Shown here piece by piece: positions 1-64,000 of a stretch of 64,000 bases of DNA. A program made the translations under genes and the position numbers. The notes under the pieces are model-generated. The model saw only the letters and a list, made by a program, of their open reading frames with translations, was not told where the DNA came from and did not search any database. Origin of the DNA: Arbacia lixula (lineage: Eukaryota > Echinodermata > Echinoidea > Arbacioida > Arbaciidae); the NCBI GenBank assembly GCA_963669155.1, contig OZ022588.1, positions 4,968,991 through 5,032,990 on the forward strand. The letters run 5' to 3'. Position 1 is the stretch's first letter. Each line of letters starts with the position of its first letter.

Positions 1-105
1 TTTATTTTGCGAATTTATCAACATGCAAAAATATTAATATAATGGGCATGCGCACATGTACGACTAGTACTAGTACTATATATAAAATGGCGTATACAGT
101 ACTAA
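1..105. repeat. Partial copy of a small inverted-repeat element
   Basis: The right end (ATGGCGTATACAGTA) and the internal ACTAGTACTAGTACT run resemble the element at 19238-19465, whose right end is ATGGCATATACAGTA. The left part is cut off by the window edge. It ends about 30 bases before the Roquin 5' UTR splice acceptor. Confidence 0.45.
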
Positions 106-134
106 TTCCCTGTTTTTTTACTTCTTTTTTGCAG

Positions 135-253
135 TGACGGAAGAAACAGCAATGGCTGAGTCGACAATTCTATAGCACAGGCTTTTCAGCCAGCGGTACT
201 CTCGAACCCAACTGCTCACCACCGCTGTGTGTAGCTAGCTAGCTTCCTACATC
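135..253 (+). other. RC3H1: Roquin 5' UTR exon part, preceded by a splice acceptor
   Basis: A pyrimidine tract ending TTTTTTGCAG at 125-134 looks like a 3' splice site, so the start-codon exon probably begins at 135 and at least one non-coding first exon lies upstream of the window. Confidence 0.6.
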
Positions 254-3200
254 ATGCCTGTTCAGGCCCCGCAGTGGACGGAGGTGCTGTCATGTCCAGT
301 GTGCTGTAAGGAGTTCAGCCTGGTGGGCCGCCACCCGGTCAGCTTGTCCTGCGGCCACACGGCCTGCCGGGCTTGCCTCAGCAAGCTGCACAGGCAGCAG
401 TGCCCGTTTGATCAGACGGCCATCTCAAAAGATGTGAGTATTTGAATATTTCAGAATTCTAGTTCATTGCATTACTAAAAGCCTTATCACATCTCACTGT
501 AATGCTAAAAAATCAACATCAAACGTACAGCAAAATAGTCAACCCTTTTGTTCTGTCCTTAAACTCGTTTATTGTCTTTTTCTCTCAGTGGTGAATACAC
601 ACAGCAACGTATGATGCATTACATATTTGTACGTAGGACAACTCGAGCAGCAATTAAAAATTAGTTTTCACACATTTTCTATTCATTTGGTGTACATTAT
701 TGTGATAAAATCAGATGTGACTGGGCCGTAAAGAACTGAGTTTGACTCCATAGCAGGATTCCACTCCAAACTGTAAGAGTCTGTACGTACATGGAGTATA
801 TAGCCTAGATTTAGAGTTAAGTATTTCCGTAGGTATTGTTGTTTGTGCTATGTGAATACTGATGTTAGTGAAGCCCCTTCTTTTATGCGGGGCTTTTTTT
901 TTTTTTTTTAGAGTACCTAGCAAAACGCACTATACACTTATTGTTGACTTGACCTCTTCTTAACTAAAAAATTATGTTGATTATTCACCCTTCACATGTC
1001 AAAGCAAATTACAATTATGCCACATAGAGTATGATGAAGAATGATGAAGATTATGTGACTGTCTCTGTTTGCTATAAATACAGAAAGTTAAGTGAGATTG
1101 TTTATGAATATATGCCCCATTACTTGGATGTTAATGTGAGTCTTATATTATGTAAATGTCATTGAGTCTAATTATCAAATCGTCATGTGATGGTCTTTGT
1201 TATGTTCAAATGTTATTCAAGGTACCCAACGTCCCAGGGGAGAATAGTGCTTTGCTCACTGATGGGACTATCCTGGTAAAAGAATACAGAAGAAATGAAT
1301 AAATAAATAAATTTCCCACACCCACCAGGTGGACAAGTTGCCCACCAACTATGCCATCCTACAGCTGGTGGCTGGGTCTGAAGTGCTGGGGGACCCATCC
1401 AGGGAGCGTATCCCTGAGGGCTTGAGGCCCAACGAGTTTGAGATCTACCTCCAGACTCAAGGAATCATTGAGGAGCTGGCACTCTACCTGCAGCCTCTCA
1501 GTAAAGGTAACTATTGGCCTTCCTGGGGCCCATATCACAAAGAGTTACGATTGACCATACGATCAATCGTAAATCTGTAACATTAAGAAGTAACGATAAT
1601 AAATTGAGTTGAAATCTACCTCCAGACTCAAGGAATCATCGAGGAGCTGGCACTGTACCTGTAGCCTCTCAGTAACTATTGGCCGTCACAAAGAAGTTAT
1701 GATGAAAATCTATTGTAAGTTGCAATTTATATTATTAAAAATAAAAAATAATTAAACATTTCTGTACAGCACACCTCTACATGTATGTACTTAACGGAAT
1801 ACACAAGGAATAGCAGATGGCCAACATTCACAATCTCTGTTACCCACAGAACTTTAGAATACCAAACTGGAATGAAACTACATCGCTCAGATACCTTCCA
1901 AACAATGGAATATTGGATAGTTTAATGTATGTAAATTTGTGGTATCCATCTTGAACAGCTCCCTCTACGACGACCAGCAGCAGTGGTAGCAGCACAAACA
2001 GCAGCATGACAACCCTGTCATCAGGGAGCAGTGGCCACTTACTCAGCCGGCCAATCCAGCGCAAGCTGGTCACCCTGGTCAACTGCCAGCTGGTGGAGGA
2101 GGAAGGGCGTGCACGAGCCGTGCGGGCAGCACGGTCCCTCGGTGAGCGCATCGTGACGGAGCTAATCATCCAGCACCAGAACCCGCAGCAGCTGTCGGCC
2201 AACCTATGGGCGGCGGTGCGCACCCGAGGCTGCCAGTTCCTGGGGCCAGCCATGCAGGAGGAGACCTTGAAGCTGGTGCTGCTGGCCCTAGAGGATGGCA
2301 CCCCGCTGTCACGCAAGGTACTGGTGCTCTTTGTGGTGCAGAAGCTGGAGCAACAGTTCCCGCAGGCCTCCAAGACCAGCGTGGGCCACGTGGTGCAGCT
2401 GCTGTACCGGGCATCCTGTTTCAAGGTCACCAAGCGTGACGAGGAGTCCTCCCTTATGCAGCTCAAGGAAGAGGTAATTGGATCAAAATTATCCTCCAGA
2501 AAGTATGAAGAAAACTTGCATTATGCTTAAATGCATGTTAGATGTTTGTTTCTGTGTTCAATGCCCCTCATTAACTCATACTATATACGTCTACAAGTAC
2601 ATATGAACATTTTTTTTTTACAAGATTGGGAGATTGACCTATTCTAGGTAAGCTTCTGCCAACTCAATTTTTCAAACCAATAATTTTCTGGTCAGGTGAA
2701 ACTCTTTATCGATATACATGTATCATGTAAAAGCCTTGATATTGAGAGAAATTGTAAGGATATATATTCATGCAGGATGATTTTATCTAACCTCTTATGA
2801 CAAAGGGTCAAAATCTTTCCATGCTCATTCAAGTAATATCTTTGTTTTGTTGTAGTTCAGGAACTTCAATTCTTTCATTCAAGTAATATCTTTGTCTTGT
2901 TGTAGTTCCGTAACTATGACTCTCTGAGGAGGGAGCACGATGCCCAGATTGTCCAGATTGCGATCGAGGCTGGCCTAAGGATCTCCCCCGAGCAGTGGTC
3001 ATCTCTACTGTATGGTGACCTCAACCACAAGTCTCACATGCAGTCCATCATTGACAAGGTAGGTGCAGGCATAATAGGCAGGGAGGAATGTTGTAACTGT
3101 GAAACAACCATGGCAACATGCTGTAATGCTGAGAGCTCATTGGCTGCTTCTTTGGTTGCTGCAATCATTGGAAAAATAGGTGCAATTTATTATTATCATA

Positions 3201-3749
3201 CATCTAAATTACATTTAATCTGAGGTTGTTGTCCTTCTCTCATAATTTCTTTTTGTTGAATGGTTGGCTTAATTATAGTGACAATGATTGTAGTACTGAT
3301 ACATTTACATATGCAATTTGATTTACTCAGTTGCTTTCACTCATGTATTACATGATTCCTGCAAGGTAGCATGCTACCATTATGTCTAAATGTATTAAGA
3401 CGAGACACAAGATTGGACAATGACAGCATCGTAATATCAATGCAAGACCTTCGTGTGTGGAGAGCCATCATGGATCGAGAGTACCACTCAAACTAACAAA
3501 CAATAATTGTTTTTTTTTAAATCAAAATTGTTGTTGAGTGAAAATTGTAAAACATATATCCAATTCTTATCATTGTTTTTTGTTCTCCTGGCCTATCTAG
3601 CTCCAGACTCCTGCCTCCTTTGCCTCCAGCATCCAGGAGCTGACCATCTGTCTGCAGCGCTCCGGGGATCCAGTACGTCTCACCCAGTTCAAGACTCACT
3701 TGGAGCAGCTAGCAGCCATTGACTCCAGCCCAGGTGTGTTTCTGTTAGT

Positions 3750-3790
<41 letters not shown>

Positions 3791-3861
3791 TGTGTGTGTG
3801 TGTGTTATGTTAACAAAACAAAGAAGTACCTTCATGAGAGAGAGAGAGAGAGAGAGAGAGA

Positions 3862-3910
<49 letters not shown>

Positions 3911-6900
3911 GTTAACAAAACAAATAAGTACCTTCCTTAACCTGTTGCTCACCGTTAGTTTCTTGGGGTTTGTGAAGCCTGGTCCAGTTGGGATGTTCAA
4001 GATTTTCCATGGAACTGCAGTAGCCAATGGGGTGTGGCTTAATTACACCCTATAAGGAAATTTAAGTTTATTCTCAGTCTGTCATCTGTTTCCAAATAGC
4101 CAATTAGGCAGGAGTCAAGCTGCTTAGTATCTGATTGGAAATAAGCCAGCACAAACTTCCCTCCGAATAATAGAAACTGACTTTAAGTGAAATTAACACG
4201 ATCAGTAGATTTTGAGGAGGTTTTGGTCTAGTTCGTCCAAAAGTTATAACCTAGGGATCGGAGATGGCTGTGTGCTATGGTCCACTCCACGGTGCATGCG
4301 TTCAATGGGATAATTGTTCACATCGTGTGATTATGAATATAGACTATGCTCGCTGCAGTTCAGACATAAACATGGATACTTTTTCACTTTTCCTGAAAAT
4401 GTTTGTGAAGCTATGACTGTGAAATTTCATACACATTATTGTTAGGGTATACTGCCAATTCCTGCAGAGTTTCATGACTTTTTGCAAATGGGACACCCTG
4501 TCTTTAAGCTGCATGAACCTGCGCTTGCTTTCAATCTGAAGGAGCCATGATCTCGTCTTGGGCTGGAACCAAAGCTGCGGCCGACGCTGTGAAGCTGGTT
4601 CTCCAAGGACTGGTGGACTTCATGCAGAACTTCTCTCAGAACAAGAAAGCGCTGGATCTTCAGGTATGATCAGATGAAATAAGGTCTTTATTTTCATCCA
4701 GGATGGCAGTAAATTTAGATAATATAAACAGTAGGATACAGTTTTGCAATACAGTACTCTTACCACAGATATTGCTTCACCATTGAATTATATGAGTGGG
4801 AGTGGCATCAAAATTGCTTTTACAATCTCAATGAACAGTGATGCAAATGTAACATTTTGAAAAGAGAAATGAAAGAAACAGAAGCATATTCTAGCAGAGT
4901 GCATGTAATTAAAAGACTGAACATTTAGATAACTTACACAAAAGGATACAATTTTACAATACAGTACTCTTACCGCCCCTGATGTGTCACCAGTGAAGTA
5001 TATGAGTTTGCAGTCAAAATGAAACCTCTCAACAAGTATGTTACCATTATATCCACCCTTTTAAATGGGTAATATTCAAATTTTAATGTGTGTTAGTAAT
5101 ATGCTGTCCAATAAGATCTGTAATGTCTTTGGTATGGATCTCGATGATATAGTTTATATGTGTGATGGTAGATACAACCGCAGATGACACGATCCAATCA
5201 GTCCCTAACTGGCTGAATGGCACGACACGGACTTCGGATTTATGAAAGTAGGTGACTTATCCAGTTGTAGGTCCAAACAACTGCAGACTCATGGCAAAAT
5301 CGTGTCGCCTTTGGAGGACTTCTACTTATCCTTGAGGCATGCTAAAGTAAATACTGTTTTCTGTTGATAAGCTGAAACATCATTTGATCCCGATCTACTC
5401 CCCTAGGCCCAGAACATCAAGTTCAAGACCAGTCTGTGCCGTGACGTCATGCAGAAGGGAGGCTGCCCTCGTGGTCCAAGCTGCACTTTCGCCCACTCCC
5501 AGGAGGAGCTGGAGAGGTGAGGGGATGTGTGCCTGAATAGCAGGGGAGGTATTCTGTATTCTGAAGGAAACGTCAGTCAAAAACTGTGCCTATAGGCCAA
5601 TCACAGTTGTGGAGCATAGGTAACACCAGTGAACACTGAAGTTAAAACTTTAGACTGTTCACATTATACCACTGCATGTGCTCCGTTGGTTGAGCCCAAA
5701 ATATCTTAAAATAGCATAATAGATATTTGCAGTGATGATTTTATGTTGTTGCTTGTCCAAAATGACAAGAAATGTTGTGTCATTTGGTTGTTTATCAAGG
5801 ACTAATTTCAAAATCAAAGTTAAAAGGGTCAATGTCCAAATGAATCCTATTGCATATCATCTCATCTCATAGATACCGCTCCAAGAGCCGCCAGCTCCTG
5901 TCCTCTCTGAACAACCAGGCCAAAAACCAGAGGGGCGTGCGTGGGGACAAACCAGGCAGCGAGAGCATGCGCGACCTCCTGCAGTCAGCCAACTCCTCCC
6001 CCGGCAGCGTCACTGAGGACAGACCCAAGGCCCCTCCCCCCACCATGATGATGGACGAGAGCTCGACCAAATCCTGGGCGGGGAGTGAGACGAGGTACGG
6101 GAGCGAGTCGAGGTACGTTGCTGCCTCCCGCATGGATTTTGATTTGGACGAGAGGACGCACTCTGTGATTGGCTTCAAGTCTGAGCCGGGGATGGCCCAC
6201 CGGCCATCGGGCCCGTTTGCCAAACCCCCACCACCAGAGACTGTTAATGAGGAGGACCTTGAAAAAGCTATGTAAGTCAACCATTTATACCACCATTTAG
6301 ACATGCCTGTTTCTTACATAGTTAAATTGCCAAATATTGTTTCATGTATATTTATATACGCATCATAATTCGTTTACTTGTATATGATCATATTTTTATG
6401 CCTCCGCCACGAAGTGGCCGGAGGCATTATGTTTTCGGGTTGTCCGTCCGTCCGTCCGTCCGTCAGTACGTACGTCCGTCCGTCCGTCCGTCCGTCCCGA
6501 ATCTGTTTAGGCAATATCTTGAGAACCGTTAAGCAGATTTGCTTCAAACTTTGTACATGTATGTATTGCATGAAACTAATGAAGTGTGTAAAATTGGGGT
6601 CAAATCTGATTGAGGTCAAAGGTCAAAGGTCAATGAACTTTGTAAAAATTGCCCAAAAATGACCTTTTCCACAATAAATCTAAATCCAAGGATGCAATTC
6701 TCATTAAACATGGTACAAAGATGTATTACTACTTGAAAATAGACTGGTGACATTTTTGGTAAAATTCCTGAAAGGTCAGAGGTCAAAGGTCAATGAAATT
6801 TGTGAAAATTTGCCAAAAATTGACCTTTTTCACAATAAATGCAAATCCAAGGATGCAATTCTCTTTAAACATGGTACAAAGATAAATTACTACTTGGGGA

Positions 6901-9900
6901 TAGACTGGTGACATTTTTGGTAAAATTCCTGAAAGTTCAGTGGTCAAAGGTCAATGAACTTTGACAAAATTGGCTAGAAATTGCCCCAAACTTTCAATTT
7001 TTCACAATAAATCCAAACCCAATGGTGCAATTCCAACCAAACATAGTGAAACGATGGATCACTCCTTTTGGGTAGACTGGTGACATTGTTGGTGAGATTG
7101 CTGGAAGGTCAGAGGTCAAAGGTCAATGAACTTTGCAAAATTGATATTTTTCACAATAAACCTAAATCCAAATCCAATGGCGCAATTCTAACCAAATATG
7201 ATACAGAGATGTATCACTTCATGGAGGTAGACTGGTGAAAGTTTAGGTAAAACTCCTGAGAGTTCAAAGGTCAAAGGTCAATGAACTTTGCCAAAAATTA
7301 GCTAAAATTGCCCCCAAAGTGATAATTTTCTAAATATATCCAAATCCAATGGAGCAATACCAACCAAACATGGTGCAAAGATGGATCACTACTAGACTGA
7401 TGACTTTTTTGGTGAAATTTCTCAAGGTCAGGGATCAAAGGTGAATGAACTTTGCCAAAATTGGCTAAAAATTGCCCCAAATTGAGTTTTTCTCACATTG
7501 AATCCAATACTAATGATTCAATTCAAACCAAAGATAGTACAGAGATGAATCACTTCATGGAGGTAGACTGGTGAAGTTTTGGTAAAATTCCTGAAAGATC
7601 AAAGGTCAATGAACTTCACCCAAAATTGGCTAATTTTAAACAAACTTGATACAAGGATGGATTTAGACAGACTGGTTAGATTGGAAGTCAAAGAAGTAAG
7701 AGGTCAAAAGTCAATGAACATTGCCAAACTTGGCTAAACTTGAAAAAACAGAATGCGATATTTTCATTTCACATAGGAGCAATAGTACATTGCCCACCAA
7801 ACATGCACATTTTCTGAGAATAGCAAAAAGGCGGAGGCATATTTATCGACTGCGGGGCAGTCGAATTGCTCTAGTTTATCAATTATTTGGTTTATATTAT
7901 TATTTAATGACAATCATTTTAAAGTCTTTTTTTTAATTAATTAACCTGGTGATTATTGTGTTGTCATTTGAACTTGAGTAAAGCACATTCTTTTCTTAAG
8001 TTGGTGGTACAGAGTGCCTGCTTTGGTTTTTACAAGAGAATGTAAAGTTGTACATATTGAGGTGCTTGATGAGCTTGAATTTTCTTTACCTGATTTTACT
8101 GACTGACACACTTGTATCGTTACATGGAACTTACAGCCAAGCACGCCTCTACGGTCTCAAGAAACGCAACCAGGAGCTCGCTATCAGACAAGATCCTGAC
8201 AGTCCAGCCTCCTCAATGGATACAACTTCCCTTCGCTCTGTATCACCACCAGGGGGCAGCAGACTCCCTGCCAGCAATGCCAGACTATACGCGGCCAATC
8301 GCGGTGGGAACCTCGGATTTCATTCCGAGTCTTCTTCCTCCTCTTTGGCTGGGGTGGAATCTGACCTGCAAGGGCTCCGGAGTGGTATCAATGGTGGGGG
8401 TAATCCGTTGCCCCCTCCTCCCACGCAAGCTGGTGGTGGTGGTGGTACAGCAAGACTGCCCCCACAGGAGTTAGAGAGGGGAAGAGGGGTGATGCCCTAC
8501 CCTGATGGTAAGCTTCATTTAAATACTGAATGTCAAATCACTTGGGAATGGTGAAAATATATGTCCATTTATTTCGATATGTTTGATTATATTTCTTAAA
8601 ATGGACGTTTGAAGTTTCCATATTTTCTTGATATTGTTAAATAAAGATCTTTGTTGCTAAAGGGCTTACATCAGTGCAATATTCTATAACCCATTTAGAT
8701 AACATATATCATCCCCAAACATCTACGTGTGTAAGCATGTCTGTATTGCTTGATGGCATACTTAAATTTGCTAATGGTCTCTTACCCATGCAGATGGCTT
8801 GTACTACGAGCGCAGGTTAACCCCAAACATCCCTGCCTACCGTTCTCCTGGCAAAGACTCATCGCAGACCCAGCATCCCTCCAGCCCCCCAGCCCTCCAA
8901 CCCCGCATCCTGATCCCCACCAACCTCCAACCAGGCCTCTACGAGGACAAGAAGGCAGCAGTCAAGCCACAACCGCCCTACCCATACCTCACACCCGCCG
9001 TAGGCCGCTATCTCTACCCCGAGCCAGTCCAGACGCCGGCTCACCCAGGGCAGCGGGTACCAGAGATGGGCCCCAGACCGCCGGGTAGGGGAGGGGTGTA
9101 TCATAGGCGGCCTGTGGTGCAGCGGTATGTGGACCCACACACCATGAAGGCGTATGACGTGGTACCAGCTGATGACTACTTGGAGCCCTACGCATCTCCC
9201 TCGTTGATGCCAGATGGGGGATACCATGTGCCGCAGTACAGAGACGAGTAAGTAACAATGAACAGGCAACTTCATTTTTAGAAGCCCAGGACAGTCTCCA
9301 GAACTACCAGTAGCAAGATTCAAGATACTGACATATCAGATACCTAATTCAGAGATGGATGACTAACCATCAATCTCCATCAATCTCCATCAATCTCCAT
9401 GCTATAACCCAAAGATCATCCATCCATAACATTTGTTTTGGTCAAAATTAATACCTATCTAATGGAAAAGACGTACACAGCCTAGGTTTCATACATTGTT
9501 ACATTAATCTTTGATGTGATGTTGGATAATTTTGTTTGTCTCGCCTGAACAAAGTTCGGCAGAGACCTAGTCATCACTTTTTCCGTTTGTCTGTTGGTCT
9601 GTTGCAAAAATTTAAAAGATTTTGTTACACTTGCTCTCATTTCTTTATTTCTGTATCAATTGTGATCACACTTGTTACAAATGATCCTTGGGTAATACCA
9701 TATGTGTCTTTATGAGGATGACGGAGTCAAAGGTCATCTAGGGGTCAAAAGGTCAAATGATATGAGGCTGTGTGCATCATTTTGCTCAAAGTTTTTGTTT
9801 GACTTGCTCTCATTTCTTTATTTCTGCATCAATTGTGATCACACTTGGTACAAATGATCCTTGGGTAATATACTACATGTGTCTTCATGAGGCTGATGGG

Positions 9901-12900
9901 GTCAAAGGTCATCTAGGTGTCAAAAGGTCAAATGATATGAGGCTGTGTGCATCATTTTTCTCAAAGTTTTTTTCTCAACTAAAGGACATTTCTTTATTTC
10001 AGGTTGGATTAAACTTGGCACAGATGTGCAGGGGCTTGTGTTTATTTCTGCATTTCTGCATTAATTTTGAAATCAGGCCAGACTCGTGGCTCGTGAACCA
10101 CCTTGTTTCTTTTTTTTCTTCTTGTTATTGTGTAAGTGTAAGAGTAAAGCACGTTGATATAAATATTTTCTGTAAAGCACTAAAAGATGTAAGTTATTAT
10201 AACATTTACTATTATCATTATTATCATGATTATTATCCAGGTACAGAGATTCATCTGGCTACTACTCTCCCTACGAGCAGCGGGCCGGTCACCCCATGCC
10301 CCGGGATGGGAGGCAGCTACCCCCTGTGGGCTCCCCTCTCATCCTGCAACCACGTACAGCCAATGACAGCACAGACGGCAGGGCTCCCCCACCAGAGCGG
10401 ACCAAGGCACCCAGTCGGCAGACCGCTATTGGGCCCCTTCGTTCGAAACGCCCCTCCAAGATAGAACGGGTGAGTTCAATTCAATTCAATTAGGTGTTTA
10501 TTAGATAACACGCGAAATAAAAGTGAAAGGATATTTTGATAAAGAGCCTAATGCTAAAGGGAATATAAACAAATAAGAGAGCCCATGATGTTGCACAGTT
10601 CGGCGATTTGAAAATGCATTTGGACAAAGTGAAGGTGAAGTGATGTTTCAATAAAAAGCCAAATGCTTATGAAACCAAAGTATCCCAGTTAGGAGGTTTG
10701 AAATGCATAGTTAAAAAGATCAAGTGGAAGGATGTTTCAATGCAGAAATTAATGCTTGAAGGAAAGAGGAAAGAGATTTTAAATTGCCTTATATATTAGA
10801 GCGGATGTATTTTTTTGGGGGGTTGAACCCGCTGAGTACCAAGTTATGAAAACTTGATTGATTTGTTACATATATGTATGCCAATGGGACTGAGAAGGTT
10901 AATGCCTGTGTTCATTATTCACCAGGGACCAAGTCTGACTGAGCTTCTGGAGCGGCAGAGCTATTTAGTGAGCACCCTGGATGAGATGCATGATGATTAT
11001 GAGTCTGTCAGCTCCAATAAGTCCAGCAACAGCATCTCCTCATCCACTAGCCTTTGGGGAGGGGTGATGTCCACTGGGCAGTATAGCTGGACATCGAGCA
11101 GCGGCAAGACCGGCGGTCAGTCTGCCAACGAGCCGGAGAGCCTTTGGGCGGGTGTCACCTCCCCCATTGTTGAGCCTTCGTCCAGCGGCTTGAACTTCAG
11201 CTTTGAGGGGATCGCCAATGAGGAGGAGGAGGAGGACAACGATCACAGGAAGAATGGGATCGACGTGGACGCCGAGGACGAGATCCTGCTGCAGAAGCTC
11301 GACGAGACGGACAACGAGACAAGCAGTCAGGACGAGAGGGCAGAGAGCGATCAGGGGAGTTATAATCCATGGACGAGCACCGCGTTGTTCATGCCACAGA
11401 ACGGGAAGGCGGTAAAGGAGACGCCAACGAATCACACCTACACCATGAGCAAGGTGCTGGTGCGGCACGTGTCGACCAGCAAGAATGACGAGATGCAGAA
11501 GGCACCGCACGGCGCCCACAACATGAAGGACTTTGAGAATATGTCGTTCTTGGAGCTCAAACGCACCTTGATGGATGTGGAGCAGCAGGATCGGCGCGCT
11601 GGGAGCAGCCACTTCGAGCGGGGGCAGAAGATTCAGATCGAGCTTGGTCGGCGGGAGGAGAGCGACACCACCTCGCCGGGCCCCTTTCCAGATAGCCCCA
11701 AGGTGCCCCCTCTCCCCGCTCAGCTGGTCAACAAGGACCCCATCCTGCACCTGTACACGAAATACCACAAGGCCAGCCACGCCCCCATCGTCCATGCCTC
11801 AGGGGCACGCCATGCACCCTTCGGACCGGTGTCTGGGTCAGCTCGGACCATGGGCAGTAACACGGGCCCCCTGAAGATCAGCGCTGGTGCGGTGGAGAAC
11901 ACCATGCCGGTCAATATGACCGTACAGGACTGCCAAGTGGCCCCAGGTTTCCAGACCCCAGATGGGGACGGCTACTACATCAAGACGCCCAAGACCAGGC
12001 CCTCAGACGAACTCCACACCTGCACCACAGTCCCTCAAGTGTAAGTATAATTGTAATTGTGACCATTTCCAGCACCCTAAACATTAATACTTTGAGACTA
12101 ACTGTCATGTACCTGAAGAATTTTGATCAGGTATCATTGGGAACTTTCACAAAGCATGAAGTATGTATAGTAGGGAAACGTTGGGATGGTTTCTTTGAAG
12201 TCTGCGTCTTCATGGACAGAGCATACAGACATACAGAAACATTTATTAATGAGGAATTATAACACAGTGATGGTGAGTGTTGAATGAAGAGGCATTTCAT
12301 TTATATATTTATCTGGTCTTTCCCAAATGGTTGTCTAACTACTTCCTTCATCTCTGATTTGTTTCTGTGGGCAGGGACTGGGAGAAGAACGTGGACCAGC
12401 TGGTGGAGAATGACCCTAATGCAGAAGAGAAGCTGATTGACGCCCTCACCAAAGTCCGTACCCAGATCCAGGCCAAGGAGACCGTACAGGTAAGACGACA
12501 AGTCAAGAGGTGGGATAGCTGGTGTCACTTCATATTCTAGGGCGTAACACATGTTTGTCCCCCAAGTAAAAAAAAACACGCTCTGTCATTAGCCCGATCA
12601 GACGAAATCGCGAGCTAGTTTGCTGATCTGGGGAAAAAGCCTGAAGGTGCAATCGCGTCCAAACTCAGGATGCATAAATTATCCCGATGTTCGCTTATAC
12701 GCAGTGTGCGACGGGAATAGGCCACGACCGCATGGCTTCGGTTGTGTGCTTGCATTCACGCACATATAAAAACCTATTAGGTAAACAATGCCTCGTGCGC
12801 GCTGATGCATGCCGGGATCGAGAATACAGATGAATGGTATAATCTGTTATTAGGCAGTTGGGGATAAAGTCATGATTACATTACGAAAATGGATTGTCAC

Positions 12901-15163
12901 AAATTCTGTTTCCCTTGTCTCCAATCCCGCATTTAAAGTTGTAATAATTTCAGTTCAATCACAAATGAACATAAGGTGGGACCATGAAATGCCAAGAATT
13001 CTGTATTGTCTTTGATACAGCATTTCAAGTTGCAATCAATTCAGATCAATCGTTCATGAACATGAGCTGGGTCCATGTCTAAAGATTTGTCAAGACTTGT
13101 GTATTCCTTGTCTCCACTCCAGCATGCCCAAAACACATTCATCCTGGACCTGGAGGAGAAGGCCTTGGAGAACATGATGTCAGACAAGCAGCCCCATATT
13201 GGAGACCACCACTGCCACTCCACCCCCATCACTATCAAAGCTGAACCCTCACCAGTAAGTCATATGATCACACCCATTTATTCAGTTGATTCATTGATTG
13301 ATCAATCTATTCATGGTCTACAGAAAATATCATGACTTGTGGCAATGATAACCACATGATCACATTTATTAACTCAATTGATTCATTTATTGATAAATGT
13401 ATTCATGGTCTACAGGAAATATTATGATTCGTGGCAGTGATCACATTTAAATTGTGATCACATCCATTCATTCAGTTGAGTAATTTATTTCTGACTTATT
13501 GAATATATTCATGGTTTATTGAAAGTATATGCAGCATGATGCCGGATTGCACATGATTTACATATATTTGAATAATGACAGGTACACTTAGAAGATAAAG
13601 CAGGGACTATGTAAAAACAACGTCCGGACCCCCTTTGAAAAAGGATAGTGTGGCACCATGATGAATATACTCAGAAATTAAAGAAATATAACAAATTTTT
13701 TGTCTCTCATCCAGAAGTGTATGTGAACTCCCAAGTTTTGTGATGTAAGCGGATTTATCTTTGACGTTTCAGAGCACGCCGGTGGCTGGAGATAGCCGAG
13801 CCTTGCAGCTCCAGGAAACCCAGTACAACCGCGAGGCAAATGCACACCACCGCCCCCTGGAACCAAACCCCCACCAGCACCACTACGCCATGTACCCCCC
13901 CGAGAGACGGGGGGCACCCACCCAGCGCTATGCCTTGCCCGAGGCGGGGCAGGGTGTTGCCGCTTACGCCGCGGTCGAGGCGTGGTCCCCTTACACAGGG
14001 CACCATCAGGTGGTGGGGCAGCCTGAGGCGGGGGTAGGAGCAAGGGGAGAGGGGGGTTACCCCTACCCCTACCAACACCCATCGTCCGTAGTAGCAGCAG
14101 CAGCAGCAGCACAGCCACAGGGTGCTGTGGATGGCAGGAGGATGGCGTCCAGCAGCAGTCGGCAGCAACTGGTCCAAGTGAGTGCTATATTTTGAAAGTG
14201 ACTCTACCAGGAACATTTCTATGTGTAAATATGTTATTTTCACTTTTCACCAGATCTCGATTGGATTTAGTGAGGTATTGCTCATAAACAGACATCATTG
14301 TAGCAAATATGTGAAGGTGCGTGAGAGACAAGAGCTTGTTACAAATTTATGTGGTGAGATAGTGTGAACATTTAATAGCTTGGTGCTTGACGAAAGAGAC
14401 ACCATAGCAATATAAAAGTATGTGAATTTCTTGCTATGCTGCATGTCTTTGTTGCAATCTTTAGAGCAGGGTGATTACATAATAGTGTATGCTTCTGGTC
14501 CAAGTGAGTGGTTATTGTTTCCCTTGGCATGATCAAGGTTGTAACACTTTACCAAGCTATCAGCTTTCTTCTGATACCTTGAATTCATTGTTTGTGGAAA
14601 AGTTATTCATGAAAAAACAGGTCTAAAAGAGTTGGATGAGAAAAATGCAAATTTAGAAGATATGGAACAAATCGTCCCTAAGAAACTCATCATTCACTAA
14701 TTTAAGTCCATCAAAGAATGTATATTTCTTAAATTGATGCTCTCAGTTACTACATCTCGGACAACATATACCATAACAACACTTTTAACACTTTACTTCT
14801 TCCATCCTTGTATTTGTAGGTTATTTATTGCCTTACCGCATTAAATCCATAGCTTCAAAATGCACACTGCTAGTGGCAGTTGCAAACCTCTGCCGTGTGA
14901 AGGTGCCTTGAATCAAACTTGACTTAAATTCATGTTTCATTTGATCTATTTCCACGCATCAGGAGCAGGCGGACCGAAAGTTTGCCAAGCAGGTCCAGCA
15001 CCAGGAGCAGCAGGACTATCTGGCCGAGCTGGAGCAGATCCAGCGCAACCAGGAGGCCAAGCAGCGCCAGGAGCAGCAGCGTAGGCTACAGGAGGACCGA
15101 GACCGCCGCTTGGCCTCGGACCTGGCCCTGAAAGAAGCCATGTCAAGGGGCTACTGCCAGTAG
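254..15163 (+). CDS. RC3H1: Roquin (RC3H1/RC3H2-type RING, ROQ and CCCH RNA-binding protein)
   Basis: Roquin binds stem-loops in mRNA 3' UTRs and recruits deadenylation machinery; it also carries an E3-type RING. Sixteen coding exons join in frame: 254-433, 1329-1506, 1959-2473, 2906-3058, 3601-3733, 4542-4663, 5407-5516, 5873-6271, 8137-8507, 8794-9247, 10241-10469, 10926-12040, 12375-12489, 13123-13254, 13773-14177, 14963-15163, giving about 1603 residues. The start MPVQAPQW matches the conserved family N-terminus. The RING uses C14, C17, C33, H35, C38, C50 and D53. The ROQ core is very conserved ([34 protein letters not shown]). A CCCH finger (C438-x8-C-x5-C-x3-H457) follows. The Pro/Ser-rich tail ends in a Gln/Glu-rich coiled coil and is longer than in vertebrate paralogs (about 1130-1190 residues in total). 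Vertebrates have two paralogs; this is probably the single pre-duplication ortholog. The exon 6 acceptor (after TCTGAAG) is the least certain junction. Confidence 0.96.
1608..1700 (+). pseudogene. Tandem duplicate of the end of Roquin exon 2 (decoy exon)
   Basis: This intronic stretch repeats 1436-1530, the last coding part of exon 2 plus the start of its intron, with few changes. In the copy one codon has become TAG (at 1671). A six-base loss in the CAGTAAAGGTAACT region also removes the AAAG/GTAACT donor, leaving CAGTAACT. It cannot serve as a normal coding exon. Confidence 0.85.
2827..2905 (+). repeat. 50-bp tandem duplication of the Roquin exon 4 splice acceptor
   Basis: The segment TCAAGTAATATCTTTG followed by TTGTTGTAG occurs twice, ending at 2855 and 2905. 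Only the second continues into the conserved coding sequence [12 protein letters not shown]. Use of the first would add 50 bases and shift the frame. Confidence 0.8.
3751..3910. repeat. Compound (AG)n and (GT)n microsatellite, duplicated
   Basis: Two AG-then-GT dinucleotide blocks are joined by a repeated spacer (TTATGTTAACAAAACAAA), which occurs once after each block. It lies in Roquin intron 5. Confidence 0.9.
4730..5010. repeat. Diverged direct duplication in Roquin intron 6
   Basis: The stretch at about 4735-4800 (CAATACAGTACTCTTACC, then a TCACCA and TATATGAGT pattern) recurs at about 4940-5008. Apart from this duplication I see nothing in the 740-base intron. Confidence 0.55.
6396..7845. 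mobile_element. Non-autonomous element with ATGCCTCCGCC termini and internal tandem units
   Basis: The left end reads ATGCCTCCGCCACGAAGTGG and the right end holds GGCGGAGGCAT, an 11-base inverted terminal match. The interior begins with a (GTCC)n stretch. It continues as about six diverged units of roughly 150-170 bases, each with AGGTCAAAGGTCAATGAA and an AGACTGGTGA-type motif. No protein-coding domain is visible. It fills most of Roquin intron 8 (6272-8136). The transposon superfamily is unknown. Confidence 0.65.
9538..10105. repeat. Interspersed repeat with about 190-bp internal tandem units
   Basis: It begins TCTCGCCTGAACAAAGTTCG and contains two clear copies of a unit with ATGATCCTTGGGTAATA, GGTCATCTAGG and ATGATATGAGGCTGTGTGC. 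It ends near CTCGTGAACCACCTTG. Its position in Roquin intron 10 and lack of coding signal suggest a non-autonomous transposon. Confidence 0.6.
14229..14492 (+). repeat. Dispersed repeat, copy 1 (Roquin intron 15)
   Basis: This segment matches 16849-17122 in the same orientation over about 260 bases with scattered changes (for example GTGAACATTTAATAGCTTGG in both). The rest of intron 15 shows nothing recognisable. Confidence 0.8.
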
Positions 15164-15320
15164 GACTAGACCTGGTCTAGTCTTGGGCCTTGGACTAAAG
15201 CTTTACTGGAAGACCTACCACATACCTGGCTATGAGGGAAGCCATATCGAGGGGCTTCTGCCAGTAGGACTAGACCTGGTCTAGTCTTAGATCCTTGGCT
15301 AAGGCTTTACTGGAAAACCT
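15135..15320 (+). repeat. Tandem duplication of the Roquin C-terminal codons and stop
   Basis: The stretch from CCATGTCAAGGGGCT through CTGCCAGTAG into the 3' UTR is repeated directly about 100 bases later (15240-15325). Both copies carry the palindrome GACTAGACC-T-GGTCTAGTC just after the real or copied stop. Confidence 0.85.
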
Positions 15321-16848
15321 ACCCTTAACTTTGGGTCAGGATTATTGTTAGGTTCGTATAAAATCTGAAGGTCCATGAATCAACGGTGTGGGCTATGCCA
15401 GCTTAAGAACATGTTTTTCTCATGTTATTTCACACACAAAATTTTCCACATTTTGTATTGCTGTGGCCCATGGCTTGGTTCAATTTTACTGTACTCTGTC
15501 ATTTTAAAAGATGAGCTATGAAAACAAAGATGGTTTCATGTTATGATCTTGTTGTTGAACACAACCACTAGGAATAGAAATAGTAGAAGTAGATGATAAT
15601 CAATGCTTGGTAAGGAAATGAGTTATATTATGGATATATGCATTGCATTGGAAACCTGTCATTTTGTAAATGGCTGCGATATACTTCTGTATTCATTTCT
15701 TATTATATGGCATGTTAAAATGCTTTTTATTTCTTAGCATTTCTCCATCCCTCTTTCAAATCACGAACAAATTCCAAGAAAGATAGATATATCACTAAAT
15801 AGTTAACATAAATACATAGTGTACATGTATACATAAACAGCTTATATTTGACACTAGTGGTAAAGTGGAAATAAACAAGAAGAAAAGTTTGTCCTCTAGT
15901 AAATTCCTCCCGTGTCGGACAGAATGTTCCTTTGTAGAATTGTGTGATTAATAGTGCAACTATGCAATAATGGCCCATAAAGAGATTAAAAGTTCATTAA
16001 AAAGCCTATTTGTGACTGCCGCTTGTAGATTGCAATTAAGCATGTATTATCACATGTTATGAGACTGTAGTTTCTTACATGATAGTCATAGTTTATTGTG
16101 AAAAATGATGTAAAACTATAAGAACATCAACAATTTATTCATAGTTGGGTGTGTGTTCCTTATCACATGCACACATTAACGCCAGTCAGGTTTAATATGT
16201 CATTTAAATTTGTTTTAAAATTTAATTACCTATTTCAGCTGCATTGGAAAATACTACTATGCAAGAAGGGCTTTGTTCCTCTATGATTTCACTTCCATTT
16301 TCTTTTTATTTCAATTATTAACACAATTTTTACCGAAGTAGGGATGCTTCTCGAGTTATTTATTGAGTGTATTCTAGCTTGGTTAAATTGTACTGGATAT
16401 GTCTGCAAGGTGGAGTTACTGTGTAATGTCACCTTACGGCTGAATTAACTATACACAAACCACTAATTTAATAAGCACAAAACGCATCTTACTCCCATTC
16501 AGCGATTTGAAAATATAAACTGTTCAAATGCATACACAATTGAATTGGCATATACAATTCAAAGGTGATTGTTGAGGCAAAAGACTAACTTCTTGTGAAT
16601 TTTGTGATTTGAAAGTAGGATGGAATGTTGGTAGCATGAATTTTAATCATATTCTCTAGGTGGTGTTGTATTTTAATCACTAAAGCCATGTATCATTGTG
16701 TATTGGAAATTGTTTGTTTCATTATGTCAATATTATTCAAGATGAAAACAAAACTTATGTGAATGAAGATTGCATATTGCTGTATGTCATTGAAAAATAT
16801 TGTAACCAGTTAATGATTGCATCCTTGCTCTGTCTTGAAAATGAGTGT

Positions 16849-17122
16849 GTTATTTTCACTTTTCACCTGATCTAGATCGGATTTATAGTGAGGTATTGCT
16901 CATAAAAGCTACATTTAGCAAATATGATGAGGCACATAAGAGACATGCTGAATGTAAGTTCTTGAGAGCTTTGTTACCAAATTCATATGGTGAGATAGTG
17001 TGAACATTTAATAGCTTGGTGCTTGATGAAAGAGATACCATAGCAATATAAATGTATGTGAATCTCTTGTCTTTGTTGCAATCATGAGAGCAGGATGATT
17101 ACATAATAATATATGCTTCTAA
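16849..17122 (+). repeat. Dispersed repeat, copy 2 (Roquin 3' UTR)
   Basis: Second copy of the 14229-14492 repeat, in the same orientation, with small insertions and deletions. Confidence 0.8.
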
Positions 17123-18504
17123 CAGCTCGTAAATTGAGGCATTTATGGCTATTAACAAATTAGAAAATAGGATTAAGACATAACATTAATGAATTGCAAA
17201 AATGCATTAGGGATGATTTTTATGTAAACATGCATTATCAAAACATTTCAGCAGGTTTTCCAGTATAAAAATTGTGCTGTATACATATAAAATTGCTCCT
17301 TCAGTTATTATTCCTGAATTTAAATGCAGGCGGAAGCAATCCTTGGGTCTAATTTTTGTTTAGATTGCAAGGAAAGTGTTTATTCTTAATGCAGTAATGT
17401 GGGGATCGTAGTACTGAAAGTTGCCATGTTGCACAAAAGCACATTGTGATGACTGTGCTACCCATGCCCTGTGGCTGCAGTTAAGCTGATGACGGGATTG
17501 TCTTGTGTAGAGATGAATCCATGCGGGTGTTTGTGTTTTTGATAAACACTGCGTTATATTTAATATGTGTACACTTTAGAAGTCGCTTCGAGAAATTACG
17601 ACCATTTCTTTATACTTGTGGGTGCCTATATACTGGTAACTTCTTATTGCATTGAGTGCATAGAAGGTTTTGGAGAGAAGGGAATTTGGGGATCTTGAAT
17701 TCCTTTTTTTTTTTAGTTTAAATGATTGGTTTCATGTGATTGTAGTGTTTTATCACCAATAGTGTAGCCATGTGTTAGATTTTTTGTGTTAAATGTTGAT
17801 TGTATTGTGCATAGATTTAGGATTGCAACTTTAGATTACCGGAAGTGTGATTTCCTCACAAAAGTTTACTGTTCACCTTTTTGTTACCACTTTAAATCTT
17901 GTGGATCTTGAGTGAAAACTCTTGAACAAATCACTGAACTTTTAATGTGAACTTCTTTTGATATGATAGGCATGTGAATTAGTATTACATATAAAAACAT
18001 ATATATGCTGTAGTCATGTTCTACATTTTTTGGTTATGTGTAGTATCTTATGTATTTTTGTGTGTGTTTACCTGTATCATCATTTAAAAACTGTTATGAA
18101 ACTGTTATCAAAACATTGACAAACATGTAGTTGTATGATAGAGTATGATACATCTTTGCATGTTTCATTTTTAGAAGGTTGTCGTGTGTGCTGTGATACT
18201 TGTACAGTAGATCATTTTTCAAGTGAATTATCCTTCTGATAAACATCTTGTAGCTGGAAAAGGACAATTGTTGTAATTCTATAGCAGATTGATTTTTACA
18301 ATCTCTATATTTACTTTTATCTCATCATGATTATGATTCTTTTCTACATTTCCTGTTTACATGCCAATTCCTGACTTTTAATTATCCACTCTCTCTCCTT
18401 GCTATTTCATTCAACAAGATAAAACTGTTTTTGTTAAAGAGCCGTGATGATAATAAACTTGAAATTGAACTTGTAATGTATTTACAAAATGCAACATTAT
18501 TTGA

Positions 18505-18625
18505 GCTTCATAAGCCCCATCCTGTTGCAATGTAACCCAAAGCTGAAAATTATAGCCCAAAGCCATTGCATGATAGCCCAGTGATGTTGCATTATAGCCC
18601 AAAGATGTTGCATCAATTCTTCAAA
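18505..18625. repeat. Short degenerate tandem repeat
   Basis: About four diverged copies of a 25-30 base unit of the type TGTTGCATTATAGCCCAAAG lie in a row. Confidence 0.6.
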
Positions 18626-19237
18626 TCATTGAGCAATATTTGTCTTAACACACCATCTCAAAGCAATGTTTGCTTACACAGGGTGTAGTATTATTCAAAG
18701 TTTTGGATTTTGTAGTTTGAATCTTACCATATGGTTTATAGGACAACGGCCCATCTCATCAAAATACATATTGCTAAATATGTTACTCATTGTGGATGTA
18801 ATCGCTAGTGATAGTCGTTTGTCTTGCAAATGGTCATCAAGGACAAACATGTACTTGTAAATGTAGAAAAGATACCCATTATTCCGATACTGGGCAATAT
18901 TTGCATCAAATAACAACTGGTCTTGGGCAATAATTACATCAAATAAAAGCTGCTCTAATGCAATGTTTACATCAGATAAATATTTATACCAAATAATTGG
19001 TTATGTGGGAGTTTGTATGGCTCTGTGAGTCAAGCTTTCCACTTTCCATCTCCAGTAGCTCTGGACAATCAATTGTCACACTCACTTCTTTGAAGATGAT
19101 TTGATTGAATTTGCTGCATTTCTGACCATAGTGGTTAGGTTGAATGTATGTATGGGTATTAGGTACTGTTCATATCTGCAAAAGTCATTTTGGATTTTCA
19201 AATTTGTAAGTTAAAACACATTCAGTCAATTTGATAC

Positions 19238-19465
19238 TGTATATGCCATATATTTTTAGCGAGTCTAATTTTTCTTGAATCAGGACTCCGCGACAATTTC
19301 GCGAGTGGTTAAATTTGCAATCGTGCATTACTAGTACTAGTACATGTAGTACATGTGCTCTTGCACGTCATATTCAGATGTTCACGTCTTGTTAGATTCG
19401 CAATAGCACCTGACTCGCGAAATTCTAGAAATTAAAAAACATGCAAAATATATGGCATATACAGT
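19238..19465. mobile_element. Small inverted-repeat transposon (MITE-like)
   Basis: The ends GTATATGCCATATATTTT and AAAATATATGGCATATAC are inverted copies, about 190 bases apart, and CGCGA motifs inside are also inverted. A related copy lies at 54975-55195 and a truncated one at 1-105. No coding capacity. Confidence 0.8.
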
Positions 19466-19960
19466 AGTTGAAGCTGTTTCATATATGTCTATAAGCTTAA
19501 AATATTCAAAGTAAGTATTCTAAGTAAAATCATTCTGCAAACCATTCCCACTAAATGTAAGTACAATTAATGGTCTATGGCCTTTAAGCCTGGGACTATG
19601 TTCCATTTTGTGTGTGTATTGGCTTTTCCAATAAATATTTATACTCTTGTTTCAACATTCCCGCTTACCTTGGTAACCATACAAACTTTGAGAATACATG
19701 TATATAATTACATGTAATTGATACTTTGGATCTTTTCGCAGGCCATTTTAATTTGGCAACAATTTAATCCACGAAACTTACAAATATTTGAAGGATATTT
19801 CACATTGAAAAATTTGAAGCTAGTGTAGCTTATGTTTCTTCTTTGTGTGAAGTAGAACTTATAGTCTCTATACTAGAGGGAACTGTATCCATATAGCCGT
19901 ATGTAATCTGCATTTACCTTGCTGTGTATGTAGCTCAATAAAATATGGAGAAAAATCATC

Positions 19961-21777
19961 TTTTTGAGCATTTTGTTACTTGTGTTCATGTTCATGCACA
20001 TGATGCTGGCATCAGTGTAAGATGTAGTTCTGTCGTGTACGTGTATCAAAATGTCTTACAAAATCATGAAATTGGTGAAATCAGTGAATGGAAGAGAAAA
20101 TGTTAATGATCTTTGCACTTGATGAAAGCAGGGATGTGTTATGGAAGGATATGAAGCAATTTTCTTCCTTTGAACCCATGTGCCAAGCCGCTGAAAAGTT
20201 ATGTGTTCTCAACAGGTGCTGTTCAGGTGTTTGAACAATTATGAACATGATTGTGTGGCAACGGCGAGAACAAAAGAAATGTACAGTCTCATTTCGCTTG
20301 TCCCGTTCTGTTAATGGCATTAATACTTCCATGAGCATAACAGGTATCAGCAAACGCAAATAAACAATTTTTTCAAGTGAAATATCTCTGTTTCACGCAA
20401 ACACACACAAACGCCGTTAATGATAATACACAGCTTAATATATCATTTTGAGAGTGGTTGAATTCCCCAAATGCACAAGTTGTCGGAAAGTGAAGAAATT
20501 GGTCAATTTTGTAAGTAATACAAATAGCTTTTATGTCCGATTTTTAATGATTCCCCAATACTTTTCGAAACAAAAGCAGAGTAAAGGATCTGTCATTATC
20601 TGCCGTTAACTTCCTTAAAGTTTGCAAACAAATTTGTCAAAAACAAAACGTCTACAGATAAATGGGAAATTAAAGAAATTTCAGAAATTTTAAAATCAGC
20701 TAAATGTCGGCTCGGCACAAGGAACATCAAAGCATTGTCATGATTATGGAATTCTTTTGACATTCATGAGCACGATTTAGAACCCATACAGATGTTTGCA
20801 TATATTATGCTCGAGTTTCTACTCCTTCGTAACACCTCCCTGATGAAAGGTGTTTGTATGGTGCTACCAAGTATATGTGTTCCTGAAAAGGACAGTTGAG
20901 TAATCGTTTGGTGAATCGCTCTGTAAAAGTTGCTGAGGGTGGAGTGAGGGGGAGGAAGTAGACATAAATGAATAGGAAAGAAGGCAAGTTATTTTTTTTT
21001 TGGTTATAAAAAGTGGACTCATGGATTTTTTAAAGTGTAAATGTCTGCCTATCTAATTTCCTTTACTTTTTTTTCTCTTTGCAAGTGCCAAAAATAACTG
21101 CAGTGCCTAAAAAGGTGCACACACAATGAAATGTTAGAAATTATCGTGGCAGATAGGGTGCAAATACCTCATTTTAATTAAAGGAATGCTAATAAGAACT
21201 TCACAATGGCAATAACGAACGATCTGTTTTTAGTTCAATACATGAAATTACATCGCGTTTTTCTGTCCGTATGTTTGTGTGTGTTTGAAAAGGAAGAACC
21301 AGAAAAAGAAAAATACTCTCATGGTAATTAATAAAGGGTTAAAGGAAAGTATGAATAAACTTACCAGGTTCAAAATACAGATTACTGAAATAAACACACT
21401 TGGGGAAGGTATGAGAAAGCTATGGCTTGATTTAAAAGTACATGTATACATGTAAAATCATTTATTACATTTTTCTTATTAGATAGATGGAGATATATTT
21501 TGGCAATCTTCTTTCTCAAAATAGCATAACCACATTTTCCACGAAAACTGAGAAATCATTGAATTAATATTGAAAGTATAAGAAGGCCACTTCATGCACA
21601 AGGGCATGTCATATTAACAGTTCCAAAAGGATGATTAACCTTTAAAAATTCTAATTGAAATCAATGCAAAGTGAGATATACATGTATATAGATGTATCAC
21701 AATCAGCAGAGATGTGTATCAACTGAATTAATACAAATATTGATTAAATATTGTATAAGCCCATATTTTCACAAACA
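19961..21777. other. Intergenic stretch without recognised features
   Basis: AT-rich sequence between the Roquin 3' end and the repeats upstream. I see no conserved coding exon, RNA gene or clear repeat. Confidence 0.5.
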
Positions 21778-21933
21778 GGGCCATGTTGCATATAGGTTTT
21801 CAATTATTGTAACTTACAGCAATGGTAAATAGCATAGCAACAGACAATGAGCTCTCATTACTACATCATGTGCTGCCATGGTAGTTACCACTGATGGTAA
21901 GTTACAATTAGAAAACTATATGCAACATGGCCC
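21778..21933. mobile_element. 156-bp foldback element
   Basis: Arms beginning GGGCCATGTTGCATATAG and ending CTATATGCAACATGGCCC are inverted copies of each other. The match continues inward imperfectly through TTTTCAATTATTGTAACTTA for about 45 bases around a short loop. Confidence 0.85.
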
Positions 21934-23880
21934 GGATATTTGTGTGGATGACGGCGTCGTAGACTTTTTCGAGATTGAGACCCTTGGCATCTTCCATGTA
22001 CATTGCCAATCAGTGCCTAAGAACTCCTCATACCTGGTACTTACTGCACTACATATACATCAGCTGGCGTGTGTTACTAACTACACTTCTTCATGCACAA
22101 GTATGCGCAGCCAAAATAGCATGTACATTTTATGTGCTGCAAATGCGATCAATATTTTCATGTTTGAGACCCTACAGCGATTCGCGGAAAAAACCCCCTC
22201 AAAAACAACAGCTCATACAGTTATTTCAAAGTGTGATCTCCAGTGAAATGGTCACGTTTGAACTCGGCAGTGCAAACTAATACAGTACATGTACTACATG
22301 AAATGTTGACCATTTCAAATATTTGTAAATTAGAAGTGCAGATTTGAACACTGATGGCTTGGGTACCTTACTGTAACTGAGAGCACTCTCTGTAGAAGAA
22401 TTTTTGTTCATGTTTAGCAAAAGAGGAATATAATAGTTGTTGCTATGCCAGGCATACTTTGGTAATGTTCAATACAAAGGCAATGCACTGCTTTTGCTCA
22501 TGCAGTTGGCATTCATCTGTGATTCAGTGGACTTAGTTACAATGAAGCTATTTAATCATAATGTCAAGGTGAAATAGTTTAATCATCCCCATTTAAAAAA
22601 TGGATTCCAGAATCTATGAATATTGATTCCTACTGATGTGCATGCACCCCCAAACCAGCACAACAATTACCGAAAAGATTTCCAAAGAATGAGAAATGAG
22701 TGCTGATTTCATCTTTTGCTTTTGATTGAAAAAGGGCAATTCTTCAGTAAAAGCCCGACACTGAGATTCCGACTCTAATAACATCAATACATCATTATGA
22801 AGACTCATAATTTTCATGATAAGTTAATTGCTTTCAATTTTCTGCCAACATTATTTCCATGAAAATCTCATGATTTGCATGTAATGAGGTCTGTAATGAA
22901 AGGATCCAATGGAATGTAAAACATTTTTCTGACTAAAAAGAGAAGAAATAGAATTGAAAGAGAATTTTTTCAAATAATAGAAAGGCAGATTTGGTGAAAG
23001 GTTGAGAAAAATTACACACAAAAAAATAATAACAGCGAAGCAGATTTGGTAAAGGGTTGAAAATAATGCCACACCTGAAGACGTAATTTGTTAAAGTCAT
23101 GAAACTCAGCAGGAAAAGCAGGAATCATCAGTATACCATAACGATATTGGGTATTTCACCTTAGTCATAGATTCATGAACCCATTTTGTAGTGGCCATGT
23201 ACTGTATTGCACCGCTCAATGTATTGCTTAGCGGCGAGCCACTTCCATCAACGCATCACAGTGCAGTGCGAAAGGCTGTAATAAGCGCTATTCTGTATTG
23301 CGGCCCTTTGACTACAAGAACCATTTTGGATGACCATCCAAAATCTACTCAGAATCTAGCAATCAATATAATTATGCTCAAAATTCAGTTTCCGGTTCTA
23401 TCATTGGGAGGGGAGTTCATATACATTATTTTCTCCATTTACACTGGTATTTACACAATTTTATGTTTCTGACATGAAAAATGGGTACTTGTACCGTATC
23501 TTTATAACAACATGAATCACATGACATAATATTTTCCATTGCCAATTTGACCAGTGCTAAGCTGACATATATGTAATGGTCATTTGTGGGCAATGCGTAA
23601 TAAGTTCTGTGACAAGACCATGCAGTACATCATAGACTAGCAACTCACAATAGGAAGTCCATGATTCTCAGAGATTTGTCCATTAGCGCTGTACATGCAA
23701 TTGGTGCATATTTGCAGAAATAAATACACATAAATTATGCAGAAGAGCAACTTGTATGGAAAAAATTGCATCTTGATAGTCAAAGTAGAGGGCCTATGAT
23801 ACTGATATGGAACATCAAGTGATTGTGGCACCACTTTGAGACAGAGAAGCCAAAATCAACATCCGTCTTTCTTAAATCTT
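21934..23880. other. Intergenic stretch without recognised features
   Basis: AT-rich sequence. Open frames here are short and show no family resemblance that I recognise. Confidence 0.45.
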
Positions 23881-24340
23881 TAGATAAATCTGACCAGGGG
23901 AGCCCATTACTGCGTATCCACGTTCCTTTAACTCTCTTGTGCCACTGTTATTACTTCAACACAAGCAATACACACATGACAGTAGAATACTGTCTGTCAG
24001 AGGAGGGGTTGATGGGTACATCAATCCGGAATGAGGTATTCATACATCTTCCTTTAACACTCTGGACCCCACATTACTCCTTCTACACTAGCAGTACACA
24101 AAAACTATAAACATCTGTATATTAGCATACCGTTTGGCAAAGGAGGAATTAATGGGTACATGAGTCCAGAATGAATTATTCATACATCATCCGTTATCAC
24201 TCTATACGCCACATTACTCCTTCTTACGCCACATTACTCCTTCTAAGCCAAAAGTATACACAAATGATGTAGAGTTGTCATTCTGCCTGGTATAAAAGAA
24301 GTTATTGGATACATCAGTCCATAATGAGCCTTTATCCATC
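23880..24340. repeat. Diverged tandem repeat beside the SURF6 3' end
   Basis: About three units of roughly 130-150 bases share a GGGTACAT(C/G)A(A/G)TCC motif, ATTCATACATC and CCACATTACTCCTTCT. If the SURF6 3' UTR extends this far it would contain the repeat. Confidence 0.6.
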
Positions 24341-24590
24341 AACTTTTAATCCTCTCATTACCTTTGCCACACAAGTGGGTACGAAGTCGGTGCTCTTTCT
24401 ATGACACGGTGCAGAGAGTGTTATTCCGTTACGTGCCAATGTCACATTTCTATACTGATAATACTCGACATCCAGCCTGGCACAGAAGGGTTTAACTCTT
24501 TGTGTGCTGTGTGCGCCTTTATCCACCAGAAACACACACTATTCTCATAGAGAAGCAGTTTATCTGATACACAAGGGGTTAAAAGACACC

Positions 24591-27500
24591 TCAGTCCTGC
24601 AGCAGCAGCTTGCCCTTGCTCTGTAACCTCTTGACCTTCTTGGCCTTGCGCGTGGCCGTCTTGGCCTTGATGTTCTTCCTCCTCTTGGTGTCCTTGTGCT
24701 TCATCTTCTCCTCCAGCTTGGCCTCCCGCTCCTCCCACCGCTTCTTGCTCGACTTCTTGCGCTGCTCCTTCCGCTTGATGGACTTCTTCAGGAGCTCCAC
24801 ATCGTCCTTGACCTAAATGGGGAGCAGCAAAAATGAGAGTTAACTACCAGTTGTCATATGTACATATCTTATAACGTAATTTCTGCAATGTGTGCGAACT
24901 CAATGGCTGACACTAATGAATTTTACACAATTTTTAAGTTGTATAGTTCATACTTCACAAAAAGATCCTGTCTCTTGTTCTTCTGATTCAAGCAGAATGA
25001 ATAACATATTAACAAAATTGAGTACCATTGGAAAATGAAGTGTCTTTCTCATGACACAAAGCAAAGGGCTAGTTCACCCTGAAATTAAGTTGGTTTTCGA
25101 TAAAAGCAGAAAAATGAAAGATAGATACCAGTGAAAGTTTGATGAAAATCCGCCAATGGATAAGAAATTTATGATTGTTTGAAATGTTGGTTTTATTTCT
25201 TATCCTTTCAGGGATTTTCGTCAAACCTTCACTAATATCTTTCTTCCCTGTTTCTGCTTTCATTTAAATTAACTTTAACTTCAGGGTGAACTCTCCCTTT
25301 AAGAGAAATAAAGAGGCTTCCTCATGACACAAAGAAATATTTAATCAAATCTGAAATTTGAGTGAAGGGCAGAAACAGCTACCTTAACTCCCTGTGCCTT
25401 GTTGATCACCGTCTCCCACTTCTCCTCCGTCTCCACCTCCTGGGCCTTATCTGGATCCTTCTCCTTCAGCTCCTTCATCTTCTGCTCCTTCAGCTCCGCC
25501 TTCTTCAAGAGCCGGCCGAAGTCCTTGTTGCTGCGCGGCTCAGTGAGCCGTTTCCGCTTCCGCTTCTTGGGCTGTTCCCGCTCGCTCTCCGCAAAGTCAA
25601 ACTGGCTGAAGCTCACTTTCTCTGGCGCCACGCCTCCACCGCCGCTCACCTTCTTCTTGCCCTCCTTACCAGCCTTCTTCTGACTCTTTTGAGTTCTTGC
25701 ACTCACTTCATCCTCGCTGGCGTCCTCATCTCCATCAATGTCTCCATTTGCTAACTGCTTCTTTTCTTTCGCTTTCTCCAGCACCTCCTGCTGTGCCTTA
25801 GCGGCCTTGATCGCTTTGAATGCCTCCAATTTCTTCTTCTTCTCCTTCTCTGCTTCTTTACGCGCTATTTTCTTGGGCACGACGACGTCTTCGGGGCCCA
25901 TGGGCTTTGCTTTGCGTTTAGTCCGTAGCTGCTCTATTCGCTGCCTGACTTTCTCTCTGAGTTCATCGATGGTGGCACTGCTCGTCACAGATTCAACACT
26001 CATCGGTTTTATCCTTGAGGAGGCTCCGGTGCTTTTACTCTCATCCCCAGAATCTAGATCCACAAAAACACAACAAATTGTATCATTCTCAGTTATCCAT
26101 GCACTTCCTTTAACCATGAAACGATACCCATTGCAATCACCACCTCATTAATCAGTCTTATGTTATATCACATAGTGACCCACCTTTTTGCGATAGTTAA
26201 TTAACTGCATGGATCACATAAAATCAAAAGTATGTCATTGCACATTGCAGGCTGGGGGTTTAGTTTCTAGGTTGCTTTACAGGCAAACCCCATTATAACA
26301 AAGATGTCGGGACCAAAATTTTTTTCCTCGCTATAGCCAATTGCTCATTATAACGGGGTTTGCCTGTATATTGACACACAAAATAGACCAAATGGAAGAA
26401 ACCCATGGTGCTCACCGCTTCCATCTGACAAGTCCTCCAGCCCAGTGCCCACAGCGTCACTCTCCGACTCATCCTCCGACTTCTCCCTCCAGAGACGGCT
26501 GGAGCTGGCCACGCCCTCCCGCCCAGAGATCTGGCCCTGGTCCATGCCCTCCTGGATCTGGGTCACACTGCGTTGCTGGGCGGGGTCCAGCCGTTGCCGT
26601 TTGTTGTTCGTCTTCTTCTTGGACTTCTCCTTCAACGATTGCTTTGGTGCCTTCTCTGCAAGGTGGAGATGGTGGTAATAAAAGAATGGTGAAGGAGATG
26701 GTGGAGAAGAAGAAGAAGAAGAAGAAGAATGAGAAGGAGGAGAAGGAGAAGGAGGAGAAGAAGAATGAGGAGGAGAAGGAGAAGGAGGAGAAGGAGAAGG
26801 AGAAGGAAAAGGAGGAGAAGGAGAAGGAGAAGAAGCATTTTTTAATACCTGAAGAATAATATAGTCTCTATCAAGGAAATGAACTGTCCAACCCTACAAA
26901 GTAGGGAAAATAGACTTTGAACGATGATGATGATTACATGCTATATTGTAGAAATTGATTTGTTTACATTGTGCACAAATAAACAGGGATTCCCAAATAC
27001 CTTTTCATGTCAACAGAGCAGCATTTCTTCAGGATATATTTTTTCTTTCTTTCTAGGTTAGGCAATATTATGTAAAGCAACTTGAAAGGAGAATACCAGA
27101 GAATAAAACTATGCTGCACATACTGCAGCAAGTTACAACCGATGGACAGAGTTCTTTTGTGAGAGCCACCAAAAATGTGCATTATTAAAGAGGGCAACAT
27201 TTTTTGTGGAGGTTGAGTAGAATTGCAGAATTGTATCACAATTTGTATGTACCATATTAGTTTGATACTTATGGAAAATATTTTTGTAAATATGTTTGTG
27301 CTTATAATGTAAGCCGAAGAATAGTGGTACTTCTCCCACAGGCACAGGTTGCACCTCATCATGTGATCAACTCTTTACCAATCATATAGCAACATATCGT
27401 CATGTAATCGTTTTTGTGCTTCTTATAAAGCCTCTGGGAAACTTTTGGAGTTACTTCTGTGTCGCGAACGTGCTGGAATATGGGTTTTTTTGCCTGTTTT

Positions 27501-30500
27501 TGAATAAGGAATTTTGGAGTTTTCACGGCTATGCACTTACTGTTGCCCCACATATAATGCTTTATGTGAGTATAATGTGACATTCCTAAGAACACTTTCA
27601 CTTTCAGTTTATTCCTCCTCTCACTCTTCATCCTCTACTACGGAGCTACATTCTTCCCCTCTACTCAATTTTTATTGCTGCCATCTGTCATCATGTCGTC
27701 AACTGGTCAAGGCTCTTTGGCTGAGGATAGTCTTGTTCCAAAGCAGTCCGAGTTTTCAGACATCCATGATATCATAAAAAATATCTTCCAGGAAGATGAG
27801 TTTGTGGCGGCTTTGGAGAGATGCATGGAGAAAGTCCTTTCCAAGCGCCAGAGAGTTTTTGAGGAGAGGATTGAGAGGCAGGAAGGCGACATCCAGAGAT
27901 GCCAACCTTCAAGAGCACAAATCAGTAATCATAAGGCTAAAAATCAGTAATTTGGAGACAAAATCAGTAATTTTCTGCGCGACGCAAATTTTTCTGCACG
28001 ATGGCAAGCGCGATAGTGCAACATGTTAACATTAACATACCTGTATGTTCATTAGTTACATGTAGCTCCATATTGAAAGTCTTCTACTGAAAGACTAGAT
28101 GAACTCCTTCACAAAATGTCTTGCTATGTTGCTATAGTCTTTTTGCAGCCTTCTTGCACATTTAAGTTCATTAGTTGGTGTCAACTCCACATTGAAAGTG
28201 TTCTGTTGAAAGATTGAACTCCTTCACAAAGTTCACAATCACAAAATGTCTCTATATGTTGCTACATGTATAGTCTTTTGCAGCTTTCTTGCACATGTTC
28301 ATGTATGTTAGCCAACATAACTACCAATGATTACTTATATTGAAAGATTGAATGGCTTCCCTCAAAAAATGTCTTTATTTTTTGTTGTAGTCTGTTGCAG
28401 CCTTCTTACACCTGTCCAAAGTCTTTTCATCAAAGACCATCTTGTGACAGACAAAGTTCTTGGACTGCGAGTATACCTTCTGAGTGAGGACATCAGAGAG
28501 GACGGCAGTTGAGATGTTTGGTCTGAATTCAGTCGCATTTTTACGCACTAAACTGAATAGTCTCTCGTCCTCTGCATTCGAATGGGGCAGTGACAGGATA
28601 GCCAACATCACTTTGGCAAGGTTGCCGTACTTCAGGCGGTTCTCTCCTGATGTCTTGTCAGTCAGCTGTGAGATCGCAACCCACACTTCATCTGATCTTT
28701 GCTGTAAAGACACAGACTCCAGGGGATCCACCTGGAAATTACCAAATTCGATCTCCAGGTCATCGATGCTGTCCTCCATGTAATGGAACTTGTGCACAAA
28801 GAATGCCACGCTGGAAAACTTTGACTTCTGCCTCTTACTAATGTCTGCCACTTGTGCATTGATCAGCACTTCATGATTTAGAGGGAAAGTCTTTGCGATA
28901 TAATCGCAGACTGAAATGAAGTATCTGCGCACCGTTGTAAAAAACTCATCACGTGTTGTAGGAGGCATCTCACGAAGTAGTAGCCTAACCTGACTGCCAA
29001 TGATCAATTCATCATCTTCTCGCTGGTTCTGAGTGAGATGATATCCGCACTTGTCAAGTTGAGCAGCAGCAGAAACCACACATGGCTTCACAAACCTTAT
29101 CAAGATATTGCGTAGCAGTTCCTGCTGCAGGTCATGCAGCAAGTGGATTTGGGGCTCATCTCTTTGAAGCTGAAGGTTAAGAGTATTAAGAAGGGGAATG
29201 GTGTGCTGCAGAAAGAGACAGTAAAGTTTGTTCCTATCATTTTTCAGTTCATCGTAGATCTCCCCACCCTTATTTTCCGTCGCTCCACTATTCTGATTCA
29301 CAGATACATGTACCTTGGATTTGGAGGTGTGTCCACTAGATTTGCCTGTTGTTTGTTCCTTATGAGATTGAATGCTCTTAGCTGATGAAGTAAAGAAAAC
29401 GTTCTTGGTAGACATGGAAGAAGTGCTACTGAGAGATCTCTTTGTAGGCACAGGCACATGATGATCGTGATCTATCTTCCTCTTTAAGTTGGAGCCAGCT
29501 TTGTCTTGTGGACCAAGTTTCCCACCTGCGAATATCTGTGTATTAACAAGAGCATCCTTGACACTAGTTGGTGCTTGCCTGGTAGTGCTGGTGGTTGACT
29601 TGACACAAGTTGATGGTTGCTTGGTAGTGCTGGTGGTTGACTTGACACTACTTGATGGTTGCTTGGTAGTGCTGGTGGTTGACTTGACACTACTTGATGG
29701 TTGCTTAGTAGTGCTGGTGGTTGACTTGACACTACTTGATGGTTGCTTGGTAGTGCTGGTGGTTGACTTGACACAAGTTGATGGTTGCTTGGTAGTGCTG
29801 GTGGTTGACTTGACACTACTTGATGGTTGCCTGGTAGTACTGGTGGTTGACTTGACACTTGTTGATACTTGCTTGGTAGTACTGGTTACTGACTTCTTGG
29901 CTGGTGCAGCACGAGGACACTTTGTCTGTGCTTCTTCTCTGAAGTACACCAACAGTGGTTCCCACTGCTCAAGTAACCTCCCAAGTGATGCCTCCAAACT
30001 CAACCACCTACATACAAATGAGACAGAAAGGGGAATGAAACTGTTAAGCCATGATACAATATTGATATTCATCATTTAAACATAAATAAATGTGTTATTC
30101 AATACACAATGCATTTTAAATGTACATGTACATTTAGGAAACTGATATAATACATGTATTTATGCTGAAATGATTCAACTTCTTACATAAACTACATTGC
30201 ACTGTATCTTGTTTTAAATGAAAATTTGAAGCACATATATGTGTAAGCTGATGGAAAAGATTAAACTTAAAATTTACCAAAATATGTAATATTCACCTTG
30301 TGCAGATGTACTTCAAGATCACATGATCAGCCACATGCAAGCTTCGTTGAATTTCTTTGAATTCTTTGTGTCTTTTGCTGGACTTCTCCAAGTAGTAGAA
30401 GATCTTGATCAACAGATCTCCTGGACAGAAGGCAAGCTCCTTGGCACCTTTCTCTCCTGCAAGATGCAAGCGGTGGCAGAGGCACCCGTTGATGAAGGTG

Positions 30501-33500
30501 TCTGGATTAGCTTTCCGAATGAACGCTGCTACACCCGAGACCTCACCCATCATTACGGAAGCATTATCAGCCGAGTAGCCAATAACATTACTCCAAGGGA
30601 TGGAGTACTCCTTCAGTGCTTTGTCCAATAACAGAAAAATGTTTTTTCCTGTTGAACGTTCCTTGGTTGATGATATCTCAAGAAGAGAACTGACTACATG
30701 CTCATCATCGTAATAACGGACAATGATAGGGTATAATTGTTCTTGTGCTCCTCTGTCGCTACTGCCGTCGGTGGAAATTGAGAAAGGCCTTGTTCTAAGC
30801 TTCTTCACAACAGCCTCTGTTGAAAAAAAAAAAAAATGATAATAATATGTACATGTACATAATGTTTGCTTTGTCTGGGAAATCATCACAACCCCCCTCC
30901 CCCCCCCAAAAAAAAAAACCAAGCGACTCCCCACCAGAATTGTAGATGAAAATGGCGTGAGTTTTTGGGGAAGTATATCTTTTTTTGTGTGTGATTTCTG
31001 AACAATTCTACATAAATTAGCCTAAGTAGAGTTTAAGAGAAAAAGATAAAACTAGAAATATTTTTGATGATTAATATCCCTGCCCCAATGTGTGTACCAC
31101 ATTTAATGATCGAAAATTGAAGTTGTTTGACACATCTACATACATGTATCTGCAAGATTTTATTGATTTAGCGCAATACAAAGACATTTCCATGGCAACA
31201 CACTTTCCGACACATTGAAAAATATCTTTTCAGTCTTGCACATAATCATTTCAAGACCAATGTGTTCACCAAATTTCATGATCTTTGCTCAAAAATGAAG
31301 TAGTTCGATCTGCAAGATTTTTCCTGATTTATTGCAATACAATATGTCGTTACCATGGCAATGCTGTGTACTAGTCCCGTTGCTCGACGAGGAAGGGGGG
31401 GCGGGGGGGAATGATAAGGATGGGGCCAGGCTGACGACAGGCCAACCAACAACTTGCCGAACAACTGCACCACCTTTTTTTTTTTAATCAGTGATGGTGT
31501 ATAAATAATATTTCGAATCTAACTTAGGTTTTAATAAAATAACTGGCTTTTAAATTTGAAAAAACAAAAATTCAAAATCAACCAAAGTGGCCCCAGCACA
31601 GACAAAATGAAAGGTCGCCATATCACTCTCTAGGCAATAAAAAAAATGGAGAGAGATCTAGATCTAGATCTAGAGTCTGAGACTAGAGTCTAGACCTAGT
31701 ATTAGTAATACTAAAGTAATAGTATCAACGCTGCAGCCTTGCAGGTATATGAAGAAAAAATTTCGGTCTACGGAATTCATGGGTAGCAAAGTAAAAATAA
31801 TGCAACTTCGACTCACCTTTCGCTACTTGGCCCAATGTCCGACCAATTGCTGTTGACTTTGTCCTTTTGCAAGAAAACTTTCTAGCAATGTCACTGTCAG
31901 GAAACATTGACTTCAAAATATCACTAAGGTGGTCAGCTGCAGAGAAAGCTATGTTGTGTTCTATCAAGAAATTTGTCATGAGGGCTTCTGCTCTGATCAC
32001 CGATGAATCTTTGGAAACAAGAAATTTCTCCATTGTTGTGTTACTACCACTGGCTCCAACGGCTGACTGGTGTTTTTGAGTCTTGATGTGCCACTGCACG
32101 TCATTAGCCCCGCCATGTCCAATGTTGAAGTCTGATGCACATACAGTGCATCTCGCATGATTCGGGCTTTTCTTTGAAGAAACGATGCATTTCCATTTCT
32201 TGCTGTATTCTTCTTTAAAAGTCTGTAACTTCTTTGCACGCTTTTTAGTTGTAGAAGACATGATGACAGATTACTAAATCCGACTAAAATCAGTCCAGAT
32301 TGTTGATTTTGACCGCCACAAAATTTGCAAACGCTGTGAGAAATCAGACAGTGCACACGGCGCTACCGAGCGCGATAGCGGGAGCAGAGGTATTCCACCC
32401 CGGTGAAGTCGGCCCACGCAGTTGTCAGTCTATGCTGGGCGCGGGCAGGCACACTGGGGCTGGCACATATACAATACACATGCACAGCCTCACAGGAAAC
32501 AAACACATGTATGCACCTGCACTGTCAGCGGGATGTGCTAGATAACCAATTGATGAATTGAAAGCCCTATGGGATTTCTATGGCTGCGCTGCAATAGTCA
32601 AAAGTGCAAGTGTAAGAAAAAAGTGCTAAAAAGTGCTAAACACTTATGTGCTAATTAAAATCAGAAAATCCGGGATTTATGGCTTGAAAATCGTACCGCC
32701 CGTAATGGGCCGATTTCCCGTAGAAATTACGGGAAATCCGTACTAGTTGGCATCTCTGGACATCCACGATCTGAAAGTTGCTTTGGACAGAAAGGATGCT
32801 GAAGTCAAGACCCTCTCGACTTCAATTAAGCATTTAGAGAGTAAGATTGAGGCGTTTCAAAGTCGAGCCAACGACTTGGAACAATATAGTAGGCGAAACT
32901 CGGTTCGGGTGTTTGGTGTGCCAGAGAAGGCGAAGGAGAGCACAGATGATCTCGTCCTGAAGGTGGTAGCTGATCATCTCAGCTGCGACTTGACCCGGGC
33001 CAGCATCGACCGCTCTCATCGTTCCGGAAAGCCCCGTACTGATGGCAAGCCCCGCCCAATCCTGGTGAAGCTGTGCTCACACAAGATGAAAGCCCAGCTG
33101 ATGAAGGAGCGTCGGAAGCTCAAGGGATCAGGAATTTCCATTAGTATTGTCTGTACCAAAGTCTCAAGGAGTGTTGGTGTGATTTCCAAGTTACGCTTTT
33201 TCTTACCAAAGAAAACTTTAGTAACTCTTTATAATGCTGTCATTATGCCTCACTTAACTTATTGTAATGTTGCATGGGGGAATACGTATAGAACTCATAT
33301 AAACAAGTTGATAGTCCTTCAAAAGAAAGCCATCAGGATCATTACAAATTCAAATTACAGCAGTCCAAGTGTTCCTTTATTTCTTCAACTTCAAGTGCTG
33401 CCTCTTGATGAATTAGTCTCTTTAAATTGTTTGATATTCATGTACAAATCTCAATCGGCACAAAATAGTTCTTTTTTAAGAGATGTGTTTATCATAAATT

Positions 33501-33758
33501 CTACTGTTCATCAGTACAACACGCGTCAAAGAAACCAAATCCATCAACCTCTCGCAAGGACTCAAACTGCTTTGAACTCTTTTGTAGTTGTTTGCATAAA
33601 AGAATGGAACAAGTTTCCACAAAACATCAGGTCAAGTCCAACACTGTCTAAATTCAAACTTTCATGTCGGAAATATCTTTTTGAGAATTTACAGAACAAG
33701 TTAAAGTAAATAACGGAAAGCCATGTATGTCTGTGTGTTTGCGGCGTGTGTATGGGTG

Positions 33759-33789
<31 letters not shown>

Positions 33790-34776
33790 GTGATCTTAAA
33801 CTTTTATTTTACTCCTTAGTTATCATTGTAAATATGCCATTCGTTATATATTTTTTTTGTGTGTGTGTGTGTGTCTATACTGTACCTTGTAAGGGGCCCC
33901 TATCACAAGCTCTGCTTTCTCCGGGGTCCCAAACCTATCATGTTCTTTCTTTGTCAAATAATTGTTAAAATGTTGTTTTCTTGATTGGTTTGAATAAACT
34001 TGAACTTGAACTTGATGTATGTTCCTCTTTATATCATCTTGTATAATTACGAATTATGCAAATCTGAATAAAGGCAAAAAAGCTTTTAAACAAATGGGGC
34101 ATGGCCATTTTTCTGTGGGTATATTCTAAAAGAAAAATTAAAAAGGTTTGTATTCATATCGTTATATCCCCAACCTACACCCTTACACTAAGCCTAGGAC
34201 ACCAGGGTCGCGCGTACCCTTATACAGGTCCTGAATATTTTCTTTTCCTTTAAAAATAAAACCCTCAAACAATCTCTATACAGTGTACTATTATATACAT
34301 TATTCTAAGTTGCATATAATATTTTTTTCACTTTGGGTGGCCATTACAAAAGGAATTCTTCCCTAAATGACAAGAGATGGTAGCTTTCATAGCAACAGAT
34401 GCAATATTCACAGCTCATTGGCTGTGACAATAGCAGTTACAATTGCAAGTTACAATAATCAAAGAGATATGTTAGCAATGTCGTCAAAAGTGAGAGTAAA
34501 GAGAATACAGTAAGAAGACAATATGAGTAAAATAAAAAGCAGGCCGTATCGCTTACCTTTGGAATTATGGAAGAACTTGCCAGTGGCTGCTCCAGGTTTA
34601 GGCTCAGGTTCAAAGTAGTACCTGGCCGGGATGAGGTTTGTCATCCGTTTGAAGTAGTCATTGTGCAGCTGAAGGCTGCTAGCCAGATTGGCCTCATCAT
34701 CACTGTCCATGATGACACCTGATGCTAGTGATGTCTGTGACGAGTTATTCTGCTGTGCTCTCAAGCTACTGACCAT
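24591..34776 (-). CDS. SURF6: SURF6 nucleolar ribosome-biogenesis protein (surfeit locus protein 6 / Rrp14 family)
   Basis: SURF6/Rrp14 proteins are basic nucleolar proteins that bind pre-rRNA and act in ribosome assembly. Four coding exons on the minus strand join in phase: 34776-34557, 26655-26416, 26053-25383 and 24812-24591, about 450 residues (human about 361). The N-terminal exon has the family motif LIPARYYFEPEP. The third exon carries the region from EPRSNKDFGRLLKK to KAQEVETEEKWETVINKAQG. The last exon is the highly basic SURF6 domain (LLKKSIKRKEQRKKSSKKRW). The start could be the methionine at 34776 or the in-frame one before DSDDEANL. The 7.9-kb first coding intron holds a LINE and a hAT element. 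A probable non-coding first exon ends at a GTAAG donor near 35755. The gene is head to head with UTP6. Confidence 0.94.
25064..25301. mobile_element. Small inverted-repeat element in SURF6 intron
   Basis: AGTTCACCCTGAA at 25071 is inverted as TTCAGGGTGAACT near 25280. Further inverted matches (AAAGCAGAAA with TTTCTGCTTT, GATGAAAATCC with GGATTTTCGTC) run inward. A related half copy is at 58822-58960. Confidence 0.8.
26280..26366. mobile_element. 87-bp MITE with CAGGCAAACCCC ends and TA duplication
   Basis: Nearly perfect 19-base terminal inverted repeats (CAGGCAAACCCCRTTATAA) are flanked by TA on both sides. The ends and TA target resemble Tc1/mariner or pogo-type elements. Confidence 0.85.
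26705..26835. repeat. (GAAGAA/GGAGAA)n purine microsatellite
   Basis: About 130 bases of GA-rich triplet and hexamer repeats. On the SURF6 strand it is a long pyrimidine tract starting about 50 bases before the acceptor of the exon at 26655-26416. Confidence 0.95.
28030..28420 (-). repeat. Three diverged tandem copies overlapping the hAT gene's 3' end
   Basis: The motif TATAGTCTTTTTGCAGCC followed by TTCTTGCACAT recurs near 28135, 28265 and 28385. The last copy is the end of the transposase coding sequence, so the coding tail has been copied twice downstream of the stop. Confidence 0.7.
28375..32261 (-). CDS. hAT-family transposase, three exons, intact
   Basis: Exons 32261-31817, 30816-30297 and 30007-28375 join in phase with GT-AG junctions into 865 residues without a stop. 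The N-terminus has a BED-like zinc finger (C38, C41, H58, H64). The RNase H-like part has STDGSSDRG with the first acidic residue (D165), ADNAS, a CLCHRLHLAGE C/H motif and RWLSLEASLGRLLEQW. The C-terminal dimerisation motif is PHSNAEDERLFSLVRK. Between the RW motif and the C-terminal half sits a Ser/Thr-rich tandem array. Expected function is cut-and-paste transposition of the surrounding element. A host-domesticated gene is possible but less likely, because the terminal repeats are intact. Confidence 0.9.
29559..29890 (-). repeat. 42-bp minisatellite coding for a Ser/Thr-rich array
   Basis: About eight units of 42 bases encode the 14-residue unit STTSTTKQPSSSVK with small variations (K/R, SS/TC). 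The unit length keeps the transposase frame open. Threonine, serine and lysine dominate, with no hydrophobic core. Confidence 0.95.
30940..31370. repeat. Diverged direct duplication in hAT intron 1
   Basis: CTGCAAGATTTTATTGATTT at about 31151 recurs with changes near 31311, each followed by a GCAATACAA motif and CCATGGCAA. Otherwise the intron is unremarkable. Confidence 0.5.
33750..33875. repeat. (GT)n microsatellites in the LINE 3' region
   Basis: Two GT dinucleotide runs lie between the end of the LINE reading frame and its TTGAAC tail. Confidence 0.85.
34015..34556. other. SURF6 intron remainder, no recognised feature
   Basis: This stretch between the LINE tail and the SURF6 coding exon shows only weak inverted matches and no coding signal. 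Confidence 0.4.
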
Positions 34777-35125
34777 CTATATCTGCATCTGTGTTCTGTG
34801 TTGAATTTGGTGGAACGGAGGAGAGAAAAATCATGTCTCTGTCAGTACAGTACCAGAAAACTGGTGAAAACACTAACAATCAAACATGTTTGTAGTATGT
34901 ACACAGGTTCTCAACATAAGCTTCAGATTCTTTCGAACAATTTGCATTGTTTTACTAACTAGATATATAATGATTGATGTTATACAAAACATGATTTCGG
35001 AATTCATAAAACACAGACAGGATGTTAGTTTAGGAAAGAGGCAGAGAGGGTAAGAGTCAAACATTCAACTGCCATTGGCATTGCCCCAGAAATCAAACCA
35101 AATCCTTCAGCAGTTGGGGTGGCAC

Positions 35126-35283
35126 TAGACCGAAAAATCAGTCTCTATAGGACGTTGGATCCGCTGAGATTGCATCTGGCTCCTCTGATCAAACGCCCTG
35201 TTTATTCGGGGGGTACATTGTATGTCCAAAAATGTCATTTTGAGTAAAGAATGCCCCCGAATGAGACGGTTATTCCTGTCTAG
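35126..35283. mobile_element. 158-bp MITE with TAGAC ends and GGTGGCAC duplication
   Basis: The element starts TAGACCG and ends GTCTAG. It is flanked on both sides by GGTGGCAC (35118-35125 and 35284-35291), or 9 bases if the preceding G is counted. That fits a hAT or Mutator-type insertion in the SURF6 5' UTR intron. A second copy is at 36536-36700. Confidence 0.8.
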
Positions 35284-35755
35284 GGTGGCACTTGTTTAGT
35301 GTTACCACAAAGTAACAATAACATGCCACATACTCTAACTTGAGTTAATTCATTATACATCCTGGTACCATCTGGCATCTTGATTGTTGTTACCAAATAG
35401 CAATACCAGTCCAAGACAAGTTTACATAACAAAAGGACATTATTGTTTTGAGGAATTTCAAATTTTACAAATAACCTCTTTTCCTTCTTTTGAGAAATAC
35501 CTACATAGGCCAATGCATATTCTACTTGTAATTCATAAAGCAACATTTTCAGTTTCATTCTCATTCATTCCATTAACTTTACATAAATATAAACATGTGG
35601 TACACACTCAAAAACACATGATCGCTTGACCTGGAGTCGATAATCCTTCTCTTCTACCAGATTTCATGCTCCATGTCACACTATTGAATGAGATTTTATG
35701 AATCTATATGATGAAAATCAACAATACTGATTCGAATATAAAGATAATTTCTTAC

Positions 35756-36164
35756 CACAACCCACAACAGGAAAGGACAACCTTCCAAGTTTTCTTGCAC
35801 TTGCAGTCAGCTGCGAAATTCACCGCCTCGAGTCTGGCTCTTTAAAATTCTTGCGCCACCTACGACTTGGAATTGCGAACCTTGAGTTGCGTGCTTTTTG
35901 GATTGGGCCACCACGGCCCAATGGGCCACGTGGCTGACGTACTGTACATAGTACTATGCGGTCGCACTGCACTGCACTGCGCTCTGCGTGCGCTGCATGC
36001 AAGCCCTTCCTTCACTGCATTTCACGCATTCACTGCATGCACACGGCACACACATGACACACACACTCCTCGTGGTTCCTTTACTGACAACAGCCACGAC
36101 CATTTTGAAGGCAGAGCAAACGAGGCAAGCTGATCAAAAGTCTGAGACTTTCTGCTGATAAAAG
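35756..36164. promoter_or_regulatory. Shared divergent promoter region of SURF6 and UTP6
   Basis: SURF6 (minus) and UTP6 (plus) are transcribed away from this stretch. On the SURF6 strand a GTAAG donor at 35755-35751 suggests a non-coding first exon. ATTGG at 35902 and CCAAT at 35918 form the inverted pair ATTGGGCC ... GGCCCAAT, a common arrangement in bidirectional promoters. The region is richer in CG/GC than its surroundings and no TATA box is evident. Transcription starts are inferred only. Confidence 0.65.
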
Positions 36165-39100
36165 ATGGCAGAATTTGTTCATCAAAGTATCGAGGAAACG
36201 CTGCCAGAACTTGAGCAGCTAGAACGTGTGGGGTTGTTCTCCAAACAAGAAATCAAGTGAGTTACATGTGGCCTGGACATTGAGCAGTTGAGTGTGCCTG
36301 GAAAATACACTCTTGTCTGAGTCTAACTTTGACTCTTTTTTGTCCAAAATATGAAATGATAAGTCTGAACGTTACCCATTGGATTTCCAATAAAGTATGA
36401 TCTTTGATATGAAGACTTAATCTGAAATATCAGTGTTTAAAACCGATGACAGTGCCAGTTGACTTGGAAGTAGAAGAAATTATGAAATAAATTAAATGGC
36501 ATGAATGGGCAGGATTTCATGTCAGACCATCTCGTACTAGACCGAAAAAAATCAGTCTCTGTCGGACGTTGAATCCGCTGAGCTTGCATCTGGCTCCTCT
36601 GAACCCCCCTCTTTTCGGGGATATGTCCAAAACTGATTTCGATTAAAGAATGCCCCGGACTGCTGAATGAGTAATTAATTCCTGTCTAACTACTAAAACT
36701 ATGGTGTCTGAGCGTTTCCCAGAATACGTACCTTTACGGTTCTTGTACGGCAAGGCATTATGGGATGGAATTCTAGTACGCGAGCGTTCAGTGATCGCTG
36801 CGGTCATTGATTACAATGTCATTTTTATGTTACAGATTTGTTACTTTGATCGGTTCCGACGTGATAATTTTCAGTAAATCTGAATTGTATATTTTCGATG
36901 AGAACTTTTGATTTGTATTATTGTATCTAAATAATGATTTATAAAGAGTTTGATGAGAAAATAATAAGCAAAGAGAGAGACATTCGAGACGTCGTCGAGA
37001 CTCGGGTGGTAGTCCCATATGTGCAAAGATGTGTGTGTTGTGATGTGATGTGTGAAATTAAATAAAATAGAATTAAATAAATAAAAAGTACAATAATACA
37101 AATCAAAGTTCTTATCGTTAAAATATCATTCAGATTTACTGAAAGTATTCACGTCGGAACCGATCCACATAACAAATCTGTAACATGAAATAATAATATT
37201 GAACTTCGCGCTCGCCGCGGCTAGCGTCATGAGCGTGTAAACGATATGACCGCAGCGATCGCTGAACGTTCGCGTACTAGAATTCCGTCCCGCCATGCAT
37301 TGCGATGCAAGAACCGTAAAGGCACGTATTCCGCTATTTTTAGAGTTTTGCGATTTTGCAATAGCACAAAGTGAAGACAATGTTCAGATGTTTATTTAGC
37401 ATATCGATTTTCATGATTCACAAGTATTTCCATGCAAAGATATCTGCATCTGAAGTTGGTCACATATTCAGAATCAGATTAAAATTGTGCCGATACATGT
37501 AGCTGTCTGATCACAACTAACTATTGTCCATAGACTGTGTACAACGGATAGATCGTCTGCGCACAGCGATTCGGAGACCGCTGATTGGGCAATCGCGCAG
37601 ATCACGTCATGACCACGTGGTTGCCTTCGGACTGCGTGTGGAAGTATCGATAGCGATAACGATATCCGGTCACATTGTGTATGCAGGAAATGGTCTTGGT
37701 TCGTGATCGGATCGCTCCAGTATTGATCGAAAATTATCGAAACTCTGCAATTTCATGCACATTGACTGACGGTCCTAAAACCCGGAAGCCAATTGACTTT
37801 GTGCACGTTGCAATAGACTCTACAAATTCCAACAAACACGATGCGGGGGTGACGCTAATTCGTACGATTTTGACGGAAAAGCAAGAAGCAATCGAAATTC
37901 GCTTACCTGTGCGGTATCGGTGAGAAAATAGATCCTCTGAGAATACCTTTCAAAATTCATATAAAATATAGGAAAGTGAAATTCTAGGTCGATTTTGGTA
38001 CGAGGTGATAGAGAATTTCACACTTGTTTTGGTGGAAAACTGTGTGGGGACATAGAAGGCTTGCACTGCGCATGCTTACTATATTTTCATTCATAAATTG
38101 GCTCTCGGCAGTGGCTGGATGACGTCATGTAATAAGCAAAAATGGATACGACCGCTAGCGACCACGCTCCGCTATCCGTTGTACACAATTGTTCGTTGTG
38201 CCGATAGTGGCACATTTTGCCTTCCCAAAAATGCAACAGAGTTTACTCAGAGGACGTATCAGGGGGCGGAGTTACGAGTGCGTTGTGCATTGCGCGACGC
38301 AATCACGATCACGTACGTTGCCAAGCTTTGGCTCTAATGCGATTTACCAATCATTCATTTGCGCCCTTGCTCTCGCACGAACGCTGCGGCTGCGCGCACT
38401 GCTAATTCGCTCTCTGCGTATAGCGTTGTTGCCAACAGAAATTGCGCACTCGCCAAGCCTCTAGATTTCGCTTATCTGTACATGGGTATTTTCAAAGTGA
38501 TTTAGCATTGTGATCCCATGTGATCAGCGAAAAAACAATTGCAGCATCGTGTTCAGCATACCCGGCAGCGCCTCGGTCCAGCCGGACAATTTTGTAGCGT
38601 GTTAGATTGCTATTGCGATGCTGTCACTTAGGTGAGCAGCAGTTTCTGATTCTCGCTACCTAAATTATGCGTAGTAAACTTGTCCCTTACATCAAATGAT
38701 TGGAAATCTTCCTCTCTTTCATCCTATATGAATTTCTTAAAATCTGAGTAATCAGATCATATTTTTCTGAGCCTTCAAAGTGGACCTTGCATGCAAAGAG
38801 CGTGTGCCAGTTTTGCTTCACTACGCGACGCACATGGATTTGCGTGCAGTGTGTGTAGTACGTATGGGCAGGGAGCTATCATCTACGGTAGTACTAGTAT
38901 CGCCGACAGTATCGCGCATCCATTCATACACCCTAGTCTAACCGTCTAGCATCTCCAAAATTCACTCTTGCCTGAATGAACTAACTAAATGCAATTTAAT
39001 GATGGGCATCTCACTGGGTTTAAATTAAAAATAAGAATTCAGTTGTTTTAATTATTTTTATCAATGGATGTAGAAATCCCAGCCCATTACAGCAGGTACA

Positions 39101-42100
39101 GTTAGCTCCTTGTGGTCAAGGGTGGTTGGTATTTCTTCTTTCCCATGATGTTGAAGATGTGGTATTGATTACTCATATTCAGAGCCATTGTGAAGAAAAG
39201 GACAGGCTACGAGTACAGACTTGGGCGCCTCAAAAAGAGCAAGGAGGACTTCATGAGATATGTTCAGGTTTGTCCCCATTTCATATTCTTGATTTAAAAA
39301 AAAAAAACGCTCAGGAGCAAGTACCACAAATAGACCACTTTGTGGTTTCGGTCCATAACTTTTGATACCAGTAGTACAAACTTCAAAAGATGCATCAAAT
39401 GAGAGAGCATTCACTTCTTTACAGGATGAATCAAACCAGAACTTGTGGTGATGATTAATATATCTTTTTTCCCCAGCTTATCGATATATGCTGATAACCG
39501 CTTGTTAGAAAAAAGCCAAACCAAATCTGAGCAAGCCTGTTTTGTCATCCTGTGCCGTTTCTCAATTTCATTTTGACATCTAACTTGAGTGGACTGCCAA
39601 TTTATTGCACCCGGACATTCTGTAGCCAACCAAACTGGACATTGAATAACTCATCAAAAATAAGTCTTTGCCACCATATTACTGCATGTGTTAACTGTTA
39701 TATTGCCTGAATTATTTTACAGTATGAAATCAACATTCTGGCTCTTATCAAGAAAAGGAGAGAGGTGAGTGATTTGAGAAGGTCAGAGACAGATTTTTAA
39801 GGTATTTCTTTAGTCATAAAGAAAACCCTGTTATATTGCTAGGCTTCAGCAACAGATAGATAAATCATTAATCGAGTTTACAGAATACTGTATGTGCCAA
39901 GAAGGATTGATATTTCAGATTTTTCAGAGATCTTGTGTCACACTTGACATGTTTAAGCCTTCATTTTAGACCAGGCTAAATGCATACTTCCATGTCTTCT
40001 TTCCCTCATTTTTCTTAATGATGAATTGAAACTAGACACAAAGAGAATAAACTTTTCAGGGCTTCCAGATGATCAAGCAGGAACTATGGTTATACATGTA
40101 CATGTCCATGTTCTCACGAACATTTAGAGCATAATTCAGTGTATTGTATTTCTTACAGAGGAACAACTATTTCCACAAGAGAGAGGAAATTGAAAATGCT
40201 GTCATCTCACGCATTCATCGTTTCTTCAGGGTAAGCATATCATTTTATTTCATTACGAAAATGTAGCAACTTTCTCAGTGGGTATAGCTGTTACATGCAG
40301 AACCTGTGATGATGAAGTGTTATCTTTTTTCCCCAGCTTATCGATATATGCTGAGAACACTGCATCGGAAATAAGCCAAAACAAATCTGAACGGGTTCTT
40401 GCACAATCTTGTGAAGAAGGCAAATCGTTGAGGGGACTATAGCAGCTCAAAGGGATGACACATTGATACCATGGCAATTTTAAATAGACTGGTTTACTAT
40501 GTAGTCAAATTTATGGATGTTTCTTCCCTCGGGGCCTAGTAACGATTTATTCTATTATCCTGTACCTTACAATGATATTTCATTACTTGGAATCCACTTT
40601 GCATACATTAGTTGTTGCTATGTCAGGCAAACCTCGGGCAAGCTTTCTGGTTGTCAGGGGCAACCTTCGTTGCTAGTAAACGGGTCTATTGGCTTCAGAA
40701 TGTCCCTTCAGAGGCTTTGTTTTTTTTTATATTTATTGTTGCCATGGCAAGGAGGAAAAATGTCTGATCGATTTATTTTGCATTTTGTCCTTTTCTTTTA
40801 TATGTAATTATTGCCTGGATGATCTTTCAAAGTTTTTTGTTTGAAATTACAGCCTCTTTCCTACATGTACATGTATGACTTTGACTTCAATCATTGAACT
40901 GATTTGAACTTTCAGCGAGCCTGCACCAAGTTTCCAGATGACATCAAGATCTGGATGTCACATTTGCAGTTCTGCAAGAAATGGGTAAAGCATTCAGTCA
41001 GCATTCATGTGCCATGATATATTTCTACAAATCGCACATAATTTTTTTCACTGATGCAATGTTTAAAAACTTGTATAAGAGAAAAACAGCGACACAAAGA
41101 GTTGGAATGCATCAATTCATTGGATTGATAGTGCTCTTTGTATTTCAGTAACTTTAGCAGATGTTTACCTTTGCTTACTCTTCCACCTCTGGCTCTTTCT
41201 TTGGGACAGGATTCCTATGAACTTGCGATGATGATTTAAATAATCTTTTTTCCCCAGCTTATCGATATATGCTGATAACAACTTGTTAGAAAAAAGCCAA
41301 ACCAAATCTGAGCAAGTTCTTGAAAGGTTTTTAGTGTCCTATATGTATGGCAAATTGTGTAGATCTCTCATGAATAAAAGCTGATAGAAAATCCATGTTG
41401 GCTAGTACTTGCAATATATAACTGTGATGCTTAGTGATACAAGAGTTGCCATGCATTGCAACTCACTATTTGTGATACAGAGCCGCCCGATCTTATAAAT
41501 GTTGACTGTTACTTTGTATTCCATTGACAGGGAAGGTTAATGGAGATGAACCGACTGTATACTAGACTGCTCAAGATTCACCCAAATAACCCAGGTATAA
41601 TTTTTAAACAAATTCTGATTTCATTCATTTTTGTTCTGATGAAGAGAATACACTTTGTATAAGAAAAGAAATATTCTGTACATAAAATGGGAGGATCTAT
41701 TATAGAGTATATTAGTCCAAAAAGGTGGAAAAAGAATACAAGGGGTAACTCATGTTCAAAAGAAATAACAAAAAGGGGGAGGTAAAATGCAAAATCCATT
41801 TTCATGTTCAGTTCAGTTCAGTTGAAAATGTAAATGGAACAGTCATTATGTTGCAAGCTTGTTGTGATGATGTACATCTTTTTTCCCCAGCTTATCGATT
41901 ATGCTGATAACCATCTGAAAATTAAGCCAGTACAAATCTGAACAAGCTCAAGTGATATCTCACCATTTATCTATTTCTTGAAGCTAGAAATAAACCCTAT
42001 ATGAAACATTAAACTAGAATACATGTCATTGTCATTGATTATTTTAGCAGTGATACGTGGAGATAGACTCTGGTGGAAGGGGTATATCCTTACTGTATTC

Positions 42101-45100
42101 GCTACGCAGTTCATTCAGACATTTTTCGCAAGTACGGACAGACCGCATTAACTTAACGTAGTACTGATGTTCGGCCATGTCTGTGCGTATATGGACATTT
42201 TTGCGTTAGATGGACATAAACCATTTTTGCGTAATCGAGACACGCACCCCTCATAGAGCAGTGTATCATGAGAAACGCTTAGGGTTCAGTGTAATGTGGT
42301 TGTAATATTTGTGTAAGTAATAAATTCTGCTAGTTAAGAAAATGATATGCTAACATAATACATGTATGCCTAGTATTACTTGAAAGGTCATGGTTGTGTG
42401 GTGAAAGTTCATCATGTATTTTTTTCCCCGTTTTTGGCGATGACAGGGCTGTGGATCATGGCTGCCAAGTTTCAGCTGGAAGACAACCGCTCAGCGGAGA
42501 ACGCGAGGGCGCTCTTTCTGAGAGCCCTCCGACACCATCCCAAGGACCAGAAGCTCTGGATAGAGGTACATCCTGACATACCAACAAGCTGTTATAGGCT
42601 TTTCTAATGTAATACAAACAGACATTTCTTTTCTGACTGGGGTGAGACAAGCTGGACATATGCTATGCATGCTAGCCGCATATATGCTTAGGTACGCATC
42701 AGAAGAATGAGTATTTGGATTTTAGTCAAGCATTGTACCAATATAGGATTCCCCCTTTAAGTATATGACGCAGCATTATTCTATATTGCGTAAATACTGA
42801 AAAGCAGAGTTTGAGCAATGTTATTATGTTGCCTAATACGCAATATTTTGGTGATTGAACTGGTGTGTTTGTTAGTATGTATATTCCCCTTGTTGTATGT
42901 AATATGAAATATGTTGGTCATTGATTGTTCTTGAATTTTGCCTTCCTTGACATTCCTTTTTTTCAGAGACATCTGATTGATCTTGTTTATTTTCCTTTCT
43001 TGCAGTATTTCAGAATGGAACTTCTACACGCAGACAAGGTATGAAATGAAAGGGTGTCACATTTTACATTCTATTATTGGTATTAGTGTACATTTTAGAC
43101 TTATTTCTTTATGGTGAGGTACTTTCAGAACTTGTGGTGATGATTAATTTATCTTTTTTCCCCAGCTTATCGATATATGCTGATAACCACTCGTTAGAAA
43201 AAAGCCAAACCAAATCTGAACAAGTTCTGGCTGACCTCACCAGCTTTAATTAGTTTTTGTTTGTTTGTTTGTTTGTTTGTTTGTTTGTTTGTTTGTTTGT
43301 TTTTTTTGGGGGGGGGGTTGTCCATCTGAAGATTATCAATTTAAACCAAAGGAAGCTAACATAGATGTGGCAGTAGAAGTGCTCTAATTATAGCTGGTTT
43401 CTATAGTCTGGTTAGTTGTTCCATGCAGTTAGCATCAACAATGAAAGCAAGAAAGCATACCATAGCTTTCTGTGCATATGTGCAAATTTGAGATCTTAAT
43501 CTCACATTATGTTTTGCAAATTGTATCGGTTATGCCATGATTCATGGAATGGCAAAGGAACCAAAATCAATTGTCAAATCATTTTCATGCCTTTCCTACA
43601 AAGTGGCCATATCGCATTATTTTGCCCTTATTGTCCAATTGTGAACTCTGGTGAAGGGATGAAAAATGATTGACAATTCCCATTCTGTTGCAGCTACGGA
43701 AAAGATTGGCTCTTCTGAAGCAAACCAAGATGGACCCGGAAGAAGATGAAGTGGACGACGCCCTCATGAGGGGAGAGTTGGCCAAGCTCGTCTACAGTAA
43801 CGCAATCAAGGAGATGCCAGGTGTGTTACTGAGATTTCAAACTGTGCTTACGTGCAGCCGAGGGCAACGTTTATTTCATGGAAGTGATAGTTATTCATAG
43901 TCCTTTGTCATTGATTGATCTTTGATCGTGTCCTGTTACTCCTCCATTTCATCCTCATCTTAGTGACTGTAGAAAGCATGTGCCATGTTGAAATGGGTTA
44001 ACAGAAATTTTATGAACTTGCGATGATGATTAAATAATCTTTTTTCCCCAGCTTATCGATATATGCTGATAACACCTTGTTAGAAAAAAGCCAAACCAAA
44101 TCTGAGCAAGTTCTTTATTAGATTCATCATTTGTCATTGTATATTTAGTACTTATGTAGGAATGTTACCCCAAGTAACAAAGTTGGTTTCCTGTTGACAA
44201 AATTCATGAAGCACAGCATTGAAAATCTGAGGGTCATCAAGTTAATGAAATCTTACAGTGCAACGTTCCTTTTTCTTCAGTGGTGAGCATTCTCGACTCG
44301 ATACACTGTGCAAAAAGACAATGACAAGTCTTTACAGTAGGCCACACACAGGCAACTAGTAGTGCTTGTGCAATGAAGCCTTCAAAGAAATTAAGTTCCA
44401 CTTTCAGAACTTTTAATAATTCCTAACTTAAAATGATTGTTTTCAAAGTTTTGCACATCTTGTTTTAATATTTGTTTCCTTGTAATGTGACATTTTTCTC
44501 ATGTAGATGATATACCTCTCAGATTTGCATCTCCCATTCATCCAGTACTTTGATTTTATGAAAATCCTTGTGTTTTAATATTAGTTTCCCGGGAATTTTT
44601 CTCGTACAGATGATATACCTTTCAGGCTGGCGTTCCTCCCTGTCATCCAATACTTTGATTTCGCATCACATCTGGAGGCCGCAGTTTATGATGAGTAAGT
44701 GTTTCAAGCTGCATGTGCTGCAAAAAAAAATAAGAGCTTACTGTGATGATTTGAACTTTTTTCCCCAGCTTATCGAATATGCTGATTCACACTTTTTGTT
44801 TTTATAAACCCTATCTAGCCCGCGGGGGGGCAAAAACAGCCCCCCCCCCCCTCTCGATATTTTTCGCAATAAATTTGTAACGCGAAAAGATAACGCCGCG
44901 ACGTTTCATGACTTTTTTCCTTCAAGTCTCCCGCAACTTTTAAGACCAAATTTGAGACGCGGGGGAACACGGTTCCGAAGTTACGTAACATTTTGTATGT
45001 GCATGTCAGACCCAAAATTGCTCAAAAACGTGATTTCATGTACAAATCCAATGCAAATTCTGTATCTAGCCAAAATTCATAAATGTATAATTATATTTAT

Positions 45101-48100
45101 TTTTACTGATGAAAAACAATAGATTTCATGTTATTTATGACTGAAATAGTGTTGCTAACAATTTCCATCGAAAAACAATGAAAAGCATAAAGTCGAAAAA
45201 ACAAAGAAATACATAAGAAATTCAAAAAACAAAATACATCAGAAAAACTTTGATATTGCCATTTTTTAAAATCCTAATTTGATAATAATCCTAAGAAGAG
45301 TGTCTGGACTGATATCTAGCAGTTTTTGGGTTATATTTAAAGATTTACAACCAAATTATGATTTTAATGCATTTAATTAGCATAATTAATTAATTAAAAA
45401 TAAATTTGAATAATTTTGGTGCAATTGAACTGTGGAGATTACGGCATCGGTGACGTACGTGCCAATTTTCGCCGCGATCAACGGTCGAGATCTTAGGGGG
45501 GGGCTGTTTTTGCCCCCCCCCCCCCCCCGGGCTATGCGATTTCAAAATAGCCTGGACTATATAGGGTTAAGCCAATGCAAATTTGAGCCAGCCTATCAGT
45601 ATTATAACTTCTTTTCTATTCCTTCTTTTTCTGTGGTCATCCTGAGTCCTGTTCATTCAGAATCCAGGCCAGCTTTTTATTAATGATAATAATAACGATG
45701 ATAACTTAGCTTTATATCATACGACAAAAGAAGAAAAATGATATCAAACATAACCTAACAATTTTATTATCAACTTGGTTCCACTTGTTTTTCTTGTCCC
45801 TCCCTTTTCCTTCTCCCTGACCTTTCCCCCTTGAACTGTATATTGCTCCTTTCTCTCTTCCCCACAACCCCCTCTCTGTCTCACCCCTCTTTCCTCCCCT
45901 CCCCCTTCTCCCCCCCCCCCCTTTCCTTCCACCCCTGCCATCCCCCTTCTACCCTCTGTGTCTCCTCCTCCTCCCCTTGTCCCTTCCCTCTCTCTCTCAC
46001 TCTCTCTCTCTCTTTCTATTGCCCAGTCTGGAGCAGGACCATGCTGACAAGGACCAGACGTGGAGTGCGCTTGCCAAGAGGCATCTGTCAGATTCTGGTG
46101 AGAACTTGTCTTTCAATTCTCTTATCAGGGATGCAGCCCAATAGACTGACCACGGTTAAGTGTTTATCTGTCTGATGTCTCTCTACACAATTGTACGTGG
46201 CTTCTTCTTGCTCACTCCTAAAAGGAAAATATGATTCTTTTGTTTCATCTAGTAGGGCTACATGGCGATTCAAAACTTAAACACAGATTTGTGAAAGTTG
46301 TTATACATCTAAATTAGCACTCATTGTAAAAAAAAATAATTAAAAAATGCTTCTGTATGCATTTCTACATATGGTTTTATTTTGGATTTTGGAGCGTCTT
46401 CATGAAAGTGAATAGGGACTTTTCGATTGGGTGAATGAGAGTGATGTGACGCCCGGCGGCAGGTGGATGTCAACGCGTTTACTCCCTACGATGAGCCGCT
46501 CCTGAAATGCGTTTCGATTTCGGGCGTCACTTCTAGTCAACGTAGTGACGTCATGGCCCCTGTGGCCCGCGTGGCAATCGCTGATCTCCCCACTGATTGC
46601 AATACGTATACGGGCGCGGTTAAAATGTATATGTGGGACTGTAGTGTGCATTTGCAACTTGCTAGACGACAGAGCAAACAGGTACCTGATAGGCTGTAGT
46701 TGGTACGTCAGTGGTGCTCATGTTAAGTGAGAAGATGATGAACTTTCTGGTAATATAGCTATTTATATTTTGTTTTAAAAAATAAATGGAAAAATCGTTG
46801 AACTTCCCACTGATTTGCTGTAACTCAGCATAATCTTCCTCCGGCACCGTCCATATCGAGAGGAGTATGACGTCATAGACAGCACGGGATGAGCCCGGCG
46901 CGAGTGAATTGGGTGGTCAGTGAAAACCTGGGTAAACGCGTTGAGCCGAGGGGTCGACGTTGGCGCATGCGCGGTGCGTAAAAGTGACATCATTCACGGT
47001 GACGCCTGGCAGCACGTCCAAATCGAAAGGTCCCTATTATTAAATGTTGATCGATGTTCTCCAGGTACTGATGCTGAAGTCTGGTCGTGTGAGCTGAACT
47101 GTCATGCCGTCTTTGACGAGGCATTGCAGAGGGTCCCGAGTCTTGAACTGTGGACCCACTATGCAGACACCTGTGTTGAGAGACTGGAGCTTGAATCTTC
47201 TCCTGCTATCAGCAAAAAGGTGAGTTGGCATGGTAACTGCCTCTGCCTGGCTACTCTCCTCTCTGCATGGAAGAGAGCATGACCTGTACAAGTGGACAAC
47301 AGCAGTAACACATAGTTCTTAAGTCAAGTGTCATTTTGAATGTCCTTCCTAAATATTATCACATTATAAGACAGACCTTTTCAAGGAAACCAAAGAACTT
47401 CAGAATAATACTGTAGGATTTATTGAAGACAATTCCTTTCATCGGTCATTAATGTTTGAGTAGGAAGTATTCAGTCCTAAAGAGTTGAAGTTGATTGTGT
47501 TGTCCAATTGTTAGATATATTTATCTGGTTTGATTAGCATCCTATGTGTAACTGGACGTCCGTTCTCAGTCGGTTAGTCCATTAAGGGATGGATGCTACA
47601 GTAAATCTAGGCCTGACCTGCCATTATCTGATTGAAGAATCAATTTCTCAGTCAGCGTGTAGGTCAGCCCACATCTCATTCATCTTGTGTTGATACATCA
47701 TTTAGAAAAGTGCGACAATGTGTTTCGCGAATGTTGTACATCAACATTTCATGCACATTTTAGATCATATATTCATTGACTCTTACATCTCATTCATCTT
47801 GTGTTGATTCATCATTACGAATAGTGTGACAATGTGTTTCGCAAATGTTGTACATCATACATTTCACGCACATTTTAGATCACATTCATTGACCCATAAT
47901 GTGAGTGTGTGGCACCGGTCAGTTGGACAATGTCCAATAAGAGAAACTCACGCTTGAATGAAGTCTAGAACCAGAAATATTCATTACAGTGAATGTGACA
48001 AACACCGCTTTGTTGCTCTATCACACTTGAGCAATCATAGCATAAAACCCACTACCCATAGTGAACAGTTCTGAATTATTTAGGTACAATTCTGTGATTA

Positions 48101-51100
48101 ATATTTTGCTTTCTTTTTCACAGCGTGCAGCTAAAGCGATTTCTGTCTTTGAAATGGCTCAGGAGAAGATTGAACTTGCAGAGGGCATGTTTCACAAATG
48201 GGTAAGTAGCAAGTGGTAAACTTGAATGTTTTGTGCATGTTTTAGTGGATCCCCCCCCCCAAAAAAAAGGGTCTAAAGTTAGTTTTCGTGCCTGATTTAG
48301 ATGCATGTGGGACATAGAATTGATGGAAGAGGAAGGATAACAAAGTGGTGGGGAGATGCTAAGGTATGACTTTGCTTTGGAGGTATCATGATGATGATTT
48401 TGTTCTTTTTTCCCCAGCTTATCGAAGATGCTGATAACCCTGTGAAATTTAAGCCAGTACAAATCTGAGTGAAACCTCCATGAGAAGGCAGTGTTTGTAC
48501 CTAGTTATATTTAACACCGATAACAAGAAATGCAGAGGAATAGAGAGCAATTTGCCCTTTCTACTTTCCAACTGAACCATTGATATATGGCTGAAGTGGT
48601 CGCAATAGTCAAATGTCAAAGAGAAGGTCAAAAGTGAAATAGCAAACTTCCTAAGAAATACTCTGCCAGTTAGTGTAGCCCATTTCCAGTTCGTAACAAG
48701 ATTGTGAAGATTCCAAAGATAAATTTTAGAACTGGAAACCGGCAAGCAGAATTTCATTGACCGACTATGAATGTAGGCTATAGTGGCCACAAAATGTGCG
48801 GAATTCAAACTAAAGTAAGGCGAATCTTTCACTTCTGAAAAGGTTGGTGAAGCTCTGGCTGGGCCTTCAGATTATCTCTAAAGATACTAAGTGTAGGGCA
48901 TGTGTTGTTCTCTAACCCAGGTGGAAGTGGTGAAGAGGCATGGTGCTGGGGACAAGGCACTAGAGGTCAGTCAGAGGTCAACTGAAGTTCATCCCAGGTC
49001 AGTGACCCTGTGGGTTCAAAGGCTACTCATGGTCATGCAGCAAGAAAGTGAAGGTAAGTTGAGGTCATACTTATGTTAACTATTTTTTTTGTAACAACAA
49101 TGTAAAAGTGTCAAATTACTTCCACTGAACTCTTTAATTCATGCAAAATATTTTTGTTACAAAAAAGTTATCTCCGAATCTTTTATTGCGGCCCAAATTG
49201 TATTATAAATGCTGTTCCCCAGTCGATATCTGTGCTTCTAGGTGTTACAACAAACCTTTTGACACTTATGAAAAATGATCAAAATTACAACTCAATCAAG
49301 CTGAAATTGACACATAGTCATAGGATGGCAAATTTTTCTTAAGCAGATTTTGTGACATTTCATTTAAATTATTATTCTTGTAATTTTCCTTGGCATATTT
49401 AATTAGATTTTCACTTTTGGAGAAATACAGACCTAACAATGTGTGTATGAAGAAATTTATTCAGAACACAACAATGACCATTGTGTATCACACATGTCAA
49501 TCCACTAGCAACTACCATTACAGTGTCATTGATAATGCATGATGCTTCTTGCAAAAAAAACCTTGTGGGTGCAGTATCAATAATGCCATTCCGCCTCTTC
49601 TTCACTATCAGACCTTGAGCAGTTCAGGTTAGAAGTCCGGGAGGTGTTCGACAGCGCAGTTTCTCACGTCAAATCAAAAGTAAGTGTGCTTCATCGAAAT
49701 TGCCAGTACAGTTAACCCTTTGTGTGCTTCTCTTATGGGATGTGCGGGAATTACTGTTGAAAAAATCCATAAGTGACACTTTAAAGGTTAACTCACATCA
49801 TATTGTTAGGGTGCTCTTTGGAGATCAGAGGAATTAACAAGCAGTATTTGACTATCAGGAGACTAAAAAAAAAATGTGTGAAAATACTGAGGTTTGCAAA
49901 AGAGATCATATATTTGATTCTACCTTCCATTGCAAAGTTGAAATTGGAACTGCAAATCTAGAGGTTATGAAACCTACTCAAAATGTTGTGTTACCTTCGA
50001 AGAGTAAGTTATAGTCGGAATAGTAATATCAAATCTAATAGATTCGTCACTCAAAATGTTGTTACCTAAGAAGACTAAGTGATAGTAAAAATAGTAATAT
50101 TAACTCAAATTGATTTATTATGAAAATGAATTATCTTGCTGTTAGTTTTTGTTGTGCAAATGTAGACCATGAGAACTTTACTGTGATGATTCAATATTTT
50201 CCCTCATCTGAGCATACCTTGCTGAAATGGGATTAACACGGTACTTTATTTGTCTGAGTAAAGTTCTGAAGAAAAAAGTACATAACTACGATTTTAACTT
50301 GTGTGATTTCGTGGCAATTGCTTAATTTGCATTCTTTTTATTTCCTTCAGAACTCGTTGGACATCTGGAACATAGGGCTTGAGTGGTGTTTGACAAATGA
50401 CACGGACAATATCCAGAATCTGTTTGAGGTGAGTCTTCCTCTTTGTTACTCTCTTCTTTTTTATGCCTCCACAAAAATGTTGCCATACAGCATTGTTTTC
50501 AGGTTCTTCCTTGACTATTACACTTCCTCGCTTCATTGTATTCCTTTTGCCTTTCTTTTTCACTCCTTCCTTTGTTACCTTGGTGTAAGTTTGAAGGGCA
50601 GAGGAAAATATCACTCCCTTGTATTTGTATCAGAATATTTTTTTCCCATCTGAATTGTATCAAACATTGGAGAGATAACCCCTTTATGTACAACAGATCA
50701 GCTGAAACAAGCAATTCATGATGACTTTGTTTTCAAGTTGCGGATTACTTCTACCATGAAAACTTTACTGTGATGATTAAATATTTTCCCTCATCTGAGC
50801 ATACCTTGCTGAAATGGGATTAACACGGTACTTTATTTGTCTGAGTAAAGTTCTCATGTCCCTGCATTCTCCTCTCTTAAAAAGCTTTTCGATCTGGACA
50901 ATGGTTGCCAACTCTTTATTAATTGAATTGAATTTATTAATAATTTGACCATATACGACATCCTAGGGACATGCTCCGTATAAAATCTAGTTAAGAGAAC
51001 GTTGACCACAATTGCCGCAACAGCCCCCTTGGCGAAGCGTGCTACAGTCCAGCCTGCCTTCACCGTAGTCACTACCATTTGTTACTGGCCCTGTCAGTGT

Positions 51101-54021
51101 CCCATGCCGTACTGCAGACTCCAAATACCCCAGCCTGATCAGGGTTGATGGTGGTTAAGTTAAGATGGATATGTTGTTGAAGGCCTTCCAATCCAATAGA
51201 ATACTGAAACATGAGCAGGATAAGCCAACTGGAGGGTGTTTCACCAAGCTGTTCGTAAGTTACAAACGACTTTACGAACGACTGGTGATCCCTTCTTGTG
51301 CTAAATGTGATACCACACTATGTTCATTGAGAATCTGATTTAGCACAAGAAGGGATCACCAGTCGTTCGTAAAGTCGTTTGTAACTTACGAACAGCTTGG
51401 TGAAACACCCCCTGGTCCTACACTTTGTGGCTAGAGCAAACAGCAGAACCAGAAGCTTGATAAACAACTAATGTGACTATGCTGCGTCTGCACTGTATAT
51501 TTGAATATGTTTTTATTTCTCTCGTCTTCTTCCATGTTTCTCTTGTTGTGTAGAGTGGGCTGAAAGAACACAAATCTGTCTCACTGCCTCTGAAGATTCG
51601 CTATCTTGAATGGACCGCACTCGCCAAGGGAATCGGCAAAGCCAGGAAGCTCTACAAGAGGTAATGCAAGTATTCTTCTAATGGGACAATGCACATGGGG
51701 TTCATTGTTTTGTGATACGTCTGACAATGATATGGTCCATGCTTGCTGTGATGATTTTTATCTTTTTTCCCCAGCTTATCGATATATGCTGAGAAACCCT
51801 CTTATGCAATTTGCATTAAGCCAGTACAAATCTGAGCATGTGATGGATCAGTCAATAATTTTAGGTTTGAGACAGCGGACAATAGATAGATGGTTCCTGT
51901 ACTTGTGCATGACCTTTCTTATATTCCTTTACATCATTACATGAAAATGGAGCTTGTATTTTCTTTGCATTTCTTACATGTTGATAATCTGATAATTATA
52001 GCATGTAAAGACAGACACTTCCATTTTAATCAAAGTACATTTTGAAATGATGAATGCAATAAAACTATATAAATGAAAAATGTTATTCAATAAAATTTAA
52101 TTTATGTTTGTCATTGCTTCAGAATTGCAACAGAGAAGCCACTGAGTGTTGAATTCTTCACACGGTACATCGCCCTGGAAGAAGCCCAGGTACGTGAATG
52201 AGCGAACCTTTCAAAGGATTGCATTACATTTTTATCTCTGCATGGGGCTGGGGCAACATCCATGAACGACAACACCTAATCACAGGGGCCCTGTCTGTTC
52301 AGTGTTCAGGTCTTAGTATGTCTGATGTACTTGTACTATGTAGCAAATATAACTCTTCTGAGATCAACATGTATAGGTGACACCTGTGTTTTGCAGGTAA
52401 TTAAAAATGTCTACATTCAATCGAACCTGTGTGGCATTTTGCGTAACAGTACATACATGTCAAGCAACACCTTCTAGGCCTTGCTAGTATTTACCAGTGC
52501 ATGGAAGAGAAAAGAAAATGGATTCCTATCATATTTTGATTGATGTTGTACGATGGATATGGATAATCCACACTTGCTGTGATGATTTTTATCTTTTTTC
52601 CCCAGCTTATCGATATATGCTGAGAAACCCTCTTATGCAATTTGCATTAAGCCAGTACAAATCTGAGCATGTGTCGGATCAGTCTGAAACTTAAAAATAG
52701 TTCCATTTTGTTTTTACTTCTGCTGTGGAAGTGTACACTCATTTCAGATGTTGCATATGTTTACTAAATAAGTCATCAATAACATGACTTCAGTAAGCTT
52801 CCTTATGGGATATTGTGATACCAAAACGATGTCATTATTGCCAAAATTAATTGATAATTATCCATCGCTGAACATTGTTTTTGCTGAATGATTTTTCTTC
52901 AATAATTTTTTCAAATTATGATTTTCAAAGAAAAGAGTTGGGGTCCAACACAGATGATTAAATGTTTGTATGGTGTTGTTTTTACAGGGTATTACAGAAA
53001 AGTCTGTAGATCATGTTGTAATTTTTGCTTTCTTGCGTGTCACAGCCCAACCCGAAGCTGAAGAGGATCTCAGAGGCCTACGAAGAAGCCCTCAAGGACT
53101 TTGGAGAAACCTCACCAGGTAAGTCCCATTGTGGTGTCCCAACATAGAGGGCAATGTGATTTTTAGGCCCCATTTCACAGTCAGTCATGAATATGTATCA
53201 CAGAAGTTTATTGAAAATCAATATTAACTTCTAATGGATATTGAAAGTAACTTTTACAGATCTGTTTTAACAGATGTACATATTTGATTGCAATAATGAG
53301 AAATGTAATGATTTATGATAAAAAGGGATACAACGTAAGAGGGCAATATATAATCACAGTCATTAGTTTATCTTTATCAAATAGAACTTAAAAGTTAAGA
53401 GAGTCCTCGATTGTGACTTTCAATTCTCTTTTATTTTCTGCCTCTATCTCTCTCACTCTGTCACTCCCTACCTCTCTCTTACATCTTTCCATCTCTCCCC
53501 TTTCCCCCCCCCCCCTTTCTCCCCCCCCCCCCCTCTTTCTCCCCCCTCTTATTCCCCCTCTCTCCCCCTCTCTCCCCCTCTCTCCCCCTCTCTCCCCCTC
53601 TCTCCCCCTCTCTCCCCCTCTCTCCCCCTCTCTCCCCCTCTCTCCCCCTCTCTCCCCCTCTCTCCCCCTCTCTCCCCCTCTCTCCCCCTCTCTCCCCCTC
53701 TCTCCCCCTCTCTCCACTCTCTCCCCACTCTCTCCCCCTCTCTGCCCCCCTCTCCCCCCCTCTCTCTCCCCCTCTCTCCCCCTCTCTCCCCCTCTCTCCC
53801 CCCTCTCTCCCCCCTCTCCCCCCCTCTTATCCCCCGCTTTCTCTCCCCTCTTTACAGGCCTGTGGCTAGACTACATCCAGCATGAGATCACTCACCCTGA
53901 GGGCAGCCCAGGCAAGGCTATGCAACTTCACTGGAAGGCCATGAAAACGTTGGATGGAACGTGCATAGAGGACTTCACCAATGGCTACACACTCTTACAG
54001 ACACAGGACATTGGGGACTGA
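36165..54021 (+). CDS. UTP6: UTP6, HAT-repeat component of the U3 snoRNP / SSU processome
   Basis: UTP6 is a nucleolar scaffold of the small-subunit processome needed for early 18S pre-rRNA cleavage. Twenty coding exons join in phase: 36165-36256, 39183-39267, 39723-39764, 40159-40230, 40916-40984, 41531-41594, 42447-42565, 43006-43038, 43694-43820, 44610-44694, 46027-46097, 47065-47219, 48124-48201, 48921-49053, 49612-49679, 50351-50428, 51554-51660, 52123-52189, 53046-53118, 53858-54021. They give 593 residues (human 597). The N-terminus has the family signature LPELEQLERVGLFSKQEIK. Half-a-TPR (HAT) helices follow, for example LWIMAAKFQLEDNRSAENAR and ALFLRALRHHP. The end has LWLDYIQHEITHPEGSP. 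Twelve introns carry box C/D snoRNA-like sequences, so the gene also appears to be a snoRNA host. Confidence 0.96.
36536..36700. mobile_element. Second copy of the TAGAC-end MITE
   Basis: Sequence from TAGACCGAAAAAAATCAG to CCTGTCTA matches the element at 35126-35283 with substitutions and a small internal deletion. Target duplications are no longer clear. Confidence 0.75.
36716..37345. mobile_element. About 630-bp foldback element in UTP6 intron 1
   Basis: The left arm contains ACGTACCTTTACGGTTCTTG, TCGGTTCCGACGTGA and TCAGTAAATCTGAAT. The right arm holds their inverse (ATTCAGATTTACTGA, TCACGTCGGAACCGA, CAAGAACCGTAAAGGCACGT). Arms exceed 200 bases each with divergence. No coding capacity. 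Confidence 0.85.
37470..38960. other. CpG-rich part of UTP6 intron 1, possible old inverted element
   Basis: TGTGTACAACGGATAG near 37535 is inverted as CTATCCGTTGTACACA near 38170. The surrounding CpG-dense sequence (CGATAGCGATAACG, TGACGTCAT) differs from the AT-rich neighbourhood. No exon or RNA gene is recognised. Confidence 0.4.
39439..39540 (+). ncRNA. Box C/D snoRNA-like, UTP6 intron 2 (family 1)
   Basis: C box GTGATGA at 39448-39454 and D box CTGA at 39527-39530. The terminal stem is short (CTTG with CAAG). The family core TTTTTTCCCCAGCTTATCGA is followed by ATATATGCTGA, where ATGCTGA may be a C' box. The D-box guide region reads AAGCCAAACCAAAT. Confidence 0.83.
40300..40398 (+). ncRNA. 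Box C/D snoRNA-like, UTP6 intron 4 (family 1)
   Basis: GAACC at the start pairs with GGTTC at the end. The C box is GTGATGA at 40306-40312 and the D box CTGA at 40387-40390. The family core is intact. The D-guide region AAGCCAAAACAAAT is slightly different from the other copies. Confidence 0.83.
41219..41319 (+). ncRNA. Box C/D snoRNA-like, UTP6 intron 5 (family 1)
   Basis: GAACTTGC pairs perfectly with GCAAGTTC as the terminal stem. The C box is CGATGATGA-type, the core TTTTTTCCCCAGCTTATCGA is intact and the D box CTGA is at 41308-41311. One of the best-formed copies; near identical to the intron 9 copy. Confidence 0.87.
41856..41948 (+). ncRNA. Box C/D snoRNA-like, UTP6 intron 6 (family 1, short form)
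   Basis: AGCTTGTT pairs with AACAAGCT. The C box is GTGATGA and the D box CTGA at 41938-41941. After the core the sequence shortens to CGATTATGCTGA. The D-guide is AAGCCAGTACAAAT, shared with the intron 13, 17 and 18 copies. Confidence 0.84.
43128..43227 (+). ncRNA. Box C/D snoRNA-like, UTP6 intron 8 (family 1)
   Basis: GAACTTG pairs with CAAGTTC. The C box is GTGATGA, the family core is intact, and the D box CTGA is at 43216-43219 with guide region AAGCCAAACCAAAT. A (TTTG)n microsatellite follows at 43253-43300. Confidence 0.86.
43253..43318. repeat. (TTTG)n microsatellite followed by a G run
   Basis: About twelve TTTG units in UTP6 intron 8, ending in T and G homopolymers. Confidence 0.95.
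44014..44113 (+). ncRNA. Box C/D snoRNA-like, UTP6 intron 9 (family 1)
   Basis: The terminal stem GAACTTGC with GCAAGTTC is perfect. The C box lies in GCGATGATGAT, the core is intact, and the D box CTGA is at 44102-44105. Nearly identical to the intron 5 copy, so one is a recent duplicate of the other. Confidence 0.87.
44735..45590 (+). pseudogene. Box C/D snoRNA-like copy in UTP6 intron 10, split by a transposon
   Basis: The 5' half at 44735-44807 has the C box GTGATGA, core CTTTTTTCCCCAGCTTATCGA-type and ATGCTGA. The 3' half resumes at 45568 with TAAGCCAATGCAAAT and a degenerate D box TTGA. The 760-base insertion between them is flanked by TAA. With the degenerate D box and the interruption it is unlikely to yield a normal snoRNA. 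Confidence 0.8.
44808..45567. mobile_element. 760-bp inverted-repeat element inside a snoRNA copy
   Basis: The ends ACCCTAT and ATAGGGT are inverted, with TAA directly outside both. Inner inverted blocks include GGGGCAAAAACAGCCCC on the left and GGGGCTGTTTTTGCCCC on the right, with long C/G runs. The 3-base TAA duplication fits PIF/Harbinger-type non-autonomous elements. No coding region. Confidence 0.8.
45780..46018 (+). repeat. Extended pyrimidine tract before UTP6 exon 11
   Basis: About 240 bases are almost only C and T, ending just before the acceptor TATTGCCCAG at 46017-46026. It may act as an outsized polypyrimidine tract. Confidence 0.85.
46411..47038. mobile_element. 628-bp terminal-inverted-repeat element touching UTP6 exon 12
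   Basis: AATAGGGACTTTTCGATT on the left is inverted as AATCGAAAGGTCCCTATT on the right. Further inverted CG-rich motifs (AACGCGTTTAC with GTAAACGCGTT, GTGACG with CGTCAC) lie inside. It ends 26 bases before exon 12 (47065), so the branch point or pyrimidine tract of this intron is very close to, or inside, the element. Confidence 0.85.
47640..47905. repeat. Direct duplication of about 120 bp in UTP6 intron 12
   Basis: ACATCTCATTCATCTTGTGT starts each of two copies (about 47670 and 47786), which continue through GACAATGTGTTTCGC and ATGTTGTACATCA. Confidence 0.8.
48379..48479 (+). ncRNA. Box C/D snoRNA-like, UTP6 intron 13 (family 1, short form)
   Basis: GGAGGT pairs with ACCTCC, a different stem from the other copies, as expected if the stem is under compensatory selection only. 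The C box is ATGATGA, the core TTTTTTCCCCAGCTTATCGA is intact, then AGATGCTGA. The D box CTGA is at 48465-48468, guide region AAGCCAGTACAAAT. Confidence 0.84.
50173..50266 (+). ncRNA. Box C/D snoRNA-like, UTP6 intron 15 (family 2)
   Basis: AGAACTTTAC pairs with GTAAAGTTCT. The C box is GTGATGA and the D box CTGA at 50254-50257. A likely D' box is CTGA in TCATCTGA, with guide region ATATTTTCCCTCAT. The region before the D box is GGTACTTTATTTGT. Different sequence from family 1. Confidence 0.85.
50755..50858 (+). ncRNA. Box C/D snoRNA-like, UTP6 intron 16 (family 2)
   Basis: Nearly identical to the intron 15 element from the C box to the D box (CTGA at 50841-50844). The terminal stem extends to CATGA plus AACTTTA pairing with TAAAGTT plus TCATG around one mismatch. 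Confidence 0.85.
51234..51410. mobile_element. Near-perfect 177-bp foldback MITE in UTP6 intron 16
   Basis: Two 73-base arms are inverted copies essentially without mismatch, from GGGTGTTTCACCAAGCTG to its inverse CAGCTTGGTGAAACACCC, around a 31-base loop. CTGG occurs next to both ends as a possible target duplication. Low divergence suggests a recent insertion. Confidence 0.92.
51738..51840 (+). ncRNA. Box C/D snoRNA-like, UTP6 intron 17 (family 1, hairpin form)
   Basis: CATGC pairs with GCATG. The C box is GTGATGA, the core is intact, and the D box CTGA is at 51832-51835. Between ATGCTGA and the D-guide lies a small hairpin (TTATGCAA with TTGCATTAA). Nearly identical to the intron 18 copy. 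Confidence 0.86.
52570..52674 (+). ncRNA. Box C/D snoRNA-like, UTP6 intron 18 (family 1, hairpin form)
   Basis: ACAC-TGC pairs with GCA-GTGT with one mismatch. The C box is GTGATGA and the D box CTGA at 52663-52666. The internal sequence is the same as the intron 17 copy, including the TTATGCAA / TTGCATTAA hairpin. Confidence 0.86.
53490..53850 (+). repeat. (CTCTCTCCCC)n minisatellite ending UTP6 intron 19
   Basis: More than 300 bases of a CTCTCTCCCC decamer and variants run almost into the acceptor CTCTTTACAG at 53848-53857. The last intron therefore has a giant pyrimidine tract. Confidence 0.95.
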
Positions 54022-54290
54022 ATCCGTGTGTGAACACACTAAAAACGTTGGACAGATCGTGCAAATGAACATTGAAAATGTTAGATGGGGATATGCGTAG
54101 AGGACTTTACCCGATGGCTACACACTGTTACAGATACAGGACATTGAGGACTGAAGCTTTGTGTGAACACACCAGAAACGTCAAGTTTGTGAAGATGAAC
54201 ATTTTGAAAAGTGGTGTAACAGACATCAACTTCAGCTATATGCTGACACCAGTCACGAGGGTCTGAAATTGTGTGGGCACACATTAAAAA
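53940..54290 (+). repeat. Tandem copies of the UTP6 C-terminal coding end
   Basis: The last coding stretch with its stop (ACCAATGGCTACACACT to GGACATTGGGGACTGA, then GTGTGAACACAC) is repeated at about 54072-54172 in the 3' UTR (CGATGGCTACACACT, GGACATTGAGGACTGA). A weaker third copy ends near 54285. Confidence 0.88.
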
Positions 54291-54480
54291 CTGTTTCTTT
54301 CAACAATTACATGCTTCTGTGCAGATCATTCAAGTAGCATGAAAACAGATCTTAGTAGTGACTGACCAATATCAGGTGGAGATTTGTTTTGAGTTGGCAA
54401 TAGCAGTCAATGGTCATTATGGCAGTCTTTGCAAAATTGCAAGATTGTATAGACAGATGCATTAAATACCCTATGCCTCC

Positions 54481-54708
54481 CTTGGGAGTTGCAACTTCTA
54501 TTTAGTGGCCAGTCCTATTTGGAGTAGCAATTCCTGAAATTCTGCTTAGTGGCCAGCCCTCCTTGGAGTAGCAATTCCTGAAGTTCTGTTTAGTGGCCAG
54601 CCCTCCTTGGAGTAGCAATTCCTGAAGTTCTGTTTAGTGGCCAGCCCTCCTTGGAGTAGCAATTCCTGAACTTCTGTTTAGCGGCCAGCCCTCCTTGGAG
54701 AAGCAATG
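54481..54708 (+). repeat. 44-bp minisatellite in the UTP6 3' UTR region
   Basis: About five units containing GTGGCCAGCCCTCCTTGGAG and AGCAATTCCTGAAGTTCTG lie in tandem. Confidence 0.92.
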
Positions 54709-54974
54709 GGAGGAAGACTTCCCTAGTCGAAACAAATTCTCAAAATTCAGAATAGGAGTCTTGACTGGTAGACTAGCATTTGTACGGTATACGCTATGAA
54801 TGGTTCCATCTCCTCGTTGATCCTTGAACTGTTATCTACAGATGTCAAAGCTACAAATAGTTATCAATTGATTGTATCTATCAAAACGATATTCATGAAA
54901 ATGAGAAGTCTTGTCAAAAATAAACACTTCATAGTGAAACAGATTAGCACATATTTGTTCATGTTCATGTATTA

Positions 54975-55195
54975 CTGTATGCACCATATATTTCTCGGGG
55001 GGGGGGGGGGGGGGTTATTTTCACGAGTCGGATGCTATTCACAAATATAACAACATGCGAAACTATGAATACGACATGCACGAGCTCATAAACTAATACA
55101 TGTAGTGCTAGTACTCCACAATCGCGAGTTTAACCACTTTCGAAATTGTCGAAGTCCTGATTCGCAAAATTTGACTCGAGAAGTATTTGGTGTAG
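54975..55195. mobile_element. Diverged copy of the 19238 MITE family
   Basis: GTATGCACCATATATTTCTCG at the left, then CTAGTACTCCACAATCGCGAG and GATTCGCAAAATTTGACTCG, match the 19238-19465 element in reordered diverged form. A G homopolymer interrupts the left end. Confidence 0.55.
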
Positions 55196-55239
55196 TATTA
55201 TAGTATTAGCATAGTATTTGAACTATCACTTCAGTGTGT

Positions 55240-57190
55240 GTTACAGTAGAATGTGAAGGAGTGGGAGTAAAACTAAGAGAGATAAAAGAATGGGAGGAGA
55301 TTGGTAGAGTGAGACAGATTGAGGGAGAGTGGATAATAAGACAGGAATTTGTTAGTGTGTAAGACGGGAGGGGGGGGGGGGGGCTCGAGATTAACCCTCG
55401 AGTGCCAGATAACTTCTTGCTCTATGGGAATTGAGTGAATTATTTTTGAGGAAAGTCACATGTTGCACTCTAAGAGTTGAAAAAAGAATGATACAGAGAG
55501 ATTGAGAAAGGGCGGAGGACGAGATGGGAGATACAGAGAGGGTGAACGGAGCTCAAGAGACGAGAGATAAAACCAGTGGTGGAAAGAGAGTAGAGACTGG
55601 AGAGGACGTGGTGCGAGATTGGAAGAGGGTGTAGAGAGGAGAGATTGACAGATGGTGAAGAGAGGATGGTACAGATCCTGGGAAGAGTAGGCTGGAGAGA
55701 GAGAGATGGAGGGTAGAAGGGAGAAGGATGAGGGAAGGTGGGAGAGAATGCAAGTTGGTTATGACAGAAGCGAGAGGGGGATGAAGAGAGTAAAGGGGGA
55801 TAAAGAGGGTAAATTGTGATATAGAAGGCTAGACATGGTCGCTGAAGGTAGAGTGGGAATGTTTAGGTCTGGAATGGAAGAGTGAACATGGGTGAATGAA
55901 GGAGTTAAGATAGAGGGTGAAGATGGGAGAGGAAACTGGAGAGGTTGAGAGAATTCTGAAAGAGAAGAGAAAGTAATACATGTACCAAAGAGCGGTGAGA
56001 GATTGGAACGGCAAAGAATGAGAGAGAATGGGATGTGTTCGAAGGAAAGAGGACAGGGTAGCCCTTTTGCAGGTCTTAAAAAAAACATTTTGCAAAAAAA
56101 AAAACACGAAAAATAGAAGAAAGTACTGTATATATTTATGAAATTTCCCTTTCAATAATAGAACTGGAAATTGACTTAGAGCGGAATTATATTGATTGCT
56201 ATATTTCAAGCAGGTTTTGGACGGGTCGTCAAAATCTGTAGCCTAAAGACCAGAGAACACAATACTAGTACGCAATAGCGCACGTCGCGGTTTTTCGCAT
56301 CGCTCAGTGATGCGTTTAGGCATATGGTATACTAGTATGAATGTAGACCATGGTCGCTATGTTTCAAACGTTTTTCCTCGAAAGTTCGTGAGGCTAGGAT
56401 TCTGAGACTTCATACATGTTATAGTTCGGGTGTAGTTGGGTTTCATGACTTTTATAAATGGGCTTCCTTGTCTTTAAAGAGAGGGGGAGCTAGGCGACAG
56501 TAATTAGATCTGGCAGAAGGAACGCAAGCGGAAGTGGGGAGAGGTTACCAGACCGGGGAGGGAAAAATGGAAGGAAATGGAGCTAGTTCAGAGATAAAGC
56601 GGGTCTGGTGGGATAACGGAGGGAGGTGAGAGAAGAAGAAAGCGAGGGTTTTTACTTTTTAGAAAAGAAAGGAGAGAGAATAAGAAAAGCTGGGCTTTAG
56701 AGAAGAAAGGAGACAGTGGAGTAAAATGGAAGGAAATGGAGCCAGTTCGGAGATACACGAGTCTAGAGGGATAATGGAAAGAGGAAGTAGGTGAGAGAAG
56801 AAGAAAGCGAGCGCTTTAGAGAAGAAATGAGACGGGGGTGGGAGGGGTGGGGCGTGGGGGGAGAGCTGGTTCATAGATACACGAGTCCGGAGGGATAATG
56901 AGAAGATGTGGTGAGAAAAAAGTGATGGATTTAGAGAAGAAAGGAGGGAAGAACGGGGGCATGGGAGGGGGTGGGATGAAAGGGAAAAGAGCAAGTTAAG
57001 AGATACACGAGTCTGGATCTTATAATGGGAAGATGAGGTAGGTGAGAGAAGGAGAAAGCGAGGGATTTAGAGATCGATAAACGGACAAGAAAGGAGACAG
57101 TGGGAGATAATGGAAAGATGAGGCAGGTGAGAGGAGGGAGAAAGCGAAGGCTTTAGAGATTAACAGAGCAGAACGGAGACAGCGGAGATG
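55240..57190. repeat. Purine-rich low-complexity region with diverged 100-130 bp units
   Basis: The plus strand is dominated by GAGAGA/GGAGA-type sequence. From about 56490 on, diverged units recur with GAGAAAGCGAGG, TTTAGAGAAGAAAGGAGAC and TACACGAGTC motifs. A unique 250-base island (56210-56460) interrupts it. No coding or RNA feature is supported. Confidence 0.7.
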
Positions 57191-58820
57191 ATGGAACAAA
57201 GAGGTTATTCAACTATTTCTTCAGTGAACGTTGGAACACAGTGCACGGACTGTCACAACATTGTGGGGTTCTTCATTCCAGCAAGAATAACTATCAGAAA
57301 TACTGTTTATGTAGTTTCAAGATGAAACTTTAATTATAGGGAATGCATGAAATAATCAGTTTATAATGAAACGCAATAATATACACAGTGAGATGTTGCT
57401 TTCAATACAATAATCTTTAAATGGGAATGAGGATGAATAAACAATCATATATTTGCCGATTGATTCTGTCTATTTGTCATATATAAATTAAAAAAAATGA
57501 ATTAAATGATGGGTTTACATCAAACAATTTCCGGTACTATATATCAAAAACCTGGATATGGCCGGCTGATAAGGTATGTTCAGTTCAGTTCACGGTGTGC
57601 GGCGTCAATACAACCAGGTTGCTTTGGCGACGCGATCGCGAAAACGTTGATAGTTGAAGCGCGAGTTCATCACAAGACCCGCTGTCGAGGTTGCACATTA
57701 GGACGTCGATGCCTGACCTGAGGTGGTTGTAGTCGTAATCCCCGATGCTCGGCGACGTCGACGACGACGACCAGGAAACTGACCAGTCACCGCCCGGTCT
57801 GGTGCAAGGGCACGTGATGGCTGAACCCTTTATTACGGAGTTATTTTGAAGAATTGAAAGACCCTGTTGCCTGCCTGCCGGAGGAAATTGTGTCCAAACG
57901 ACGGCCGTCTGCACTTCCCGCTCATGACAGCAGAAACAGTGGCAGCTAGAGTTGGGGCGGATACACTCACTCTCATGCAGCAAGTCCCAGACGTTCCAGA
58001 CTCTCTCCCGCTTACAGGACTCCTCCCCGTGTGTGACAAAACAGGTCTTCCGTCAATCACGACAAAATGGTTTCTCAAACTCATGTACTCTCGGACCCTC
58101 GTTCCATCATACCAAACCAAAATCCACCAATCATGTTCTCCCAAATGTGCTCACGTCACTCACTATTACATAATATCCTTAGTGCAAAATCAGGCACACC
58201 GAAAAAGCGCGGGTAACAAATAAAGCACGGCTCCTGGCTGCGAAAAGGACAGACAAAAGAATTAAGAATGCGATGCACCCAGTGCGCCACGGAGCCTGTG
58301 TTACCTGTATTAGAAAACATATGGTGTTAAGGGATTTTAGAAGATGAGTCGAATTAACTCGGCCATGTGGTGTTTAAAGCTGTTACAAAAGAAACGCATT
58401 AACTCAGCTATGTAGCTTTCATTGCTAGCCAGATAACTTTTGTAATTTGGCTTACATTTTATTTTGGCACGGACGAAGGGAATCAGAAAATATAGACGGT
58501 CAAGTTATGTACTTTTGCGGTTCCACATATTACATGGGATACCCTGATATGAATACACCGTATACAAGTAGAATCTTCTTGAGCGACCAATATAGAGAAA
58601 CACCTGTCTGTTAAGTCTTATTTTTGTTTGCGTTTCCGTTCAACAATATTTCCCAATGAAGCGTGTATCAGATTAACCTGTATAACAGACCACCCGTCTA
58701 TAAAAGCCAGATTTGTGTGTTTCCCTTGAGCAATATTTCCACAATAAAGCATGTGTCAAATGAAGTTGTACATCTTATCTACCGCCAAAGTCACAACAAA
58801 CGAAGTCCAGACATATTGGA
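57191..58820. other. Unassigned stretch with a CpG-rich island (about 57580-58300)
   Basis: The island has open frames on both strands but none with recognisable domains or convincing splice structure. It could be a first exon or promoter of a gene outside the window, or an old transposon. The flanks show nothing. Confidence 0.35.
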
Positions 58821-58821
58821 G

Positions 58822-58960
58822 AGTACACCCTGAAGATTAGTTGGTTTCAATAAAAGCAGAAACATTAGTGAAGGTTAGACGAAAATCAGTCAAAGAATAA
58901 GAAATTTATCATCTTTTAAAATTTTGAATTTGTGACGTCAAGTGCGAAGTGCTCATCCAT
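58822..58960. repeat. Half copy of the 25064 MITE family
   Basis: GTACACCCTGAAGATTAG, TTCAATAAAAGCAGAAAC and AGACGAAAATC match one arm of the element at 25064-25301. The other arm is not evident. Confidence 0.65.
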
Positions 58961-59069
58961 AATGTCGTGTGCTATATGATCCCATGAAGTGCCTTTTTTT
59001 CTGTTTTCGATGAAGGATTTTTTTTTCATAGAGGTATGTGTAAAAACGTGTTTCTAATTGTGTATTTAA

Positions 59070-59640
59070 AGGGTTACTAAATTGGACAAATAAGTTCCCA
59101 CTAATCTATGTAAAATTATCCACTAAAACGAATTTCACATTCGTTTGCCGCAATAAAGTCTCATTTTGACGAAAATTTGAAAAAACGCACACCTCCAGTG
59201 ACCTCAGAAAAGTCAAAATGCCATAAATGCCAACAGCGTGAATAAAATATTTCATTCACGCCCTTCAAACAATACGTTACCAATGGAAACTCCAAAACTT
59301 GTCCGAGGTTTGTCCGAGTAGCAACAACAAATAGATTCAAAGTGCATCCCATCCATTGAATATGAATGACAAGATACAGGTGAATACAATGACGCGTTAC
59401 TACGCAGTTAGGGGCAAAGTTGTGAATTCATTACGAAAATGGTCTATTGTTGACTTCCGTTCACGCCGTTGGCATTTATAGCATTTTTACTTTTCTGACG
59501 TCACTGGAGGTGTGCGGTTTTTTTTTCTTCAAATTTTCGTCAAAATGAGACTTTATTGCGGCAAACAAATGTGAAATTCGTTTTCAGTGGATAATTTTAC
59601 AAAGATTAGTGGGAACTTATTTTCCTAATTTAGTAACCCT
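59070..59640. mobile_element. 571-bp MITE with TTAA target duplication
   Basis: Terminal repeats begin AGGGTTACTAAATT and end AATTTAGTAACCCT, with TTAA outside both ends (59066-59069 and 59641-59644). The arms match for about 180 bases including CTCATTTTGACGAAAATTTG. TTAA duplications are typical of piggyBac and Kolobok elements. Confidence 0.88.
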
Positions 59641-59679
59641 TTAATATTTCCCTTGTTGGTACGTCAGTATCATATACTA

Positions 59680-59680
59680 G

Positions 59681-59718
<38 letters not shown>

Positions 59719-59762
59719 GTGTGTGTGTGTGTGTGCGTGCGTGTGTGTGTGTGTGTGTGTAT
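59680..59762. repeat. (GT)n microsatellite
   Basis: About 80 bases of GT repeats with occasional GC. Confidence 0.97.
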
Positions 59763-59948
59763 TTGGGGGGTGGTCTTGTTTTGTATCTCCATATGGATTT
59801 GTTTTCATTTTGATCTGATACATATCAACTTGACCAGAATTATGCCTTTCTCATTTTGTCATCTTTCTTGTCTTAAATTGTTCTGCATTTTGTTGTATAC
59901 CGCCAAGCTAAGGGTAGGTTATGTTATGTTGTTCTTATTATAATGTAT

Positions 59949-62900
59949 TAGTCCAGGCATTATTTGATATGACCTCCCACTAATTGCAACAGAAAGTCTG
60001 TCAACTGTTTTATAGCCAGAAAAATGTCCTCTATAACATATCAAAACTCTTAAGGAATCCTGATGGTGGAAAGTTCCATGGCGGCCATTTTTCAAAATGG
60101 CCGCCATAAATCTGATATTTCCCTATATCTCTGTTTCTACATAAAATAGATCTTTGATTTTAAGTGCTAAACATACATTTTCAGGGACAAAGAATCAAAT
60201 AAAATACATTTCATTATGCAGAAACTGGCACAAAATGGCTAAATGGCGGCCATTTTGGAAAATGGCCGCCATAAACAGATATTTTCCGATATCTCCGCTT
60301 CTAAGTGGCATGGAGATTTGATGTGAAGTGCTAAACATACTTTTTCAGTGACAAGGAGTCAAATAGAATACATTTCAGTATGCTAAACCTGGCAGAAAAT
60401 GCCAAAATGGCGGCCATTTTCTAAAAATGGCTGCCATAAACATATATTTTCCTATATCTCTGCTTCTAAGTGGCATGGAGATTTGATGTGAAGTGCTAAA
60501 CATACTTTTTCAGTGACATGGAATCAAATAAAATACAATTCAGGATGCTCAGCCTGGCACAAAATGCTGAAATGGCGGCCATTTTCCAAAATGGCCACCA
60601 TTAACAGATATTTTCCAATATCTCCGCTTCTAAAGTGGCATGGAGATTCGATGTGAAGTGCTAAACATACTTTTTCAGTGACAAGGAATTAAATAAGATA
60701 CATTTCAGTATGCTGAACCTGGCACAAAATGCCGAAATGGCGGCCATTTTCCAAAATGGCCGCCATAAACAGATACTATCCGATATCTCCGCTTCTACGT
60801 GGCATGGGGATTTGATGTGAAGTGCTAAACATATTTTTTCAGTGACAAGGAATCAGATGAAACACATTTGGGTATAAACCTGGCCACAATGCCAAAATGA
60901 CAGCCATTTTACTTCTCGGTGGCATAGAGATTTGATGTGAAGTGCAAGACATATATTTTATGGGGCGAGGAATCCGTTGAAATACATTTCAATAAGCTTA
61001 ACCTGACTAATCCAATGATATACATTCTAATAAGCTAAATCTGACTAATAAGCCCAAAAGGCAGCCAAATCCAGATGTCATCGTGCTTGTGACACAAGTG
61101 AGATTTGCTGCCAGATTGCTACATAAGTATGCTATATCGTTGGTAAGCGTAGAAGGGGTTTGGTGCGGTAGTAGTAAATATAGTAGACTGGCCTAAAGCT
61201 GAATGTTACGAGTAGCCCTATTATAGGTAACAGGCATGCATCCGTTCAAAGGTAGTAATAATGTAGTATTATTATGGTCTGCAAACCAGAGTAGTTGCAG
61301 TCTAGAAGATTCTAGGTTTGCCCGATTGTATGTGGGTCTGATGGTGACCTGTTGTTAGCACTTCGATTCGATGGTATAAATCATAATCATAACTACAGTG
61401 CCGGTCAATCAACGGCAAATCAACTCATTATTAGACAATTTATAACCCGACCCCCTTCAACTTTTTTAAAACTTGCGCCAAATGTTCCCCAAATATCTGA
61501 TGGAAGATTCTGAAATATGTTGCATAGACAAAGATTTTCTTTTATTTTCAGTGCTAAGTATACATTTTGGGGGGTCAGGAATTCACTGATACACATTTCA
61601 ATAAGCTAAACCTGGCTGAAACAACAACAAAAAGCTGAAACAACAGCCATTTTCCGAAATGGCCACCATATAAACCTGATATTTCCCAATATCTCCATTT
61701 GTAAATGACTTAGGGCTTTGATTTTCATGGCTAAGTATACATCTTCTGTGGCCAGGAATCCAATGAAAAAAATTTGATAAGCTATACCTGGCCAAAAAGC
61801 TTAAATGGCATCCATTTTCCAAAAAAAGCCACCATACAACCCTGATATTTCCCAATATCACTGCTTCTGAATTACTTAGGGCTTTGATTTTCAGTGCTAA
61901 ATAACATTTTCTGGGGCCATGAAACACATTTCAAGGAGGTAAACTTGAATAAAAAGCCTAATTGGTAGCCATTCTCCAAAATGGCCGCCAAAACCCAGAT
62001 ATTTCACCATATTTCTGATTCTAAATGACTTAGGGCTTTTGTTTTCAGTGCTAAATATACATTTTTAGGGGCCAGGAATCCATGAAGCACATTCTGATAA
62101 GCTATACCTGGCCAAAAAGCTGAAACAGCATCAATTTCCCAAAATGGCCACCATATAAACCTGATATTTCTCAATTTCATCGCTTCTTGATTACTCAGGG
62201 ATGTGATTTTTAGTGCTGAATATACATTTTCTGGGACCACGAAACCAATGAAACACATTTCAATAAGCCAAATCTGACTAAAAAGCGTAAATGGCATCCA
62301 TTATCCCAAATAACCGCCAAATAAACCTGATATTTCCCAATATAATTCCGCTGTTTAATGACGAAGTGACGCAATTTCTCGTGCTAAACATACATTTTCT
62401 GGGGCCAGGAATCCAATGACACACATTTCAATAAAATGCAATAATTGGATTAGTCAGGTTTGGCTTGTTGAAATGTATTTCAGTAAGTCAGGTTTAGCTT
62501 ATTAGATGTATTTTATTGGATTCCTGGCCCCATAAAATGTACGTCTGGCATTAAAATCAAATCTCTGTGTTATTTGTAAGCGGAGATTCCGGAAAATGTA
62601 AGTTGTATGGCAGCCATTTTGGAGAATGGCTGCCAGTTTGGCTTTGTAGCCAGTTTTAGCATACAGAAATGCGTTTCATTTGATTCCTTGTCACTGAAAC
62701 CGTATGTTTAGCAATTTACATCAAATCTCCATGCCACTTAGAAGCGGAGTTATAGGAAAAAATCTGTTTTATGGCGGCCATTTTGGAAAATGGCTGTCAT
62801 TTTGGCTTTGTGGTCAGGTTTAGAATACTAAAATGTGTTTATTTTATTCCTTGTCACTGAAATAGTATATTTAGCACTTCACATCAAATCTCCATTCCAC

Positions 62901-63272
62901 TTAGAAGCGGAGATATAGGAAAATATGTGTTTATGGCGGCCATTTTGAAAAATGGCTGCCATTTCGGCATTTTGTGCTCAGTTCAGCATACCGAAATGTG
63001 TTTTATTTGATTCCTTGTCCCTGAAAATGTATTTTCAGCACTTAAAATCAAAGTTCTACGCTATTTAGAAACAGATTCATAGGGAAATATTAGATATATG
63101 GCGGCCATTTTGAAAAATGGCCGCCACGGAACTTTCCACCACCTGGATTCCTTAAGAGTTTTGATATGTTATAGAGGACATTTTTCTGAGTCCAAAACAC
63201 TTCACAGACTTTCTGTTGCAATTAGTGGGAGGTTGACCCCTTTTTTTTTTTCACAAAATGCCTGGACTATAT
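59949..63272. mobile_element. 3.3-kb inverted-repeat element made of about 165-bp units
   Basis: The outer arms (about 165 bases each: 59949-60115 and 63098-63272) are inverted copies. They share CCTCCCACTAATTGCAACAG, AATGTCCTCTATAACATATC and AAGTTCC next to TGGCGGCCATTTTT. Between them run many units of about 165 bases, each with the palindromic patch TGGCGGCCATTTT / AAAATGGCCGCCA, CGATATCTCCGCTTCTA and GTGAAGTGCTAAACATA. Units point one way from 60060 to about 62440 and the other way from there to 63120. No coding region is visible. Confidence 0.88.
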
Positions 63273-64000
63273 GTATGTGGTTCTGTGATGCTGCTTAGAC
63301 TGACCAAGAAAATAAAATCAATTATCTTGCAGTTAAACCAGATTGCCTTCTAAATGTTAGTGAATTACACACCAGTGTAAGTAACATATTATTAGCCACT
63401 ATATGTAAAGCAATTTAATAAAACATGAGAAAACATTGTCGTTAGTAGATGGTGTAAGTTTCTTAACCTGTATGTCATTAGTAGGTTCTTTAATTGCTCA
63501 TGTAACATATTAGCCACTTCTACTACTAGGTGTAATATGCGTACCATTTCTTACCCAGCTATCAGTAGATTACACGGTTTTTGGCCGTATAGTTTTACCT
63601 TCATGTGCAATACATGATGGAACACAAAGTCCTGTCATGCCTGAGGTTTTCTGGGGATCTTTGCTCACAGCAGGATTTTTTCGCATGAACATAATTAACA
63701 TAAAGTACATTTGCATATTCAAATGAAGTAAAAAAGAACCAATGTAAATAAAAGGAATGGAGCAGGCCAACAAAATGTAGGAACCCTATTAATCAAATCA
63801 ACCAATGAAAGCAAGAAGGATGATGATGGGTAAATGATCTGAGTGATTATGTAATCAAGAATGTTCAACAAAAGAGCCAGGTGTGAGGATGGAATGAATA
63901 AGCACATCTGAATAGGAAAGGTATGAAGGTGATCAGAGAAGTAGGTTAATGACTGATAAGATGAATACGAACATAATTCCAAACAGAACTGAACTTCATT
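63273..64000. other. Terminal stretch without recognised features
   Basis: AT-rich sequence to the window end. A few repeated short phrases (TAACATATTAGCCACT-type at about 63383 and 63505) suggest a diverged local duplication, nothing more. Confidence 0.4.

Follow-up and report, generated by a model that had tools for sequence, protein, structure and literature searches.

UTP6 very probably serves as a multi-snoRNA host for SNORD12, with nine copies intact and a tenth split by an insert; the family is predicted to guide at 28S rRNA helix 73. The initial annotation had proposed that a family of intronic box C/D snoRNAs was amplified within UTP6, and this proposal is supported by the boxes, the covarying terminal stems, the placement of one element per intron on the host strand only, and an Rfam match, all within the 64-kb stretch of DNA analysed here (the window). 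Judged by sequence and predicted structure, the family is SNORD12 (HBII-99; yeast snR190, fission yeast snR107). The family is a known one; UTP6 as its host, and its copy number there, are unusual.

A SNORD12-like family in the introns of UTP6

The host gene had already been named as UTP6, an identity borne out by Pfam domains in its product (UTP6_C, 189 bits; U3_assoc_6, 53 bits) and by a structure match of that product, human UTP6 in PDB 7mq8 (7mq8_LP, 389 bits). Exons 2–20 have GT-AG borders throughout and encode an in-frame product of 562 residues; exon 1, which lies across a first intron of 2926 bases, was located by tblastn with the human N-terminus as query.

Within this gene, a 14-base core (CCCCAGCTTATCGA) has ten mismatch-free matches between 39471 and 52613, all on the plus strand and each in a different intron, and every intron number given in the initial annotation agrees with our gene model (Table 1). 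The next match in the window, and the only other one within 3 mismatches, lies at position 28753 with 3 mismatches; this makes 11 matches at that tolerance versus 2.84 expected, a count that none of 100 shuffles reached. We found no further family copies elsewhere in the window, and the core had 0 matches in viral contigs. A C box and a D box (RUGAUGA and CUGA in this snoRNA class) had been claimed for every element: the C box TGATGA is indeed present in all ten, and the D box CTGA in nine, with copy 7 reading TTGA behind a 760-bp insert. That insert is transposon-like, the 5′ part of copy 7 ends in the target duplication TAA (44805–44807), and the empty site reads ...TTTTTATAA joined to GCCAATGCAAATTTGAG, with TTGA as its D box. 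The tally of ten copies therefore stands for the core, and as snoRNAs the set becomes nine intact members and one split by the insert.

Alignment of the nine intact copies reveals no change in the C box, the guide, the D′ region (CTTATCGA), the C′ box TGCTGA, AAGCCA, or CAAATCTGA. The second guide (ASE2) comes in two forms, i.e., form A (AAGCCAGUACAAAU) in copies 4, 8, 9, and 10, and form B (AAGCCAAACCAAAU) in copies 1, 3, 5, and 6, with a one-base variant of the latter in copy 2. No base differs between copies 9 and 10 over the stretch from C box to D box.

Table 1. UTP6, its intronic snoRNA copies, and associated elements in the window (C, D, and D′ are box positions; "own model" is the covariance model built here; Rfam bits refer to SNORD12 unless another family is named).
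Feature	Position in gene	Coordinates	Strand	Boxes	Evidence and remarks
UTP6 host gene, 20 coding exons		36165–54021	+		Translations and splice signals
UTP6 exon 1		36165–36256	+		tblastn E 6e-11, plus sequence MAEFVHQSIEETLPELEQLERVGLFSKQEIK
UTP6 exon 2		39183–39267	+		Gene model
UTP6 exon 20		53858–54021	+		Gene model
Copy 1, SNORD12-like C/D snoRNA	Intron 2	39437–39539	+	C 39449, D 39527	Rfam 26.7 bits; own model 117 bits
Copy 2	Intron 4	40298–40400	+	C 40310, D 40387	Rfam 28.2 bits; own model; motif scan
Copy 3	Intron 5	41217–41321	+	C 41229, D 41308	Rfam 28.5 bits; own model; motif scan
Copy 4	Intron 6	41855–41949	+	C 41865, D 41938	Rfam 44.8 bits (above cut-off of 43); motif scan
Copy 5	Intron 8	43126–43229	+	C 43138, D 43216	Rfam 30.1 bits; motif scan
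Copy 6	Intron 9	44012–44114	+	C 44024, D 44102	Rfam 28.6 bits; own model; motif scan
Copy 7, 5′ part	Intron 10	44735–44807	+	C 44744	Rfam 30.6 bits; own model 51 bits
Transposon-like insert in copy 7, 760 bp	Intron 10	44808–45567			Terminal inverted repeats ACCCTAT...ATAGGGT, flanked by TAA/TAA
Copy 7, 3′ part (GCCAATGCAAATTTGAGCC)	Intron 10	45571–45592	+		AAGCC-type guide; altered D box TTGA; own model partial, 12.6 bits, E 2.6
Copy 8	Intron 13	48380–48479	+	C 48392, D 48465	Rfam 46.6 bits, highest of all copies
Copy 9	Intron 17	51737–51850	+	C 51749, D 51832	Rfam 23.7 bits (snoZ103, 25.0 bits); own model
Copy 10	Intron 18	52568–52681	+	C 52580, D 52663	Rfam 28.2 bits; own model
x1, second C/D type	Intron 15	50172–50267	+	C 50184, D′ 50208, D 50254	Rfam 34.5 bits, E 8e-4, below cut-off; motif scan
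x2, second C/D type	Intron 16	50759–50854	+	C 50771, D 50841	Rfam 28.6 bits, E 0.034; motif scan

The initial annotation could not match the guide to a known snoRNA and suggested an Infernal/Rfam search. Here its guide is recognized as that of SNORD12, from such a search and from the pairing with 28S helix 73 described below. At the gathering threshold (43 bits for SNORD12, RF00581), the whole window yields two matches, both to SNORD12 (copies 8 and 4). In E-value mode, applied to positions 37500–56000 only, SNORD12 ranks first among the families for nine copies out of ten (E 4e-7 to 0.12), with snoZ103 slightly ahead in copy 9. The eight copies below the cut-off score 23.7–30.6 bits, and the seven intact ones among them align with the two above it. 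A covariance model built here detected nothing beyond the known elements below E 0.45 in the window.

Three tests addressed the terminal stems. The stems quoted in the initial annotation are present in the sequence, and its observation that stems differ between copies yet still pair was examined across the nine intact copies and 12 pairs, against 500 shuffles and slid registers. Overall, 76.9% of cells are paired, and 10 of the 12 pairs change on both sides versus 5.5 ± 1.4 in shuffles (0/500 as high) and at most 5 after sliding the register; the count of further pair types, which discriminated least, was 18 versus 13.9 in shuffles and was reached by 13/500. When the 45-nt flanks of 11 elements (the nine intact copies plus x1 and x2) were swapped, cognate duplexes averaged −23.8 kcal versus −15.9 for swapped ones, with none of 20000 permutations as low, although the cognate partner ranked first among the 3′ flanks for only 5/11 elements and among the 5′ flanks for only 4/11. 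Against shuffled flanks, 9 of the 11 elements beat at least 291/300, e.g., copy 5, which has an extra outer stem (TGGTGAGGT/ACCTCACCA) and a flank duplex of −34.9 kcal (0/300 as low). These patterns reveal the terminal stem expected of a box C/D snoRNA, with the signal weak against shuffles for copies 9 and 10 (matched by 23/300) and, by eye in the alignment, some stem pairs missing from copy 1. Finally, a scan of both strands of the window that ignored the core and sought only a C box, a D box, and a stem of at least 6 pairs returned seven elements—copies 2–6, x1, and x2—all on the plus strand and all in UTP6 introns, and nothing else; copies 1, 8, 9, and 10 have stems of fewer than 6 pairs, and copy 7 offers no D box in range.

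The predicted target in 28S rRNA

In all nine intact copies, the first guide (ASE1) and its neighbour (UCUUUUUUCCCC) can form 12 pairs (11 Watson-Crick, 1 G-U) with the LSU rRNA stretch GGGGAAAGAAGA of helix 73. The LSU reference used here, L001, is a eukaryotic LSU stretch from a bacterial bin and not from the source species; the Rfam LSU_rRNA_eukarya consensus also contains GGGGAAAGAAGA. If CUUA, which begins two bases further down, is taken as D′, counting five bases back from it leads to the base that pairs with the third G following a C. Passages of the yeast study name C2392 and G2395 as target positions (PMC8536666), and since the C preceding four Gs is the only one followed by a G at a distance of three bases, the position corresponds to the known snR190/SNORD12 site. 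Provided that C2392 is that C in the numbering of PMC8536666, D′+5 falls on the equivalent of G2395/G3878, for which the cited passages give human G3878 and fission yeast G2483 (PMC11971394) and, as the Neurospora entry, 26S-Gm2357 (PMC2780460).

Complementarity of ASE1 is not decisive taken alone, because a shuffled 11-base version reaches 11 pairs somewhere in L001 in 12/500 trials and a 14-base version, with 12/14 at the target, is tied by a second place at L001 1774, a position outside the Rfam LSU match (L001 1–1750). For ASE2, no long pairing was found near the ASE1 site (6–7 pairs), and its best in L001 was 10/14. Reference patterns for LSU domain I (three patterns) and domain V (one) had 0 matches in viral contigs.

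If the copies are expressed, each UTP6 intron with a snoRNA would, once spliced out, be pared down to what the terminal stem and the C/D proteins hold, and a single transcript could supply as many as nine copies of the same guide. The guide preceding D′ would then pair with helix 73, which adjoins the peptidyl transferase centre, and direct fibrillarin to methylate the G that corresponds to G3878 of human 28S. Perhaps early pre-60S folding would also be aided, as it is by snR190 and snR107 in yeasts, and the copy number may raise the dose. Mammalian intronic C/D snoRNAs do best when placed ~70–80 nt from the 3′ splice site; the corresponding distance here is 93–709 nt (eleven elements). Passages of a review describe U74 as made without splicing and in need of an extended external stem (PMC12205218), and by analogy outer stems such as that of copy 5 may play this part. 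Nine natural variants of one guide with differing stems offer useful material for studying how stem and intron position affect snoRNA output.

Known relatives and two elements of a second type

In the Rfam alignment, vertebrate SNORD12/12B/12C (HBII-99, U106) share the C box, ASE1 (CUUUUUUCCCC), and D box with the UTP6 copies, and C′ reads UGUUGA in the SNORD12 model versus UGCUGA in the latter. Vertebrate SNORD12 is likewise intronic with several copies per host, as far as the cited passages go: three copies in the lncRNA ZFAS1 in human (PMC11971394), and in a chicken table four isoforms listed for 28S-G-3388 in introns 1–4 of one EST host (PMC2653536). The UTP6 array differs in its host, its nine intact copies, a D′ read as CUUA, a variable loop after C′, and two ASE2 classes, and it is larger than the chicken cases (at most 5 isoforms in those passages). 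Budding yeast snR190 and fission yeast snR107, as described in the source passages, share the helix 73 target and two-guide layout, though unlike the intronic UTP6 copies they are encoded upstream of U14. The same passages describe snR190 as non-methylating and as carrying a second guide, 15 nt long, for domain I; copy 1, the sole main copy tried, gave no sign of such a guide (7 pairs with a 23-nt domain I stretch).

The analysis places a previously unmatched guide in SNORD12 and adds a host gene not encountered for this snoRNA in the literature searched. In the open-access literature we found no account of UTP6 as a snoRNA host (the sole match concerned transposon silencing), and among the matches listed, no title or abstract opened on SNORD12 in UTP6 introns and none brought UTP6 and SNORD12 together; UTP6 and snR190 co-occur in a review of RNA helicases. 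WDR43 is also known as UTP5. A host of this sort is familiar, as chicken WDR43 also carries 28S snoRNAs (passages of PMC2653536).

Beyond the ten elements of the initial annotation, we recognized two further C/D snoRNAs, x1 and x2 (within 50166–50267 and 50753–50854), which are 98% identical over 102 nt, read CUGA at D′, and have terminal stems of 10 and 8 pairs, respectively. SNORD12 is the best Rfam family for both, each below the cut-off (positions 37500–56000), and the covariance model built here recovers them at E 0.03 (x1) and 0.017 (x2). Aligned with the main copies, they surpass most shuffles chiefly against copies 3, 6, and 8, and the signal is weak or absent against copies 1, 2, and 5, a pattern compatible with possible kinship to the main SNORD12 copies.

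What x1 and x2 might target was considered with ACAAGTACCGTGAGGGAAAGTTG, a 28S stretch chosen from ~4 kb of LSU. Their two guides fit neighbouring parts of 28S domain I, one with 12 pairs, 10 of them Watson-Crick, and the other with 10 pairs, values reached by shuffled guides in 8/1000 and 27/1000; as the stretch was chosen from ~4 kb, we estimate the joint chance at perhaps a few per cent. Against the 23-nt domain I stretch, the only one compared, x1 forms 12 pairs and x2 forms 10. Passages of PMC6929656 give ACAAGTACCGTGAGGGAAAGTTG as a 28S primer stretch. In L001 one x1 guide reaches 10 pairs and the other 14, nine of them Watson-Crick in each case; we take this as noise, yet it shows that such lengths occur elsewhere. 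We tentatively raise the idea, which we think rather doubtful, that x1 and x2 are array paralogs retargeted after duplication, whereby the D′ guide would have moved from helix 73 (GGGGAAAGAAG) to domain I (GUGAGGGAAAGU) and the D guide gained 10 pairs with the adjoining AAGUACCGUG, such that both would clamp one continuous stretch. Were this so, the UTP6 array would show duplication, transposon damage, and guide switching of one snoRNA side by side, and the two candidates would allow a test of how a guide changes target once duplicated.

Spread of the copies and competing explanations

All twelve elements lie on the host strand in twelve different introns, with a chance of 0.0028 for separate introns. 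In BLAST comparisons between introns, similar stretches among the intact copies span 57–129 nt, all over the snoRNA and its stems, and this confinement holds even for 98% pairs (copies 3/6 and x1/x2), which argues against duplication of whole introns. Nor did retroposition with target duplications find support in the flanks, where the longest direct repeat in 11 elements was 8 nt, a length reached by 16/200 shuffles. The farther flanks of nine copies gave best local scores of 12 on each side versus shuffled maxima of 11 and 10, so close to those maxima that a faint remnant of flank kinship is possible. Copying of the unit by retroposition or gene conversion would fit these data, as would older duplications with decayed flanks. 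As parallels in the literature, passages on chicken and nematode snoRNAs describe intragenic duplications with paralogs in the introns of one host, and those on mammalian snoRNA retroposons describe copying of the snoRNA unit; the UTP6 array differs from these in that no target duplications were found in it.

Such retroposons (known in mammals from passages of PMC2832892), and the resemblance of ~100-nt units without clear shared intron sequence past their ends to inserts, lend some appeal to the view that the copies are a dispersed repeat, SINE-like or otherwise, which inserted into UTP6 several times. A repeat of this kind would not be expected to settle one per intron and always on the host strand, to keep boxes and guide in particular, or to covary in its stems; together with flanking repeats no longer than chance, the absence from the 64-kb window of copies in both orientations or outside host introns, and the lack of further matches to our covariance model noted above, this makes the explanation very improbable. 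Still harder to credit is that the core serves UTP6 as an intronic element, for splicing or otherwise, and is not part of a snoRNA: its pyrimidine run followed by CAG does look like a 3′ splice site, but in the nine intact copies the D box sits 192–525 nt ahead of the real one, and the core is embedded in a C-to-D unit that has terminal stems and matches SNORD12. Somewhat more plausible, albeit unlikely, is an array of one or two working SNORD12 genes among decaying duplicates, which would suit the insert-split copy 7 with its altered D box, the comparatively weak flank pairing of copies 9 and 10, and the stem pairs missing from copy 1. Decay, however, sits poorly with a C box, D′ region, C′ box, D box, and full ASE1 unchanged in nine copies whose flanks are largely unalignable, and with double changes that preserve stem pairing. 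On balance, we favour a host gene with nine intact SNORD12 copies.

Several other features occur in the window. Intron 12 of UTP6 contains two ~110-nt tandem units, 90% alike (47671–47893), which we considered as structured RNA and rejected, since their folding does not stand out from that of shuffles (z 0.45 and 0.16). Intron 16 contains a self-folding inverted repeat of 180 nt (90%; 51234–51410) that holds Rfam mir-7 matches on both strands (51261–51383; ~42 bits, cut-off 51.8); given their position within it, a mobile inverted repeat is likelier than a microRNA gene. A second ribosome-assembly gene, a SURF6-like frame on the minus strand (25344–26144; Pfam SURF6, 38 bits), lies ~10 kb from UTP6. 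Elsewhere we noted a Roquin ROQ domain (1955–2527; Pfam, 148 bits), a hAT-type transposase C-terminal dimerisation region on the minus strand (28378–30075; 22 bits) with a 42-bp tandem repeat inside its frame (29557–29886), a 44-bp unit repeated 4.8 times ~0.5 kb past the UTP6 stop codon (54496–54707), and three arrays of ~165-bp units (60078–63126), the first of which carries the palindromic ATGGCGGCCATTTTCCAAAATGGCCGCCAT.
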